A DNA stretch of 64,000 nt from Citrobacter youngae ATCC 29220 (GTDB taxonomy: Bacteria; Pseudomonadota; Gammaproteobacteria; Enterobacterales; Enterobacteriaceae), in NCBI RefSeq assembly GCF_000155975.1, contig NZ_GG730299.1, positions 2,229,813 to 2,293,812 on the forward strand. The letters are read 5' to 3'. A program made the position numbers and the translations under genes. Of this stretch, positions 1 through 64,000 are shown piece by piece; within the stretch, counting starts at the first letter, position 1, and the number at the start of each line of letters is the position of its first letter. The notes beneath the pieces are model-generated. The model did no database searches, was not told where the DNA came from, and saw only the letters and a program-made list of their open reading frames with translations.

Positions 1-669
1 CTGGCGAAACAGCGCCATGAAGGAAAAAAAATTGGCTGTATCGTCATGAACGCCAACCCCTTCACCGACGGACATCGTTTTCTGATCCAACAGGCGGCCG
101 CGCAATGTGACTGGCTGCATCTGTTTCTGGTGAAAGAAGATACCTCGCGTTTTCCGTATGAAGACCGCCTGGATCTGGTGCTCAAAGGAACAAAAGACAT
201 TCCGCGTTTAACCGTGCATCGCGGTTCGGAATACATCATTTCCCGCGCCACGTTCCCGTGCTACTTCATCAAAGAGCAGAGCGTTATTAACCACTGCTAC
301 ACCGAAATAGACCTGAAAATCTTCCGCCAGTACCTGGCCCCGGCTCTCGGCGTCACGCATCGCTTCGTGGGCACTGAGCCATATTGCACCGTCACCTCCC
401 AGTACAACAACGACATGCGTTACTGGCTGGAGACCCCAACGCTTCCCGCCCCGCCGATTGAACTGGTGGAAATTGAGCGGCTGTGTTTCCGGGAGATGCC
501 GATTTCCGCCTCCTGGGTACGCAAGCTGCTGGTTAAAAAAGATCTCACGGCTATCGCATCCCTGGTTCCTGACGCCACGCTGCACTATCTGCAAAGCATG
601 GCTGAACGAGCCTCATCGGGTGCGGCAGTCCGCCAAAATACCCCCGCATTAGCAACAGGTGAAAAATGA
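1..669 (+). CDS. citC: [Citrate (pro-3S)-lyase] ligase CitC, 5' end missing
   Basis: The window opens inside this gene: codons are open from base 1, upstream of the first ATG at 46, so the N-terminal part is missing. CitC acetylates the thiol of the CitD prosthetic group with acetate and ATP to activate citrate lyase. What remains is the nucleotidylyltransferase domain, with the (T/H)xGH-type motif in NPFTDGH and a late ISASWVRK motif that matches the family's ISSTxxR signature. The stop codon overlaps the citD start (ATGA), and the gene order citC-D-E-F-X-G-T matches the anaerobic citrate fermentation operon. The identity is firm from order and motifs. Confidence 0.95.
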
Positions 670-962
670 AAATAAACCAGGCAGCCGTCGCAGGCACACT
701 CGAGTCCGGTGATGTGATGATCCGCATCGCCCCGCTCGATTCGCAGGATATTGACCTGCAGGTTAACAGTAGCGTCGAAAAGCAGTTCGGTGATGCCATC
801 CGGGCCACCATTCTGGACGTACTGTCCCGCTACAACGTACGCGGCGTGCAATTAAATGTTGATGATAAAGGCGCACTGGACTGCATTTTACGTGCGCGAC
901 TGGAAGCACTACTGGCCCGCGCCGGCGGTATTCCGGCACTGCCATGGGAGGATTGCCAGTGA
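666..962 (+). CDS. citD: Citrate lyase acyl carrier protein (gamma subunit) CitD
   Basis: 98 residues, the usual length. CitD carries the phosphoribosyl-dephospho-CoA prosthetic group on which acetyl and citryl thioesters are held during citrate cleavage. The attachment serine is Ser14, in LESGD near the N-terminus. The start overlaps the citC stop by four bases and the stop overlaps the citE start, so CitC, CitD and CitE are translationally coupled. Function follows from family and operon context. Confidence 0.96.
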
Positions 963-1867
963 TTGCCGAATCTTTGCAACAACGTAAAACCCGTACCCGC
1001 CGCAGCATGTTGTTCGTACCGGGCGCCAATGCCGCCATGGTCAGCAACTCGTTTATCTACCCGGCTGATGCGCTGATGTTCGACCTGGAAGACTCCGTCG
1101 CGCTGCGTGAAAAAGATACCGCCCGCCGCATGGTGTACCACGCGCTGCAGCATCCGCTGTATCACGACGTTGAAACCATCGTGCGCGTAAACGCCCTCGA
1201 CTCCGAATGGGGCATCAACGACCTCGAAGCCGTGGTACGCGGCGGCGCCGACATCGTGCGTTTACCGAAAACCGATACCGCACAGGATGTCACCGACATC
1301 GAAAGCGAAATCCTGCGTATCGAGAAAGCCTGTGGCCGTGAGCCCGGCAGCACCGGTCTGTTAGCCGCCATCGAATCACCGTTAGGCATTACCCGCGCGG
1401 TAGAAATTGCCCACGCTTCAGAACGTCTGATCGGCATTGCCCTGGGTGCAGAAGATTATGTGCGTAACCTGCGTACTGAACGTTCCCCGGAAGGGACTGA
1501 ACTGCTGTTTGCCCGCTGCTCTATTTTGCAGGCTGCGCGCTCTGCCGGTATTCAGGCGTTCGACACCGTCTATTCCGATGCCAACAACGAAGCCGGTTTC
1601 CTGCACGAAGCCTCACACATCAAGCAGCTGGGTTTTGACGGCAAGTCGCTGATCAACCCCCGCCAGATTGAACTTCTGCATAACCTCTATGCCCCGACGC
1701 GCAAAGAGCTGGCTCATGCCCGTCTGGTGGTGGAAGCCGCTGAAGCTGCCGCCCGCGAAGGTCGTGGCGTGGTTTCCCTGAACGGCAAGATGGTCGACAG
1801 CCCGGTTATCGAGCGCGCCCTTCTGGTTATCTCCCGGGCAGAACTTTCCGGCATTCGCGAAGAATAA
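959..1867 (+). CDS. citE: Citrate lyase beta subunit (citryl-ACP lyase) CitE
   Basis: CitE cleaves citryl-ACP to oxaloacetate and acetyl-ACP. It is an HpcH/HpaI-aldolase-type TIM barrel, with acidic metal-site motifs in FDLEDSV and AIESPLG. I chose the GTG at 959, giving 302 residues: it overlaps the citD stop (GTGA) and has a GGAGG ribosome binding site at 947-951. The in-frame ATG at 944 lies before that site and would absorb it. The protein closely matches my memory of E. coli CitE, including the C-terminal AELSGIREE. Confidence 0.95.
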
Positions 1868-1876
1868 GGCAAAAAA

Positions 1877-3409
1877 ATGACGCAGAAAATCGAACAGTCT
1901 CAACGCCAGGATCGCGTGGCGACCTGGAGCCGTCATGCAGAAAGCGAGCTTTCCGCTTATCAGAGCACCGCAAAAGCAGAACTGCAGAAGCAAAAACCGC
2001 GCGACAAAAAGCTGTGCGCTAATCTGGAAGACGCCATTCGTCGTTCAGGTTTACAGGATGGCATGACCATCTCTTTCCACCACGCATTCCGCGGTGGCGA
2101 TCTGACGATTAACCTGGTGATGGACGCCATCGCCAGCATGGGCTTTAAAAACCTGACGCTGGCCTCCAGCTCCCTGAGCGACTGCCATGCGCCGCTGGTT
2201 GAGCACATCCGTCAGGGCGTGGTCAGCCGTATTTATACCTCCGGGCTGCGTGGCCCGCTGGCAGAAGAGATCTCCCGTGGTCTGCTGGCCGAACCGGTAC
2301 AGATCCACTCCCACGGCGGTCGTGTGCACCTGGTGCAAAGCGGCGAGCTCAGCATTGATGTCGCATTCCTCGGCGTCCCGTCGTGCGACCCGTCTGGTAA
2401 CGCCAACGGTTATACCGGAAAAGCGTGCTGCGGCTCACTGGGCTATGCCCGCGTCGATGCCGAAAACGCCAGACAGGTTGTCCTGCTGACCGAACAGCTG
2501 CTGACCTATCCGCACAACCCGGCCAGCATTACCCAGGATCAGGTCGATCTGATCGTGCAGATCGACCAGGTCGGCGATGCGGACAAAATTGGTGCGGATG
2601 CGACCCGCATGACCACCAACCCGCGTGAACTGTTGATCGCCCGCAGCGCGGCAGACGTCATTGCGAATTCCGGTTACTTCAATGAGGGCTTCTCATTGCA
2701 GACCGGTACCGGCGGCGCGTCTCTGGCCGTGACCCGTTTCCTGGAAGACAAAATGCGCAGCCGCGACATCCATGCCGATTTCGCGCTGGGCGGCATCACC
2801 GCCACCATCGTCGATCTGCATGAAAAAGGCTTAATCCGCAAGCTGCTGGACGTACAGAGCTTCGACAGCGCCGCCGCGAAATCCCTGGCCCGCAATCCAA
2901 ATCACATTGAGATCAGCGCCAACCAGTACGCTAACTGGGGCTCGAAAGGCGCATCGGTCGATCGTCTGGACGTTGTGGTTCTGAGCGCGCTGGAAGTCGA
3001 CACCAGTTTCAACGTTAACGTCCTGACCGGCTCTGACGGCGTGCTGCGCGGCGCTTCCGGTGGTCACTGCGATACTGCGGTTGCCGCCGCGCTGTCCATC
3101 ATCGTCGCACCGCTGGTTCGCGGACGTATCCCGACGCTGGTGGATAACGTCCTGACCTGCGTAACCCCGGGTTCCAGCGTTGACATCCTGGTCACCGACC
3201 ACGGTATCGCCGTTAACCCTGCGCGTCCGGAACTGGCGGAACGTCTTAAAGAAGCGGGTATGAAAGTGGTGTCGATTGAATGGCTGCGCGAACGCGCCCA
3301 GCAGCTCACCGGCCAGCCGCGCGCCATCGAATTTACCGACCGCGTGATTGCCGTGGTGCGCTACCGCGATGGTTCGGTCATTGACGTTGTGCATCAGGTG
3401 AAGGAATAA
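1877..3409 (+). CDS. citF: Citrate lyase alpha subunit (citrate:acetyl-ACP transferase) CitF
   Basis: 510 residues, full family length. CitF exchanges acetyl for citryl on the CitD carrier, the first half-reaction of citrate lyase; it belongs to a family related to class I CoA-transferases. Gly-rich loops such as TGTGGASL and GASGGHCDTAVAAAL are visible. It starts nine bases after citE and is followed three bases later by citX, so it is an internal operon gene. Confidence 0.96.
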   Translation: MTQKIEQSQRQDRVATWSRHAESELSAYQSTAKAELQKQKPRDKKLCANLEDAIRRSGLQDGMTISFHHAFRGGDLTINLVMDAIASMGFKNLTLASSSLSDCHAPLVEHIRQGVVSRIYTSGLRGPLAEEISRGLLAEPVQIHSHGGRVHLVQSGELSIDVAFLGVPSCDPSGNANGYTGKACCGSLGYARVDAENARQVVLLTEQLLTYPHNPASITQDQVDLIVQIDQVGDADKIGADATRMTTNPRELLIARSAADVIANSGYFNEGFSLQTGTGGASLAVTRFLEDKMRSRDIHADFALGGITATIVDLHEKGLIRKLLDVQSFDSAAAKSLARNPNHIEISANQYANWGSKGASVDRLDVVVLSALEVDTSFNVNVLTGSDGVLRGASGGHCDTAVAAALSIIVAPLVRGRIPTLVDNVLTCVTPGSSVDILVTDHGIAVNPARPELAERLKEAGMKVVSIEWLRERAQQLTGQPRAIEFTDRVIAVVRYRDGSVIDVVHQVKE

Positions 3410-3412
3410 GCC

Positions 3413-3967
3413 ATGCACCTGCTCCCTGAACACGCCACCTGCCACGCGGTTTCCATCCCCGGGCTGCTCGCCAGCCGCGATGAGAGACAGGCAAGGCAGC
3501 AGGCGTGGCTCTCGCGCCACCACGCGCCACTGGTCTCGTTTACCGTGGTCGCGCCAGGTCCGGTTAAAGACAGCGCATTAACCCGCCGCATCTTTAATCA
3601 CGGCGTCACCGCCCTGCTCGCGCTGGCGGAAAAATCCGCCTGGCTTGTCAGGGAGCAGACTGCGCTGGTCTCGGCCAGCGGACCGGAAGGCCTGCTGGCC
3701 ATTGAGGCTCCGGCCCACAACCTCAAGCTCGCCACTATCGGGCTTGAGCATTCACACCCGCTGGGACGGTTATGGGACATCGACGTCCTGACCCCTGAAG
3801 GGGAAATTCTGTCCCGGCGTCATTTCGCGCTCCCTGCCCGCCGCTGTCTGCTGTGCGGGCAAAGCGCTGCCGAATGCGCGCGGGGTAAAACCCACGCGCT
3901 TTCCGACTTACTCACTCAGATGGAGGCACTGCTGCATGATGCCGATTCCCGCCACATCAACCAGTAA
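3413..3967 (+). CDS. citX: Apo-citrate lyase phosphoribosyl-dephospho-CoA transferase CitX
   Basis: 184 residues. CitX transfers the triphosphoribosyl-dephospho-CoA made by CitG onto the serine of apo-CitD. The C-terminal half contains a paired-cysteine segment, [11 protein letters not shown], characteristic of CitX. The 3' end overlaps citG by 32 bases in another frame. In some bacteria CitX and CitG are fused, so close coupling here is expected. Confidence 0.94.
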
Positions 3968-4841
3968 CGCAGTCCTTCCTCTGGATCTGCCTGACGCTTA
4001 CGCCACGCTGGCATGGCGCGCCATGCTGACGGAAGTCAACCTGTCGCCCAAACCGGGTCTGGTGGATCGTATTAATAACGGCGCGCATAAAGATATGGCG
4101 CTGGAAGATTTTTATCGCAGTGCTGAAGCGATTCAGACATGGCTGCCGCGTTTTATCGAATACGGCGCATTCAGCGCACAGCAGTCGCCGGAAGATGTCC
4201 TGCAAGGACTGCGTCCGCTGGGCATGGCCTGCGAAGCCGATATGTTTCGCGCCACCGCCGGGGTGAACACCCATAAAGGCAGCATCTTTTCGCTGGGATT
4301 ACTGTGCGCCGCTATTGGCCGCCTGCTCCAGCTCCGCCTGACCGTTACCGCTGAAACCCTTTGCTCTACGGCAGCAGCATTTTGCCGGGGCCTGACCGGG
4401 CGCGAACTGCGCCAGAACAATCAACAACTCACGGCGGGCCAGCGTCTTTATCAGCAACTGGGATTAACCGGCGCACGCGGCGAAGCCGAAGCGGGATACC
4501 CCCTCGTCATTGAGCATGCCCTGCCGCACTACCGCGCCCTGCTGGCTGAGGGTCGCGATCCTGAACTGGCGTTACTCGATACGTTACTGCTGCTGATGTC
4601 TGTCAACGGTGACACCAACGTGGCTTCCCGCGGTGGCGCAGAAGGCCTGCGCTGGCTACAGCAGCAGGCTGCCACCTTGTTACAACAAGGCGGGATTCGA
4701 ACCCCCGCCGATCTCGAATACCTGCGCCAGTTCGACCAACAGTGTATTGAACGCAACCTCAGTCCCGGGGGCAGCGCCGATCTGCTGATCGTCACCTGGT
4801 TCTTAGCTCAGATTTCACAAGTTCATCATTATCACAATTAA
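3936..4841 (+). CDS. citG: Triphosphoribosyl-dephospho-CoA synthase CitG
   Basis: 301 residues. CitG condenses ATP with dephospho-CoA to make the citrate lyase prosthetic-group precursor. Family motifs are visible: SPKPGLVDR near the N-terminus, [11 protein letters not shown] in the middle and [14 protein letters not shown] toward the C-terminus. The start is a pair of ATGs inside citX; 32 bases of overlap indicate coupled translation. The next gene, citT, begins 23 bases downstream behind a GGAGA ribosome binding site. Confidence 0.95.
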
Positions 4842-4864
4842 AGATCCTTTCCGGAGAATCATTC

Positions 4865-6328
4865 ATGTCTTTAGCAAAAGATAAAATTTGGAAGTTACTG
4901 GCCCCATTGGTAGTCATGGGCGTCATGTTTCTTATCCCTGTCCCAGATGGAATGCCCCCACAGGCATGGCACTACTTTGCCGTGTTTGTGGCCATGATTG
5001 TCGGGATGATTCTGGAGCCAATTCCAGCAACGGCAATCAGCTTTATCGCCGTGACGATCTGCGTTATCGGCAGTAACTATCTGCTGTTTGACGCTTCAGA
5101 GCTGGCCGACCCGGCGTTTAAAGCGGGTAAGCAAGCGCTGAAATGGGGTCTGGCAGGCTTCTCCAGCACCACCGTGTGGCTGGTATTTGGCGCGTTTATT
5201 TTTGCGCTGGGTTATGAAGTCACCGGCCTGGGCCGTCGTATCGCGCTGTTCCTGGTGAAATTCATGGGTAAACGTACCCTGACGCTGGGCTATGCGATTG
5301 TTATTATCGACATCCTGCTGGCGCCGTTTACGCCGTCCAACACCGCGCGTACCGGTGGTACCGTATTCCCGGTTATCAAAAACCTGCCGCCGCTGTTTAA
5401 ATCATTCCCGAACGATCCTTCCGCGCGCCGTATCGGCGGATATCTGATGTGGATGATGGTCATCAGTACCAGCCTTAGCTCCTCTATGTTCGTTACCGGC
5501 GCTGCGCCTAACGTGCTCGGTCTGGAGTTCGTCAACAAAATTGCCGGTATTCAAATCAGCTGGTTGCAGTGGTTCCTCAGCTTCCTGCCGGTCGGTATTA
5601 TTTTGCTGATCGTTGCGCCGTGGCTGTCCTACGTTCTGTACAAACCAGAAGTTACTCACAGTGCTGAAGTTGCCGCATGGGCCGGTGATGAACTGAAAAC
5701 CATGGGTAAACTGACGCGTAAAGAGCTGACCCTGATCGGTCTGGTTCTGCTCAGCCTGGGTCTGTGGGTCTTCGGGGGTAAACTGATTGATGCCACCGCG
5801 GTGGGTCTGCTGGCCGTTTCCCTGATGCTGGCGCTGCACGTTGTACCGTGGAAAGACATCACCCGTTATAACAGCGCATGGAACACTCTGGTTAACCTCG
5901 CTACGCTGGTCGTTATGGCGAATGGTTTAACCCGTTCAGGCTTCATCGACTGGTTCGCCAACACCATGAGCACTCATCTGGAAGGTTTCTCGCCTAACGC
6001 GACGGTTATCGTTCTGGTACTGGTGTTCTACTTTGCTCACTACCTGTTTGCCAGCCTTTCCGCTCACACCGCCACCATGCTGCCGGTTATTCTGGCGGTC
6101 GGTAAAGGTATTCCGGGCGTGCCGATGGAACACCTGTGTATCCTGCTGGTACTGTCCATCGGTATCATGGGCTGTCTGACTCCGTATGCAACGGGCCCTG
6201 GCGTTATCATCTACGGCTGTGGTTATGTGAAGTCCAAAGACTACTGGCGTCTGGGTGCTATTTTCGGCGTTATCTATATCGCAATGCTTCTGCTGGTCGG
6301 CTGGCCGATTCTGGCAATGTGGAGCTAA
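4865..6328 (+). CDS. citT: Citrate/succinate antiporter CitT
   Basis: 487 residues, a hydrophobic inner-membrane protein of the divalent anion:sodium symporter (DASS) family. CitT imports citrate in exchange for succinate, feeding citrate lyase under fermentative conditions. The family signatures FTPSNTARTGG and SAHTATMLPV are present in the two pseudo-repeats, alongside roughly a dozen hydrophobic segments. It is the last gene of the operon, with a strong terminator 30 bases downstream. Confidence 0.95.
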   Translation: MSLAKDKIWKLLAPLVVMGVMFLIPVPDGMPPQAWHYFAVFVAMIVGMILEPIPATAISFIAVTICVIGSNYLLFDASELADPAFKAGKQALKWGLAGFSSTTVWLVFGAFIFALGYEVTGLGRRIALFLVKFMGKRTLTLGYAIVIIDILLAPFTPSNTARTGGTVFPVIKNLPPLFKSFPNDPSARRIGGYLMWMMVISTSLSSSMFVTGAAPNVLGLEFVNKIAGIQISWLQWFLSFLPVGIILLIVAPWLSYVLYKPEVTHSAEVAAWAGDELKTMGKLTRKELTLIGLVLLSLGLWVFGGKLIDATAVGLLAVSLMLALHVVPWKDITRYNSAWNTLVNLATLVVMANGLTRSGFIDWFANTMSTHLEGFSPNATVIVLVLVFYFAHYLFASLSAHTATMLPVILAVGKGIPGVPMEHLCILLVLSIGIMGCLTPYATGPGVIIYGCGYVKSKDYWRLGAIFGVIYIAMLLLVGWPILAMWS

Positions 6329-6358
6329 TCATTCCGGTTCACGCCTGATAAAAATGAT

Positions 6359-6389
6359 GCCAGTCAGCTAAACCTGACTGGCTTTTTTT
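6359..6389 (+). terminator. Rho-independent terminator of the cit operon
   Basis: Perfect 9-bp stem (GCCAGTCAG with CTGACTGGC), 6-base loop, then seven T. It lies 30 bases after the citT stop. Confidence 0.95.
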
Positions 6390-6438
6390 ATGATTAAATA
6401 GATGATATTCAGAATTTATATAAGTATCCGAAATCATC

Positions 6439-7245
6439 ATGACATCAACATGGCGTTATTCTTCTCTACTGGCCGCATTTCTGCTCCCTGTTTCTGCGGC
6501 TCAGGCCGATGCACTTCAGGCAAAACAGTACGCTGATTTTGACAGCTACGTGCTGGCCCTCTCCTGGCAAAGCGGATTTTGTCAGAGCCAACACGAGCGC
6601 AATCGTCAGGAGCCGGACGAATGTCGTCTGCAAAAAGAGCTCGCGGACAAAGCGGATTTCCTGACCGTTCACGGTTTATGGCCCAGCCTGCCAAAATCGA
6701 TCGCCGCTCGCGGAGTAGACAACCGCCGCTGGATGCGTTTTGGCTGCGCAACACGTCCCATTCCTAACCTGCCTGAAGCGCGTGCCAGCCGCAAATGCGC
6801 AGCGCCTGAAACCGGTCTGTCACTGGAGAGTGCGGCGAAACTAAGCGCCGTGATGCCAGGCGCAGGCGGAACATCCTGCCTGGAACGCTATGAGTATGCC
6901 AAACACGGCGCCTGTTTTGGTTTTGATCCCGACGTGTACTTTGGCACGATGGTGCGGCTGAATAATGAGGTTAAGAACAGCGAAGCGGGCAAGTTCCTCG
7001 CGGATAACTACGGCAAAACCGTCAGCCGCAGAGCATTTGACGCCGCCATCGCCAAAAGCTGGGGTAAAGAGAGCGTCAAAGCCGTGAAGCTAAGCTGCCA
7101 CGGCAACCCGGCTTATCTCACAGAGATCCAGTTATCTCTGAAAACCGACACCATCAATCAACCGCTATCCGCGCAGTCATTCTTATCTCAGCCGCATCCG
7201 GGTAACTGCGGTAAACAGTTTATTATCGACAAGGCAGGATACTGA
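6439..7245 (+). CDS. rna: Periplasmic ribonuclease I (RNase T2 family)
   Basis: 268 residues with a Sec signal peptide ending near the AQADA segment (about residues 1-24). RNase I is the broad-specificity periplasmic endoribonuclease of enterobacteria. Both RNase T2 catalytic boxes are visible: FLTVHGLWPS and EYAKHGACFG, each with its active-site histidine. Several cysteines are in positions expected for disulfides. It lies downstream of the cit terminator with its own AT-rich promoter region. In E. coli rna is next to rnk; here two extra genes separate them. Confidence 0.95.
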   Translation: MTSTWRYSSLLAAFLLPVSAAQADALQAKQYADFDSYVLALSWQSGFCQSQHERNRQEPDECRLQKELADKADFLTVHGLWPSLPKSIAARGVDNRRWMRFGCATRPIPNLPEARASRKCAAPETGLSLESAAKLSAVMPGAGGTSCLERYEYAKHGACFGFDPDVYFGTMVRLNNEVKNSEAGKFLADNYGKTVSRRAFDAAIAKSWGKESVKAVKLSCHGNPAYLTEIQLSLKTDTINQPLSAQSFLSQPHPGNCGKQFIIDKAGY

Positions 7246-7252
7246 AAATAGC

Positions 7253-7279
7253 GACCGACGCCGCAGTCTGGCGTCGGTC
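7253..7279. terminator. Hairpin between convergent rna and flavin-reductase gene
   Basis: Perfect 10-bp stem GACCGACGCC/GGCGTCGGTC with a 7-base loop between two converging genes. There is no strong T run on either side, so its terminator role is inferred from position. Confidence 0.6.
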
Positions 7280-7286
7280 TGCCTGC

Positions 7287-7910
7287 TTAGCGTTGCAAAC
7301 GGGCGTCCGGGCGAACCAGATCAAAGCGGTGTGTTTCACTGATCGAATAATAGGCCGTAGGTCCACCGGCACGCAGTACCGGTTTCGCTTTCGCCGTCTG
7401 GTAGATGCCTTCTTCCAGTAGCGTTTCATCAATATGAATACCCACCACTTCGCCCAGCACCAGCCAGGTTTCTACAGGCGCGCCATCAGCGGTGGTCAGT
7501 TGCAGAGTTTGCGATAAACGGCACTCAAAATTAACCGGGCTTTGCGCCACGCGCGGCACGCCGACAATCCGGCTGTCGGCCTTACTCAGCCCAGCGGCAA
7601 AAAACTCGTCCTCGCCGTGCGGCAAGCTGGCCGACGTTTCATTCATCGCGCTGGCCAGTTCAAGGGTGGTCAGGTTCCAGACAAACTCACCGGTTTCGAC
7701 AATATTCTGCACGCTGTCTTTCCAGCCGCTGCTGGCAAAACCAATAATCGGTGGATGGTAGTTAAAGCAGTTAAAGAAACTGTATGGCGCCAGGTTATGT
7801 CGCCCGTTGCTGTCGCGCGACGCAATCCAGCCAATGGGGCGCGGTCCAATGATGGCATTTAGCGGGTCGTGCGGTAAGCCGTGTCCCTGTGATGGTTGAT
7901 AAAAATACAT
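7287..7910 (-). CDS. Flavin reductase-like FMN-binding split-barrel protein
   Basis: 207 residues. The N-terminal GPRPIGWIASRD motif and the following NLAPYSFFN segment are typical of the flavin-reductase-like FMN-binding domain family, whose members bind FMN and often reduce flavin with NAD(P)H. An AGAAGG ribosome binding site precedes the ATG. It lies 96 bases downstream of the chloroperoxidase-like gene on the same strand, so the two may be co-transcribed. The pair is absent between rna and rnk in E. coli K-12 as I remember it. The specific substrate cannot be told from sequence. Confidence 0.8.
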   Translation of the reverse strand: MYFYQPSQGHGLPHDPLNAIIGPRPIGWIASRDSNGRHNLAPYSFFNCFNYHPPIIGFASSGWKDSVQNIVETGEFVWNLTTLELASAMNETSASLPHGEDEFFAAGLSKADSRIVGVPRVAQSPVNFECRLSQTLQLTTADGAPVETWLVLGEVVGIHIDETLLEEGIYQTAKAKPVLRAGGPTAYYSISETHRFDLVRPDARLQR

Positions 7911-8006
7911 GGCCTTCTCTGGTGTCGTTAACGGTAGCGCAGCACGAATTATGCTTCGCTCATCTCCCTGGAAAAAGAAGATCAGCGTAGAACAATCCGT
8001 TAAAGA

Positions 8007-8837
8007 TTACGACTGAATAAAGTTGAACAGATCGCCATTGATCTGCTGTTTATGGGTGGTGCAAATGCCGTGAGAACCACCGGCATACACTTTCAACTGC
8101 GCATCCGGCAATATTTCCGCCGCGACCTTGCCGCAGGTTTCAAACGGGACAATCTGATCGTCATCGCCGTGGATCACCAGCGTCGGGATGGTCATCTTTT
8201 TGAGATCCTCACGCAGGTCCGTTTCTGAAAACGCGTGAATACAGTCATACAACGCTTTGATTGACCCTTGTAAGCCCTGTTCAACAAAACTTTCCCGGAC
8301 AGCCTTCGACTCTTTTGCGCCCGGACGGTTATAACCATAGAATGCCGCGGTCAGTTCATAGAAGAAGGCGGCGCGATCGTTGATCACCCCTTCACGGATG
8401 CCATCAAACACCTCTTTCGGCACGCCATTTGGGTTAAAGTCGGTCTTGATCATGATCGGCGTCACTGCGCCGATTAACACCGCTTTTGCCACCCGCTGCG
8501 TGCCATGGCGACCGATATACCGCGCCACTTCCCCCCCGCCGGTAGAGTGCCCAACATGCACGGCATCTTTAAGATTAAGATGCGCGGTAAGTTCAGCCAG
8601 ATCGTCAGCATACTGATCCATATTGTGCCCATCCCAGGGTTGGGCCGAACGCCCATGCCCACGCCTGTCATGGGCGATCACACGAAATCCTTTCGACCCG
8701 AGGAACAGCATCTGATCCTCAAACGCATCTGCCGTCAGCGGCCAACCATGGCTGAAGACAATAGGCTGTCCACTTCCCCAGTCTTTAAAATGCAAATAGC
8801 TGCCGTCTTTCAAGGTAAGTTTGTCGTACTGGCTCAT
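8007..8837 (-). CDS. Alpha/beta hydrolase, non-haem chloroperoxidase type
   Basis: 276 residues from the ATG at 8837, chosen because AGGAGATCTC sits just before it; an in-frame extension of 29 codons lacks such a site. The catalytic triad of the cofactor-free haloperoxidase/esterase group is visible: Ser98 in GHSTGG, Asp227 in HGDDDQ, His256 in GGSHG. The oxyanion segment SHGWPL is near residue 29. Members act as esterases or perhydrolases in vitro. It may form an operon with the FMN-binding gene downstream and is divergent from rnk. Confidence 0.85.
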
Positions 8838-9030
8838 GAGATCTCCTGTAGCGGAACACTGAGTTGTATTGACGCACCCGCAACGAGCGCTTAAAAAGCA
8901 TAATGCAAATTGGAGAACGATCACGTTTTTCGGCTAAAATCACACCATATGCGACAATATTGATGATTTACCTGAATGTGAACTAAATCACTTCAAACAT
9001 GGGGTAAGTCTCAGTATCATCATAAAAGCT

Positions 9031-9065
9031 AAACCCTTGCCGCCTGACGGTGAGGGTTTTCTTTT
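9031..9065 (+). terminator. Terminator-like hairpin in the rnk leader
   Basis: A 12-bp stem pairs 9031-9042 with 9048-9059 (two G-T pairs) around the loop CCTGA, followed by TCTTTT. It lies about 50 bases before the rnk start and after the only place an rnk promoter could be, so it looks like a premature terminator or attenuator, not the end of a gene. From memory, rnk leaders have been listed among attenuation candidates. Confidence 0.7.
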
Positions 9066-9113
9066 GGGATTATTTACCTGCGCACCCGCAGTATCGACGA
9101 CATGGAGTAATAA

Positions 9114-9524
9114 ATGTCCAGACCAACTATCATCATTAACGACCTCGATGCGGAACGCATTGACCGCCTGTTGGAGCAACCTGCGTTTGCTGGTTTACCG
9201 ATTGCCGACGCCCTGAATGCCGAGCTGGATCGCGCGCAAATGTGTTCTCCTGAAACCATGCCGCACGATGTCGTAACCATGAACAGCCGTGTGAAATTCC
9301 GCAATCTGAGTGATGGCGAAGTCCGCGTGCGTACCCTGGTGTATCCGGCCAATATGACTGACAGCAGCACGCAGCTTTCAGTCATGGCGCCGGTTGGCGC
9401 GGCACTTCTGGGACTGCGCGTTGGCGACACCATTCACTGGGAACTGCCCGGCGGGACCTCAACGCACCTCGAAGTCATCGAGCTGGAGTACCAACCTGAA
9501 GCTGCGGGCGACTACCTGCGCTAA
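9114..9524 (+). CDS. rnk: Regulator of nucleoside diphosphate kinase Rnk
   Basis: 136 residues with the Rnk N-terminal segment followed by a GreA/GreB-type C-terminal domain (about residues 50-130, including [15 protein letters not shown]). Rnk is an anti-Gre-like RNA-polymerase-binding protein and affects nucleoside diphosphate kinase levels. It follows the leader hairpin at 9031-9065. A small inverted repeat (GGATGC/GCATCC, about 9562-9577) after the stop may help terminate it. Confidence 0.95.
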
Positions 9525-9711
9525 CTCTGTCTTATCAAAGCTATTCGCTTTATCTTACAGGGGATGCATCTGCATCCTCTTTCCGGTTCCCCCTCCTCTC
9601 CCGATCCGCGCGTTATTTCCCGTTCGCAAAACATAAATCTGTGTCGTGACTGACAGAATCATTTTTAATACTATGCTGTTATGTGTTCATGTAATGACAA
9701 GGAGAATGTTT

Positions 9712-10140
9712 ATGTACAACACAATCATAATGCCTGTTGATGTATTCGAAATGGAACTGAGTGACAAGGCTATTCGCCATGCAGAATTCCTGGCGCAGGA
9801 AAAAGGGGTTATCCATCTGCTGCACGTGCTGCCAGGCTCCGCGAGCTTAAGCCTGCACCGCTTTGCTGCGGACGTTCGTCGTTTTGAAGAGCATCTGCAA
9901 CACGAAGCGGAAACGCGTCTGCAAACGATGGTTGGTCACTTCAGCATCGATCCTTCCCGCATTAAACAGCACGTGCGCTTTGGCAGCGTCCGTGACGTGG
10001 TCAACGAGTTGGGTGAAGAATTGAATGCGGATGTGGTGGTCATTGGGTCACGTAACCCGTCCATCAGTACCCACCTGCTCGGCTCAAACGCCTCCAGCGT
10101 TGTCCGCCACGCCACTCTGCCGGTACTGGTTGTTCGCTAA
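9712..10140 (+). CDS. uspG: Universal stress protein UspG
   Basis: 142 residues. I start at the ATG at 9712, preceded by AAGGAGA; this gives the family N-terminus [10 protein letters not shown]. The C-terminal [23 protein letters not shown] is the ATP-binding GxxG-9x-GS(S/N) signature of the UspF/UspG group. UspG is a small cytoplasmic stress protein reported to be adenylated. It is the last backbone gene before the inserted acyl-CoA cluster and ends in a strong terminator. Confidence 0.95.
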
Positions 10141-10153
10141 CAGTATATAAATG

Positions 10154-10181
10154 CCCCACCCGCCTGACGGGTGGGGTTTTT
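10154..10181 (+). terminator. Rho-independent terminator of uspG
   Basis: 9-bp stem CCCCACCCG/CGGGTGGGG, loop CCTGA, then TTTTT. It ends two bases before the convergent AraC-type gene stop and marks the left edge of the inserted cluster. Confidence 0.93.
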
Positions 10182-10182
10182 A

Positions 10183-11130
10183 TTAGGTGATGCACTCTTT
10201 CTCATGGGCATCGCCCATAACCTGGCATACTTCCTCTGTAGATATTTTTTGCAAGGCCAACTCCCTGAACAGCCCTGGACTGACCCCCGTATGTTTATGG
10301 AAAAAGCGCGTAAAGTAGGCCTCATCATTGAATCCTAAAAAAGCCGCAAGCTGCTTTATCGTCTTAGAGGTGTAAACCAACTCCTGTTGGGCTTCCTGCA
10401 GTACGCGCATATTAATCACGTCCAGGCTGGACATGCCTAATGTTATCCGGCATAAGCGCGACAGATGCCCCGGGGACATGCCCATCTCCTCAGAATAATC
10501 ATTAACGGTCAACCGCTGGCGAAAGCGCTGATCCACCAGCAGGAGGAATTTGTTTATTTGTGAGGCTTTACGCGAGCAGATATCAAATTTCTGCTGTTCT
10601 TCTGTCAGGGTACTGATACGCGTGAGGTGAACCAGAATGGAGATAAAAATCGAAATGCACATTGCCTTATGATTAACCCGCGGTTTCTGCATCTCTTTTT
10701 GTAAAGACTGATAAAAACCCTGAATAATTTTCCCGTCTTCAGGAGAACCATCGAGAGGGATTACGCAGGGTTTATGCATCAGAGTGAGAACGTTGGGCGC
10801 CAATAACCCCATCACCGATTCCATTGGCCCTTGTGAGGCAGTGATCGTCATCCCTTCCGTACCGGGTCGGTAATCAAAACCATGAACGGTCTGCGCAGGT
10901 ACAAGGATGAGACCCGGACCATTTACCTTCATCCGGGTGTAATTCATTAAAACATCGACCTCGCCGCTCTGGATAAAGAGGGTCTGAATTAATGAGTCAT
11001 GAATATGCGGGCTGGCTTTCCAGTTCAGGGGTTTTGAACGCAATGAGATCATTTCTACATTAAAGAAATTTTCCCAGCCCGGTTCCGACTGTTCGCCATA
11101 TAACGCATAAGTAGGAATGGTCGTTGTCAT
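10183..11130 (-). CDS. AraC-family regulator resembling PobR/PobC-type activators
   Basis: 315 residues from the ATG at 11130, giving MTTTIPTYALYGE. The N-terminal half is a cupin-like sensor (HIHDSLIQTLFI... and a later VPAQTVHGF). The C-terminal 100 residues carry the two AraC helix-turn-helix units, ending in the typical GFNDEAYFTRFFHKHTGVSP. The N-terminal pattern (IPxYxLYGE followed by a histidine-containing effector-pocket motif) recalls PobR/PobC regulators of hydroxybenzoate catabolism, though this is from memory. It is the last gene of the minus-strand arm and presumably controls both arms of the cluster, probably sensing an aromatic or cyclic acid. Confidence 0.85.
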   Translation of the reverse strand: MTTTIPTYALYGEQSEPGWENFFNVEMISLRSKPLNWKASPHIHDSLIQTLFIQSGEVDVLMNYTRMKVNGPGLILVPAQTVHGFDYRPGTEGMTITASQGPMESVMGLLAPNVLTLMHKPCVIPLDGSPEDGKIIQGFYQSLQKEMQKPRVNHKAMCISIFISILVHLTRISTLTEEQQKFDICSRKASQINKFLLLVDQRFRQRLTVNDYSEEMGMSPGHLSRLCRITLGMSSLDVINMRVLQEAQQELVYTSKTIKQLAAFLGFNDEAYFTRFFHKHTGVSPGLFRELALQKISTEEVCQVMGDAHEKECIT

Positions 11131-11157
11131 CAATGCTTCCCCACCCAATAAAATGGA

Positions 11158-11188
11158 CCCGCCAGGCGGCAACGGTGCCCCTGGCGGG
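11158..11188 (-). terminator. Hairpin between CoA-transferase and AraC genes
   Basis: A strong stem (CCCGCCAG with CTGGCGGG, plus an inner GGCA/TGCC) lies directly after the CoA-transferase stop. On the minus strand it is followed by TCCATTTTATT, a weak T tract. It may attenuate read-through into the regulator gene. Confidence 0.65.
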
Positions 11189-11194
11189 CTAAGG

Positions 11195-12409
11195 TTATGC
11201 GGGCATAATAACCGCGCCGTCAGCATTCAAACGCTCTATCTCCTCGACAGAATATCCGTATTCCAAAAGAATTTGCTGCGAATCATGCCCTAATCCGCGG
11301 GATGGACGAATTTGTGCAGGCCCCATACTGCCAATGTTCACAGGAGGGGTCACCAGCACACGTCGGTTACCGGTGATATATTCAACATTTCGCAGACAGT
11401 CCGTCGCCCACGCCTGCTCATCGTCAAGGATTTCATCAGGCGTGAAGCCTTTCTCATGAGCAAAGTCGTTCTGTTTTAACATCTGCATCATTTCATCAAG
11501 CGAGCGTTTAGCGACCTGCTCACTGATGATCCTGATAATATCCCGGTTACGTCCATGTAGATTGACATCGGCAATACGACAAAACTCAGGACTGTCGACC
11601 AAATCTTCGCGACCAAGTAGCGTCATGAACTTATTGAAAAAGCGATCGTACTCTGGGATACAAATTACCATCCAGCGACCATCAAGAGTTTTATAGGTAT
11701 TGTTGAACGGGTTCGCGACTTCACAACGGGATTTAGGATAAACGTTGCCATATTGCGCCGATGTGACGGCAATACTCATCATAAACAACGCGGTATGATG
11801 CAGACTCACTGTCACCTTATCCCCTCGTCCGGAGAGCGTACGACCATATAACGCCGCGCAAACTCCCGAAACCAGACACATGGAGGCCTGGAAATCGCCA
11901 AACCCATTCACTGAGTTAATCGGCGTTTCCCCGCGTTCGTTTGTCGACCCCAGGATCCCTCCCCGGCAAACATAGGCCGTCGCATCAAACCCTGCGGTAT
12001 CTTTTTCTGGCCCTTGCTCACCATACCCCAGAATCTGAGCAAAAATTAAACGCGGAAAACGCAGGTGCAATTCTTCCCATGAGAACCCCAGCCGCTCCAG
12101 CGCTTTCGTCCGATAGCTGGTCACTACCACATCAGCGGTGGAAAGAATGCGCCAGGCAATTTCTTTCGCTCGCTCCTGTTTCAAATTCAGACACAGAAAA
12201 CGCTTATTGGCATTGGAAATATCAAATGCCGGATTCTCATCATCTTCATACGGCATATTAAAAACTGACGCCTGCGTGCGGCCAGGATCGCCGATGGGCG
12301 GTTCGATTTTGATCACATCCGCCCCCCAATCACCTAAAATACGCGCTACCGTTGGCGCAGCCAGAAATGATGTCAGATCAACGACCTTAACGCCCTCTAA
12401 TGGTCTCAT
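11195..12409 (-). CDS. Class III (CaiB/BaiF) CoA-transferase, FldA-like
   Basis: 404 residues from the ATG at 12409, chosen over an in-frame TTG at 12424 because GAGGGA lies eight bases upstream of it. Family III CoA-transferases move CoA between carboxylates through an enzyme-aspartyl anhydride; the expected nucleophile is the Asp in GFGDFQAS, about residue 172. Several blocks (NANKRFLCLNLK, YRTKALERLG, FAQILGYGEQGPEKD, LLGREDLV) agree with FldA, cinnamoyl-CoA:phenyllactate CoA-transferase of Clostridium sporogenes, as I remember it, better than with carnitine CaiB. This points to an aryl- or cyclo-acyl substrate. Stop and start sites place it between an MFS gene and the AraC gene. Confidence 0.87.
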   Translation of the reverse strand: MRPLEGVKVVDLTSFLAAPTVARILGDWGADVIKIEPPIGDPGRTQASVFNMPYEDDENPAFDISNANKRFLCLNLKQERAKEIAWRILSTADVVVTSYRTKALERLGFSWEELHLRFPRLIFAQILGYGEQGPEKDTAGFDATAYVCRGGILGSTNERGETPINSVNGFGDFQASMCLVSGVCAALYGRTLSGRGDKVTVSLHHTALFMMSIAVTSAQYGNVYPKSRCEVANPFNNTYKTLDGRWMVICIPEYDRFFNKFMTLLGREDLVDSPEFCRIADVNLHGRNRDIIRIISEQVAKRSLDEMMQMLKQNDFAHEKGFTPDEILDDEQAWATDCLRNVEYITGNRRVLVTPPVNIGSMGPAQIRPSRGLGHDSQQILLEYGYSVEEIERLNADGAVIMPA

Positions 12410-12439
12410 GTCATATTCCCTCAAAAATGAGTAGCCTGT

Positions 12440-13753
12440 TTAACCGGCAAATCCTTTACGGCCACCGGCGCTGACGCGTGCTGATTTTTTTTCTATTGGC
12501 CGAATGCGCGCAATTAGCATAAAGAATGCTCCGACAATCGCCACGCCTGCGCCCAGATACAGTGCGTACTCGTACTGACCACCGGAGACATCAATCACCC
12601 AGCCAGCGAGTACAGGCGAGAGAATACCCGCCAACGTCCCGAACACCCCGTTCAGCCCGACCAACATGCCGGTGTCTTTTTGCGAGAAAATAATAGGAAT
12701 TGAAAAGTGTGCAGCCATCGTGAAGCACAGGAAGAAGTTCGACGCAGAGATAAGCGTGGCGGCACTCCACAAGCTGTTTGCCTGAGTGCCGAGGATCAAA
12801 AATACCCCAGCTAATAATAACCCCAGTACCGGAGAAATCTTACGTCCGACGTTTTGTCCAAATCGACGACATGCGGCATCAGTAACTACGCCCCCCAGCG
12901 GATAGGCAAAGATTGCCACCAGATACGGCAGCATAGAAAAAATCGCGCTTTGTTTGAGATCGATTCCACGCCCCATAGCAAAGTAGGTTGGCAGCCAGGT
13001 CATGAAGAGAAAAAAGAGGTAATTGGTACAAAAGTAACATAAGGCGCATGCCCAGACTGAAGGGGTCGCCAGAATATCACCTTTACTTAGCGGCTCATTC
13101 TGTGTAGCCGGAGAGATTTCGGTAGAGACTTGCCCAGCCAGAATATAGTCTCGTTCACCCTGGGTGATAAATTTATCCTGTTGCGGACGGTTGCTGCCGA
13201 GCTTCCACCACAGCAGACACCACAGTACGCCGGGTACCGATACAACGTAAAACACGGCCTGCCAGTCCCAGCGTTGGACTATCCATGCGGCCAGAACCAT
13301 GGCAACGGCAATACCGGTTGGGCAACCTATCTGCAATAATCCTGTCGCCATTCCGGCTTCATGCTTAGGTACCCATTTTGCCGCCAGTGAAAAGTTAGCC
13401 GGCACGAGCAACCCCTGACCAATCCCGACCAGAATACGCAGTAACATCATGATGCCCAGCGTTGATCCTAACGGCGTCAGAAATGTGAAAACTGCCCACC
13501 ATAATGTTCCGGTCACTAAAACGACCCCGCCGCCAAACCTGTCCGCCAGTAAACCCGCGGGTAACATTGTGACGGCATAGCCAATGAAAAACGCAGTGGA
13601 TACCCAGCCAAACTGCATAGCGCTCCAGCCATATTCCTGCATTAATGCAGGCCCACACATAGACATCCCACTTCGCGCCACAAACATGACGAAATAATCA
13701 ATAATGAGCAGGACAATAATGCCCCAGCGTCTGTTCCCTGGTGATGTACTCAT
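12440..13753 (-). CDS. MFS transporter, anion:cation symporter (ACS) type
   Basis: 437 residues with about 12 hydrophobic segments. The opening NRRWGIIVLLIIDYF and the loop PAGLLADRFGGG match the ACS family of MFS carriers, which move organic anions such as sugar acids and phthalate with H+ or Na+. It lies 30 bases upstream of the CoA-transferase gene on the same strand. Because the opposite arm encodes a second MFS carrier of another family, one may import the substrate and the other export the product. The substrate is unknown. Confidence 0.85.
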   Translation of the reverse strand: MSTSPGNRRWGIIVLLIIDYFVMFVARSGMSMCGPALMQEYGWSAMQFGWVSTAFFIGYAVTMLPAGLLADRFGGGVVLVTGTLWWAVFTFLTPLGSTLGIMMLLRILVGIGQGLLVPANFSLAAKWVPKHEAGMATGLLQIGCPTGIAVAMVLAAWIVQRWDWQAVFYVVSVPGVLWCLLWWKLGSNRPQQDKFITQGERDYILAGQVSTEISPATQNEPLSKGDILATPSVWACALCYFCTNYLFFLFMTWLPTYFAMGRGIDLKQSAIFSMLPYLVAIFAYPLGGVVTDAACRRFGQNVGRKISPVLGLLLAGVFLILGTQANSLWSAATLISASNFFLCFTMAAHFSIPIIFSQKDTGMLVGLNGVFGTLAGILSPVLAGWVIDVSGGQYEYALYLGAGVAIVGAFFMLIARIRPIEKKSARVSAGGRKGFAG

Positions 13754-13766
13754 AGGTCACTCTCGC

Positions 13767-13816
13767 AAAAAAGCAAAAATGGCCGTAGCCACAGGATAAA
13801 CAGCGACGTACGGCCA
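13767..13816 (-). terminator. Terminator-like hairpin between dehydrogenase and MFS genes
   Basis: On the minus strand a TGGCCGTA/TACGGCCA stem with a 21-base loop is followed by TTTTTGCTTTTTT. It would stop or reduce transcription from the acyl-CoA dehydrogenase gene into the MFS, CoA-transferase and AraC genes. Confidence 0.6.
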
Positions 13817-13821
13817 AAACT

Positions 13822-13853
13822 GAGGTTAGTGTCCCGTAAAAACGGCTAACCTC
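13822..13853 (-). repeat. Second hairpin downstream of the acyl-CoA dehydrogenase gene
   Basis: GAGGTTAG pairs with CTAACCTC, with an inner CCGT/ACGG stem and an AAAA loop. It immediately precedes the terminator-like hairpin at 13767-13816; the two together suggest differential expression or mRNA 3'-end protection. Confidence 0.55.
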
Positions 13854-13877
13854 TGACACGGTGCAAACGCTCCCGGA

Positions 13878-15044
13878 CTAGCGAATCTCACCACCTGCGG
13901 CGATCAATGGGCGTGCGATAGTCAGTCGCTGCACGGTACGTGGGCCTTCCTCAAACCACAGGGCGCGAGCATCGCGGTACATTCTTTCTACCGGCCCATA
14001 CGGGTTATCTTCGAAATAGCCAATACCGCCAAAGATTTCGAGGCAGCTATCCGATACCGTACGCACGGTATCAATGCCGTGCAGTTTGCACATGGCTGAA
14101 ACCATCTCAATATCTTCGCCACGGTCGAATTTTTGCGCACAGTCGCGCAGCATGACGCGCAGCGCATGTACCTGAGTGCCCATATCCGCCAGCGTTTGTT
14201 GAATCGCCTGGCGAGAAGCGAGGGCCTTACCGAAAGTCACACGATCTTTTGCTCTGGCAATCGCCAGTTCCAGGAAGCGCTGTGACATACCAAGACAGGT
14301 TACGGCAATCATGGCGCGTGAATGCGCCAGCGCATTCATGAAAATATCCAGGCCATCGCCCTCTTTCCCCATAATGTTATGAGCAGGGACTTCGCAGTTT
14401 TCAAAACGCAGATAAGCATGACCCGCGCCACGGCACCCCATCATATGCGGCATAGGATCAATGTAATAACCGGGAGTATTCGTTTCGATAAAGAATGCTG
14501 TTAAACCACCTTTTTTACGCTTATTCTCATCCGTAACCGCAATAACATAGCTCCCATCGGATATATCCGTATGGGATATCAGCGTTTTAGTTCCATTAAG
14601 AATATATTTATCCCCTTTTTTAACCGCGGTAGTACGAATATCAGCACCCGAACCACAATCCGCCTCAGTTAATGCAAAGTTAATATAAGCGTCTTTATTT
14701 GCCAGCAGCGGTAGCCATTTAGCGCGCAAATCTTCTGCACCATGATCGTACATGATTCGCCAGTTCAATCCGTTGGCGTGGTGCAGGTTCATACGCATCC
14801 CACCGGGCCCACGGCAAAACTCTTCCATCACCGAAAAGAACTGTTCACAGTTGAGTCCCATACCGCCAAATTCTTCAGGCATCGCCAGACGAAACAGATC
14901 GTTTTTACGGCAAACATCGTAATAAGAGTCAGGAAAGACATTCGTCCGCTCAACTTCCAGTTGAATTTCTTCCAGCTCAGTTTCGGTAACCTTTCTGACT
15001 TTTTTCTTCAATGCTTCCAGTTGCTGTTGAGATAAAATGGACAT
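13878..15044 (-). CDS. Acyl-CoA dehydrogenase with canonical catalytic Glu
   Basis: 388 residues from the ATG at 15044. It has the FAD-binding acyl-CoA dehydrogenase fold: FALTEADCGSGAD (about 123-135) is the first signature and the C-terminal WFEEGPRTVQRL aligns with the family's YEGTxxIQR. The alignment puts the catalytic base at Glu366. At the alternative isovaleryl-CoA-dehydrogenase site it has Ser242. It is expected to oxidise an acyl-CoA to the 2,3-enoyl-CoA, or run in reverse, with ETF as electron partner. It is transcribed away from the ETF operon and is followed by two hairpins. It is only distantly related to the second dehydrogenase at 15438. Confidence 0.87.
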   Translation of the reverse strand: MSILSQQQLEALKKKVRKVTETELEEIQLEVERTNVFPDSYYDVCRKNDLFRLAMPEEFGGMGLNCEQFFSVMEEFCRGPGGMRMNLHHANGLNWRIMYDHGAEDLRAKWLPLLANKDAYINFALTEADCGSGADIRTTAVKKGDKYILNGTKTLISHTDISDGSYVIAVTDENKRKKGGLTAFFIETNTPGYYIDPMPHMMGCRGAGHAYLRFENCEVPAHNIMGKEGDGLDIFMNALAHSRAMIAVTCLGMSQRFLELAIARAKDRVTFGKALASRQAIQQTLADMGTQVHALRVMLRDCAQKFDRGEDIEMVSAMCKLHGIDTVRTVSDSCLEIFGGIGYFEDNPYGPVERMYRDARALWFEEGPRTVQRLTIARPLIAAGGEIR

Positions 15045-15437
15045 ATACCAACCCCACTCCACGTTGAATACTCAGGTAAGAATGCAGGTCATAAGAATAT
15101 GAATATATAAAAGATAAGATATTCTAACCAACCTGTTTCCATGAATTAACACGATGGATTATAGAAATAAAATTCGTCCCCCTGACATTGACAGATTTAA
15201 CCAAAAACAGGACAAATCGAACATCACCAACACCCAGCGCTTATTTCTGAACCCGCATCACAAAAGCATGCTAAATGCTCGTTTTGTCCAGGACGTTGTT
15301 AAATATGTCTATGCATCATTAATGCCCACTGAATTTATGCTCGTCATACCAATTATTCTGCAAGTCGGCGTCCAGGCACGATCAGAATATAAAGAAATGA
15401 ACATCGTCCGAAACATCAATTCTTATCAGGAGACATC
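15045..15437. promoter_or_regulatory. Divergent control region of the acyl-CoA cluster
   Basis: This 393-bp AT-rich gap separates the two dehydrogenase genes and must hold both promoters. Inverted arms GGACAAA (15210-15216) and TTTGTCC (15283-15289) and two direct copies of GTCCAGG (15286-15292 and 15370-15376, 84 bp or about eight helical turns apart) are candidate binding sites for the AraC-type regulator. The plus-strand gene has a CAGGAGAC ribosome binding site just before its ATG. The assignment of sites is inference. Confidence 0.5.
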
Positions 15438-16583
15438 ATGGACTTTAGCCTGACCGAAGAGCAGGAGCTGCTTTTAGCCAGTATCCGCGAACTGATAACA
15501 CGAGATTTTCCCGAAGAATATTTCAAGACCTGTGATGAAAATGGTGCCTTCCCCAGCAAGTTCTTTCAGGCATTGGCCGAAAGCGGCGTGGGGCTGTTAG
15601 GCATTCCAGAAGAACTCGGCGGCATCCCCGCCGATATGATGACGCAAGTGCTGGTTCTGGAGGAAATCGCGCGCATGGGGGCTCCCGCCTACATTATGAC
15701 GGAAGGCCAATGCATCCATAATATGCAACGCTTTGGCAATGCCGAACAGTTGGCGAAAACGGCTGAAGTCGGGCTGACCGGAATCCCAGCCTATTCACTT
15801 GCCTTCACCGAGCCGCAGGCGGGATCGGATAATAACCGCGTCGCCACAACCTATACCCGAAAAAATGGCAAAGTTTATCTGAACGGGCAAAAAACGTTCA
15901 TCACGGGCGCCAAAGACTACCCATACATGCTGGTGCTGGCACGCAATCCCGAACCGGAAGATCCCAAGCGTTGCTTCACCCTGTGGTGGGTGGATCCAAA
16001 CATGCCGGGCGTTAAGCGCAATAGCCTGCACAAAATCGGCTGGCACATGGTCAGCAACTGCGAGGTTTTTCTCGATAACGTTGAACTGGAAGAAAGCGCG
16101 ATGGTGGGCCGCGAAGGTTACGGCTTCATTCACATGATGGAAAACTTCGATATTGAACGTATCGTCATCGCCGCACACTCGCTGGGCGTGGCGGAATGCG
16201 CCTTTGAAGATGCCGCCCGCTATGCCAATCAACGTATTCAGTTCGATAAAAATATCGGCCAGTTCCAGATGATTCAGCTCAAGCTGACCCAAATGGCGAT
16301 AAAGATCCAAAACATGAAAAACATGGTCTATCGCACGGCATGGGAATGTGACAACGATTTACCCATGCGCCTGTCCGCGCCGATGTGCAAATTGTATTGC
16401 GCACAATCAGCATGTGAAGTCATTGACGATGCGATGCAGATTTTAGGTGGCCTTGGTTACACCAATGACAGCCGGGTATCCCGCTTCTGGCGAGATACCC
16501 GCGTTAACCGCATCGGCGGCGGCACCGACGAGATTATGGTGTATATCTCAGCCCGCCAGATCCTGAAACAGTATGAAAAATAA
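15438..16583 (+). CDS. Acyl-CoA dehydrogenase/enoyl-CoA reductase, YdiO/CaiA-like
   Basis: 381 residues. The opening MDFSLTEEQELLLASIREL and the C-terminal RIGGGTDEIM closely match E. coli YdiO and, more loosely, the crotonobetainyl-CoA reductase CaiA. The first signature LAFTEPQAGSDNN is present. At the canonical base position (YEGT) it has Gly361; the likely base is Glu240 in FDIER, equivalent to Glu254 of human isovaleryl-CoA dehydrogenase. It leads an operon with ETF and FixC/FixX-like genes, the arrangement used for ETF-linked respiratory reduction or oxidation of acyl-CoA. The substrate is not known. Confidence 0.9.
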   Translation: MDFSLTEEQELLLASIRELITRDFPEEYFKTCDENGAFPSKFFQALAESGVGLLGIPEELGGIPADMMTQVLVLEEIARMGAPAYIMTEGQCIHNMQRFGNAEQLAKTAEVGLTGIPAYSLAFTEPQAGSDNNRVATTYTRKNGKVYLNGQKTFITGAKDYPYMLVLARNPEPEDPKRCFTLWWVDPNMPGVKRNSLHKIGWHMVSNCEVFLDNVELEESAMVGREGYGFIHMMENFDIERIVIAAHSLGVAECAFEDAARYANQRIQFDKNIGQFQMIQLKLTQMAIKIQNMKNMVYRTAWECDNDLPMRLSAPMCKLYCAQSACEVIDDAMQILGGLGYTNDSRVSRFWRDTRVNRIGGGTDEIMVYISARQILKQYEK

Positions 16584-16594
16584 TAGGATACGTC

Positions 16595-17359
16595 ATGAAA
16601 TTACTTGCCTGTTATAAATTGGTCGCGGAAGAGCAAGACATCACTATCACCGCTGACAGAACGCTGGATACAACACGTGCTGGAGAAAAAATCAGCCCAT
16701 TCGACCTTAATGCCATTGAAGAGGCCGTCCTGCTGGCCGGTGAAAACGATGAAGTCATGGCCCTGTGCGTTGGCGGTCAGGCGCTGGATAACGCCAAACT
16801 GCGTAAAGATTTGCTCTCCCGAGGTCCTCATGGACTCTACCTGGTGCGCGACGAGCGATTGTCGGTTGCGCTTGCGCACGAAACGTCCAGGGTGATTGCC
16901 GCAGCGGCGAAGAAAATCGGTTTTGATCTGCTGCTGTGTGGCGAAGGCTCTGGCGATCTCTATGCACAGCAAACCGGGCTGCGTGTTGGGGAAATGCTTC
17001 ATCTGCCCACCGTCAACGCCGTCAGCCACATTGAAATCCATGACGGCTACGTTACGGTCGAACGCACGCTGGAAAATGAAATAGAGATTATTGATGTGCC
17101 GCTTCCTGCCGTATTGTGCGTCACCTCAGATATTAATGAACCGCGTATTCCTTCCATGAAAGCAATTCTCGGCGCAGGGAAAAAGCCCGTTACCCAATGG
17201 ACAGCCGATGACATCGGCTGGTCGCCGGTCGCTCCCGATACCGAAATGGTCAATATTTATGCTCCGCAGCAGACAGAACGTAAACACATCATCATTGAAG
17301 GCGACGGCGCAGAAGATATCGCTCGCCTGGCAGAGCATCTCAGTAAAGTGCTGAACTGA
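16595..17359 (+). CDS. Electron transfer flavoprotein beta subunit, YdiQ/FixA-like
   Basis: 254 residues. The N-terminal KLLACYKLV, the LLSRGPHGLYLV block and the C-terminal RIPSMKAILGAGKKPV agree with YdiQ/FixA-type ETF beta chains. With the alpha subunit it forms the ETF heterodimer (FAD, probably plus AMP) that shuttles electrons between the acyl-CoA dehydrogenases and the FixC/FixX-like quinone oxidoreductase. It begins 11 bases after the dehydrogenase gene. Confidence 0.9.
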   Translation: MKLLACYKLVAEEQDITITADRTLDTTRAGEKISPFDLNAIEEAVLLAGENDEVMALCVGGQALDNAKLRKDLLSRGPHGLYLVRDERLSVALAHETSRVIAAAAKKIGFDLLLCGEGSGDLYAQQTGLRVGEMLHLPTVNAVSHIEIHDGYVTVERTLENEIEIIDVPLPAVLCVTSDINEPRIPSMKAILGAGKKPVTQWTADDIGWSPVAPDTEMVNIYAPQQTERKHIIIEGDGAEDIARLAEHLSKVLN

Positions 17360-17379
17360 ATACAACGGAGAAGCTGGGA

Positions 17380-18336
17380 ATGAGCAAAATCAATCAGGTA
17401 TGGGTAGTGAGCGACAGCGCCGACCGTTACGCGGATCTTCTTGCAGGAGCAAAGCAGTTCGGTGAACACGTGAGTGCGGTCATCTGGGATGAAAGCGAGG
17501 CTTTGCAGGTACAACATGCCGACGCGGTGTACGTTCTAAGCGGAAAGTCAGAACAGCAGCGGTTAGAAAACTATGCGGAAACCCTTGTTGCCCTGATACA
17601 AAATACCGAAAAAGGCGCCAGCGCGCTCAGGACGGGAACATTAATCCTGCTGGCGGCGACCCGACGTGGAAAAAGCCTGGCGGCCAGGCTTAGCGTCCTG
17701 CTGCAATCAGCGCTGATTAATGATGCCACCAGCCTGGCGCTGGAGAATGACGAACTGTACGCCGAACATCGAATGTATGGCGGTCTGGCGTTTGGTCGGG
17801 AAAAAATTAACACACCTACGGCTATCGTGACCGTTTCGAGTGGCGTATTCGAGCCGCTGGAAGAAAATGCGCCGCATCAGCGTGCTCCCATCCCCGTCAG
17901 TTATGTCCCACCGCAACATGCGCTTTTATGCAAAGCGCGCCGGGCAAAATCGGTCAGCAGCATCGATCTCAGTAAAGCCCGTCGTGTTGTCGGAATTGGG
18001 CGTGGCTTAGCGGCCAAAGACGATCTGCATATGATCTGGGAATTAGCCGCTGCGCTGAATGCGGAAGTCGGCTGCTCCCGCCCCATTGCTGAAGGGGAGC
18101 ACTGGATGGATCGTGAACGTTACATTGGCGTTTCTGGCGTACTGCTTAAAACCGATGTGTATCTGGCGCTGGGCATCTCAGGGCAGATACAGCATATGGT
18201 CGGCGGTAATGGCGCCAAAACCATTGTCGCCATTAATAAAGATAAGAATGCGCCAATCTTTCAGTACGCCGACTACGGGCTGGTAGGCGATATATATAAA
18301 GTCGTCCCGGCATTAACTGAACTGCTGCAGCGCTAA
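17380..18336 (+). CDS. Electron transfer flavoprotein alpha subunit, YdiR/FixB-like
   Basis: 318 residues. The C-terminal FAD domain is clear, with YLALGISGQIQHMVG followed by AINKDKNAPIFQYADYG, the ETF-alpha signature. A GGAGAAGC ribosome binding site precedes the ATG. It pairs with the beta subunit 20 bases upstream. An inverted repeat follows before the FixC-like gene. Confidence 0.9.
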   Translation: MSKINQVWVVSDSADRYADLLAGAKQFGEHVSAVIWDESEALQVQHADAVYVLSGKSEQQRLENYAETLVALIQNTEKGASALRTGTLILLAATRRGKSLAARLSVLLQSALINDATSLALENDELYAEHRMYGGLAFGREKINTPTAIVTVSSGVFEPLEENAPHQRAPIPVSYVPPQHALLCKARRAKSVSSIDLSKARRVVGIGRGLAAKDDLHMIWELAAALNAEVGCSRPIAEGEHWMDRERYIGVSGVLLKTDVYLALGISGQIQHMVGGNGAKTIVAINKDKNAPIFQYADYGLVGDIYKVVPALTELLQR

Positions 18337-18344
18337 CATTTAAC

Positions 18345-18365
18345 GCCGCCATCCCGAATGGCGGC
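18345..18365 (+). repeat. Intercistronic hairpin between etfA- and fixC-like genes
   Basis: Perfect 8-bp stem GCCGCCAT/ATGGCGGC with a 5-base loop. No T run follows, so mRNA stability or processing is more likely than termination. Confidence 0.5.
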
Positions 18366-18381
18366 AACAGGAGCAAAAGCG

Positions 18382-19674
18382 ATGTCGGACGAAAAATTTG
18401 ACGCCATTATTGTCGGCGCAGGCATCTCTGGCTGCATCGCCGCTTATGTAATGGCAAAAGCAGGGCTGGATGTACTGGTCATTGAGCGTGGTGATACTGC
18501 GGGCAGTAAAAATATGACCGGAGGACGACTCTACACCCACAGCCTGGAAGAAATTATGCCGGGTTTTACCCATATAGCCCCCGTTGAAAGAAAAGTGGTC
18601 AGGGAGCGAATTTCCTTTCTTACAGCAGAAAGCGCTGTCACGCTGGACTATCTCGCAAGCACGCCTCAACAGGCCCCGATTGCAGAATCATGGACGGTGC
18701 TTCGCCACACATTTGACAGCTGGCTCATGGCGCAAGCAGAAGCCGTTGGCGCTCAGTTCATCACCGGCGTCAGAGTCGATTCACTGATCCGTCAGAATGG
18801 GCGAGTGACGGGAGTTCAGGCCGGAGACGACACGCTGGAGGCAAATGTGGTTCTCCTCGCCGACGGTGTAAATTCTCTGCTGGGCCGCGCTATCGGTATG
18901 GTGCCAGAATCATCGCCGCACCATTATGCCGTGGGCGTGAAGGAGGTCATTTCGCTGCCATCCGCACAAATTCAGGAGCGCTTCGGGCTAACGGGGAACG
19001 AAGGCGCCGCCTGGCTGTTTGCCGGTTCGCCGTCAGACGGATTAATGGGCGGCGGTTTCTTGTATACCAATCGCGATACGCTTTCGCTGGGTCTGGTATG
19101 CGGCCTCGACGGTATCGAGCATGCCCGCAAAACCGTGCCGCAAATGCTGGAAGACTTTAAACAGCATCCTGCTATCCGTCCGCTAATCGAAGGCGGTACG
19201 CTACAGGAATATTCCGCGCATCTGGTACCGGAAGGCGGGATAGATATGGTTCCAACGCTAGTCGAGAACGGGGTGATGATTGTCGGCGATGCGGCCGGAA
19301 TGTGTCTGAATTTAGGCTATACCGTGCGGGGCATGGATCTTGCCATCACGGCAGCCAATGTGGCGGCGCAAACGGTCATTACTGCGAAAAACGCCAATGA
19401 TTTCAGTAAGGAAAAACTCCAAGATTATCCCAATGCACTGGAGAAAAGCGCGGTGTTACGCGATATGCGCCACTACCGCCGCCTCCCCGCAATGATGGAG
19501 AACCCGCGAATTTTTCAACAATACCCACAAATGGCAACCGACCTCATGGCGTCTCTGTTTACCGTCAACGGCAAGGCCCCTGCTTCGCTGTGCTCGACAG
19601 TACTGGCGCACGGCAAAAAAATCGGATTAATCAATCTATTAAAAGACGGCATTAAAGGAGTTCGCGCATTATGA
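18382..19674 (+). CDS. FAD-dependent ETF:quinone oxidoreductase, FixC/YdiS-like
   Basis: 430 residues from the ATG at 18382, chosen because ACAGGAG lies just upstream. The dinucleotide fold is at the N-terminus (DAIIVGAGISGCIAA), followed by ERGDTAGSKNMTGGRLY as in FixC. A second FAD block, GVMIVGDAAGMCLNLGYT, is near residue 300. FixC-type proteins pass electrons between ETF and the membrane quinone pool with the FixX ferredoxin. The stop overlaps the FixX-like start (ATGA). Confidence 0.9.
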   Translation: MSDEKFDAIIVGAGISGCIAAYVMAKAGLDVLVIERGDTAGSKNMTGGRLYTHSLEEIMPGFTHIAPVERKVVRERISFLTAESAVTLDYLASTPQQAPIAESWTVLRHTFDSWLMAQAEAVGAQFITGVRVDSLIRQNGRVTGVQAGDDTLEANVVLLADGVNSLLGRAIGMVPESSPHHYAVGVKEVISLPSAQIQERFGLTGNEGAAWLFAGSPSDGLMGGGFLYTNRDTLSLGLVCGLDGIEHARKTVPQMLEDFKQHPAIRPLIEGGTLQEYSAHLVPEGGIDMVPTLVENGVMIVGDAAGMCLNLGYTVRGMDLAITAANVAAQTVITAKNANDFSKEKLQDYPNALEKSAVLRDMRHYRRLPAMMENPRIFQQYPQMATDLMASLFTVNGKAPASLCSTVLAHGKKIGLINLLKDGIKGVRAL

Positions 19675-19955
19675 ATACCGTGAACGTCGATGTGAAATTG
19701 GGTACGAATAAATTCAGGGTCGATGAAAGCCATCCCCATATTATCCTGGTGGAAAACCCCGATCGAGAGCAGTTTCGTAAACTGATCCTCGCTTGCCCCG
19801 CTGGATTATACCGACAGGATGACGCTGGCAATATTCACTTTGATTATGCTGGCTGTCTCGAATGCGGCACATGCCGGGTGCTGTGTTCACACACCATTCT
19901 TCAAAAATGGGAATATCCGCAAGGAACGTTTGGCGTTGAATTTCGCTTCGGCTAA
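19671..19955 (+). CDS. Ferredoxin-like FixX/YdiT protein
   Basis: 94 residues. It shows the 4Fe-4S arrangement GCLECGTCRVLC together with an upstream ACPAGLY cysteine, as in FixX and the ferredoxin domain of eukaryotic ETF:ubiquinone oxidoreductase. Translation is coupled to the FixC-like gene by a four-base overlap. Its C-terminal KWEYPQGTFGVEFRFG is the usual family ending. Confidence 0.92.
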   Translation: MNTVNVDVKLGTNKFRVDESHPHIILVENPDREQFRKLILACPAGLYRQDDAGNIHFDYAGCLECGTCRVLCSHTILQKWEYPQGTFGVEFRFG

Positions 19956-20023
19956 CCCCCTGCATAACAGCATATATCGCCGTATCAGAAGATACCTCGT
20001 GTTCGCGGTTCAGGGAGAAGACC

Positions 20024-21346
20024 ATGTCGGTACAGAATCAAATTGATATCAGTACGATTTTAGACAAACACCCAATCAGCAAACGGCAATGGTTTATTGT
20101 CTTTCTCGGTTTTTTTGTTCTGGGTATTGATGGTTTCGATGTCACGGCAATTGGCTACATTGCTCCGGCATTAATAGATCACTGGCAACTATCCAAACAA
20201 GATCTGGGCCCGGTCATGATGAGTGGATTATTGGGGCTGGCGGCAGGCTCTTTAATCTCTGGCCCGTTAGCTGACCGCTATGGACGCAAAAAATTAATTA
20301 TTGGTTCAGTTGTCTTTTTTGGTCTCAGCAGCCTGCTTTCTGCCGGGGCCTGGAATTTATCCAGCCTGACTTTTTTTCGTTTTATTACCGGACTCGGGTT
20401 AGGCGCAGCGATGCCCAACATCACGACGCTGGTTGCAGAGTACGCCCCCCACCGTTACCGATCTCGCCTGTCAACGGTGATCCATTGTGGTTTTAATTCT
20501 GGCGCTGCGCTGGGAGGCATACTTAGTCAACAGTTGCTCGGGGAGTTTGGCTGGCGCGCCGTGCTTGTCGCAGGCGGCATTTTGCCATTATTGCTGGCAC
20601 TGGTTTTACTGCGTTGTTTACCTGAATCGATGCCGTATCTGGTACAGCACGCCGGTAACGATGCGCGCCTGGTTCGCCTGCTGAATCTGTTTATTCCCGG
20701 AATCGCAGACAAGGATACGCGTTTTTACACCACCGAACCGCAAAAAGCCCGCGCCAGCACGGCAAAATCACTGCTGCATCCCCCCTACACGCTGGGAACG
20801 GTGGCGCTGTGGTTAACGCTTTTTGTCGGACTCTTTAGCGTTTACCTTTTATCCAGCTGGTTACCCCTGATGATAAAAGATGCCGGACTTACGCTCTCTC
20901 AGGCCGTCATTATGGGGTCTGTCTTTCAGATAGGCGGCATGATGGGCAATTTTTGCATTGGTATTGAAATGGATCGTTGGGGCAAACACCAGGCCCTTAT
21001 TCTGACGCTGTCAGGCAGCATATGTGGCGCATTAATTCTGGGGCTGTGCACCCCTTCGCTTTTCCTGCTCTATGCCCTGATTCTTATTCTTGGCTTCACA
21101 CTCAACGGGATCAACCCCGGATGCTACGCACTGGCCGCGCACTTTTACCCGACCTCAATACGGGCAACCGGCGTTGGCTGGGCAACGGGCATTGGTCGGC
21201 TGGGCGCCATTACCAGCGCAGGCGTGGGTTCGCTCATGCTCGCGGCGGGCTGGACATTCAGCGACGTCTTTCTGTTTTTGCCTCTGCCGCTACTGGCTGG
21301 CGCACTGGCGATGTATTGCAAAAAAAGAACTCCGTCTGAGACATAA
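20024..21346 (+). CDS. MFS transporter, aromatic acid:H+ symporter (AAHS) type
   Basis: 440 residues, about 12 hydrophobic segments. Diagnostic AAHS features are the DGFD motif in the first segment (GIDGFDVTAIGYIAP) and the loop 2-3 signature GPLADRYGRKK. AAHS carriers take up benzoate, hydroxybenzoate, phenylpropionate-type and related acids with protons. A GGGAGAAG ribosome binding site precedes the ATG. Position within the ETF operon makes it the likely importer of the pathway acid, which supports an aromatic or cyclic substrate. Confidence 0.88.
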   Translation: MSVQNQIDISTILDKHPISKRQWFIVFLGFFVLGIDGFDVTAIGYIAPALIDHWQLSKQDLGPVMMSGLLGLAAGSLISGPLADRYGRKKLIIGSVVFFGLSSLLSAGAWNLSSLTFFRFITGLGLGAAMPNITTLVAEYAPHRYRSRLSTVIHCGFNSGAALGGILSQQLLGEFGWRAVLVAGGILPLLLALVLLRCLPESMPYLVQHAGNDARLVRLLNLFIPGIADKDTRFYTTEPQKARASTAKSLLHPPYTLGTVALWLTLFVGLFSVYLLSSWLPLMIKDAGLTLSQAVIMGSVFQIGGMMGNFCIGIEMDRWGKHQALILTLSGSICGALILGLCTPSLFLLYALILILGFTLNGINPGCYALAAHFYPTSIRATGVGWATGIGRLGAITSAGVGSLMLAAGWTFSDVFLFLPLPLLAGALAMYCKKRTPSET

Positions 21347-21349
21347 CCA

Positions 21350-23011
21350 ATGACAACGAACCTAAAAATCAATGCCGAGCATAAAGCGCAATACCGGCAA
21401 CAGGGCCACTGGGGAGATGCGACATTAGCCGATTACTGGTACCTGTCGGCCAAAGCGTATGCGGATAAAGTGGCGGTCACCGATAATCGGGGGGACAACT
21501 ACACCTATAAAGCACTGGATATTGCCGCAGGACGGCTGGCATCCTGGCTCATCGACGCCGGTATCCGCCCGGGCGATCGCGTGGCGCTCCAGCTGCCCGG
21601 CTGGTGTGAATTCACGATAATTTATCTGGCCTGCCTGAAAAGCGGGGCCGCGATCGTCCCGCTCCTGCCTGCTTTCAGGGAATGTGAACTGACCTGGATA
21701 CTCAATAAATGCCGGGCCCGGATACTGTTTACACCAACGAGCTTTAAAAACGGCAACCCGGCAGAGATGATCGCCGCACTCCGTTCCGATCTGCCCTGGC
21801 TCGAGCAGGTGGTGGCGGTTGATAAGCTGGCGCCTGCGCGCACAGGACCCGTTCTAAGCCAGATCCTCAATGATTCTCCGCCAATAGCGCATCACGTCCT
21901 AACGCATAGCGACGATCTGGCGGCAGTTCTTTTCACTTCCGGTACGGAAGGTCATCCCAAAGGCGTGATGCTAACGCACAATACCATCATCGCCAGTGAA
22001 CGAACCTTCTGCGCGGCGCTCAATATAAACTGGACGGATTCGATTCTCATGCCAGCTCCGCTAGCCCATGCAACAGGGTTTCTGCATGGCGTGACCGCCC
22101 CTTTTTTAACGGGCGCCAGCAGCGTGTTGATGGACATATTTTCTCCGCAAGAGTGCCTGGCATTACTGGCGCAGGAACGCTGCACCTGCATCATGGGGGC
22201 AACCCCGTTCGTGTGCGATCTGCTGTATGCTTCCAAAGCACAGCGCAGCAGTCTGTCTTCTCTTCGCTTCTTTCTGTGCGGGGGAACCACAATCCCAGGA
22301 AAACTTCTGCAGGAATGTCACCAGGCAGGGATTCAACTCCTTGGCGTATACGGAAGTACAGAAAGTGCTCCCCATGCGATAGTGCGTCCGCATGAATCTC
22401 TGGCTCATCAAATGAATACGGATGGCAGAGCCGCCGCGGGCGTTGAAGTCAGAGTGGTCGACAGGAAGAAGATGACACTGGCGGCAAATAATGAGGGCGA
22501 AGAAGCCTCGCGCGGCCCCAATGTTTTTGTCGGCTATCTTGATGAACCAGAATTGACCGACCAGGTACTTGACGACGACGGATGGTATTACAGCGGCGAC
22601 TATTGCCGGATGGATAAAGACGGCTATATCAAAATTACTGGCCGAAAAAAGGACGTTATCGTCCGTGGCGGTGAAAACATCAGTAGTCGCGAAATAGAAG
22701 ATATTCTGCTGCTTCATCCGGATATCCACGATGCCGGTGTGGTGGCCATGCCGGATAAACGCCTGGGTGAACGTTCGTGCGCTTATGTCGTGCTTAATCA
22801 CCCACAAAAAACGCTTCAGTTGGCGGATATCATCGCGTTTTTCGCCCAAAGGCGTATCGCAAAATATAAATACCCGGAATATCTGGTCGTTATAGATAAA
22901 TTACCGCGTACGGCCTCAGGCAAGATTCAAAAATACATTCTCCGGCAGGATATTCTCCAGCGTCTGGCGTCCCTCTCGCAAGAAACGGCTGACCTGACAA
23001 CCTCGGCGTAA
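21350..23011 (+). CDS. Acyl-CoA ligase (AMP-forming), FadK/YdiD-like
   Basis: 553 residues. ANL-superfamily motifs are complete: FTSGTEGHPKGVMLTH (about 199-214), VYGSTESAPHA, YYSGDYCRMDKDGYIKITGRKKD and the C-terminal PRTASGKIQK with the adenylation lysine. The N-terminal QYRQQGHWGDATLADYW closely resembles E. coli FadK (YdiD), a short-chain acyl-CoA synthetase. It would prime the acid with CoA, after which the class III CoA-transferase could recycle CoA from product to substrate. It starts four bases after the MFS stop. Confidence 0.9.
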   Translation: MTTNLKINAEHKAQYRQQGHWGDATLADYWYLSAKAYADKVAVTDNRGDNYTYKALDIAAGRLASWLIDAGIRPGDRVALQLPGWCEFTIIYLACLKSGAAIVPLLPAFRECELTWILNKCRARILFTPTSFKNGNPAEMIAALRSDLPWLEQVVAVDKLAPARTGPVLSQILNDSPPIAHHVLTHSDDLAAVLFTSGTEGHPKGVMLTHNTIIASERTFCAALNINWTDSILMPAPLAHATGFLHGVTAPFLTGASSVLMDIFSPQECLALLAQERCTCIMGATPFVCDLLYASKAQRSSLSSLRFFLCGGTTIPGKLLQECHQAGIQLLGVYGSTESAPHAIVRPHESLAHQMNTDGRAAAGVEVRVVDRKKMTLAANNEGEEASRGPNVFVGYLDEPELTDQVLDDDGWYYSGDYCRMDKDGYIKITGRKKDVIVRGGENISSREIEDILLLHPDIHDAGVVAMPDKRLGERSCAYVVLNHPQKTLQLADIIAFFAQRRIAKYKYPEYLVVIDKLPRTASGKIQKYILRQDILQRLASLSQETADLTTSA

Positions 23012-23024
23012 GAAGGATCGCGTT

Positions 23025-23585
23025 ATGTCTCTAAGTCACACTGTTCCCGAACATTCTCACAACGTACGCAGGGTATCAAACCGGATTAAAAACAGTACCA
23101 AACCCACTTTTATCCACCCTAACCCAAGCTTCTACCGTTGTCCTCAGTGCGGGGAGTTCCTTGTCACTATGGCTAAACGTGACGCAACATCCCCGATAGC
23201 CTGCTGTGGAAAAACACTCGTCGCGCTACGGGTCAATGATGCCACCGCTACCGATGCGCTCGCCCAACAGCACCAACCGCTGATGACCATTTCCGGAGGA
23301 TTTGAATCAAATACGCTTTCCGTAACGGTAGGTAATCCGGCGCATCCAATGACGGTAGATCACTATCTGGAGTGGATCTTTATTTACACCTTTCAGGGGG
23401 GGCAATTTAAGTATCTGCCGCCAGGCGCACCGCCGGAAGCCACTTTTGCACTCGCGGACAACGATGCTTATGTTTATTGCGATCGCCCAATCTGCAAAGG
23501 AAAACTGTGTAAATTCAACTGCAAACGAGGGTTTTCAGCCTATACCTGGTGCAATCAGCATGGGTTGTGGCGGTACACATTTTGA
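23025..23585 (+). CDS. Desulfoferrodoxin/superoxide-reductase-like iron protein
   Basis: 186 residues behind an AAGAAGGA ribosome binding site, 13 bases after the ligase gene. Residues 36-68 look like a desulforedoxin domain with Cys39, Cys42, Cys60 and Cys61. Residues 80-186 match the superoxide reductase domain: candidate iron ligands are His83, His107 (HPM), His113 (HYLEW), Cys176 and His179 (WCNQHGLW). The usual Glu-Lys pair before the first histidine is Gln-Gln here. A 35-residue N-terminal extension and an inserted Cys152/157/162/166 cluster are unusual. It could be a superoxide reductase or an electron carrier for the cluster; the role is unproven. Confidence 0.8.
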   Translation: MSLSHTVPEHSHNVRRVSNRIKNSTKPTFIHPNPSFYRCPQCGEFLVTMAKRDATSPIACCGKTLVALRVNDATATDALAQQHQPLMTISGGFESNTLSVTVGNPAHPMTVDHYLEWIFIYTFQGGQFKYLPPGAPPEATFALADNDAYVYCDRPICKGKLCKFNCKRGFSAYTWCNQHGLWRYTF

Positions 23586-23632
23586 CGGGTCACATTGCAG
23601 GTCAGCATTTTGTGCGCGCTTTAGCGAAATAA

Positions 23633-23661
23633 AAAACCGCCAGTGGTTAACCGGCGGTTTT
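23633..23661. terminator. Bidirectional terminator between acyl-CoA cluster and ahpF
   Basis: AAAACCGCC pairs with GGCGGTTTT around an 11-base loop. On the minus strand the stem is followed by a T-rich tail, giving a strong ahpF terminator; on the plus strand it would end the acyl-CoA operon. Confidence 0.88.
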
Positions 23662-23686
23662 GATATTGCAGATGAGTCTTACTTTT

Positions 23687-25252
23687 TTATGCTACTGTCG
23701 TGCGGATCAGATAATCAAAGGAGCTCAGCGAGGCTTTCGCGCCTTCGCCAGTGGCGATGATAATCTGTTTGTACGGTACGGTGGTGCAGTCGCCCGCGGC
23801 GAAAACGCCCTTCACGCTGGTTTCGCACTTCGCATCGATGATAATTTCACCCATGCGGTTGCGTTCAACGGCACCTTCCAGCCAGTTGGTGTTCGGCAGC
23901 AGGCCAATCTGCACAAAAATACCTGCCAGTTCCACGCTGTGAATATCGCCGCTCACGCGGTCACGATACTCAAGCCCAGTCACTTTACTGCCATCGCCTT
24001 TCACTTCCGTGGTTTGCGCATTCAGAATGATGTCGACGTTTTTCAGGCTGCGCAGCTTATTCTGCAGCACCTGGTCGGCCTTCATTTCCGGGGCAAACTC
24101 CAGCAGCGTTACGTGTTCAACGATGCCCGCCAGGTCAATAGCCGCTTCAACGCCGGAGTTACCCCCGCCAATCACCGCCACGCGCTTGCCTTTAAACAGC
24201 GGGCCGTCGCAGTGCGGGCAATAGGTTACACCTTTGGTGCGGTACTGATCTTCGCCCGGCACGTTCATATTGCGCCATTTCGCGCCGGTCGCAATGATGA
24301 TGCTGCGTGCTTTCAGCACCGCGCCGGATGCCGTTTCAATCTGATGCAGACCGCCTTCCTGCGCCGCCGGAACCAGCTTGCTGGCGCTCTGGCTATCGAT
24401 AACGTCAACATCATAATCATCTACGTGTGCTTTCAGCGCGCCAGCCAGTTTCTGACCTTCGGTTTTCGGTACCGAGATGTAGTTTTCAATATCAACGGTA
24501 TCAAGAACCTGACCGCCAAAGCGCTCGCCCATCAGACCGGTGCGAATACCTTTACGTGCAGAGTACACCGCCGCCGCCGCCCCCGCAGGACCGGAACCGA
24601 CAATCAGTACGTCATAGGCATCACGCTTATTCAGCTCTTCCGCCGCGCGTTTTTCTGCGCCGGTATCGACTTTGGCGACGATTTCGGTCAGCGTCATGCG
24701 CCCCTGACCGAACTCTTTACCGTTCATAAATACTGCCGGAACGCCCATCACGTTACGGTCGGTAATTTCGTTCTGGAAAGTACCACCATCAATCGCCGTG
24801 TGTTTGATGCGCGGGTTCAATACCGACATCAGGTTCAGCGCCTGCACCACGTCCGGGCAGTTATGGCAGGAGAGTGAATAATAGGTTTCAAATTCAAAGT
24901 CGCCCTCAATGTCGCGGATCTGCTCCAGCAACGCCTGCGCCTCTTTAGACGGATGACCGCCGGTCCACAGCAGCGCCAGCACCAGCGAGGTAAACTCATG
25001 CCCCAGCGGAGAACCGGCGAAGCGCGGTCCCTGGTGAGAACCGGGATTGGTAATCAGGAACGATGGCTTACGTACCGCCAGAGTATTGTCTTCTTTAAAG
25101 GTGACTTTCTCCGACAGTTCAGCAATTTCAGTCAGCAGTTCCTTGATTTCTGCCGATTTAGCGCTGTCATCCAGCGTAGCAATCAGCTCAACAGGTTTGG
25201 TCAGTTTCTCAAGGTAAGCCCTGAGCTGGGTTTTCATATTTGTGTCGAGCAT
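23687..25252 (-). CDS. ahpF: Alkyl hydroperoxide reductase subunit F
   Basis: 521 residues from the ATG at 25252 ([10 protein letters not shown]), the usual AhpF start. AhpF is the NADH-dependent flavoprotein disulfide reductase that recharges AhpC. The N-terminal double-thioredoxin domain carries the redox pair in SCHNC; the C-terminal thioredoxin-reductase-like part has [17 protein letters not shown] for FAD and the CPHC active site. It lies 150 bases downstream of ahpC with a REP element and hairpin between, which probably reduce its expression relative to ahpC. Confidence 0.97.
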
Positions 25253-25338
25253 TCTTCTTCCCTCTCTGAAAACATCATCATGCAAGCCGACTTCGCGGGG
25301 CTGCATCAATGCAACTTGCGTCATGGTGCTGGAATGAA

Positions 25339-25395
25339 ACAGGCGCAGATTTGCGCCTGTGGAATGCCGGATGCAATACGTTTATCCGGCCTACA
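25339..25395. repeat. Hairpin plus REP element between ahpC and ahpF
   Basis: ACAGGCGCA/TGCGCCTGT forms a perfect 9-bp stem at 25339-25360. It is followed by a REP-type palindrome (GCCGGATG ... ATCCGGCCTAC) at 25365-25395. Such elements stabilise the upstream ahpC message. Confidence 0.85.
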
Positions 25396-25402
25396 AATTC
25401 GC

Positions 25403-25966
25403 TTAGATTTTACCAACCAGGTCCAGGGACGGAGCCAGCGTGGCTTCACCTTCTTTCCACTTAGCCGGGCAAACTTCGCCTGGGTGAGAAGCAACGTACT
25501 GTGCGGCTTTAATTTTGCGCAGCAGGTCGGACGCATCACGGCCGATACCTTCAGCGGTAACTTCGATTGCCTGGATGATACCCTGCGGGTCAACAACGAA
25601 GGTTGCGCGGTCAGCCAGACCTTCATCTTCACGCATGTTGTCGAAGTTACGGGTCAGGGCGCCAGTCGGGTCGCCGATCATCGCGTATTTGATTTTTGCG
25701 ATGGTGTCAGAGCTGCTGTGCCATGCTTTGTGCGTAAAGTGGGTATCGGTAGACACAGAGTAAACGTCTACGCCCAGCTTCTGCAGTTCTTCATAATGGT
25801 CTGCAACGTCGCCCAGTTCGGTCGGGCATACGAAGGTGAAGTCAGCCGGGTAGAAGAAGAAGACGCTCCAGCGACCTTCGGTATCTTTCTCGGTTACTTC
25901 GATGAACTCACCGTTTTTGAACGCCTGGTTTTTGAAAGGTTTAATTTTGGTATTAATCAAAGACAT
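25403..25966 (-). CDS. ahpC: Alkyl hydroperoxide reductase subunit C (2-Cys peroxiredoxin)
   Basis: 187 residues from the ATG at 25966 with a GGAGGAAG ribosome binding site. AhpC reduces hydrogen peroxide and organic peroxides in the cytoplasm. The peroxidatic cysteine is in [11 protein letters not shown] and the resolving cysteine in GEVCPAKW. A good OxyR site lies 61-97 bases upstream of the start, consistent with peroxide induction. Confidence 0.98.
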
Positions 25967-26026
25967 CTGTACTTCCTCCGTGTTTTCGTTGAGGGATAAG
26001 TTAACGAAAATCTCTTCCAAGGGCTA

Positions 26027-26063
26027 ATGCGTTTCCTTTATCAAATCAATAAGCGTTAACTAA
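26027..26063 (-). promoter_or_regulatory. OxyR binding site upstream of ahpC
   Basis: The core TTAT-N7-ATAA (26038-26052), with flanking half-sites including ATAAGCGTTAACTAA, follows the OxyR pattern ATAGnt-nnnan-CTAT-N7-ATAGnt-nnnan-CTAT. OxyR control of ahpC is established in E. coli. Confidence 0.7.
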
Positions 26064-26105
26064 CAACTCACTCAAACGCATGTTGTGAACCTAAAAGACA
26101 AAAGT

Positions 26106-26131
26106 AAAAAAGGCCCCCTTTGCAGGGAGCC
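26106..26131 (-). terminator. Orphan minus-strand Rho-independent terminator
   Basis: On the minus strand GGCTCCC pairs with GGGGGCC (one G-T pair) around the loop TGCAAA, followed by TTTTTT. No annotated minus-strand gene ends here: it lies upstream of ahpC and in the dsbG leader. It would terminate a small transcript starting near 26223. Confidence 0.75.
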
Positions 26132-26223
26132 TCATTACCCGAGCTACCCGCAGGTAACGTCAGTACCAGCAGAGCTGGCTATGTGTTGCGCTCTACATTA
26201 CCTTAACAAAGGTCGTAACAGCG
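26106..26223 (-). ncRNA. Candidate small RNA between dsbG and ahpC
   Basis: A minus-strand promoter-like pair is visible: TTGCCC (complement of 26253-26258), 17 bases, then TGTAAT (complement of 26230-26235). The transcript would start near 26223 and stop at the terminator at 26106-26131, about 118 nt. An OxyR-type site lies just upstream at 26269-26305. No start codon with a ribosome binding site stands out, so a non-coding RNA is more likely. This is inference; I cannot say whether it is already known. Confidence 0.45.
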
Positions 26224-26268
26224 GTTGGGATTACATCACCCAACTAAAGAAAGGGCAATCGACTGACT

Positions 26269-26305
26269 GTCGATCTTACCTATGGCTGTGATAGGTTTTG
26301 CAACT
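26269..26305. promoter_or_regulatory. OxyR binding site between candidate sRNA and dsbG
   Basis: CTAT-GGCTGTG-ATAG (26280-26294) is an exact match to the core of the OxyR consensus. The left half-site matches further (GTCGATCTTACCTAT). dsbG is reported to be OxyR-regulated in E. coli. The same site lies immediately upstream of the minus-strand promoter candidate. Confidence 0.72.
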
Positions 26306-26341
26306 CAGTCCCCTTTCCTTCTGATTTTATAAGGAAAATCA

Positions 26342-27088
26342 ATGTTTAAACGTACATTACTCTTGGCCTTGTTACCCGCTATCGCGCATGCTGAAGAACT
26401 CCCCGCTCCCGTTAAAGCGATTGAGAAACAGGGCATTACTATTCTGAAACCTTTCGATGCCCCTGGCGGAATGAAAGGTTATCTGGGTAAATACCAGGAT
26501 ATGGGCGTCACTATCTACGTCACGCCCGACGGCAAACATGCCATTTCCGGCTACATGTACAATGAGAAAGGTGAAAACCTTAGTAATGCGCTGATAGAAA
26601 AAGAGATCTATGCGCCCGCCGGGCGTGAAATGTGGCAACGAATGGAAAAAGCGACCTGGATTCTGGATGGGAAAAAAGAGGCGCCGGTCATCGTTTATGT
26701 GTTTGCCGATCCCTTCTGTCCGTACTGCAAACAGTTCTGGCAACAGGCGCGTCCCTGGGTTGAATCGGGTAAAGTTCAGCTACGGACACTGCTGGTTGGC
26801 GTGATTAAACCGGAAAGTCCGGCCACTGCCGCAGCAATCCTGGCGACAAAAGATCCGGCCAAAACCTGGCATGACTACGAGGCATCCGGCGGGAAAATGA
26901 AGCTGGAAATCCCGGCAACGCCTTCGGCAGAACAGATGAAGGTGCTGAATATCAATCAAAAGTTGATGGATGATTTGGGGGCCAACGTTACTCCAGCTAT
27001 CTATTACATGAGCAAAGACAATACCCTGCAACAGGAGGTGGGTATGCCGGATAAAGAAAAAATGGAAATTATAATGGGAAATAAATAG
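26342..27088 (+). CDS. dsbG: Periplasmic thiol:disulfide isomerase/reductase DsbG
   Basis: 248 residues, identical in length to E. coli DsbG. A signal peptide occupies about residues 1-17 (ending AIAHA). The N-terminal dimerisation domain is followed by a thioredoxin fold with the CPYC active site in [12 protein letters not shown]. DsbG protects single cysteines of periplasmic proteins from sulfenylation and acts as a chaperone; DsbD keeps it reduced. TAAGGA precedes the ATG. It is divergent from ahpC across a 375-bp region with two OxyR sites. Confidence 0.96.
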
Positions 27089-27098
27089 CGTCAATATT

Positions 27099-27145
27099 AT
27101 GAGTGATTGTTATCGTTCTCATTTCAATCACTCATCCATTATTTT
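27099..27145 (+). terminator. Probable dsbG terminator
   Basis: 11-bp perfect stem ATGAGTGATTG/CAATCACTCAT with a 15-base loop, followed by CCATTATTTTT. It starts 11 bases after the dsbG stop. Confidence 0.75.
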
Positions 27146-27290
27146 TCTCGTCAACATAATACCGGCTGTGTTATTTTAGTTTAAGTTAATCGTCCCTTAA
27201 GCATGAAAGCTATACAGATAGCGAATAAAAATTCGTTAAATTATTCTCAAATGTAATACATCGAAGAAAATTCACAACTGGAATAGACAT

Positions 27291-28196
27291 ATGGCTAACC
27301 TTTACGATCTTAAAAAATTCGATCTTAACCTGCTGGTTATCTTTGAGTGTATTTATCAACATTTGAGCATCAGCAAAGCCGCCGAAACGCTGTACATCAC
27401 CCCGTCAGCCGTTAGCCAGTCACTACAGCGCCTGCGTACACAGTTTAACGATCCCCTGTTCATCCGCTCCGGGAAAGGCATTACCCCGACTGTTACCGGT
27501 ATTAATCTTCATCATCATCTGGAAAAAGATCTCAATACTCTGGAACAAACCATTAATATTATGCATGGTTCCACCCTGAAGAAAAAATTCATTATTTATA
27601 GCCCACAAATATCCACCTTTATCCCGGTCAAAGAGTTATTCCAGTTTATCCGCAAAGATGCCTATGTTGAAATCGAACACCACGACATATTAACATCCAC
27701 TGAAACGGCCGAAGATTTATTAGCCTACAGAAAAACAGATCTGGTACTGACGACGGTTCCAATTTATAACCGTTCCATTGTATGCACGCCATTTAAAACA
27801 CATGAAACTATTTTGGTTTGTAATGGAAACCATCCGAGACTGGACAAGTTAAATACGCTGGCAGGCATCCTGGAAGAGCAATTCACGATGTATTATTCTG
27901 AAGATAAAGGCATCAAGCAATTCCAGTCAAAAGCCGAACATCTGCTGGCAAACCGTAAAATCGGTTTTCGCAGCGACTCGCTGATGTCGATTGCCAATGT
28001 TATTGCTTGCACAGATATTATCGGCATGCTCCCACGGGCTATGTTTGAACTGTATCAACCCTCATTAAACCTAAAAGAGATCAAGGTTGATGTTGCATTG
28101 CCGTCAAATACACTTTATTTAATGTATAATCGTTCTTCCCTTAACAACCAAAGCTTCGCAGACTTTATCAATAGAATTACCCTCGACATCAATTAA
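27291..28196 (+). CDS. ybdO: LysR-type transcriptional regulator YbdO
   Basis: 301 residues. The N-terminal winged helix is typical of LysR regulators (LSISKAAETLYITPSAVSQSLQRLR, about 25-50); the remainder is a periplasmic-binding-protein-like effector domain. The position next to dsbG matches E. coli ybdO. The gene and its flanks are visibly more AT-rich than the neighbouring genes. The regulatory targets are not evident here. A long hairpin follows the stop. Confidence 0.9.
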   Translation: MANLYDLKKFDLNLLVIFECIYQHLSISKAAETLYITPSAVSQSLQRLRTQFNDPLFIRSGKGITPTVTGINLHHHLEKDLNTLEQTINIMHGSTLKKKFIIYSPQISTFIPVKELFQFIRKDAYVEIEHHDILTSTETAEDLLAYRKTDLVLTTVPIYNRSIVCTPFKTHETILVCNGNHPRLDKLNTLAGILEEQFTMYYSEDKGIKQFQSKAEHLLANRKIGFRSDSLMSIANVIACTDIIGMLPRAMFELYQPSLNLKEIKVDVALPSNTLYLMYNRSSLNNQSFADFINRITLDIN

Positions 28197-28231
28197 CATC
28201 AGCGCAGTAATCATCACTATGAAATATAAAT

Positions 28232-28272
28232 AATCAAAATAGATACAAACCGTGAATGTATCTATTTTGATT
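28232..28272. repeat. 16-bp perfect inverted repeat after ybdO
   Basis: Arms at 28232-28247 and 28257-28272 (starting AATCAAAATAG) are perfect complements with a 9-base spacer. The stem is AT-rich with T-rich flanks. It may end ybdO transcription, or be an operator for ybdN 80 bases downstream. Confidence 0.8.
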
Positions 28273-28352
28273 GCGCCTCACGTAAATTAGCCTATCTTAT
28301 ATGCTACGATCTATTATGAGTGTAAATAATCAAATTTCGCCACGGGCCTGTT

Positions 28353-29576
28353 ATGTCAGTTTATAAAATACCGCTGAGTCAAAACGTCCTTGAAGCGGCT
28401 CAGGAGCGCATCACATGGACACTCGAAACCCTGCCGCGCGTTTGCGTCTCTTTTTCTGGTGGTAAAGATTCAGGCTTGATGCTACATCTGACAGCGACGC
28501 TTGCGCGCCAGTTGCATAAGAAAATTAACGTATTATTTATCGACTGGGAGGCGCAGTTCTCCTGCACCATCGACTATGTACAGGCATTGCGTGAACATTA
28601 CGCCGATGTCATTGAGCAGTTCTATTGGGTGGCCTTACCGCTGACCACGCAAAATTCACTCTCACAATTTCAACCAGAATGGCAGTGTTGGGAACCCAAT
28701 ACACAATGGGTTCGCCAGCCTCCCGCAGATGCCATTACCGACCCCGCTTACTTCAGTTTCTATCAGCCGGGTATGACCTTTGAACTCTTCGTTCGCGAAT
28801 TCGCCGATTGGTTTTCCGAAAAACGGCCTGCCGCAATGCTGGTAGGCATCCGCGCCGACGAGTCATTTAACCGTTTTGTGGCGATTGCCAATTCGCATAA
28901 ACAGCGTTTTGCCGATGACAAACCCTGGACTACCGCCGCCCCCGGAGGTCACACCTGGTATATTTATCCAATATATGACTGGAAAACGGCGGATATCTGG
29001 ACATGGTTTGCTAAAACCAGGCTGCCGTGTAACCCACTATATAATCTGATGTATCAGGCCGGCGTGCCAACCCGATATATGCGCATTTGCGAACCCTTTG
29101 GCCCTGAGCAGCGCCAGGGGCTGTGGCTGTATCACGTTATTGAACCGCAGAGATGGGCCGCCATGTGCGCCCGCGTGAGCGGCGTTAAAAGCGGTGGGAT
29201 TTACGCCGGTCAGGATAACCATTTTTACGGTCATCGGAAAATACTCAAACCAGAGCATTTAAGTTGGCAGGAATATGCCATGTTGCTATTAGACAGTATG
29301 CCGGAGCAAACCTCCGAGCATTACCGCAACAAAATTGCCGTCTATCTACAGTGGTATAAGAAAAAAGGCATGGACGATATTCCGCAAAGCCAGGAAAAAG
29401 ATATTGGTTCCAAGGATATCCCCTCATGGCGGCGTATATGCAAAGTCCTGCTGAATAATGACTACTGGTGTCGGGCGCTTTCTTTTAGCCCAACCAAAGC
29501 AAAAAACTACCAGCGCTACAATGAACGCATGAAAACCAAACGTCAGGAATGGGGGTTGTTATGCAACAACGACTAA
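28353..29576 (+). CDS. ybdN: PAPS-reductase-like PP-loop protein YbdN (IbrA-like)
   Basis: 407 residues. The PP-loop ATP-pyrophosphatase motif is clear (VSFSGGKDSGLML, about residues 30-42), placing it in the adenine-nucleotide alpha-hydrolase/PAPS reductase family. It corresponds to E. coli YbdN and to IbrA, which with IbrB activates immunoglobulin-binding protein genes in some E. coli. The biochemical reaction is unknown; it is not a CysH for assimilation. The 3' end overlaps ybdM. Confidence 0.9.
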   Translation: MSVYKIPLSQNVLEAAQERITWTLETLPRVCVSFSGGKDSGLMLHLTATLARQLHKKINVLFIDWEAQFSCTIDYVQALREHYADVIEQFYWVALPLTTQNSLSQFQPEWQCWEPNTQWVRQPPADAITDPAYFSFYQPGMTFELFVREFADWFSEKRPAAMLVGIRADESFNRFVAIANSHKQRFADDKPWTTAAPGGHTWYIYPIYDWKTADIWTWFAKTRLPCNPLYNLMYQAGVPTRYMRICEPFGPEQRQGLWLYHVIEPQRWAAMCARVSGVKSGGIYAGQDNHFYGHRKILKPEHLSWQEYAMLLLDSMPEQTSEHYRNKIAVYLQWYKKKGMDDIPQSQEKDIGSKDIPSWRRICKVLLNNDYWCRALSFSPTKAKNYQRYNERMKTKRQEWGLLCNND

Positions 29577-30178
29577 CACAGGAACTCCTCGGCTTTCTTT
29601 CTGGTTTGTCAGAAAAAGAAAGAATTGAAGCCATTAATGAATTCAGAATGGCAATCCACAGCGTCAGTCCATTTCGTGAAGAGCCAGTAGACTGCGTGCT
29701 ATGGGTTAAAAGCGACCATATTTCGCCCAATGATTACAACCCGAATAACGTTGCGCCGCCGGAGAAAAAGCTGCTGTTGAAATCCATCGAAGCGGACGGT
29801 TTCACCCAGCCGATCGTCGTGGTTCACTCAACGGAAGAAGAGTATGAAATCATCGATGGCTTTCACCGCCATGAATTAGGCGCAGGTAAAGCCGCGTTGA
29901 AATCGCGGCTAAAAGGATATCTGCCTGTCGCCTGCCTGGAGCGCGAACGCCATGAGCGTATGGCGGCGACTATTCGTCACAACCGCGCCCGTGGGCGTCA
30001 TCAAATTGGCGCCATGTCGGAAATCGTCCGGGAGCTGTCGCAGCTCGGCTGGAGCGAAGAGAAAATCGGCAAAGATCTCGGCATGGATGAAGACGAAGTA
30101 TTGCGTCTGAAGCAAATCAACGGTCTGCAGGAGTTATTTGCCGACCGTCGATTTTCCAAAGCCTGGACGGTGAAATAA
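29561..30178 (+). CDS. ybdM: ParB/Srx-domain protein YbdM (IbrB-like)
   Basis: 205 residues from the ATG at 29561, preceded by a G-rich site (GGGGG); an upstream in-frame ATG at 29549 is possible. It has a ParB/sulfiredoxin-type domain with IIDGFHRHELG (about 105-115) and a later helix-turn-helix-like segment. It overlaps ybdN and equals the IbrB partner of IbrA. ParB-like plus PAPS-reductase-like pairs are recurrent in bacteria, but their joint reaction is unclear. It ends with no bases separating it from convergent ybdL. Confidence 0.88.
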   Translation: MQQRLTQELLGFLSGLSEKERIEAINEFRMAIHSVSPFREEPVDCVLWVKSDHISPNDYNPNNVAPPEKKLLLKSIEADGFTQPIVVVHSTEEEYEIIDGFHRHELGAGKAALKSRLKGYLPVACLERERHERMAATIRHNRARGRHQIGAMSEIVRELSQLGWSEEKIGKDLGMDEDEVLRLKQINGLQELFADRRFSKAWTVK

Positions 30179-31339
30179 CTACAGCAAAACGAGGCGCTCC
30201 GCTGCCGCTAACAGCGTCGATTCTTGCTTAGCAAAGCACAAACGAATGAGCTTATGCGGGAAAGAATCGGCGCAGAAAACCGACAGCGGGATCGCCGCAA
30301 CGCCCACCTCTTTGGTCAGCCACTGGCAAAACGCCACGTCGTCAAGCTCAGAGACGGCACTGTAATCAACAAGCAAAAAGTATGTCCCTTCACACGGCAA
30401 AATCTCCAGTCTGCTGTCACGTAGCGCGTTCACCAGCACATCGCGTTTTTTCTGATAAAACGCGGGCAACCCGTGATAGTGCGTTGGATCCTCCCGCAGC
30501 ATATCCGCCAGCGCCAGTTGCGCAGGGGTGTTGACGGAGAACGTCAGGTACTGATGGACTTTGCGTAGTTCAGCGCTGATGGCGGCAGGCGCAACGCAGT
30601 AGCCGACTTTCCAGCCGGTCATATGGTAGGTCTTCCCAAAGGATGAAACGGCAACGGCGCGTTCACGCAGCTGCGAATGCGCCAGCACGCTGGCATGTCC
30701 CTGTCCGGCGAAGCAAATGTGCTCATAAACTTCGTCGCTGATTACAAAGATTTCGCGTTCTTTAATCGCCTGCCACAGGGCATCAAAATCGGCGTGATGC
30801 CAGACGGTGGCGGAAGGGTTATGCGGTGTGTTAAGGATCACCAGCCGGGTTCGTTCGCTGAGCAAAGCGCTAAATTCCTGCCAGTCGACGCGAAACGACG
30901 GCGGCTGCAGCGCGATACGTTTAACCACGCCGCCCGACAGCTCGACCGCGGGCGCATAGCTGTCGTAGCTCGGATCAAAACAAATTACCTCGTCGCCAGG
31001 CCGCACCAGCGCGGTGATCGCCGCATACAGCGCTTCGGTCGCCCCCGCCGTGACGGTAACTTCACTCGTCGCGTCGGGCTTATAGCCATACAACTGTGCG
31101 GTTTTATCCGCAATAGCTTCACGCAACGGCTGCACGCCCGTCATCGGCGCATACTGGTTTGCACCATGCGCGACATGATATGCCAGGCGTTCCTGCAAGT
31201 AGTGCGGGCCGTCAAAATCAGGAAACCCCTGAGACAGATTAATGGCCTGATGCTGCTGCGCCAGCGCGCTCATTTGCGTAAATATTGTGGTCCCCAGATT
31301 TGGGAGTTTGCTTTGCACAATCAGTGGGTTATTGCTCAT
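30179..31339 (-). CDS. ybdL: Methionine aminotransferase YbdL (PLP-dependent)
   Basis: 386 residues from the ATG at 31339 (MSNNPLIVQSKL). It is a fold-type I aminotransferase, with the PLP-binding lysine in SSFGKTYHMTGWKVGY and the NTPHNPS block. E. coli YbdL prefers methionine, histidine and phenylalanine. Tandem MetJ boxes in the divergent ybdL-ybdH promoter region support a link to methionine metabolism. Confidence 0.95.
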   Translation of the reverse strand: MSNNPLIVQSKLPNLGTTIFTQMSALAQQHQAINLSQGFPDFDGPHYLQERLAYHVAHGANQYAPMTGVQPLREAIADKTAQLYGYKPDATSEVTVTAGATEALYAAITALVRPGDEVICFDPSYDSYAPAVELSGGVVKRIALQPPSFRVDWQEFSALLSERTRLVILNTPHNPSATVWHHADFDALWQAIKEREIFVISDEVYEHICFAGQGHASVLAHSQLRERAVAVSSFGKTYHMTGWKVGYCVAPAAISAELRKVHQYLTFSVNTPAQLALADMLREDPTHYHGLPAFYQKKRDVLVNALRDSRLEILPCEGTYFLLVDYSAVSELDDVAFCQWLTKEVGVAAIPLSVFCADSFPHKLIRLCFAKQESTLLAAAERLVLL

Positions 31340-31407
31340 TATTGTTATCCCGACGTGTGATGTTGTTGTTGAAGCCACTATAACACGATGTTAGTATTTG
31401 GCAATCA

Positions 31408-31423
31408 AGACGTTCAGACGTCT
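31408..31423. promoter_or_regulatory. Tandem MetJ operator (met boxes)
   Basis: Two adjacent 8-mers, AGACGTTC and AGACGTCT, match the MetJ box AGACGTCT at 7 or more of 8 positions. They lie between the divergent ybdL and ybdH genes and may repress either or both when S-adenosylmethionine is plentiful. Confidence 0.8.
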
Positions 31424-31470
31424 ATATAAAAATAACCTGCCAGATCAGGACAGCACAAGGACAACACACC

Positions 31471-32559
31471 ATGAGTAATACCGAGATTCGCGTCGTCACC
31501 GGCCCGGCTAACTACTTTTCCCACACCGGTAGCCTCTCCAGACTGCACGACTTTTTCACCCCGGATCAACTCTCACACGCCGTCTGGGTCTACGGTGAGC
31601 GAGCTATCGCCGCGGCGCGTCCTTATCTGCCAGACGCCTTTCACCTTGCTGACGTAAAACACCTGCTTTTTAGCGGCCATTGCAGTGAAACAGACGTCGG
31701 GCAACTGGCAAAAGATGCCGGGCAAGACCGCAGCATCGTGATTGGCGTGGGCGGCGGTACACTGCTCGATACGGCTAAAGCGCTGGCTCGCCGCCTTGAT
31801 TTAACTTTCGTGGCGATCCCGACCATTGCCGCCACCTGCGCGGCGTGGACGCCGCTTTCCGTCTGGTACAACGATGCCGGTCAGGCGCTGCATTTCGAAA
31901 TATTCGACGATGCCAATTTTTTGGTGCTGGTTGAGCCACGAATCATACTCAACGCGCCTGAAGCGTATTTACTGGCCGGTATTGGCGATACGCTGGCGAA
32001 ATGGTATGAGGCGGTGGTGCTGGCTCCGCAGCCAGAAACGTTACCTCTGACCGTACGTCTGGGCATCAACGGCGCGCTGGCCATCCGCGATGTCCTGCTG
32101 GAAAGCAGCGAGCAGGCACTGGCAGATAAGCAGCGTGGTGAACTCACCCTGGCGTTTTGCGACGTGGTGGATGCGATTATAGCCGGCGGCGGTATGGTTG
32201 GTGGTCTGGGCGAACGCTACACCCGCGTGGCGGCGGCACATTCGGTCCATAACGGTCTGACCGTCCTCCCGCAAACGGAGAAGTTTCTCCATGGCACCAA
32301 AGTGGCGTATGGCATTCTGGTGCAGAGCGCATTACTGGGGCAAGATGATGTGCTGGCGCAACTTGTCACCGCTTATCGGCGGTTCAATCTCCCCACCAGG
32401 CTGGCCCAGTTAGACGTGGATATCGCAAATCGCGCCGAGATCGATAAGGTGATTGCGCATACCCTGCGCCCGGTGGAATCTATTCATGCGCTGCCGGTAA
32501 CGTTAACGCCAGATACCCTGCGCGCAGCGTTTGAGAAGGTAGAATCGTTTACGGTGTGA
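31471..32559 (+). CDS. ybdH: Hydroxycarboxylate dehydrogenase YbdH/HcxA
   Basis: 362 residues of the glycerol-dehydrogenase-like, iron/zinc alcohol dehydrogenase family. The nucleotide loop is in VIGVGGGTLLDTAKALA (about 90-106), and metal-binding residues are expected in the C-terminal helical half (AAAHSVHNGLT). E. coli YbdH (HcxA) reduces 2-oxoacids such as 2-oxobutyrate and 2-oxoglutarate with NADPH, a plausible partner for a methionine transaminase. Confidence 0.92.
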   Translation: MSNTEIRVVTGPANYFSHTGSLSRLHDFFTPDQLSHAVWVYGERAIAAARPYLPDAFHLADVKHLLFSGHCSETDVGQLAKDAGQDRSIVIGVGGGTLLDTAKALARRLDLTFVAIPTIAATCAAWTPLSVWYNDAGQALHFEIFDDANFLVLVEPRIILNAPEAYLLAGIGDTLAKWYEAVVLAPQPETLPLTVRLGINGALAIRDVLLESSEQALADKQRGELTLAFCDVVDAIIAGGGMVGGLGERYTRVAAAHSVHNGLTVLPQTEKFLHGTKVAYGILVQSALLGQDDVLAQLVTAYRRFNLPTRLAQLDVDIANRAEIDKVIAHTLRPVESIHALPVTLTPDTLRAAFEKVESFTV

Positions 32560-32573
32560 CTCTGGCGCAGGTC

Positions 32574-32651
32574 GCCTGATGGCGGCTTCGCCTTATCAGG
32601 CCTACGGTCAAGGCATTGTTGTAGGCCTGATAAGCGTCAGCGCCATCCGGC
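32574..32651. repeat. BIME: two REP palindromes
   Basis: Two facing REP-type elements (GCCTGATGGCG ... TATCAGGCCTAC, then GTAGGCCTGATAAGCG ... CATCCGGC) separate convergent ybdH and ybdD. Confidence 0.9.
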
Positions 32652-32657
32652 AAAAAA

Positions 32658-32855
32658 TCAGCAGCACTTCGCGCCGCCTTTGCCCCCATAGCGCGCATCC
32701 TGCCGCTCGCGGAAAAACTCTTCGTAGGTCATTGGCGTCTGATCCGGATGCGTGACGCGCATATGCTCGACATAGTTGTCGTAATCCGGCACACCGATCA
32801 TCAGGCGGGCGGTTTGACCTAAATACTTCCCGGCCTTGGAGAGCGTTTCAAACAT
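32658..32855 (-). CDS. ybdD: YbdD/YjiX family small protein
   Basis: 65 residues (DUF466), ending in a CC pair after a GGKGGAK tail. It always follows cstA-type genes; YjiX follows btsT in the same way. It is translated 63 bases after cstA. It is thought to assist the adjacent pyruvate/peptide carrier, but its activity is not defined. Confidence 0.93.
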
Positions 32856-32918
32856 AGTGATTCCCTGTCGTACAAACGCCCTCTCCGCTACGGAGAGGGC
32901 TTGTTGGTTAAGAGAATA

Positions 32919-35024
32919 TTAGTGCGCGCCTTTCGCCTGCGCCACGATCTCTTCGACATTCTCCGGCATCGGCTCGTACGGCGTTTCTTTCGAGGTTGGT
33001 TTGTCCTCTTTCAATGCCGCCAGCGCAGTTTTAATCGAGAACAGACCCAGCACCACCACCACCACCATGAAGAAGATGGTAAGACCCGCATCCAGACGGT
33101 TGTTAAACACCAGTTGCGTCAGCTGCGACTGGGTGTACTGCGCCGGAATATTACCGCTGTCGATCATCGCCTGGAACTTGTTGGCGATAGCCAGGAAACC
33201 AATTTTCGCATCCGGGCTAAACGCTTTCTGCCAGCCTGCGGTCAGAGTACAAATCAGCAGCCAGGCCGTTGGCACCAGCGCCACCCATGCATAGCGCTGA
33301 CGTTTCATCTTGAACAGCACCACCGCACAGAGCATCAATGCCATACCGGCCAGCATTTGGTTGGCGATACCAAACAGCGGCCACAGGGTGTTGATACCGC
33401 CCAGTGGATCCACCACGCCCTGGTGTAAGAAGTAACCCCAGGCCAGTACGCACAGCGCCGTCGCCAGCAGGTTCGCAGGCAGTGAATCGGTACGTTTCAG
33501 GCTCGGTGACACCACGCCCAGCAGATCCTGCAGCATAAAGCGTGCGGCGCGTGTACCGGCGTCAACCGCCGTCAGAATAAACAGGGCTTCAAACAGAATG
33601 GCGAAGTGATACCAGAACGCCACATCCATCATGCCGCCCAGCGCACCATGCAGAATATACGCCATCCCAACGGCCAGCGTCGGCGCGCCGCCTGCGCGGG
33701 AAATAATGGATTGTTCGCCGACTTCATTGGCGATTTGATGCAGGGTGTCCGGCGTAATGGCAAAGCCCCAACTGCTGACCACCTGCGCCGCAGAAGCCAC
33801 GACATCCGCCGTCCCCGCCGGAGCCAACACCGCCATCGGGCTGTTCATGGCAAAGTACACGCCCGGATCGATGATGCAGGCGGAGACCAGCGCCATAATG
33901 GCGACAAAGGATTCCATTAACATTCCGCCGTAGCCGATAAAACAGGCCTGTCCTTCGTTCGCCAGCATCTTCGGCGTGGTACCGGAAGAGATCAGCGCGT
34001 GGAAACCGGAAACCGCGCCACAGGCAATGGTAATAAACAGGAACGGGAACAGGTTACCGGTCCAGACCGGGCCAGTACCGTCAACAAACTTGGTCAGCGC
34101 AGGCATGGTCAGCGTCGGACGCATGATCAGAATCCCCACCGCCAAACCAACAATGGTGCCGATCTTCAGGAAGGTAGAGAGATAATCACGCGGCGCCAGC
34201 AACAGCCATACCGGCAGCACGGCGGCGACAAAGCCGTAGCCCACCAGCATCCACGTCAGCTGTACGCCGGTAAAGTCAAAATACGGTGCCCAAGTCGGAC
34301 TTTCGGCCACCCAACCGCCGGAAATAATGGCAAACACCAGGAATACCAGACCGATGACCGACACTTCGCCGATGCGGCCCGGACGCAGATAGCGCAGGTA
34401 GATCCCCATGAAGATCGCCAACGGAATGGTGAACGCGACCGTGTAGGTTCCCCACGGGCTGTGAGTCAGCGCTTTCACAACGATCATCGCCAGTACCGCG
34501 AGGATAATCACCATGATCATAAAACAGGCCACCAGCGCAATGACGCCCGCCGTGGGTCCCATTTCTTCCTTCACCAGTTCGCCCAGGGAACGACCATCGC
34601 GACGGGTAGAAACAAACAGCACCATAAAGTCCTGTACAGCCCCGGCGAGGACTACCCCGGCAAGCAGCCAGATCATACCCGGCAGATAGCCCATTTGCGC
34701 CGCCAGTACCGGTCCAACTAACGGACCCGCCCCGGCAATCGCCGCGAAATGGTGGCCGAACAGTACTTTTTTATCGGTAGGAACATAATCCAGACCGTCG
34801 TTATGGCGCACGGCTGGCGTCATACGCGTCGGATCCAGCGCCAGTACATTTTTCGCAATGTACAGACCATAGAAACGGTAAGCGATAAGGTAGACACAGA
34901 CCGACGCCACAACTATCCACAATGCGTTGATCTGTTCACCACGATTTAATGCGATATAGCCGAGGGCAAATGCTCCCATTACGGAGAGCACTGTCCAGAC
35001 GAGGTACTTCCCTGATTTATTCAT
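32919..35024 (-). CDS. cstA: Carbon-starvation pyruvate/peptide transporter CstA
   Basis: 701 residues from the ATG at 35024 (MNKSGKYLVW), a large inner-membrane protein with many hydrophobic helices. It is the paralogue of BtsT; CstA is linked to pyruvate and peptide uptake in starvation. The conserved ALLFGHHFAAIAGAGPLVGP-type segment is seen near residue 90. A CRP-like site lies about 120 bases upstream. GGA motifs in the short region before the ATG fit the known CsrA repression of E. coli cstA. Confidence 0.96.
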   Translation of the reverse strand: MNKSGKYLVWTVLSVMGAFALGYIALNRGEQINALWIVVASVCVYLIAYRFYGLYIAKNVLALDPTRMTPAVRHNDGLDYVPTDKKVLFGHHFAAIAGAGPLVGPVLAAQMGYLPGMIWLLAGVVLAGAVQDFMVLFVSTRRDGRSLGELVKEEMGPTAGVIALVACFMIMVIILAVLAMIVVKALTHSPWGTYTVAFTIPLAIFMGIYLRYLRPGRIGEVSVIGLVFLVFAIISGGWVAESPTWAPYFDFTGVQLTWMLVGYGFVAAVLPVWLLLAPRDYLSTFLKIGTIVGLAVGILIMRPTLTMPALTKFVDGTGPVWTGNLFPFLFITIACGAVSGFHALISSGTTPKMLANEGQACFIGYGGMLMESFVAIMALVSACIIDPGVYFAMNSPMAVLAPAGTADVVASAAQVVSSWGFAITPDTLHQIANEVGEQSIISRAGGAPTLAVGMAYILHGALGGMMDVAFWYHFAILFEALFILTAVDAGTRAARFMLQDLLGVVSPSLKRTDSLPANLLATALCVLAWGYFLHQGVVDPLGGINTLWPLFGIANQMLAGMALMLCAVVLFKMKRQRYAWVALVPTAWLLICTLTAGWQKAFSPDAKIGFLAIANKFQAMIDSGNIPAQYTQSQLTQLVFNNRLDAGLTIFFMVVVVVLGLFSIKTALAALKEDKPTSKETPYEPMPENVEEIVAQAKGAH

Positions 35025-35143
35025 AGTTGTATCCGTTGTCCTTGTCAGAGAGATGTTACATTTTGTTTCTATAACATCTTTTCTGAATTTAACAACCTGA
35101 CAACCATGCAAACCCGAAGCATCACTGATTTTTTACATTGCAT

Positions 35144-35159
35144 TGTTAACTAGATCACT
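35144..35159 (-). promoter_or_regulatory. CRP-like site upstream of cstA
   Basis: On the minus strand AGTGA-N6-TAACA matches the CRP consensus TGTGA-N6-TCACA at most informative positions. cstA is CRP-activated in E. coli. Confidence 0.6.
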
Positions 35160-35207
35160 TCATTTACCTGTTAACCCTGCAATTTCATTTTACTTTGCCG
35201 ACCGGCT

Positions 35208-36378
<1,171 letters not shown>

Positions 36379-36379
<1 letters not shown>

Positions 36380-37236
36380 TACTTCACCTCGCGGGAGAGC
36401 AGCGTCCACCAGGCGTCAATGGTCGGGTTTTTCGCCAGCATCACGAAATCAATATCGCCATGCACTTTCCGCCAGCGCGCCGCCAGCGCCATCATGCGCA
36501 CGGAATCCAGCCCGTAGTCGATCAGGTTTTCGTCATCCATTGGCTCCTCGGACTCATCCAACAGCGGCAGAATAACGCTGCGAAGCGCCTCTTTACTCGT
36601 CGGAACAGGCGTCGGCAAAAGTTCTTGAGTCATTACCACGCGTCCGGAGCGCCCCGCCACGTATTTCAGCGACATCAGATGTTCGTCGCGGCTGAAGTCC
36701 GCCAGCGCATCGGCGACCATAAACGGCTTGATATCGCGCATGAAGGCGTCAGTCGCGGTGGTCATGCAGCCAATATGGGCGTACACACCGGTAATAATCA
36801 GTTGATTACGTCCGGTGTCTTTCAGCATCTGCTCCAGTGGAGAACGGTGAAACGCGCTGTAACGCCATTTCACCAGAAGGGTATCCGCTTCATCGGGCGC
36901 CAGCGCCTCAACGATTTTTTGCTGCTCGGGAGAACGCGTCAGGCCCGGTCCCCACATATCGTTCAGCAGAGCGCGGTCTTCATCGCTCTGTTCTTTCGGC
37001 TGAGCGGTGTAATACACCGGAATGTTGTGCTCTTTGCAGAACTGACGCAGCGCGGCGATGTTAGCGACTACCTGCTCCATCATCGGGCAGTTATCACCCC
37101 AAAAACCGATAAAATAGTCCTGCATGTCGTGGATCAGCAGCGCGGCGCGCTCAGGTTCAAACGCCCAGTCGACCTTATTGGCTGGAACATCAAGCGCCGT
37201 AGGCAGTGCATAAGCCTGCAGTTTAGGAATTGCCAT
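36379..37236 (-). CDS. entB: Isochorismatase/aryl carrier protein EntB
   Basis: 285 residues from the ATG at 37236 (MAIPKLQAYALP), GGAGAAAAAG upstream. The N-terminal two thirds is the isochorismatase domain (LLIHDMQDYF); the C-terminal 75 residues are the aryl carrier domain with the phosphopantetheine serine (Ser245) in YGLDSVRM. It hydrolyses isochorismate and holds dihydroxybenzoate for EntF. EntD supplies the phosphopantetheine arm. Confidence 0.97.
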
Positions 37237-37249
37237 CTCTTTTTCTCCT

Positions 37250-38860
37250 TCAGGCCAGTGAACGTGACGCCAGCCACTGACGTAATTGTTTTTTATCCAC
37301 TTTCCCAACCGCGGTCAGCGGGAGTGACTCCACGCACTCCACGCGGTCAGGTAATTTGAATTCCGCCACGCCCTGGTCGCGCAGGAAACGGCGCACCTGC
37401 ACCGCGCGCAGCGGCGCTTTCACCACCAGCCAGGCACAGCTTTTCTCGCCCATCAATTCGTCATCCATACTGACCAGCGCGGCATGGATCACCATTGGGT
37501 GGCGCAGCAGCAGGTTTTCAATCTCTTCTGCGGCGATCTTCTCTCCGCCACGGTTGATCTGATCCTTCTCACGCCCTTGTACGGTGATATAGCCATCTTG
37601 ATCGATAGCAATCAGATCGCCGGAGCAGTAAAAACCGTTAGCATCAAAGGCGCTGGCGTTATGCTCAGGACTTTTGAAGTACCCGCGGAAGGTGTACGGG
37701 CCGCGCGTCATCAGGCGTCCGGTCGCGCCTTGCGGCAAAGGATTACCATCCGCATCCGCCACCCAGACTTCATCATCCGGACACATTGGGCGGCCCTGGG
37801 TATTGATGATGCGCTCGGGGCTGTCGTCCAGACGGGTGTAGTTCACCAGCCCTTCCGCCATACCAAAAACCTGCTGCAACTGGCAGCCAATCTCTGACGG
37901 AATGCGCGCCGCCAGCGAGGCGGAAAGCCGCGCGCCACCGACCTGTAGCAGCGTCAGCGAAGCCAATTGCGCATTGCTCCCCCACTCCGCAATCGCCTGC
38001 AGCCACAGGCTCACCGCAGGCGGCACCAGCGCCGTGACGTTAACCTGATGACGTTCAATCAGCGGGAAACACAGGGTTGCGCTCGGATCAGCCGCCAGTA
38101 CCACGGTGCCGCCAGCCAGGAACACGCCCAACGCGCCAGGCGAGCTCATGGCGTAGTTATGCGCCGCCGGGATCGCGCACAGATAGCGAGTTTCCCCGGT
38201 GAAGCGGCAGATCTCATTGCTACGGCGCACGCTGTAGTAATAATCGTTATGGGTACGAGGAATCAGTTTTGGCGTCCCGGTGGTCCCACCGGAAAGCTGG
38301 AAGTACGCCACCTCATCAGCAGGGGATGGCGTAGCGGTAAAATCAACCGCAGGCCGATCTATCGCCGTTTGCAGGTTATGTTCGCCTTCATCATTGCGCA
38401 GTTGCACCACGCGCACTGAATTGTGCTCCGCCACAAAGGTATTGAGGAAATCGTCCCCGCTAAACAACGCATGCTGGCGATCGGCAATCAGCAGCGCCGG
38501 TTCGATCTGCCTGGCATAGGCATTGAGCTCGTTACGCTGATGGCTAAACAGCGCCAGAACTGGCGCTACGCCCAGCCTGAGCAGCGCAAAGAAAGTGATA
38601 TACAGTTCAGCCACGTTGCCCAACTGCACCAGCGCGGTTTCACCGGGTTTGATCCCCTGACGGCGCAGGCTGCAGGCGAGATTGTCAGTGGCCTGATTAA
38701 GCTGGCGATAGCTCAGATGGCGTTCACCATCAATGACCGCCGTACGGTCGCTGTCGGCGTGACGGGTCAGAATGTCGGTCAGCGGCAAATCCTGCCAGTA
38801 ACCTTTTTCACGATAGCGGCGGGCAAAATCTTCCGGCCAGCGGGTGAAAGGAATACTCAT
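37250..38860 (-). CDS. entE: 2,3-dihydroxybenzoate-AMP ligase EntE
   Basis: 536 residues from the ATG at 38860; the ATG three bases earlier is too near the GGAG site. It is an ANL-superfamily enzyme with [25 protein letters not shown], and the C-terminal catalytic lysine in [11 protein letters not shown]. It activates dihydroxybenzoate and loads it on EntB. It is 13 bases upstream of entB and 9 bases downstream of entC. Confidence 0.97.
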
Positions 38861-38869
38861 CATGACTCC

Positions 38870-40045
38870 TTAATGCAGTCCAAAAACATTCAACATCGTG
38901 GACAGTTTGGCCCCCGTTTCACGCCATTCCGCAATCGGGGAAGAAGCAGGCACAATGCCGGCCCCGGCGAAGAAACGAACCTGATTGCGCAGCAGCTTCG
39001 CGCAGCGGATCGTCACCACCCACTCGCCGTTTCCTTCCGCATCACACCAGCCGACGATGCCGCCGAAAAGTTCGCGATCGAACGGCTCCAGCTCGGCAAT
39101 CAGCTTGCGCGCAACCTGATGCGGGAAACCGCTCAATGCCGGAGTCGGGTGTAACAGGCACGCCAGCGTCAGCGCGTTTTCCTGCGCGTTGGCTTTACCT
39201 TCAAACGGCGTGCCGAGATGCCAGAGCGTGGGCGTGGTGACCAGTTGCGGAGAGGAAGGCAGTTGCAGCTCACGGCAGCGATCGCGCAGAACCGCTTTCA
39301 TGGCCTGCGTCACCAGGTCGTGCTCATGACGGTCCTTTTCGGACGCCAGCAGGCGGATCCCCGCTTCCCTGTCCAGCACATCATCCGGTTGACGACGCGC
39401 GGAACCGGCCAAAGGCAGGGAGCTGAAATGGTCGCCTTCTTTACGCAGCAGCAGTTCCGGGCTGGCGCCAATCAATACCCCACCGTCTTCAATGGGGACA
39501 TGGAAGTTGTAACTCGCCGGATTTTGCGCCACCAGGCGTTCAAGTAACGCGCCACTGTCAATATTGGCATCGGTGGTGATATCGATCAGACGTGACAACA
39601 CCACTTTGTCGACTTCCGGAGTAGCCGTCAGCGCCGCCGCCCGGGCGACCATCTCTTCAAAAAAGTCCTGTTCCGGGATCGCTTTACGTTCAACGACGTT
39701 CAACGCCTGATGCCCGTCAAAGTAGCGTGATGATTGCTGCTTTGCGGTGCGAGAGAAGCTTTGCCAGGATTGGGGAATAAACAGCGATGACGGCTGGCGG
39801 GTATCGAAAGGAATTGCCCCGACCATGATGGGGTTAGCGATGCCCTGCGATTTGGCATCAGCAAACAGTGCGTGCATGTTCTGTTGGAAAGGGCTGTCTG
39901 GCGAATCGCCATCGATTGCCGGTTCCGCATAGCGGGCGAAGCATCCTGATGTCGTAAAGCTCCGGTACGGCGACATAAAGAAAAAACTGTCGGAAGCGAG
40001 CGTTGGCATAGTCTGCGTTTTTTCCTCGGCCAGTGACGTATCCAT
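38870..40045 (-). CDS. entC: Isochorismate synthase EntC
   Basis: 391 residues from the ATG at 40045, with GGAGG eight bases upstream. It is a chorismate-utilising enzyme; family motifs include IASPELLL-type [21 protein letters not shown] and [22 protein letters not shown]. EntC converts chorismate to isochorismate and commits it to enterobactin. A Fur box lies 29-47 bases upstream, and fepB is divergent. Confidence 0.97.
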
Positions 40046-40073
40046 ATCATCCTCCAAAAATGATAAAGGCTCT

Positions 40074-40092
40074 AATAATGATTATCATTTAT
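40074..40092 (-). promoter_or_regulatory. Fur box at the entC promoter
   Basis: The 19-mer starting AATAATGATTATCATT matches the Fur consensus GATAATGATAATCATTATC at 14 of 19 positions, with the central ATGAT/ATCAT palindrome intact. Confidence 0.85.
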
Positions 40093-40188
40093 ATTTTCGG
40101 TCGCTAACCTAAAAGTAAAGCGGCTGTATGTCAACTCTTGTGGCAGCACAATGTGCGACTTTGGCTTGCATCCTCGCCCGCTAACAAT

Positions 40189-40207
40189 GAAAATGAGAAG
40201 CATTACT
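40189..40207 (+). promoter_or_regulatory. Fur box at the fepB promoter
   Basis: The 19-mer with core ATGAGAAGCAT matches the Fur consensus at 14 of 19 positions and lies 26 bases before the fepB start. Confidence 0.7.
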
Positions 40208-40232
40208 TATACTGATAACAGGAAGCTGATTC

Positions 40233-41189
40233 GTGCGTCTCCCCTCTTTTTTCCGTCCCGTACTCTTGCTGGCAGGTTTGTTTATTTCAGGAATTTCTTT
40301 AGGTCATGCCGCTGACTGGCCGCGTCAGGTTACCGATAGCCGCGGTACGCATACCCTGGAGCATAAGCCGCAGCGCATTGTCTCCACCAGCGTCACCCTC
40401 ACCGGTTCGCTGCTGGCGGTTGATGCCCCGGTCATCGCCAGCGGCGCCACCACGCCGAATAATCGCATTGGCGATGCGCAGGGCTTTTTACGTCAATGGA
40501 GCGATGTTGCCAGGGAACGTAAACTCAGCCGCCTGTACATTGGCGAACCAAGCGCTGAGGCCGTTGCAGCACAAATGCCGGATCTGATTCTGGTAAGCGC
40601 CACCGGAGGCGACTCCGCCCTCGCGCTATACGATCAGCTGTCCGCCATTGCGCCCACGCTTATCATCAACTACGACGACAAAAGCTGGCAGTCGCTGCTG
40701 ACGCAGCTGGGTGAAATCACCGGACAGGAACAACAGGCGGCAGCGCGTATTGCCGAATTTGATAAGCAACTGCAGGCGGTTAAGCAACGCATCACCCTGC
40801 CGCCGCAGCCGGTCAGCGCGCTGGTCTATACCGCGGCGGCGCACAGCGCCAACCTGTGGACGCCTGAATCTGCCCAGGGCAAGCTGCTGGAACAGTTAGG
40901 TTTCACGCTGGCGTCGCTGCCTGCCGGTTTGCACACCAGCCAGAGCCAGGGCAAACGCCACGACATCATCCAGCTTGGCGGTGAAAACCTGGCGGCTGGC
41001 CTGAACGGCGAAGCGCTGTTCCTGTTTGCTGGCGACAGCCAGGATGCCGACGCCATTTATGCCAATCCGCTTCTGGCGCATCTGCCCGCCGTGCAGAATA
41101 AACGCGTTTACGCCCTGGGAACGGAAACCTTCCGCCTCGACTACTACAGCGCGACGCTGCTGCTGCAACGTCTGTCGACTCTCTTTTAA
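40233..41189 (+). CDS. fepB: Ferric enterobactin periplasmic binding protein FepB
   Basis: 318 residues with a GTG start and AGGAAG upstream. A signal peptide ends near GHAADWPR (about residue 26). It is a class III substrate-binding protein that carries ferric enterobactin from FepA to FepDGC. Family segments such as [12 protein letters not shown] and [16 protein letters not shown] are present. It is divergent from entC across a Fur-controlled region. Confidence 0.96.
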
Positions 41190-41197
41190 TCACCCGC

Positions 41198-41225
41198 GCC
41201 GGATGCGGCTAACGCCTTATCCGGC
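41198..41225. repeat. REP element between fepB and entS
   Basis: A single REP-type palindrome (GCCGGATGCGG ... CTTATCCGGC) lies between convergent fepB and entS. Confidence 0.85.
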
Positions 41226-41243
41226 CCCCCCCTGGGCATAACG

Positions 41244-42482
41244 TTAGCCGGCATTCACGGGCTCTTGTCGGAATCGGCGCACTTCCCCCAACAACAGCAG
41301 CAGCAACAGCCCAACGATCGCCAGCCCAAACCCACTCACGCTTGCCGAGGCGACCGGCGTCATCATCGCGCCCAGACCGCCTAACAGCGCCGCGCCGATG
41401 GCATCGCCGGTCACGTTCTGCGCCGTCCACAAACCGTTAATTCGCCCAAGCATCGCCTCCGGCGTCTGCGTCTGTAACAGGGTGTACTGCAACAGAGAGC
41501 TGACCGCGCTCAGCCAGCCGAACAGCGCCAGGCAGACAACGCCAAGCTGCCAGACCGGCATCAGCCCAAACAGACCGATCGCCAGGAATGATGCCACGGT
41601 AGAGCCCAGCATGATCAACCCCGGACGAAGACTGTGCGCCAGCTGTCCGCTGGTCAATGCGCCCACGGCGGCCCCCAGCGGAATAGCCGCATACAGCAGA
41701 CCAATTTGCGCGCTCGACATCTGCCAGTTGATCGCCAGCGCCGGGTAAAGTACACGCACGGCGCTCGCCATAGTCAGCAGACCGCCAAGCAGCGCAATAC
41801 CGCCAATCAGCGGACTGGCGAGCAGAAAGCGAAATGCCGCCAGCAGCGATTTCAGCGGATGTTCCCGCGGTTGCGGCGGGGGCGGTAACGCGGGAAGGCT
41901 CAACAGCGGCAGTAAGGTAATAAACGTGCCTGCCGCCGCCAGGCCGTAGTTCCAGGCCACGCCGCCGGTCGCCAGCAGCAACCCGCCAAGCATCGGCGAA
42001 ATAACCGAACCCAGACGCACCGTCAGCATGGTAATCGCCCCGGCCTGCATCAGGTTTTCCCGTCCGACCAGCGCCGGAGTCGCCGCCAACAAAGCGGTTA
42101 CGCCCAGCGAGGCAAAAAAGCCGTCCCATAAGCCCAGCAGATAAATCGCCAATAAAGAGGGTTCGGGCAGCAACGCGTTGAGACACAGACCAATAAAACC
42201 AATGCCGCAGGTTCCACGCGCCAACAGGATCACCTTTTTACGCTCATAGCGGTCGGCCAGTACGCCGCCAACCATCAGGCCGATAAACATTGCGCTACCG
42301 GTCAAGGTCACCGACAAACCGACTTGCCAGGTCGACTGCGTCATCATCTGGATCTGTACCGGAACCGCCACGCCGAGTAGCCCCAAAGAGACAATGGAAA
42401 TAAAACGAGCGAGGAAGACGGCGCGAAATGCAGGGTGGGTCTTTAACAGGCTGAGATTGAGCAGCCAAGATTGTCGATTCAT
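41244..42482 (-). CDS. entS: Enterobactin exporter EntS (MFS)
   Basis: 412 residues, 12 hydrophobic segments, with the MFS loop [13 protein letters not shown]. EntS exports newly made enterobactin across the inner membrane. The N-terminus [21 protein letters not shown] equals that of the E. coli protein apart from conservative changes. It is divergent from fepD across tandem Fur boxes. Confidence 0.96.
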
Positions 42483-42554
42483 TACAGAGCCTTACCAGGT
42501 ACTTTTTCAATATCCATTCGATGGCTGCACATGCTAACATATCCAAATAAGATC

Positions 42555-42579
42555 GATAACGATAATTACTATCATTATC
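42555..42579. promoter_or_regulatory. Overlapping Fur boxes between entS and fepD
   Basis: Two 19-mers offset by 6 bp (42555-42573 and 42561-42579) each match the Fur consensus at 16 of 19 positions. Such overlap allows two Fur dimers on opposite faces and would control both divergent genes. Confidence 0.88.
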
Positions 42580-42591
42580 AGGGAAGTTGAT

Positions 42592-43599
42592 ATGTCATGC
42601 TCTGTTTCCGCGACGCGCGCCTTCGCCGTGCCCGGACTATTGTTATTACTTGTTCTCACCACGGTATTAAGTCTGGTTATTGGCGCAAAATCGCTACCTG
42701 CCTCCGTGGTGCTGGATGCGCTCACCGGCAGTTGTCAAAGCGCGGATTGCACCATCGTGCTGGACGCCCGACTGCCGCGCACGCTGGCAGGGCTGCTCGC
42801 GGGTGGCGCGCTGGGTCTGGCGGGCGCATTAATGCAAACCCTGACGCGTAACCCTCTCGCCGATCCCGGGATCCTTGGCGTCAACTCTGGCGCCAGCTTC
42901 GCCATCGTGCTGGGTGCGTCGCTGTTCGGTTTTTCTTCCCCCCAGGAACAGCTGCTGATGGCTTTTTCCGGGGCGCTGGTCGCCTCGCTGATTGTGGCGT
43001 TTACCGGTAGTCAGGGCGGCGGGCAGCTCAGCCCGGTACGGCTGACGCTGGCGGGCGTTGCGCTGGGTGCGGTACTGGAAGGGCTATCTACCGGCATCGC
43101 CCTGCTCAACCCGGACGTTTACGATCAACTGCGTTTCTGGCAGGCCGGTTCACTGGATATCCGCAGCCTGCAAACGCTGAAGGTGGTACTGGCGCCAACG
43201 CTGATTGCCGCCGCCGTCGCATTGTTTCTCAGCCGCGCCCTGAATAGCCTGAGTCTCGGCAGCGACACCGCCACCGCGCTCGGCAGTAAGGTTGCGCGCA
43301 CGCAGTTTATTGGCCTGCTGGCGATCACCGTCCTGTGCGGCAGTGCGACCGCGATTGTCGGCCCTATCGCCTTTATCGGCCTGATGATGCCGCATATGGC
43401 GCGCTGGCTGGTCGGTGCCGATCACCGCTGGTCATTGCCCGTCACCCTGCTGGCAACCCCGTCTCTGCTATTAATTGCCGATATTATCGGGCGTGTGATT
43501 GTCCCCGGCGAACTGCGCGTTTCGGTGGTCAGCGCATTTATCGGCGCGCCGGTGCTCATCTTTTTGGTGCGCCGTAAATCACGCGGGGGTGGCGCATGA
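42592..43599 (+). CDS. fepD: Ferric enterobactin ABC transporter permease FepD
   Basis: 335 residues, FecCD-family permease with about nine hydrophobic helices. RNPLADPGILGVNSGA is the family signature, and GPIAFIGLMMPHMAR is the coupling segment facing the ATPase. It forms the channel with FepG. It starts just after the Fur boxes; its stop overlaps the fepG start. Confidence 0.96.
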   Translation: MSCSVSATRAFAVPGLLLLLVLTTVLSLVIGAKSLPASVVLDALTGSCQSADCTIVLDARLPRTLAGLLAGGALGLAGALMQTLTRNPLADPGILGVNSGASFAIVLGASLFGFSSPQEQLLMAFSGALVASLIVAFTGSQGGGQLSPVRLTLAGVALGAVLEGLSTGIALLNPDVYDQLRFWQAGSLDIRSLQTLKVVLAPTLIAAAVALFLSRALNSLSLGSDTATALGSKVARTQFIGLLAITVLCGSATAIVGPIAFIGLMMPHMARWLVGADHRWSLPVTLLATPSLLLIADIIGRVIVPGELRVSVVSAFIGAPVLIFLVRRKSRGGGA

Positions 43600-44588
43600 T
43601 GCACCTTTCCCGTCGTCTGATTATCAGCAGTCTGTTGCTGGTTGCAGGTTGTCTCGCCGTTGGCTTGTGGAGCCTGCGCAGCGGCGTCGTTACGCTGGAA
43701 ACCCAGCAAATTATTGCCGCCCTGTTCGGCGATGCGCCGCGCAGTATTACGCTGGTGGTCACCGAATGGCGTCTGCCACGCGTGCTTATGGCGCTCCTGA
43801 TTGGCGCGGCGCTCGGCGTGAGCGGCGCAATATTTCAGTCGCTGATGCGTAACCCGCTGGGCAGTCCGGATGTAATGGGCTTCAATACCGGGGCCTGGAG
43901 CGGCGTGCTGGTGGCAATGGTGCTGTTCGGACAGCATCTCACCGCTATCGCGCTGGCGGCCATGCTTGGCGGCGTTCTGACCTCACTGGTGGTCTGGGCG
44001 CTTGCCTGGCGCAATGGCATTGACACCTTCCGGCTGATTATTATCGGTATCGGCATACGCGCTATGCTGGTGGCGTTCAACACCTGGCTGCTGCTGAAGG
44101 CGTCATTAGAAACCGCGCTGACGGCCGGGCTGTGGAACGCCGGATCGCTCAATGGCCTGACCTGGGCCAAGACCTGGCCTTCTGCCCCGCTGATTATTGT
44201 GATGCTGGTGTGCGCCGCGCTGCTGGTGCGCCGGATGCGCTTACTGGAGATGGGGGATGACAGCGCCCGTGCGCTTGGCGTCAGCGTTGAGCGTTCGCGC
44301 CTGATGATGATGCTGGTCGCCGTGGTGCTGACCGCCGCCGCAACCGCGCTGGCAGGCCCGATTTCGTTTATCGCTCTCGTCGCACCCCATATTGCGCGTC
44401 GGCTTAGCGGCACATCCCGCTGGGGATTAACCCTGTCAGCCCTGTGCGGCGCGTTGCTACTGCTGATGGCTGATTTACGCGCCCAACAGCTGTTTATGCC
44501 TTATCAGCTTCCGGTGGGGGTTGTCACCGTAAGCCTCGGCGGTATTTATCTTATCGTCTTGTTAATTCAGGAGTCCCGCAAAAAATGA
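43596..44588 (+). CDS. fepG: Ferric enterobactin ABC transporter permease FepG
   Basis: 330 residues, the second FecCD-type permease, with RNPLGSPDVMGFNTGAWSG and GPISFIALVAPHIARR. Two adjacent ATG codons (43596 and 43599) could serve as start; the first overlaps the fepD stop. Its stop overlaps the fepC ATG by four bases. Confidence 0.96.
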   Translation: MMHLSRRLIISSLLLVAGCLAVGLWSLRSGVVTLETQQIIAALFGDAPRSITLVVTEWRLPRVLMALLIGAALGVSGAIFQSLMRNPLGSPDVMGFNTGAWSGVLVAMVLFGQHLTAIALAAMLGGVLTSLVVWALAWRNGIDTFRLIIIGIGIRAMLVAFNTWLLLKASLETALTAGLWNAGSLNGLTWAKTWPSAPLIIVMLVCAALLVRRMRLLEMGDDSARALGVSVERSRLMMMLVAVVLTAAATALAGPISFIALVAPHIARRLSGTSRWGLTLSALCGALLLLMADLRAQQLFMPYQLPVGVVTVSLGGIYLIVLLIQESRKK

Positions 44589-45385
44589 TCGACTCAGTAG
44601 CCCGTTTGCGTGGCGACCAGTTAACGCTGGGTTATGGCAAGTTTACCGTAGCCGAAAACCTCAATGTGTCGATTCCCGACGGTCACTTCACGGCGATTAT
44701 TGGGCCAAACGGCTGCGGAAAATCAACACTGCTGCGCACACTGAGTCGTCTGATGACGCCCGCGCACGGCAAGGTTTGGCTCGACGGCGAACATATTCAG
44801 CACTATGCCAGCAAAGAGGTCGCCCGCAGAATAGGTTTGCTGGCGCAAAACGCCACCACGCCGGGGGACATTACCGTACAGGAGCTGGTTGCTCGCGGGC
44901 GCTACCCGCATCAACCGTTGTTTACCCGCTGGCGGCAAGAAGATGAAACAGCGGTAAACACTGCGATGCAGGCCACAGGGATCGCCCATCTGGCGGCACA
45001 AAGTGTGGATACGCTTTCCGGCGGACAGCGCCAGCGAGCATGGATCGCGATGGTGCTGGCGCAGGAAACGTCGATTATGCTGCTCGATGAACCCACCACC
45101 TGGCTGGATATCAGTCACCAGATTGACCTGCTGGAGTTGCTAAGCGAGCTAAACCGGGAGAAAGGCTATACGCTGGCTGCCGTTCTGCATGACCTCAATC
45201 AGGCCTGTCGCTATGCAACGCATCTGATTGCGCTTCGTGACGGAAAAATTATTGCCGAGGGTGCGCCGAAGGAGATTGTCACGGCGGAGCTTATCGAAAA
45301 AATCTATGGATTACGCTGTATGATTATCGACGATCCGGTGGCCGGAACGCCGCTGGTGGTGCCGTTAGGGCGCAACAACAAATAG
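44585..45385 (+). CDS. fepC: Ferric enterobactin ABC transporter ATPase FepC
   Basis: 266 residues with all ABC ATPase motifs: Walker A GPNGCGKST (about 39-47), signature LSGGQRQRAW, Walker B IMLLDEPT and the switch His in LHDLNQA. It powers FepDG. It ends opposite fepE with a perfect hairpin between. Confidence 0.97.
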   Translation: MIDSVARLRGDQLTLGYGKFTVAENLNVSIPDGHFTAIIGPNGCGKSTLLRTLSRLMTPAHGKVWLDGEHIQHYASKEVARRIGLLAQNATTPGDITVQELVARGRYPHQPLFTRWRQEDETAVNTAMQATGIAHLAAQSVDTLSGGQRQRAWIAMVLAQETSIMLLDEPTTWLDISHQIDLLELLSELNREKGYTLAAVLHDLNQACRYATHLIALRDGKIIAEGAPKEIVTAELIEKIYGLRCMIIDDPVAGTPLVVPLGRNNK

Positions 45386-45395
45386 CGAGCTTTAA

Positions 45396-45422
45396 CGTAT
45401 GGCGGCTGTCAGCCGCCATACG
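45396..45422. terminator. 12-bp perfect hairpin between convergent fepC and fepE
   Basis: CGTATGGCGGCT pairs with AGCCGCCATACG around a 3-base loop. It lies between converging genes; neither side has a T run, so a bidirectional terminator or transcript-end role is inferred. Confidence 0.65.
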
Positions 45423-45430
45423 GCAATGAA

Positions 45431-46564
45431 TCACACCAGCTGCTGCTCAATAAACGTCATTTTTTGCTTACGCGACACCATGGCGTAGTTCAGCAGAACG
45501 CCGCCACAGGCCACCATGCCACCCAATAACGCAGCCAGAATAACGATCATCGATTTAGCAGGACCATCTTTTTTCACCGGCAGCGAAGGGGAAAGCTGGT
45601 ATTTAAACGGCGTAAATTTTACATCACTCACATTCATCGCTAACAGCTGATCAACGTGATATTGGCGGTTACGTAATTCCCCGTTAATTTCAGCAACATC
45701 CGTTACTGACTTTTCAATTTCTAATTTACGCGTGATGCCGTCCGCGCCCAGCGAAATAGAGAAATCAGGATCATCTTTTACCGCCTGACCATTACTGTAG
45801 ACCGGCTTTTTAATCCCGGCGGCATTCGCAATCTCCAGTGAGTAGTTCAGTCGCTGAATATTGGCTTCCAGCTGATTCTTGAGCCTGACGCGATCCATTT
45901 CCAGTCTTTCTTTTTCATAACTGGTTTTGATGGACAGTTTATTGCGAATATCTTCCAGCGTTTCTTTTACCACAATATCAGATATATAGTGGATGTATCC
46001 CTGCAGCACAGCCTGGGCTTCTTCGGCCTGAGGCGCGGTAAAACTCAGCGTCCACGCGGTATACAGCGAGGTCTCATTCTTTTTTCCCGCATTGCTGTCA
46101 ACCGCGGTCATTTTCTCACTGAGCCTGACAATTGCCCGATGCAGGTCCATTTCGTCAATATCAGCGCCTTTTAACTGCTCCATCACGTAAGGTGAAGAGC
46201 GTAAATACTCTTCTAATAATGAAGGCGACTGGAATTTTTTGATAAACAGGTTAAACACATCGCCACGGCTGACGTTAATATCCATATCCAGCACGCGCAA
46301 TTTGGTCAACGTATTCTCGAGATTTTGCCACTGAACCGGCTCCGCAGGCGTTACGATGGCCTGGCTGGTCCATTTTTGCGGCAGCAGGAAAGAGACCAGA
46401 ATACCTACGCAGGCAAAGGCGAAAACGGTGGCCACAATTTTCGTTCTGGCGCGCCATAAAATTTCGACCAGGTTAATTAAATCTATTTCGTTTGCTTGTG
46501 CCGTAGGCTGAGGATAGGCAGTAAATTCCGAAACGTTGTCTTGCTTAATATTGAGTGATGACAT
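45431..46564 (-). CDS. fepE: Wzz-family polysaccharide chain-length regulator FepE
   Basis: 377 residues with the Wzz/PCP architecture: one transmembrane segment near residues 38-57, a long periplasmic helical domain, and a second membrane segment near 337-358. Despite the name, FepE-type proteins set very long O-antigen chain length rather than transporting iron. It follows entF on the same strand after 229 bases, a gap that is AT-rich, has a small CTCCC/GGGAG hairpin near 46599, and presumably holds its own promoter. Confidence 0.9.
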   Translation of the reverse strand: MSSLNIKQDNVSEFTAYPQPTAQANEIDLINLVEILWRARTKIVATVFAFACVGILVSFLLPQKWTSQAIVTPAEPVQWQNLENTLTKLRVLDMDINVSRGDVFNLFIKKFQSPSLLEEYLRSSPYVMEQLKGADIDEMDLHRAIVRLSEKMTAVDSNAGKKNETSLYTAWTLSFTAPQAEEAQAVLQGYIHYISDIVVKETLEDIRNKLSIKTSYEKERLEMDRVRLKNQLEANIQRLNYSLEIANAAGIKKPVYSNGQAVKDDPDFSISLGADGITRKLEIEKSVTDVAEINGELRNRQYHVDQLLAMNVSDVKFTPFKYQLSPSLPVKKDGPAKSMIVILAALLGGMVACGGVLLNYAMVSRKQKMTFIEQQLV

Positions 46565-46793
46565 GTAGCGTGACCTGAAAACTTTCCCAAAAGAAAAACA
46601 CTCCCGTGGGAGAAGTCTACCAGCTAGTCAGAATTATCCGAAACTTTCTTTACGGGTATACCCCCTACCAAAAATTATATTCGGAATTTATTTACCCCCC
46701 TCACCATACAACCACACGAAAAACAAACAACCCCATAACATAAAAATTACATTATGGAGTTATTGGATCGCTGTGATAGCAAAATTCGCGTTG

Positions 46794-49700
46794 TTACACA
46801 GATTTATTAATCAGCGCACTGATAACAGGTCCGATCGTCTCAAACGAGGTGGGAGAAATAATGTCGACATGCGCGCAGTCCTGGCGATAAACATCCAGAC
46901 TGGCTATCCACGGCGACCAACTGCTTTCAGGACTAACGCCCTGCGGTAAGGTGCGTTCAGCGACGAACAGCGTAGCGTGGCCCGCAAACGGTACGCTGTG
47001 GGCGGTGGTTAGCAGGCGAACCGCATCGGCATAATTACCTTCGATAGCGCTGAATAACGCGTCGGATGCATTGCCCTGCTGTGCGGCCAGAAACGCTTCA
47101 CGTTCACGCGCGATCTCCGCCAGTACGGCGGGATCCAATCCATTGGCCTCTTTTTCCTGCCAGTTTTGCGTTTCCGGCGGCCAGGTATCCAGCAGCCCCA
47201 GGAAGGCGACTTCCTCACCACGGGCATGCAAACGCGCGGCAATCCCCTGCGCCAAAGTGCCGCCCAGCGAGTAACCTAATAAATAGTACGGACCGTGAGG
47301 CTGCTGGCTGAGCAGCGTTGCCAGGTGATGGTCACATACCGCATCGAGGTTTTCCGCCGTCTGCATTGGGCCATCCGGTCGCGGCGACTGAATGCCAATA
47401 ATCGACCACTGCGGACTGAGGTAACGCGACAGCACGCTAAACTGCCACGCAAAGCCCGACGCCGGATGGAAGCAGAACAGCGCCGGGCCGTGACTCTCAC
47501 GCAGCGGCAGCAACGTCTCAAATCCCAGGCGCTGCGACTGTTCGTCGTCATTACTCTCCAGCAATGCGCTGAGCTGCTCCACGGTAGACGCCACCATTAC
47601 CTGCCCGGGCGTTACCTGTCGTTCAAACACACGGCTTAATTGCGCAGCCAGCTTCATCGCCAGCAGCGAGTGCCCGCCAAGCGCAAAGAAATCGGCTTCC
47701 ACGTCATTGACCTCACAATCCAGCAAAGCGGCAAACGACTGCGCGATGATGGTTTCAGTCCCTGCTCGCGGCGCGCGTCCGGAAGTACGCGACGTCAGCT
47801 GCGGCATCGGCAGCGCTTTACGATCCAGTTTACCGTTTGCACTAAGCGGCAGTTCCGCCAGCTGCAACAATACCGTCGGCACCATATGCGCCGGCAGTTT
47901 TGCACGCAGACGTTCCCGCAATGCAGACGTATCCAGCGGTAAACCCGATTGCGACACCAGATACCCCACCAGTTGACGCGCATCGCCGCCCGTCGCCGCC
48001 GCCTGGTTGAATACGCAGGCGTGGGCAACGGCATGTTCGACATCAGGCAATTGCTGCATCGCCCGGTCGATCTCGCCGAGCTCAATGCGCTGACCACGGA
48101 TTTTAAGCTGATCGTCGCTGCGCCCAAGGTATTCCACCGCGCCATTCTCCAGCCAGCGCGCCACATCCCCGGTACGGTACATGCGTTCACCGGCGTTAAA
48201 CGGATCGGCAATAAAGCGACTTGCGGTGAGATCCGCTCGCCCCAGATATCCTTGCGCCAGCTGGATCCCCGTCAGATATAAGTCACCGGCCACGCCAAAG
48301 GGCACCGGGCGCATCATGGCGTCCAGAATGCGTAAACCGGTATTCCATACCGGATAACCGATCGGCACGCTATTGCCGGTGACGGCGGCGAGCGCTTCCC
48401 CCCAGGCCGGATACCAGCTCACATCGACCGCCGCTTCCGTTGGTCCGTATAAATTGTGCAGCGGCACATGGGTCAGCAGTTCCCACTCACGGCATAAATC
48501 CGCAGGCAAGGCTTCGCCGCTGCAAAATACCCGTTTCAGCGAAGCGCAACTCTCCTGTGCGCTTTCCGGCGTCAGCGACGCGACAAAAGCGGCCAGCATA
48601 GAGGGGACAAAGTGCGTGGTCGTTACCCCATATTGGGCAAAGAACTGCTGCATCGCCAGCGGATCGCGGTGCGCCTCGGGTTCCGCCATCACCAGTTTTG
48701 CCCCAGCGATAAACGGCCAAAAAAACTCCCACACCGAAACGTCAAAACTGCACGGCGTTTTTTGCGCCACCACATCCTCTGCCGTGAGCGGATAGCGATC
48801 TTGCATCCACAGCAGGCGGTTGACGATAGCCGTTTGCCCGACCATCACCCCTTTGGGTCTGCCGGTAGAACCAGAAGTAAAAATGATATAGGCCGTATGA
48901 CCAGGTTGAGAAAGAGCCAACGGCGCGGCCTCTCCCGCGGGCAGCGGCGCGTTGTAGCACAGGCTTTCCAGTCCCGGGATATCGCTAAAGCGCGCCAGTT
49001 GCTCATCGGTTGCGATCAACAATTTTGGCTTCGCGTCTTCGAGCATCATCCGCAGGCGATCGTCCGGGTACCCGGTATCCAGTGGCAGCCAGGCCGCTCC
49101 CGCCTCAACAATGCCGTGCAGCGCCAGCGTCAGGAACACGGAACGCGGTAATGCCACGGCTACGCTGTCGCCAGGCCGCACGCCGCGTTCGCGCAGAACC
49201 TGCGCCAGCGCCACAACCTGCTGGCGCATTTCGCGATAGCTAAACTGATAGCGGGCATCGGCCAGCGCCGTGGCATCCGGCGTTTTTTCAGCCTGCTCTG
49301 CCACCAGCGCGCTCAGCGTGGTGGACGGGATTTCGACCGTTGTCGCGTTAATCTTTTCCAGCCGCTCATGTTCTGTCGGCAGCAGCATCCCGGCGTCGCC
49401 ACAGCATAGCGACGGGTTATTCGCAAACTGTTCAATAAGCGCGATTAAACGCGAGGCATGCTGCGCCAGCGTCTCGGCTTCATAACGTTGTTTATTGGCG
49501 AGAATTTCGATGCTCAGCCCGCCGTTTTCATCCGGGAACAGCGCCAGCTCAAGATCGTTGACCGGGCCCGTCGCCAGGGTATGGGTTTGCGCCTGAACGC
49601 CGGGAATATTGAGCTGATAATCGAAAATTTTCACGTTCAGCACCGGACCGAACAGCGGCTCGGCACCGGCTGCGCGCCCGCTGTCGCGCACGATTTGCTC

Positions 49701-50684
49701 AGCATCATAACGCTGATGTCGGCGCATTTTCTTCAACTGCCCAGCCAACCGCAGGGCAAGCGCAGGCAAGCTTTCTGCCGCATCCAGCCTCACGGCGAAT
49801 GGCAGAACGTTCAATACCGGTCCGGTAGAGGTGAGCGCCGCCGACCCCATGCGCCGCATAAAGATAAATCCGGCGGCATAATCCATGCGGCTGCATAAAC
49901 GTCCCAGCCACAAGGCCACCAGCGCGAGGGCCAGATCCGCACGCTGCACATCAGGCATACGTGCTGCAAGCTGGCGGAACGATCCTTCAGGGGCGGTGAG
50001 CTTCATGCGAATAATATCCGCGCTGGCCGATCGCCCCGGCAACGGTTTGTTCGACAGCGAGGCCGGAGGCGGGAGTTGCCTGCGCTGCTCGGTCCAGAAG
50101 GCGCCGTCACGTTGCCAGGCCTCGCTGTGACGATACTGCAGGTACTCTTCCACGACCTCGGCAAACGGCGTAAAAGGCGAGTCTGGCGTAGATTCACCGC
50201 TCTGCCATGCCCGGTAAATTGCGGCTATCTGGCGGGTAATAGCCGGAAAACTAAAGCCATCAACCAACAGATGATGATAACGCTGATACCAGTACCAACG
50301 TTTATCGCCCACCTGAATGAGCTGATGGAAAACCAGCGGTTTGCCGCCATCAGCGCGTAAGTCCTGTTGCAGATCGGCCTGCATCAGTGCGCGGGCTGCG
50401 TCATGTGGGTTGGCTTTTTCACGTAGATCGAGGATTTCAGGTTGCGCAAAAGTGAGCGTAGGATCGACCCATTGCCAGATATCGCCGTTATCTTCACTAA
50501 ACCGCATCCGCAGGGTATCAGCCTGTTCCAGACCCGCGACAACCGCTTTCGCCAGCAACGGCGCGTTCAGTTCACCGGTTAATTCTACGTAGTGCGCCAC
50601 GCTCCACGCCGAGGGCAAGGTGGAGAGTTTTTCCGCCATCCAGATCCCCGGCTGAGCCGCGACTAACGGTAAACGTTGCGTCAT
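46794..50684 (-). CDS. entF: Enterobactin synthase component F (NRPS) EntF
   Basis: 1296 residues from the ATG at 50684, which overlaps the ybdZ stop (ATGA); upstream in-frame codons run through ybdZ in another frame and are discarded. Domains in order: condensation (HHLLVDGFSF, about 1-430), serine-activating adenylation (FTSGSTGRPKGVM, FSYREMR, about 440-970), peptidyl carrier (FFALGGHSLLAMK, serine near 1008) and thioesterase (GYSLGGTLAQG, C-terminal 230). It couples dihydroxybenzoyl-serine units and cyclises three into enterobactin. Confidence 0.97.
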   Translation of the reverse strand: MTQRLPLVAAQPGIWMAEKLSTLPSAWSVAHYVELTGELNAPLLAKAVVAGLEQADTLRMRFSEDNGDIWQWVDPTLTFAQPEILDLREKANPHDAARALMQADLQQDLRADGGKPLVFHQLIQVGDKRWYWYQRYHHLLVDGFSFPAITRQIAAIYRAWQSGESTPDSPFTPFAEVVEEYLQYRHSEAWQRDGAFWTEQRRQLPPPASLSNKPLPGRSASADIIRMKLTAPEGSFRQLAARMPDVQRADLALALVALWLGRLCSRMDYAAGFIFMRRMGSAALTSTGPVLNVLPFAVRLDAAESLPALALRLAGQLKKMRRHQRYDAEQIVRDSGRAAGAEPLFGPVLNVKIFDYQLNIPGVQAQTHTLATGPVNDLELALFPDENGGLSIEILANKQRYEAETLAQHASRLIALIEQFANNPSLCCGDAGMLLPTEHERLEKINATTVEIPSTTLSALVAEQAEKTPDATALADARYQFSYREMRQQVVALAQVLRERGVRPGDSVAVALPRSVFLTLALHGIVEAGAAWLPLDTGYPDDRLRMMLEDAKPKLLIATDEQLARFSDIPGLESLCYNAPLPAGEAAPLALSQPGHTAYIIFTSGSTGRPKGVMVGQTAIVNRLLWMQDRYPLTAEDVVAQKTPCSFDVSVWEFFWPFIAGAKLVMAEPEAHRDPLAMQQFFAQYGVTTTHFVPSMLAAFVASLTPESAQESCASLKRVFCSGEALPADLCREWELLTHVPLHNLYGPTEAAVDVSWYPAWGEALAAVTGNSVPIGYPVWNTGLRILDAMMRPVPFGVAGDLYLTGIQLAQGYLGRADLTASRFIADPFNAGERMYRTGDVARWLENGAVEYLGRSDDQLKIRGQRIELGEIDRAMQQLPDVEHAVAHACVFNQAAATGGDARQLVGYLVSQSGLPLDTSALRERLRAKLPAHMVPTVLLQLAELPLSANGKLDRKALPMPQLTSRTSGRAPRAGTETIIAQSFAALLDCEVNDVEADFFALGGHSLLAMKLAAQLSRVFERQVTPGQVMVASTVEQLSALLESNDDEQSQRLGFETLLPLRESHGPALFCFHPASGFAWQFSVLSRYLSPQWSIIGIQSPRPDGPMQTAENLDAVCDHHLATLLSQQPHGPYYLLGYSLGGTLAQGIAARLHARGEEVAFLGLLDTWPPETQNWQEKEANGLDPAVLAEIAREREAFLAAQQGNASDALFSAIEGNYADAVRLLTTAHSVPFAGHATLFVAERTLPQGVSPESSWSPWIASLDVYRQDCAHVDIISPTSFETIGPVISALINKSV

Positions 50685-50899
50685 TGCGCCTCCTGCACTT
50701 CGGCGTAATTCGCTGGCGTCAGCGTATTCAAGTGCGTGTCCAGCCATTGCTGACAGGCTTCCTGCGATTGGGGCTCGCACGCGACTTGCCAGCCAGCGGG
50801 AAGTGAGCACTGCTGCGGCCAAAGGCTAAACTGACGCTGTGGATTTTGCAGAATGTAAAACTGGCCCTGCGGATTATCGAAGGGGTTACTGAATTCCAT
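50681..50899 (-). CDS. ybdZ: MbtH-like protein YbdZ
   Basis: 72 residues from the ATG at 50899, with AGGAG eight bases upstream; a TTG six bases earlier lacks good spacing. It has the MbtH core NPFDNPQGQFYILQN and SLWPQQCSLPAGW. MbtH proteins bind NRPS adenylation domains, here EntF, to keep them soluble and active. It sits between fes and entF and overlaps the entF start. Confidence 0.95.
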   Translation of the reverse strand: MEFSNPFDNPQGQFYILQNPQRQFSLWPQQCSLPAGWQVACEPQSQEACQQWLDTHLNTLTPANYAEVQEAQ

Positions 50900-50929
50900 A
50901 CTCAACTCCTGTCGTGGAACATCGTCCGG

Positions 50930-52147
50930 TTAAATCGTGTGGGTAAGCGGCTGCCAGAGCGTCATTAGCCCTTGCATCAGGCCGCCGCGCCAGCAAAGCG
51001 CATCGTGTCCGCCATCAACCTGACGCCAGAAAATAGACTGTGGTGCAGAGGGTAATTGGTGGTATAGCGCCTGGTTGGCGCGAAAAATAATCGGTTCGCG
51101 AAGCCCGGCTTCCAGAACAATGCGCAGCCCCTGAACGTGAAGCGTCCCGGCCTTCAGTTGCTCAATAATCGCCCCATCCTGATGACCGCCGCGATGCGGC
51201 CACCAGTAAGAGCCTGACTGGCTCAGCACGCAGCCGAAACGCGCGGGCCAGTTCAGCCCGGCATACAGCGCAGACAAACCACCGAAACTTTGTCCGGCGA
51301 TCACCGTGCGTTGCGGATCGTCACTGAATGCAGTGCTCGTCTTCACCAGCGGCAAGAGCTCCTGCTGTACCGCCAGCCAAAAATCCGCATTACACGGCAG
51401 TTCACGGCTGCGATGAGGTGTGTCGATGGCATCAATCAGGAGATACACGGCGGGCGGGAGGTCTCCGCGGCGGGTAAGCGAAGTCAGCGCAGGCCAGACC
51501 GGCATACTTTGCGCCCAAAACTGGCCATCCAGCAGGATAGCCAGCGGACGCTCTTCAGGTCTGGACTCTCCGGTGGTAAACACCCAGACGCGACGCGTAT
51601 TGCCGAGTCGTTCGCTATGCCATTGCAGGCATACCGCAGGTGAGTCAGGGTTTTCAGGGCAATCCCATCCGGGCTGCACGGGCGCCTCGGGCATCTCCAG
51701 CGCGGACACCGCATGGCCACGACCACCTCGCCAGCTCTGCGGGTTGAGAGGATCGGCAATCGCCTGCGGCAACAACTGTCGCCAGCCTTCCCGTAACGCG
51801 GTTCTGTCAGGCGCTTCCCCCACCGCCAGCGCGGTAAAAATATCGTCCCGGGCGGTGGGAATAAAGCAGTAGCTACCGCGCCAGTTGGCGCTGAGGGAAA
51901 TACTCCAGCACCAAACATTCGTACCATTAATACGTTGCATCGACTGAGGGGGGACATTTTGATGATGGTCGGTGACGCCTGTGATATAGACCCACACACG
52001 ACGAATGGCTGACTCTTTTTCCGTTCCCTGCGGGTCACGCCACCAGAAGGTTACGCGATAATTGCCGTTCTCTTCACGCTCCCACTCCGGGCCTTTTTTC
52101 GACTGCCACCACGCATCGCTTCCCGTCTTTAACGTCGTCACCGCCAT
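50930..52147 (-). CDS. fes: Enterochelin esterase Fes
   Basis: 405 residues. It has the N-terminal Fes domain (WWRDPQGTEKES, VWVYITGVTDHHQN) followed by an esterase domain with the nucleophile in AGQSFGGLSALYAG and the C-terminal GGHDALCWRGG histidine. Fes cleaves imported ferric enterobactin in the cytoplasm to free iron. It is divergent from fepA. Confidence 0.96.
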   Translation of the reverse strand: MAVTTLKTGSDAWWQSKKGPEWEREENGNYRVTFWWRDPQGTEKESAIRRVWVYITGVTDHHQNVPPQSMQRINGTNVWCWSISLSANWRGSYCFIPTARDDIFTALAVGEAPDRTALREGWRQLLPQAIADPLNPQSWRGGRGHAVSALEMPEAPVQPGWDCPENPDSPAVCLQWHSERLGNTRRVWVFTTGESRPEERPLAILLDGQFWAQSMPVWPALTSLTRRGDLPPAVYLLIDAIDTPHRSRELPCNADFWLAVQQELLPLVKTSTAFSDDPQRTVIAGQSFGGLSALYAGLNWPARFGCVLSQSGSYWWPHRGGHQDGAIIEQLKAGTLHVQGLRIVLEAGLREPIIFRANQALYHQLPSAPQSIFWRQVDGGHDALCWRGGLMQGLMTLWQPLTHTI

Positions 52148-52191
52148 AACCCCATGTTTATTGTGAAATTTTATGATCTATCGCGAAATAT

Positions 52192-52230
52192 ATTGATAAT
52201 ATTATTGATAACTATTTGCATTTGCAATAG
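52192..52230. promoter_or_regulatory. Fur-controlled divergent fes/fepA promoter region
   Basis: An AT-rich stretch has successive GATAAT-like hexamers (GATAAT, ATTATT, GATAAC, then two TTTGC units). Two 19-mers here match the Fur consensus at about 12 of 19. It closely matches the E. coli fepA-fes regulatory region as I remember it. The remaining 52231-52400 is the fepA leader, with no gene seen. Confidence 0.7.
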
Positions 52231-52400
52231 CGTATTGTCGCGCTGTGGGAAGCGCGTACAGTTTTTCACCACTTATAAACCGACCCGGCGCTGCGTACTT
52301 TTTCTGGAATGGACGGTTTACGCAGATGCGGGCGACATCAGACCACATGCCGCACAACGGCACATGGGTAGTCGTGGCAAAAAGAACAGCAGGACATACA

Positions 52401-54674
52401 ATGAACAACAAGATTCATTCACTGGCCTTATTGGTCAATTTAGGAATTTACGGGGTAGCGCTGCCAGCCATGGCAGAAGATCAAACGGATAACGCCGCGG
52501 TCTCTCATGAAGACACCATCGTCGTTACCGCCGCTCAGCAGAACCTGCAGGCTCCGGGCGTTTCAACCATCACCGCTGATGAAATCCGTAAAAATCCCCC
52601 CGCGCGCGATGTGTCGGAAATCATCCGTACCATGCCAGGCGTTAACCTGACCGGCAACTCCACCAGCGGCCAGCGCGGCAACAACCGTCAGATCGATATT
52701 CGCGGTATGGGCCCAGAAAACACCCTGATTCTGATCGACGGTAAACCGGTGACCAGCCGTAACTCCGTGCGTCAGGGCTGGCGCGGCGAGCGTGATACCC
52801 GCGGCGATACCGCCTGGGTGCCACCGGAGATGATCGAGCGTATTGAAGTGCTGCGTGGTCCTGCCGCAGCACGTTACGGCAACGGTGCGGCTGGCGGCGT
52901 GGTGAATATCATCACCAAAAAAGGCAGTAATGAATGGCACGGTTCGTGGGATACCTATTTCAACGCCCCGGAACACAAAGACGAAGGCTCGACCAAACGC
53001 ACCAACTTTAGCCTGAACGGCCCAATGGGCGGGGATTTCAGCTTCCGTCTGTACGGTAATCTGGATAAAACGCAGGCCGACGCCTGGGATATCAACCAGG
53101 GTCATCAATCCGAACGTACCGGCACCTACGCCAATACCTTACCGGCCGGTCGTGAAGGCGTTATCAACAAAGACATTAACGGCGTCGTTCGCTGGGATTT
53201 CGCCCCGCTTCAGTCGCTGGAACTGGAAGCGGGTTACAGCCGCCAGGGCAACCTGTACGCGGGCGATACCCAAAACACCAACACCAACCAACTGGTGAAA
53301 GATAACTACGGGAAAGAGACTAACCGCCTTTACCGCCAGAACTACTCTCTGACCTGGAACGGCGGCTGGGATAACGGCGTCACCACCAGCAACTGGGCGC
53401 AGTATGAACATACGCGCAACTCCCGTACGCCGGAAGGTCTGGCGGGAGGAACGGAGGGGATCTTTGACCCGAACGCCTCACAAAAATATGTCGATGCCGA
53501 TCTGAACGACGTCATGCTGCACAGTGAAATCAGCATTCCACTGGACCTGCTGGTCAACCAAAACCTGACGTTGGGCACCGAGTGGAACCAGCAGCGCATG
53601 AAGGATATGCTCTCCAATTCACAGACCTTTATGGGCGGTGATATTCCAGGTTACAGCAGCACCAACCGCAGCCCGTACTCCGATGCGGAAATTTTCTCTC
53701 TGTTTGCTGAAAACAACATGGAACTGACCGACAGTACCATGTTGACGCCGGGCCTGCGTTTCGACCACCACAGCATCGTAGGCGATAACTGGAGCCCATC
53801 CCTGAACCTGTCACAAGGTCTGGGCAGCGACTTCACGCTGAAGATGGGGATTGCGCGCGCCTATAAAGCGCCAAGCCTGTATCAGCTCAACCCGAACTAT
53901 ATTCTGTACAGTAAAGGCCAGGGGTGCTACGCCACCGGCTCCGCGACCGGCATCGGTTGCTACATGATGGGCAACGACGATCTGAAGGCCGAGACCAGTA
54001 TCAACAAAGAGATTGGCCTTGAGTTCAAGCGTGACGGCTGGCTGGCCGGGGTAACCTGGTTCCGCAACGACTATCGCAACAAGATTGAAGCGGGCACGGT
54101 ACCGTTCGACAGAACGTCTATCACCAGCAAAGGGAAGACGACTTACACCGATATCTATCAGTGGGAAAACATTCCTAAAGCCGTGGTTGAAGGTCTGGAA
54201 GGTACGCTGAACGTACCGGTTAGCGAAACCGTTAACTGGACTAACAACATCACTTACATGCTGCAAAGTAAGAATAAAGAGACCGGCGAACGCCTGTCGA
54301 TTATTCCTGAATACACGCTGAACTCGACCCTGAGCTGGCAGGCCCGCGAAGATTTGTCGCTGCAATCCACCTTTACCTGGTACGGCAAACAGCAGCCGAA
54401 GAAATATGATTACCAGGGTAAACCGGTGACCGGCAGTTCGGCGAGTGAAGTCAGCCCGTACAGCATCGTCGGCCTGAGCGCGACCTGGGACGTGACGAAA
54501 AACGTCAGCCTGACCGGCGGCGTGGATAACGTCTTTGACAAGCGTTTGTGGCGTGAAGGCAATGCCCAGACCACGGGCGATATCGTGACCGGAAACTATA
54601 TGGCGGGCGCTGGCGCGTACACCTATAACGAACCGGGTCGGACGTGGTACATGAGCGTGAACACACACTTCTGA
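52401..54674 (+). CDS. fepA: TonB-dependent ferric enterobactin receptor FepA
   Basis: 757 residues from the ATG at 52401 (MNNKIHSLALL) with AGGA upstream; longer in-frame starts lie in the promoter region. A signal peptide ends near AMAED. The TonB box is DTIVVTA, the plug domain includes NRQIDIRGMGPENTLILIDG, and the protein ends in the outer-membrane aromatic signature SVNTHF. It is the outer-membrane gate for ferric enterobactin and a colicin B/D receptor in E. coli. Confidence 0.97.
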   Translation: MNNKIHSLALLVNLGIYGVALPAMAEDQTDNAAVSHEDTIVVTAAQQNLQAPGVSTITADEIRKNPPARDVSEIIRTMPGVNLTGNSTSGQRGNNRQIDIRGMGPENTLILIDGKPVTSRNSVRQGWRGERDTRGDTAWVPPEMIERIEVLRGPAAARYGNGAAGGVVNIITKKGSNEWHGSWDTYFNAPEHKDEGSTKRTNFSLNGPMGGDFSFRLYGNLDKTQADAWDINQGHQSERTGTYANTLPAGREGVINKDINGVVRWDFAPLQSLELEAGYSRQGNLYAGDTQNTNTNQLVKDNYGKETNRLYRQNYSLTWNGGWDNGVTTSNWAQYEHTRNSRTPEGLAGGTEGIFDPNASQKYVDADLNDVMLHSEISIPLDLLVNQNLTLGTEWNQQRMKDMLSNSQTFMGGDIPGYSSTNRSPYSDAEIFSLFAENNMELTDSTMLTPGLRFDHHSIVGDNWSPSLNLSQGLGSDFTLKMGIARAYKAPSLYQLNPNYILYSKGQGCYATGSATGIGCYMMGNDDLKAETSINKEIGLEFKRDGWLAGVTWFRNDYRNKIEAGTVPFDRTSITSKGKTTYTDIYQWENIPKAVVEGLEGTLNVPVSETVNWTNNITYMLQSKNKETGERLSIIPEYTLNSTLSWQAREDLSLQSTFTWYGKQQPKKYDYQGKPVTGSSASEVSPYSIVGLSATWDVTKNVSLTGGVDNVFDKRLWREGNAQTTGDIVTGNYMAGAGAYTYNEPGRTWYMSVNTHF

Positions 54675-54678
54675 TAAC

Positions 54679-54709
54679 GCTTTCCCTCTCCTCGCTGCGG
54701 GGAGAGGGA
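54679..54709 (+). terminator. Hairpin after fepA
   Basis: TTTCCCTCTCC pairs perfectly with GGAGAGGGAAA (11 bp, 9-base loop). With no T run behind it, it likely stabilises fepA mRNA or reduces read-through into entD. Confidence 0.65.
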
Positions 54710-54722
54710 AACCATTACTCTT

Positions 54723-55376
54723 ATGCGCACAACACACACACCGCTTCCTTTCGCAGACCATACGCTGCATTTTGTCGGCTTTGATCCCGCCAGCTTCCAC
54801 GAGCACGATCTGCTCTGGCTCCCCCACCATGCACAGCTGAGCGCCAGTGGACGCAAGCGTAAAGCTGAACATCTGGCAGGGCGTATTGCCGCAGTCCACG
54901 CTTTGGGTGAATTTGGCCACAAAACCGTCCCCGGCATCGGCGCGCAGCGCCAACCGGTATGGCCACAAGCTCTGTTTGGCAGCATCAGCCATTGCGCGTC
55001 AACGGCGCTGGCGGTGGTGTCGACGCATCCCGTTGGAGTGGACATCGAAACTATTTTCACGCCACAAACCGCAGTTGAACTGTCTGACGTCATCATCGAT
55101 AACCACGAACGACAGATTATGCATCACGCCAGCCTGCCCTTTCCGCTCGCCTTAACCCTGGCATTCAGCGCAAAGGAGAGCCTGTATAAGGCGTTTTCAG
55201 CATACACGACGCACCTGCCGGGCTTCACCAGCGCCAACGTTATCGCGCTCACCCCAACCCAGCTGACCTTGCAAATCCAGCCCTTATTTTCGCCAAACCT
55301 CGCCGGGCGGAGAATCAACGTGCGTTGGTGTCAACGCGATCGCCAGGTCATTACGCTGTGCGACGTTATTTTTTAA
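54723..55376 (+). CDS. entD: Enterobactin phosphopantetheinyl transferase EntD
   Basis: 217 residues. Sfp/EntD-type signature residues are visible: GVDIE (Asp107, Glu109) and FSAKESLYKA (Glu152, Lys156), which bind Mg and CoA. It transfers the 4'-phosphopantetheine arm to EntB and EntF. There is no strong ribosome binding site, as expected for low expression. The 3' end overlaps the convergent fusion gene by 11 bases. Confidence 0.95.
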   Translation: MRTTHTPLPFADHTLHFVGFDPASFHEHDLLWLPHHAQLSASGRKRKAEHLAGRIAAVHALGEFGHKTVPGIGAQRQPVWPQALFGSISHCASTALAVVSTHPVGVDIETIFTPQTAVELSDVIIDNHERQIMHHASLPFPLALTLAFSAKESLYKAFSAYTTHLPGFTSANVIALTPTQLTLQIQPLFSPNLAGRRINVRWCQRDRQVITLCDVIF

Positions 55377-57063
55377 CAAACTCACCAATCGCCTGATACG
55401 TAGCCTGCGCCGCCTGCGTCACTTTATCCTCCAGCATCAGATACGCGTGCGTCATCCCAGGAAAATGCTCATGCTGAACGGATATCCCCTCTGCCTGCAG
55501 CCTGGCGACAAATGCAAAACCCTCATCCCGAAGCGGATCCAGGCCGCCACTGAATACCAGGGTCGGTGGAAAATTCTGGCCCAGCGGCAGATAAAGCGGT
55601 GACGCCTGCTTGCGATCTTCCCCATTGCGGAAATATTGCTGAAAATACCAGCGTATTTTGCTTTCATCCAGCAGCTTCCCTGAACCGTTCTCCTGTACCG
55701 ACGGCCAGTTCAGGGTGTAGTCCAGGCTCGGATAAATCAGCACCAGGCGCTGAATAAATCCCGGCTGCTCGCGGGAAAAAGAGGCCGCCAGCGTCGCGCT
55801 GAACGCACCGCCGCCGCTGTCACCGATAAGCGTGAGTTGGCGAGTATAAGGAATATGCTGACTGTCGAGCAGCGACCAGACGTTTTCTACCGCGGCTTTA
55901 GCATCGGCAAGACCTGCCGGATAGGGATTTTCTGGCGCACGTCGATAATCAACCGAAACCACGGTATTTCCTGTCGCCATCGCCAGATGTCGGGCGATAG
56001 GGTCATAAACCTCTACCGAGCCGCTCAAATGCCCACCGCCGTGGATAAACACCACCACCTTCGGCTCTCCGGTAAGCGTCGGGCGATAAATCCGGACCGG
56101 AATGCGACGCTTCCCGGTATCCACTTCAGTATTGATAATCGCCGCCATCGGTTTTGAGGTGGACACATTCGCTTTTGTCAGCGCCGCTAATCCTGCTCGT
56201 GAGCTGAGCGTGTCGTAGACGGGGTTGGGATTGTGGGGTTGCGCGGCGAGAAAATCAGCCAGCGGCGCGGGCGGTGTTTGCGCCACCGGACCGTATTCCT
56301 GTTGCCAGCGCTGTTGATAATCTTGCCGTTGCGTCTGCACAGTCTCAACGTTGACGGTCTCACAGGAAAAGCACTCTGCCAGCGACCTGCGTTGTTGCCC
56401 GTTTGCATCAAAGTTGTCGACAGCCAGCCAGCGCTGCAATGCGGCATCGCGCTGCGGCCATTCGCCGTCAATGATTGATAACCAGTCGCTGTCGCGGTTG
56501 CGGCCCTTACGCACGATCTTCTGGCGAAAACGCCCTTCGAAGATGAAACCAAGGCGCTCTGCCGCCCGTCGGGACGCCGTGTTCAGAGAATCACATTTCC
56601 ACTCCACGCGACGGTATCCCGACGCAAACGCCTGACGCAGCAGCAGCCAAACGCTTTCGGTGCCGAGTACCGTATTTTTCATACGCGGCGACCAGGTTAC
56701 ATGACCAATTTCGACCGAACCATGCTCCCGTTCGATCGCCATAAAGCACACCAGCCCAACGGCACGTCCGGAACGTTGTTCAACTACCGCATAGGGAATC
56801 AGAGAGGCGTCGGTGGATTTCGCCTCGATCCAGCCAACGGTGGCTTCAACGCTCGTTGGGCGAGAGCTTGCAAGCCAGGTCCAGTCGCGATCGTCAGGCG
56901 CCTGCGCGTAGGCATCAAACAGGTCGGCGGCATGGCTGTCGGCATCCAGAGGAACCAGGCGGCAATACAGGCCGACAAGCTCTTCCCGTGGCAGCACGGC
57001 GGCCCCTTTCCAGTCCGGCACAACATCGCCGACGGTCTGTCCATAAAGATTTATTTCCGGCAC
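55366..57063 (-). CDS. Fusion of GNAT acetyltransferase and HSL-type alpha/beta esterase
   Basis: 565 residues in one uninterrupted frame. Residues about 30-205 are a RimJ/RimL-type GNAT domain (IGHVTWSPRMKNTVLGTE, NTASRRAAERLGFIFEGRFR). Residues about 300-565 are a hormone-sensitive-lipase-family hydrolase with HGGG (341-344) and a triad of Ser416 (GDSGGG), Asp509 and His539. A linker of about 80 residues joins them. No such gene is at this site in E. coli K-12 as I remember it. Position beside entD hints at siderophore or aryl-metabolite modification, but no substrate can be assigned. Confidence 0.85.
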   Translation of the reverse strand: MPEINLYGQTVGDVVPDWKGAAVLPREELVGLYCRLVPLDADSHAADLFDAYAQAPDDRDWTWLASSRPTSVEATVGWIEAKSTDASLIPYAVVEQRSGRAVGLVCFMAIEREHGSVEIGHVTWSPRMKNTVLGTESVWLLLRQAFASGYRRVEWKCDSLNTASRRAAERLGFIFEGRFRQKIVRKGRNRDSDWLSIIDGEWPQRDAALQRWLAVDNFDANGQQRRSLAECFSCETVNVETVQTQRQDYQQRWQQEYGPVAQTPPAPLADFLAAQPHNPNPVYDTLSSRAGLAALTKANVSTSKPMAAIINTEVDTGKRRIPVRIYRPTLTGEPKVVVFIHGGGHLSGSVEVYDPIARHLAMATGNTVVSVDYRRAPENPYPAGLADAKAAVENVWSLLDSQHIPYTRQLTLIGDSGGGAFSATLAASFSREQPGFIQRLVLIYPSLDYTLNWPSVQENGSGKLLDESKIRWYFQQYFRNGEDRKQASPLYLPLGQNFPPTLVFSGGLDPLRDEGFAFVARLQAEGISVQHEHFPGMTHAYLMLEDKVTQAAQATYQAIGEFVKK

Positions 57064-57207
57064 GATTCAACCCCTGTTGCGAAGCAAAAAACAGTTATAG
57101 CACCTGCCATTTCGCCTTCATAGCGCAGGATGTTGATTTCTCTTATCGCACAAAAAACCGTCAGCGCTTCTATACTGATTAAAAATCAATGTGTAAGGGA
57201 ACGCGCT

Positions 57208-58326
57208 ATGCCACTACCCGATTTTCATGTTTCCGACCCTTTTACGTTAGGCATTGAACTGGAAATGCAGGTGGTTAATCCCCCGGGTTACGACCTGAGC
57301 CAGGACTCTTCCCGGCTGATTGACGCCATTAAGCCACAGCTTACCGCCGGGGAAGTGAAGCACGATATCACCGAAAGTATGCTGGAGATGGCGACCGGGG
57401 TTTGTCGCAATATCGACCAGGCTGATGCTGAATTGTCCGCCATGCAGCAGATAATCATGCAGGTTGCGGCAGAGCACCACCTCGCCATTTGTGGCGGTGG
57501 TACGCACCCCTTTCAAAAATGGCAACGTCAGGAAGTCTGCGATGACGAACGCTATCGGCGCAACCTGGAAAATTTTGGTTATCTTATCCAGCAGGCGACG
57601 GTGTTCGGTCAGCACGTCCATGTTGGCTGCGCCAACGGTGATGATGCTATCTACCTCCTGCACGGGCTGTCGCGATTTGTTCCTCATTTTATTGCGCTCT
57701 CCGCCGCCTCGCCTTATATGCAGACATCCGACACGCAATTTGCCTGCGCGCGTCTGAATATTTTCTCCGGATTTCCCGATAACGGCCCGATGCCATGGAT
57801 AAATAGCTGGCAGGAATTTACCGGGCTGTTTCGTCGTCTGGCTTACACCAGCATGATTGATAGCATTAAAGACCTGCACTGGGATATCCGCCCCAGCCCA
57901 CACTTCGGTACGGTTGAGGTTCGGGTCATGGACACTCCGCTGACGCTTAGACACGCGGTCAATATGGCGGGGCTGATTCAGTCCATCGCCCACTGGTTAC
58001 TCACCCAACGCCCATTCAAACACCAGGAGCGTGACTATTTACTGTATAAATTTAACCGTTTTCAGGCCTGCCGCTTTGGCATGGCGGGGATAGTCACCGA
58101 CGTGAATACGGGCGAAGGCCACCGCCTGGCGGATGACACGCTACGACTGCTGGAGAATGTCGCCGCCTCTGCGGATAAAGTAGGAGCGACCAGCGCGATT
58201 GAAGCGTTACGCCTACAGGTTAAACATGGTCATGATGAAGCGCAGAACATGCGTAATTTCGTGGCAGAAGGCGGGTCGTTAAGTGGTTTGGTGAAAAAAC
58301 ACTGTGAGATTTGGGCGGGGCGGTAA
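57208..58326 (+). CDS. ybdK: Glutamate-cysteine ligase-like carboxylate-amine ligase YbdK
   Basis: 372 residues from the ATG at 57208 ([15 protein letters not shown]) behind AAGGGA; the in-frame upstream ATG at 57130 lacks a site. It belongs to the GCS2 family, with [10 protein letters not shown] and CGGGTHPF. E. coli YbdK has weak gamma-glutamylcysteine ligase activity; its main role is unknown. It is divergent from the fusion gene and followed by ybdJ. Confidence 0.95.
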
Positions 58327-58392
58327 GCGTGGGGTTTGCGTTGCCCGCAGAGATCCCGGACAATGGTATTTTAACTCAAGTTTAACAATATC

Positions 58393-58641
58393 ATGAAACA
58401 CCCGCTTGAATCACTGATGACCGCCGCAGGGATCCTGCTACTGGCTTTTCTGTCCTGCCTGCTGTTGCCTGCCCCCTCACTTGGCCTGGTGCTGGCGCAA
58501 AAGCTCGTCGCCACCTTTCATCTGATGGATCTCAACCAGTTTTACACGTTGCTGTTTTGCCTGTGGTTTTTACTCCTGGGGGTGATTGAGTATTTTGTGC
58601 TGCGCTACGTCTGGCGACGCTGGTTCTCGCTGGCGAATTAA
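58393..58641 (+). CDS. ybdJ: Small membrane protein YbdJ (DUF1158)
   Basis: 82 residues with two hydrophobic segments (about 8-32 and 48-70) and a basic C-terminal end, YVWRRWFSLAN. It matches E. coli YbdJ and keeps the ybdK-ybdJ order. Function is unknown; inner-membrane location is inferred. Confidence 0.92.
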   Translation: MKHPLESLMTAAGILLLAFLSCLLLPAPSLGLVLAQKLVATFHLMDLNQFYTLLFCLWFLLLGVIEYFVLRYVWRRWFSLAN

Positions 58642-58662
58642 GCCCGCGAGAACCCGGCGCCG

Positions 58663-59004
58663 TTAATGCGTACGGCTATGATTTTCTTTGCGATAAGCGC
58701 CCGGCGGTTGGCTGAACGTACGGGTGAAAATACGCGTAAAGGTCTGCTGCGAATCGAATCCGTACTTCAGACAGATGTCGTACACTTTCTGATCGGTATC
58801 CCGTAGATCGCGCGCCGCCAGCAGCAGCTTACGCTCGCGGATGTAACGCCCCAGACTCTCGCCTTTGTACTGCATAAAAAGACGCTGTAGGTGCCATTTT
58901 GAATAACCCGCATGGCGTGCAATATCATCAATGCGCAATGGTTGATTCAGATTATCATCAATCCATTCAACAATCGTATCAATTACCTGAGCAGAAATCG
59001 TCAT
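58663..59004 (-). CDS. ramA: AraC-type multidrug-tolerance activator RamA
   Basis: 113 residues from the second of two ATGs (59004; the first is at 59007), after GGGAGA. It is a stand-alone two-helix-turn-helix AraC protein of the MarA/SoxS/Rob group: DIARHAGYSKWHLQRLF and ICLKYGFDSQQTFTRIFTR are the two DNA-reading helices. RamA activates acrAB, tolC and micF-type genes. It lies 17 bases after romA, so the two share a RamR-repressed transcript. Confidence 0.96.
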   Translation of the reverse strand: MTISAQVIDTIVEWIDDNLNQPLRIDDIARHAGYSKWHLQRLFMQYKGESLGRYIRERKLLLAARDLRDTDQKVYDICLKYGFDSQQTFTRIFTRTFSQPPGAYRKENHSRTH

Positions 59005-59021
59005 CATGCTCTCCCTTGTGT

Positions 59022-60134
59022 TCATTGAGTTGCCTGCTGCCACCAGGCCGTAAACTGTTGGTCCGGTTCGGACAGGATTACCGGTTCACCCAGCATCGGC
59101 GTCAGCAGTCGGTAATCTTGATGGCGACTGGCAAACGCCAGTCGTTTGTACGGCTCATCCCAGGTATGTTTCGCCAGCACGAAGCGACCGGCATGCCCCG
59201 GTACAACGGCTTTCGCATGCAGATCCGCCGCGGCCTGCGCCGTCTCTTCCGGCATCATGTGAATAAACTTCCAGTCCTGGTCATACTGACCGTTCTCCAT
59301 AATCGCCAAATCCACCGCGCCAAACTGCTCGCCGATGGCTTTAAAATGCGGTCCGTAGCCGGAATCGCCGCTGTAATAAACGTTCTGTTCCGGCGTTTCA
59401 AACATGAAGCTGGCCCACAGCGTCTGGTTACGCTTAATGCCTCGCCCCGAAAAATGGCGGGCGGGCAGCACATGAACGATCAGTGAATCCGTCACTCTGA
59501 CGGACTGATTCCAGTCCCGCTCTTCAATAATCTCACTGCGCATCCCCCAGTAACGCAGATGCGACCCGACGCCGAGCGGCGTAATCACCCGCTTAATTTT
59601 CGGCATCAACGCCTTGATGGTGGCGAGATCGAGATGGTCATAGTGATCGTGCGAAATGATGAGCAGATCGATCTCCGGCATCGCCTGCGCGGTCCACGGA
59701 TAATCCCCGGCAAAGGCTTTGTTCAGGAATGAAAACGGGGCGGCATAGTTGCTGAACACCGGATCAATCAGGATACGTTGACCCGCCAGTTGCAAATACC
59801 ACGAGGAGTGCCCCAGCCAGACAAGGGTATCCTGCTGTGGCGATAAACCGGCGAGATCGGTCGCCACCAGCGGTAATGGCTGCGCGGGCCGCGCATTTTC
59901 ACGCTTAGCGACCAGAAACTCCCACCAGGCCGCCAGCATACCTTTATTACCGGTATAGCCCGGTGTCGGCAGCTGGTTATGAAACTGTCCATCACGATAA
60001 TGCGGTGACTGTTCAACCTGACTCAGTTGTGCTCCCTGCGGCGCCTGGCCAAATCCGGCATTGAGTACAAACGGTAAACTTGCAGTCGCGGCAATAAGCA
60101 TAATAACAACCACACATACGGTGAGAGGCTTCAT
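59022..60134 (-). CDS. romA: Metallo-beta-lactamase-fold protein RomA
   Basis: 370 residues, starting with a hydrophobic N-terminus that looks like a signal or membrane anchor. The metal site is clear (SHDHYDHLDLATIK), with further histidines in ARHFSGRG and VPGHAGRF, as in NAPE-PLD/UlaG-type hydrolases. RomA was first linked to reduced outer-membrane porin when overexpressed; its substrate is unknown. It precedes ramA in one operon, the layout seen in Klebsiella, Enterobacter and Citrobacter. Confidence 0.93.
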   Translation of the reverse strand: MKPLTVCVVVIMLIAATASLPFVLNAGFGQAPQGAQLSQVEQSPHYRDGQFHNQLPTPGYTGNKGMLAAWWEFLVAKRENARPAQPLPLVATDLAGLSPQQDTLVWLGHSSWYLQLAGQRILIDPVFSNYAAPFSFLNKAFAGDYPWTAQAMPEIDLLIISHDHYDHLDLATIKALMPKIKRVITPLGVGSHLRYWGMRSEIIEERDWNQSVRVTDSLIVHVLPARHFSGRGIKRNQTLWASFMFETPEQNVYYSGDSGYGPHFKAIGEQFGAVDLAIMENGQYDQDWKFIHMMPEETAQAAADLHAKAVVPGHAGRFVLAKHTWDEPYKRLAFASRHQDYRLLTPMLGEPVILSEPDQQFTAWWQQATQ

Positions 60135-60188
60135 ATCCTGACCTTAAACGCGCCCCTTTCCGCTGGTTTGCGCGACTGACTCTTGATT

Positions 60189-60208
60189 ATGAGTGAGTAA
60201 GCACTCAT
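60189..60208. promoter_or_regulatory. RamR operator
   Basis: ATGAGTG-N6-CACTCAT is a perfect 7-bp palindrome between romA and ramR and equals the RamR binding palindrome described for Salmonella. It would repress romA-ramA. Confidence 0.9.
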
Positions 60209-60323
60209 TATAGAAATCGAAAGTTCGCCGTCAAGATGATTTTCAATCTTTGACATTCGCCGTTGCGGTGCTGCAAAGGCCGTGATTCAATCATGATTTT
60301 TCCAGACTTAAGGGTAAAGTGTA

Positions 60324-60905
60324 GTGGCTCGTCCGAAGAGTGAAGACAAAAAACTGGCATTACTGGAAGCTGCAACCACAGCATTTGCACAATCAGGTAT
60401 TGCGGCGTCAACCGCCGTGATAGCCCGCAATGCAGGGGTTGCGGAGGGAACGTTGTTTCGCTATTTCGCGACCAAAGATGATTTGATCAACGAACTTTAC
60501 CTGTTTTTAAAGCACGATCTTTGCCAGTCGATGATGGCGAATCTGGATCGCTCAGTGACCGATGCAAAAACCATGACCCACTACATCTGGAACAGCTATA
60601 TCAGTTGGGGTCTGAACCATACCTGCGGACATCGCACTATCCGCCAGCTGGCCGTGAGCGAAAAAATCAGCAAAGAAACCGAACAGCAGGCTGACGATAT
60701 GTTCCCGGAACTGCGCGATCTGTGTCACCGTTCCGTTCGCCCTGAATTTATGTCTGACGAATATCGTGCCTTCGGTGATGGGCTTTTTCTCTCACTTGCA
60801 GAAACAACAATGGAATTCGCTGCCCGCAATCCTGCTCGCGCCAGTGAATATATTTCGATGGGGTTTGAAGCCATGTGGCGCGCACTGACCCATGAGGAAA
60901 AATAA
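60324..60905 (+). CDS. ramR: TetR-family repressor RamR
   Basis: 193 residues with a GTG start. The N-terminal helix-turn-helix is intact ([26 protein letters not shown], about 29-54), followed by the ligand-binding helical domain. RamR represses ramA and is released by bile acids and drug-like compounds; loss-of-function changes cause multidrug tolerance. No frameshift or stop is seen, so the repressor appears functional. Its stop overlaps the ybdF ATG (TAATG). Confidence 0.96.
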
Positions 60906-61273
60906 TGGACGGACAAACACTACATGCGAGCGCAAAACGTATTGCCCTCGAACTGCCTTTTACCGAGCATTGCTGGCCGTTCGGCCCGGAATATGACGTC
61001 TTCAGGGTCGGCGGGAAGATTTTTATGATTATCATGGCGCATCGCGGGCGCCCGCTGGTCAATCTGAAGTCCGAGCCGCAAAAAGCGCTATTAAACCAGC
61101 AGATCTACCGCAGCATCGAACCCGGTTATCACATGAATAAAAAGCACTGGATTTCGGTCTACCCCGGCGACGATATTAACGAGTCACTGCTGACAGAGCT
61201 GGTGAATGACTCATGGCATCGGGTGGTGGATGGTCTGCCGAAGCGGGATCAAAAACGCCTGCGACCAGGCTGA
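60905..61273 (+). CDS. ybdF: MmcQ/YjbR-family protein YbdF
   Basis: 122 residues of the YjbR double-wing fold (DUF419), with [21 protein letters not shown] at the start and [11 protein letters not shown] near the end. It matches E. coli YbdF. Function is unknown, possibly DNA-associated. The one-base overlap with ramR suggests coupled translation. Confidence 0.93.
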
Positions 61274-61299
61274 TTTACGTCAACATGTTCCTCTGTCAC

Positions 61300-61380
61300 T
61301 GCCGGATGGCGGCGCTGGCGCCTAATCCGGCCTACAATTGGCGTTAACCGTAGGCCTGATAAGCAAAGCGCCATCAGGCA
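61300..61380. repeat. BIME: two REP palindromes before nfsB
   Basis: Two facing REP-type elements (GCCGGATGGCGG ... AATCCGGCCTAC, then GTAGGCCTGATAAGC ... CATCAGGCA) lie between ybdF and nfsB. Confidence 0.9.
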
Positions 61381-61521
61381 TTGGCTCATGCGACCTGGCT
61401 GATTTATCGTTAGCGCCGATAAGTGTTTTTGCATTTTCCTGTCTTATCTTTTTTCCGCTAACCCTGTACCCTGCTGAAACAAAACGCACCCGCAGGGTAC
61501 GAAAAACCACCAGGAGTAGTT

Positions 61522-62175
61522 ATGGATATTGTTTCTGTCGCCTTAAAACGTTACTCCACTAAGGCGTTCGATCCGAATAAAAAACTGACCGCTGAACAGG
61601 CCGAAAAATTAAAAACGCTGCTGCAGTTTAGCCCGTCCAGCACCAACTCTCAGCCATGGCATTTTATTGTTGCCAGCACTGACGAAGGGAAAGCACGGGT
61701 GGCGAAATCCGCAGCTGGCGGCTTTGTTTTCAACGAGCGTAAAATGCTGGATGCATCCCACGTTGTGGTGTTCTGCGCCAAAACGGCGATGGATGATGCG
61801 TGGCTGGAGCGCGTGGTGGATCAGGAAGAGCGCGACGGGCGTTTTGCCACCCCGGAAGCCAAAGCCGCTAACCACAAAGGCCGTACTTTCTTTGCCGACC
61901 TGCATCGCAAAGATCTCAAAGATGACAACCACTGGATGGCGAAACAGGTCTACCTGAACGTCGGTAACTTCCTGCTGGGCGTTGCGGCGATGGGACTGGA
62001 CGCGGTGCCAATCGAGGGCTTTGACGCAGCCGTTCTCGACGCAGAGTTTGGCCTGAAAGAAAAAGGTTTCACCAGCGTGGTCGTGGTCCCGGTGGGCCAT
62101 CACAGCGTAGAGGACTTCAACGCGACGCTGCCAAAATCACGTCTGCCGCAGGAAACAACCCTGACGGAAGTCTGA
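61522..62175 (+). CDS. nfsB: Oxygen-insensitive NAD(P)H nitroreductase / dihydropteridine reductase NfsB
   Basis: 217 residues behind CAGGAGTAG. It is an FMN nitroreductase: [11 protein letters not shown] near the N-terminus and [15 protein letters not shown] at the FMN site. NfsB reduces nitrofurans and related nitroaromatics by two-electron steps, so it activates such drugs. In E. coli it belongs to the MarA/SoxS/Rob regulon, which fits its position next to ramA. Confidence 0.97.
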
Positions 62176-62187
62176 TTTTTTCGCTAT

Positions 62188-62213
62188 GCCCGATGCGATC
62201 GCCGTCATCGGGC
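62188..62213. terminator. Hairpin between nfsB and convergent regulator gene
   Basis: GCCCGATG pairs with CATCGGGC (8 bp, 10-base loop) between converging genes. No long T run is present. Confidence 0.65.
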
Positions 62214-62216
62214 GTA

Positions 62217-63083
62217 TTACTGCCGGTTCAGCCACGCCAGAGCCTGCTCCCCCGCTTCATCCATCGGTAAATAAACCAGCAACCGCGAGCCGTTACGCGG
62301 AGCGGAATACCAGTACATTTGCTGCAAGCTAAAACGCCCTAACTGCGGATGGACAAAGTTTTTAACCTGATTTTCCACACCGCGAACGTCATAACGCTGA
62401 TGCCATAACGCTTCAAATTCCGACGAGGCGGCAAAAAAGCGCGCCAGTTTGTTTTCCCAAACGGGATCGCTGCGGTGCTCCGCCATTGCGGCACGGAAAT
62501 AGGAAACAAACGTCGGTAATACATCGCAGTTTTCTATACGGCTACGCCAGGTTTCATTGGTGAGATAAAGGTAAATACAGTTGCGGTCTTCGCTCGGAAG
62601 CGTTGAAAAATCAACGCCCATTAACCGGCAAAAACTGTCGTTCCAGGCCACGATGTCAAAACTGGGTTTCTGAATACTGGCGGGCTGCGGCATCAGGCTG
62701 TCGAGCATCTTTCGGGTGCCTGGCGCAATCCCTTCACATACCCTCACCGGCGTGGATTCCGGTGGCGTCAATCCGGCCAGCACAAACAGATGGCGGGTTT
62801 CCAGCGGGCTGCATTGCAGCGCGCTCGCCACGTTCAGCAAGACCGCCTGGGACGGATTAACCTCTCGCCCCTGCTCCAGCCAGGTGTACCAGGTGACGCC
62901 AACGTTAGCCAGCATCGCAACCTCTTCGCGGCGCAGACCGGGCGTTCTTCGCCGCCCAATGCGCGGCAGACCCAGACGCTGCGGATCGAGGTTTTCCCGT
63001 CGCGCACGTAAAAACGCGCCAAGCTGCTTGCGGCTGTCATCGGGGAGGATAACCGCGGATTCCTGTTGCGCTATTACCGCCAT
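62217..63083 (-). CDS. XRE-type regulator with MmyB-like ligand domain
   Basis: 288 residues with GGAG before the ATG. The N-terminal helix-turn-helix carries TPGLRREEVAMLANVGVTWYTWLEQGR (about 47-73), followed by the MmyB-like PAS-type domain (AWNDSF, YLYLTNETWRSRIENCD), a pairing that is common in regulators adjacent to redox or efflux genes. It is divergent from a DHA2 exporter, with an inverted repeat between. It most likely controls that exporter. Confidence 0.87.
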   Translation of the reverse strand: MAVIAQQESAVILPDDSRKQLGAFLRARRENLDPQRLGLPRIGRRRTPGLRREEVAMLANVGVTWYTWLEQGREVNPSQAVLLNVASALQCSPLETRHLFVLAGLTPPESTPVRVCEGIAPGTRKMLDSLMPQPASIQKPSFDIVAWNDSFCRLMGVDFSTLPSEDRNCIYLYLTNETWRSRIENCDVLPTFVSYFRAAMAEHRSDPVWENKLARFFAASSEFEALWHQRYDVRGVENQVKNFVHPQLGRFSLQQMYWYSAPRNGSRLLVYLPMDEAGEQALAWLNRQ

Positions 63084-63100
63084 AGACTCTCCAGCATAGT

Positions 63101-63132
63101 AGTACCAATACCAGTATAATCAGGAACTGGTA
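63101..63132. promoter_or_regulatory. Putative operator between regulator and DHA2 exporter
   Basis: TACCAGT (63109-63115) and ACTGGTA (63126-63132) are inverted arms with a 10-base spacer; another ACCA copy lies at 63104-63107. Position in the 107-bp divergent gap suits autorepression and control of the pump. Confidence 0.6.
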
Positions 63133-63190
63133 CCCGTTTAATTTTTCAGTGATGCTACGTCCATCTGCAAAATGATGCAATGGAGTTACC

Positions 63191-64000
63191 ATGAGTACAT
63201 CAACTGTTTCACCCGGTCGCATCGGGTTGCTCCTGTTACTGACAGGCCAAATGCTCCCCCTCATCGATACATCAATTACAAACGTCGCTCTGGATTCCAT
63301 TACCCAGTCGCTTCAGGCCTCCACCACGCAGCTTGAGCTGATTGTCGCGTTGTACGGGGTGACTTTCGCCGTTTGTCTGGCGCTAGGCAGCAAACTCGGC
63401 GATAACTATGGTCGCCGCCGCCTGTTTATGACCGGCGTCGTGCTGTTTGGCATCGCCTCCCTGCTATGCGGGATGGCGAATTCCATTCATATGTTACTGG
63501 CTGCCCGCGTTCTACAAGGCGCGGGCGCGGCGCTGATCGTGCCGCAGATCCTTGCCACCCTGCACGTCACGCTGAAAGGCACGGCGCATGCGCGGGCCAT
63601 CAGTTTGTATGGAGGAATTGGCGGCATCGCGTTTATTGTCGGCCAGATGGGCGGAGGCTGGCTGGTTTCGGCTGATATTGCAGGGTTGGGCTGGCGTAAC
63701 GCCTTTTTTATTAATGTCCCGATCTGTCTGTTAGTTCTGATGTTCAGCAAACGCTATGTTCCTGAAACCACGAGAGAAACCCGAACCCGCATCGACTGGC
63801 TGGGAACCAGCAGCCTGGCTGCGATTCTCTGCTGTTTGCTGTTTCCTATGGCATTAGGCCCGGAAACCGGCTGGCCGTGGCAGACTCAGGTGGCTCTGGT
63901 CGCCATCCTGCCTTTGGGATGGTGGATGCGCAGCAATGCGTTACGCCAGGAACAGAACGGGCAACATCCTCTCTTACCGCCGCGCCTGTTAAAACTCAGC
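63191..64000 (+). CDS. DHA2-family MFS drug transporter, 3' end beyond the window
   Basis: 270 codons are visible and the frame is open at the window edge. Features of the 14-helix DHA2 group are LLTGQMLPLIDTSITNVAL (motif D1-like), SKLGDNYGRRR in loop 2-3, and RVLQGAGAALIVPQ (motif C-like region). It is an inner-membrane proton-driven exporter; substrates are unknown. It is divergent from the MmyB-type regulator, whose likely operator lies in between. Confidence 0.88.
   Translation, partial: MSTSTVSPGRIGLLLLLTGQMLPLIDTSITNVALDSITQSLQASTTQLELIVALYGVTFAVCLALGSKLGDNYGRRRLFMTGVVLFGIASLLCGMANSIHMLLAARVLQGAGAALIVPQILATLHVTLKGTAHARAISLYGGIGGIAFIVGQMGGGWLVSADIAGLGWRNAFFINVPICLLVLMFSKRYVPETTRETRTRIDWLGTSSLAAILCCLLFPMALGPETGWPWQTQVALVAILPLGWWMRSNALRQEQNGQHPLLPPRLLKLS

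Follow-up and report, generated by a model that had tools for sequence, protein, structure and literature searches.

Which reaction is served by the acyl-CoA redox genes inserted between uspG and ahpF in Citrobacter youngae ATCC 29220, and why does this gene set end with a desulfoferrodoxin-like protein? We addressed this question in a stretch of 64,000 nucleotides (hereafter the window), in which the two flanking genes are separated by 13.4 kb (10183..23585).

The inserted interval

The interval comprises 12 profiled genes: a ligase, a class III CoA-transferase, two acyl-CoA dehydrogenases (ACDs), the electron transfer flavoprotein (ETF), FixC/FixX-like proteins (FixCX), two MFS carriers, an AraC-family regulator and the desulfoferrodoxin-like protein, here called SORv. 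The named reading frames are open and match these families, which bears out the inventory of an earlier sequence-only reading (ligase, transferase, two ACDs, ETF, FixCX and two MFS carriers between uspG and ahpF), except that it had left the final frame, 23025-23585, unidentified; this is the desulfoferrodoxin-type protein, with a new four-cysteine site (Cys4). Neither hydratase, hydroxyacyl-CoA dehydrogenase nor thiolase is found among the 12 profiled genes, as that reading had stated in denying the cluster beta-oxidation enzymes. In E. coli K-12, uspG and ahpF are adjacent and convergent with nothing in between, and megablast found no place covering at least 80% of the interval in any of 5,426 E. 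coli genomes. Thus, relative to E. coli, the interval is an insertion, also in agreement with the earlier description.

The plus-strand half (ydiO-QRST-ligase) is paralogous to the ydi operon, and its YdiO, ETF, FixCX and ligase share 61-76% identity with the genome's own ydi proteins. Since a complete ydi locus as well as caiA and caiB are also present, the locus is a third, paralogous system of this genome. The YdiO-like ACD (15438..16583, + strand) scores 688.1 bits with NF008997 (cut-off 537) and is the sister of E. coli YdiO in the tree. It is followed on the same strand by ETF beta (YdiQ-like, 16595..17359; NF008998, 385.5 bits, cut-off 338), ETF alpha (YdiR-like, 17380..18336; NF008884, 489.3 bits, under the cut-off of 528), a FixC/YdiS-like FAD oxidoreductase (18358..19674; NF007450, 758.8 bits, cut-off 466, profile match from residue 9) and a FixX/YdiT-like ferredoxin (19671..19955; NF011993, 144.9 bits, under the cut-off of 166). 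The FadK-type acyl-CoA ligase (21350..23011, +) reaches 887.7 bits with NF004758 (cut-off 736), its next-best model being TIGR03208, cyclohexanecarboxylate-CoA ligase (428.9 bits, cut-off 792.3). The E. coli operon (ydiF-ydiO-ydiP-ydiQRST-fadK), whose ydiO and ydiQRST are assigned to anaerobic beta-oxidation in PMC10318755, shares the order ACD, ETF, FixCX-like, ligase with the locus. It differs by its transferase YdiF (annotated as acetate-CoA transferase), by its AraC-type regulator (the regulator of the locus is 16% identical to the genome's own YdiP), by the neighbouring ydiB-aroD and by the absence of acd1 and SORv.

Transferase, acd1 and carriers

The class III CoA-transferase (11195..12409, − strand; PF02515, E 4e-81) carries the catalytic-column Asp, as do all 37 rows of the alignment. 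In the corresponding tree, to be viewed with caution given its long outgroup branches, the cluster's transferases, whose two groups do not resolve as one clade, join transferases of Fld-type (2-hydroxyacyl-CoA-dehydratase) clusters, far from CaiB, YfdE and Frc. Fld-type transferases are also the nearest outside relatives of the window enzyme, with 37-44% identity. The earlier label ‘FldA-like’ is therefore upheld in the sense of likeness to transferases of Fld-type clusters. Fld-type clusters contain an ACD and ETF in most regions examined; on the other hand, their activator ATPase and HGD-D dehydratase subunits are absent from the window interval, where no FldI, FldB or FldC neighbour was found.

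The first ACD, acd1 (13878..15044, − strand), has Pfam ACD domains and the motif W[FL]EEG[PAT]xTV and belongs to an isolated ACD subfamily. In the ACD sets compared, none of the enzymes with a known function falls into its group. Thirty-four residues are invariant in all 14 acd1 sequences and shared by no more than 5% of the 52 other ACDs, and the Glu at the usual base position is retained. AcrC-type and AliB-type enzymes were compared via NCBIfam models only: the best match of acd1 is acryloyl-CoA reductase AcrC (NF042972, 254.5 bits, cut-off 640; YdiO-like ACD, 233.3 bits) and the second is cyclohexane-1-carbonyl-CoA dehydrogenase (NF043006, 193.1 bits, cut-off 650), with 154.7 bits for TIGR03207 (cut-off 575.35).

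The E. coli cai-fix system for carnitine/crotonobetaine reduction has a similar logic (CoA-transferase, ligase, ACD, ETF-FixCX), but no CaiD or CaiT counterpart occurs among the 12 genes. The transferase scores 111.7 bits with the CaiB model (cut-off 413), and with the CaiA model (cut-off 540) acd1 and the YdiO-like ACD score 143.4 and 448.9 bits. On these scores, the tree distance from CaiB and the separate caiA and caiB of the genome, a carnitine-type function was rejected.

The sequence-only reading had proposed a redox step between an acyl-CoA and its enoyl-CoA, naming kinship with carnitine or short fatty-acid enzymes as counter-evidence. The gene content (a CoA-transferase loop with ETF-FixCX) agrees with this step; yet the counter-evidence is partly there, with a YdiO-like ACD that is the sister of YdiO and a ligase passing the FadK (medium-chain fatty acid) cut-off, whereas the transferase is Fld-type and acd1 stands apart.

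One MFS carrier (12440..13753, −) is of the D-galactonate/anion-cation symporter type (TIGR00893, 212.6 bits, cut-off 395), the other (20024..21346, +) of the AAHS/PcaK type (PcaK, 389.7 bits, cut-off 770; TIGR00895, 375.9 bits, cut-off 418.55). The AraC-family regulator (10183..11226, −) matches HpaA over residues 70-322 (TIGR02297, 137.7 bits, cut-off 274.65). The suggestion of an aromatic-type regulator and carrier thus survives as HpaA-like and AAHS-type resemblance, both under the curated cut-offs. The first ATG of the regulator gene, at 11226, overlaps the transferase gene, and on inspection the true start lies more probably at a later ATG, near 11130.

Paired elements between acd1 and ydiO

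The region between the divergent acd1 and ydiO holds two inverted 37-bp operator-like elements, A on the acd1 side (15188..15224, +) and B on the ydiO side (15275..15311, −), matching at 27 specified positions. With the pattern derived from this A/B pair of the window itself, the inverted pair was also found in all six other AraC-type loci, and not in Budvicia copy 2, which has a LysR gene in place of AraC. A pattern-free search for inverted pairs recovered the window pair (27/37, versus 19-21 in six shuffles) and that of locus L014 (25); at L016 the best inverted match (22) was a different pair. For FNR and CRP boxes, the best matches in the divergent intergenic region of the window were no better than in shuffles.

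A desulfoferrodoxin-like protein with a new Cys4

SORv (23025..23585, +) matches PF01880 (E 7e-12). It has the N-terminal desulfoferrodoxin-type Cys4 (C39, C42, C60, C61) and the superoxide reductase (SOR) ligands H83, H107, H113, C176 and H179, hence all nine residues of the class I enzymes (Dx Cys4 plus His4Cys), yet its TIGR00320 score, 58.7 bits, stays under the cut-off of 146.9. A second Cys4 (C152, C157, C162, C166) lies inside the SOR domain, just ahead of the CNxHG ligand motif, so that the class I trait of having no extra metal-ligand motif in this domain does not hold for SORv. This new Cys4 is kept in 17/17 SORv and in none of 41 ordinary desulfoferrodoxins. By contrast, 8 of the 17 keep the SOR ligands and 9 lack them; all five are present in each of the seven enteric copies compared and in the one from Peptococcaceae. 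Methanoferrodoxin (class IV), compared by description only, likewise has an added metal-site feature; PMC3116461 describes it as SOR with an added iron-sulfur domain. The position of the added Cys4 within the SOR domain, together with the ligand losses, sets SORv apart from both classes.

AlphaFold2 models SORv with middling confidence (mean pLDDT 69.6, pTM 0.65), the block means being 58-61 over residues 141-170. When solved structures were searched with the profile, just three superoxide reductase sequences aligned over model positions 150-168, with E from 0.011 to 0.027. Literature searches (titles and abstract openings, with most subscription journals outside coverage) gave no recognised account of the cluster or of a Cys4-bearing desulfoferrodoxin.

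Distribution of related loci

Nearly the same complement of genes is found again in Phytobacter, Brenneria, Edaphovirga, Budvicia (two copies), Lacrimispora, Hungatella, a Peptococcaceae MAG and Sporomusa, which argues that the cluster is more than a chance assembly. Its core, acd1, CoA-transferase, ligase and SORv, is found together in two phyla, in Enterobacterales and Bacillota. SORv is present in 17/20 loci of one set, the retrieved DNA stopping earlier in the remaining three (L015, L027, L033), and the core with SORv occurs additionally in L045, L112 and Sporomusa. In the Bacillota copies YdiO is replaced by a second ACD that is unrelated to it. FixC/FixX-like genes accompany the window, Peptococcaceae and enteric copies except that of E. 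albertii, which lacks fixC and also the ligase. In the Lachnospiraceae-type copies no FixCX was found in the retrieved DNA, and ETF is present in most; none lies within the 21 kb retrieved at L028. The Lacrimispora copy carries a GntP-type permease, and the Sporomusa copy has SDR, MDR and UbiD/VdcC-like genes alongside.

A possible function and its alternatives

We tentatively propose, with slightly less than even confidence, that the locus encodes a CoA-loop electron-transfer module, probably reductive, whose substrate is a cyclic or aryl acid taken up by the cell and in which SORv serves as the redox partner. It would be a horizontally spread acyl-CoA redox module, third in the genome beside ydi and cai. 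One MFS carrier would take in an external carboxylic acid, probably of plant origin and cyclic in structure (either a cyclohexene carboxylate or an aryl-acrylate), to which the FadK-type ligase would attach the priming CoA. From then on, the Fld-type transferase would move CoA from spent product to fresh substrate, and because CoA is recycled in this proposal, starting the loop would be the only use of ATP. The YdiO-like ACD, ETF and the FixCX-like pair may shuttle two electrons between an acyl-/enoyl-CoA couple and the redox pool, more likely towards reduction, as an electron sink. The constant and remodelled acd1 could perform the substrate-specific step, SORv being its putative iron-protein partner, an electron carrier whose SOR ligands are retained in the enteric and Peptococcaceae copies, and the second carrier would export the product. 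Caffeate respiration (carABCDE) of Acetobacterium woodii likewise combines a transferase loop, ligase, ACD and ETF. Its CarC was compared by structure search (6fah, a clear ACD relative, ranks 13 among the best 60 for acd1 and 5 for the YdiO-like ACD) and CarA and CarB by description only; we know of no SORv counterpart there.

A cyclic substrate is favoured by the second-best model of the ligase, the position of the genome's own ydi locus beside ydiB-aroD, the SDR, MDR and UbiD/VdcC-like genes of Sporomusa and the aromatic-acid-type carrier and regulator. However, short- or medium-chain fatty acids would suit the ligase and YdiO types as well, the assignment of E. coli ydiO and ydiQRST to anaerobic beta-oxidation likewise counts against the proposal, and the GntP-type permease of Lacrimispora does not point to aryl acids. 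The L028 locus, the E. albertii copy and a distant SORv without acd1 (G1381, below) also stand against the proposal.

Fermenters of the Lachnospiraceae type usually run ETF-linked ACDs as reductases. The reductive direction is favoured by their copies, with ETF in most and no FixCX in the retrieved DNA, so that the obvious acceptor for an oxidation is missing there. FixCX, where present, equally suits oxidation. The two ACDs might desaturate a cyclohexane-type carboxyl-CoA stepwise to an aromatic acid, with electrons passing via ETF/FixCX to quinone, as the earlier reading had offered as its alternative. We consider this unlikely: the cyclohexane-1-carbonyl-CoA dehydrogenase match of acd1 and the UbiD/VdcC-type hydroxyaryl-acid decarboxylase of Sporomusa speak for it, but the former is far under its cut-off and the UbiD gene occurs in one locus only.

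Flavin enzymes generate superoxide, and SORv could be simply an accessory antioxidant that clears it upon oxygen entry and takes no part in the pathway. The eight copies with all five ligands are consistent with this, as are G250 and G252, which carry a diverged SORv form and have no PF01880 match genome-wide, hence no recognisable other SOR. Yet the conservation runs the other way, the new Cys4 outlasting the SOR ligands, and the three Lacrimispora genomes searched hold two ordinary SOR-domain genes each elsewhere; we rate this role as improbable as the oxidative pathway.

A second fatty-acid system, that is a ydi duplicate of broad specificity reducing or oxidising short- or medium-chain acyl-CoA, seems quite unlikely, even though YdiO, ETF, FixCX and the FadK-type ligase are ydi paralogues. 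In ydi there is nothing closer than remote family members to match the Fld-type transferase, acd1, SORv, the AAHS-type carrier and the HpaA-like regulator, and a plain ydi duplicate is rejected as the full account, as the core shared across phyla excludes YdiO. Finally, acd1 might be a redox-neutral ACD-fold lyase, as the TMA-lyase BbuA is, SORv then standing where bbu has its ferredoxin. The 34 distinctive residues of acd1 would fit, and so would the bbu cluster, in which a ferredoxin and two class III CoA-transferases accompany an ACD-like lyase, but this is very unlikely given the retained Glu and, in PMC8364193, a six-gene cluster listed without ETF or ligase and BbuABC sufficing for activity without ferredoxin, BbuA being likened here by description only.

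A bolder and rather doubtful possibility is that SORv represents a new class of SOR-derived proteins. The in-domain Cys4, probably iron-sulfur, would be the working centre and SORv the dedicated one-electron partner of acd1 in a new cyclic acyl-CoA reaction (ring reduction or radical-type elimination), in a pathway common to Enterobacterales and Bacillota. If so, an anaerobic acyl-CoA pathway would have recruited an oxygen-defence protein as one of its components; the new four-cysteine site around which such an iron protein was rebuilt hints at unfamiliar chemistry. For enteric and clostridial bacteria, the locus offers a small set of genes with which an unassigned electron-sink or aromatisation step can be tested. 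Its substrate could also help to explain the paralogous ydi, as functional information on ydiO is limited according to PMC6412132.

SORv outside the cluster and on plasmids

The distant SORv of G1381 adjoins xsc in a genome without acd1 (best ACD 36%), which means that the tie between SORv and ACD chemistry is not a strict one; a sulfite/taurine link was dropped, this being a single case. A phage or plasmid origin was likewise not adopted: in one scan of viral contigs, none of the 24 pattern matches to the SORv alignment was confirmed as a relative. Among 72,556 plasmid records, eight match SORv, three of which were examined (Sporomusa, Ilyobacter and E. eligens). The Sporomusa protein, the sole one from a plasmid record whose sequence was read, carries the new Cys4.

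Gene content and kinship with the ydi operon

uspG and ahpF, convergent neighbours in E. coli K-12, here flank the interval 10183-23585, which holds the cluster as the sequence-only reading had described it. The cluster consists of two divergent gene runs with 393 bases between them: the minus strand encodes an acyl-CoA dehydrogenase (ACD), here acd1, an MFS carrier, a CoA-transferase and an AraC-type regulator, and the plus strand a YdiO-like ACD, ETF beta, ETF alpha, FixC-like and FixX-like proteins (FixCX), another MFS carrier, a ligase and a 186-residue protein, SORv. By megablast, none of 5,426 E. coli genomes covered at least 80% of the interval at one place; the best 20 of 3,405 rows all correspond to ydiO (about 73% DNA identity), and in the best rows the adjacent ahpF-ahpC DNA is 86% identical to its E. 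coli counterpart, which indicates an enterobacterial host that is not E. coli. In GC content (0.47-0.57) the interval resembles its surroundings. About 1 kb past ahpC, at 27000-27999, it drops to 0.39, with nearby values around 0.5.

The same genome carries a complete and syntenic ydi locus (ydiK-M-N-B-aroD-F-O-P-Q-R-S-T-fadK-ppsA) and also encodes caiA and caiB; the cluster is its third system, besides ydi and cai. The cluster's YdiO, ETF, FixCX and ligase share 61-76% identity with the ydi proteins of this genome. In an ACD tree of 40 rows, YdiO of the cluster groups with that of five other cluster copies as the sister of YdiO from E. coli and from the ydi locus of the window genome (95/93), with CaiA adjoining the YdiO groups. 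Judging from these identities and this tree, the plus-strand run is for the most part a ydi paralogue; its SORv gene and its MFS carrier are not, nor are acd1, the transferase and the other carrier. The kind of module is known, its function and substrate being proposals; what is new is SORv and its tie to acd1.

A desulfoferrodoxin-like protein with an additional cysteine motif

The SORv gene (23025-23585, plus strand) starts 13 bases past the ligase stop. Its product matches the desulfoferrodoxin domain PF01880 (E 7e-12) and scores 58.7 bits with TIGR00320, for a cut-off of 146.9. It displays an N-terminal Cys4 (C39, C42, C60, C61), all five superoxide-reductase (SOR) ligands (H83, H107, H113, C176, H179) and, directly before the CNxHG ligand motif, an insertion with C152, C157, C162 and C166, hereafter the new Cys4.

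SORv lies inside the cluster at 17 of 20 loci found in one transferase scan of genome contigs, counting ligase-side DNA retrieved separately for four loci, on contigs identified by their equal length; at L015, L027 and L033 the retrieved DNA stops before its position. It is also found in the second Budvicia copy (L045), clostridial L112 and the Sporomusa copy. Among 17 SORv compared (near-copies omitted from 20-odd), all have a complete new Cys4, 16 a complete N-terminal Cys4 and 8 the complete SOR ligands. The corresponding counts are 0, 37 and 41 among 41 ordinary desulfoferrodoxins, taken as the best matches at loci from several searches. From these counts we infer that the working centre kept throughout would be the new Cys4, and that the SOR site would be optional. 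As a guess from the cysteine pattern, the new Cys4 might hold an iron-sulfur cluster. Known SOR classes include methanoferrodoxin (class IV), which has an extra iron-sulfur domain on a SOR (PMC3116461).

In a quick tree, with several long branches and with columns filled in less than 30% of rows removed, a branch with SH-aLRT 99 separates the SORv rows from the rest. Within the order to which a Lacrimispora genome belongs, 170 of 392 genomes have desulfoferrodoxin-type matches; among the matches listed, only that of this central Lacrimispora genome covers the new Cys4 region intact, and that of genome G549 extends to position 168, with internal stops. A distant SORv in genome G1381 (L160:9123-9653) possesses the new Cys4 and lacks the N-terminal one. 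Its neighbours are xsc (772 bits, above cut-off) on one side and a gene of amino-acid-permease type on the other; an aminotransferase lies close by, and acd1 is absent from this genome.

acd1 defines an isolated subfamily

Within the set, acd1 is the protein with the strongest conservation across the enteric copies (Budvicia copy 2 aside) and the Peptococcaceae MAG, with 96-97% identity to Phytobacter and 82-83% to the MAG. It forms an isolated subfamily in the 40-row tree (support 100/100, branch 1.46). Matches at E<=1e-55 occur in 46 of 291 Clostridia genomes: two cluster copies show 54-59% identity and all others among the matches listed at most 37%. Its W[FL]EEG motif is replaced by EGT in 28/28 other sequences checked. 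After removal of four long fusion-type sequences, alignment with 52 other ACDs revealed 34 residues common to 14 acd1 and each present in at most 5% of the others, including R84, M201, E336 and E365, the latter adjoining the base E366. Since this sample covers only part of the ACD families, these positions are to be taken as subfamily marks, not as proof of new chemistry. R84 might be the counterpart of the substrate-carboxylate Arg in glutaryl-CoA dehydrogenase.

The CoA-transferase groups with Fld-type enzymes

In a 37-row tree, for which the program warned of long branches, the transferases of the cluster copies fall into two groups, one enteric-Peptococcaceae (9 rows, 96/94) and one Lachnospiraceae-type (7 rows, 99/99). 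Joined by rows from Fld-type (2-hydroxyacyl-CoA-dehydratase) clusters, these make up a 33-row group (96/95) that leaves out CaiB, YfdE and Frc of E. coli; within it, the two did not resolve into a single clade. The catalytic-column Asp is present in 37/37 rows. Ten further Clostridia regions, from 18 non-cluster-type transferase matches, were compared by BLAST with Pfam-checked genes from the enteric locus L046: nine have activator-like genes, dehydratase-subunit-like genes or both within the same 13-18 kb, and L115 has neither.

Enterobacteriaceae loci L046 and L047 (genomes G022 and G200; also G143, G167 and G114) have a class III CoA-transferase about 40% identical to that of the window, beside a ligase. 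L046, the one profiled with Pfam among those genomes, encodes a BadF-type activator and two HGD-D dehydratase subunits, and is therefore an Fld-type cluster in an enteric.

Paired elements between the divergent runs

Two inverted 37-base elements (15188-15224 and 15275-15311) lie between acd1 and ydiO and agree at 27 specified positions. With the pattern derived from this pair, an inverted pair was found at 19-25 of 27 in each of six other AraC-bearing loci (L014-L019), in regions of 493-663 bases. The best of 200 shuffles of the shorter, 393-base window region gave 17 of 27, as did the best match elsewhere in the window. Budvicia copy 2 has LysR instead of AraC, and its best match is just 15. 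The enteric copies being kin, these tests are not fully independent. The arrangement would fit an AraC protein binding both divergent promoters.

Proposed function, direction and substrate

A set of ligase, transferase, ACD and ETF that lacks hydratase and thiolase matches the pattern of a CoA loop, in which an acid would be activated, altered by two electrons, then released. This gene set and the Fld-type grouping of the transferase uphold part of the sequence-only reading, an acyl-CoA redox cluster with an FldA-like transferase for an aryl or cyclic acid. We favour the reductive direction, because FixCX was not seen in retrieved DNA of the Lachnospiraceae-type copies while most have ETF (not seen in that of L028); the argument draws on what is generally known of fermenters of this kind.

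Five weak hints lead us to favour a cyclic substrate. Cyclohexanecarboxylate-CoA ligase is the second-best family of the ligase; one carrier is of AAHS/PcaK type; the regulator is HpaA-like; ydiB-aroD adjoin the paralogous ydi operon; and SDR, Tdh/IolM-type and VdcC-like UbiD genes lie within the Sporomusa copy. ydiB, aroD and ydiN are reported to be jointly up in a shikimate-producing E. coli under carbon limitation (PMC4585142). Against a cyclic substrate, and against that side of the earlier reading, stand the FadK kinship of the ligase and the YdiO kinship of the second ACD, ydiO/ydiQRST being assigned to beta-oxidation in PMC10318755; a GntP-type permease in the Lacrimispora copy also argues against it.

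Distribution of cluster copies

The 20 scanned loci, several near-identical, comprise enteric ones (Phytobacter twice, an E. albertii contig, Brenneria, Edaphovirga, Budvicia), a Peptococcaceae MAG and records named Lacrimispora, Hungatella, Ventrimonas, Lachnospiraceae and Paenibacillaceae. Beyond these are the clostridial L112 and a diverged second copy (L045) in Budvicia genome G180, which thereby has two copies, L044 and L045. The Sporomusa termitida plasmid pSPTER bears an extended version (L165:235-17764), with an SDR, a Tdh/IolM-type dehydrogenase, a second CoA-transferase and a VdcC-like UbiD decarboxylase.

The system is rare in the samples drawn. Of 246 genomes sampled from the family, nine have transferase matches at E<=1e-60, and five of the nine, the window's own included, are of cluster type (at least 78% identity); in Clostridia, matches at E<=1e-50 occur in 15 of 341, two of cluster type. 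Among 345 genomes of the order, a whole-profile SORv match was found in the window genome only, and three others have ordinary matches. The copy of E. albertii NBRC 107761 (L016) is decaying: neither a fixC nor a ligase match was found at this locus, fixX is shortened to residues 46-94, and ydiO and the first MFS gene (mfs1) have in-frame stops. The Phytobacter copy adjoins a uracil-DNA-glycosylase-superfamily gene (L014:12316-13005); the window cluster is flanked differently, so that the insertion sites probably differ.
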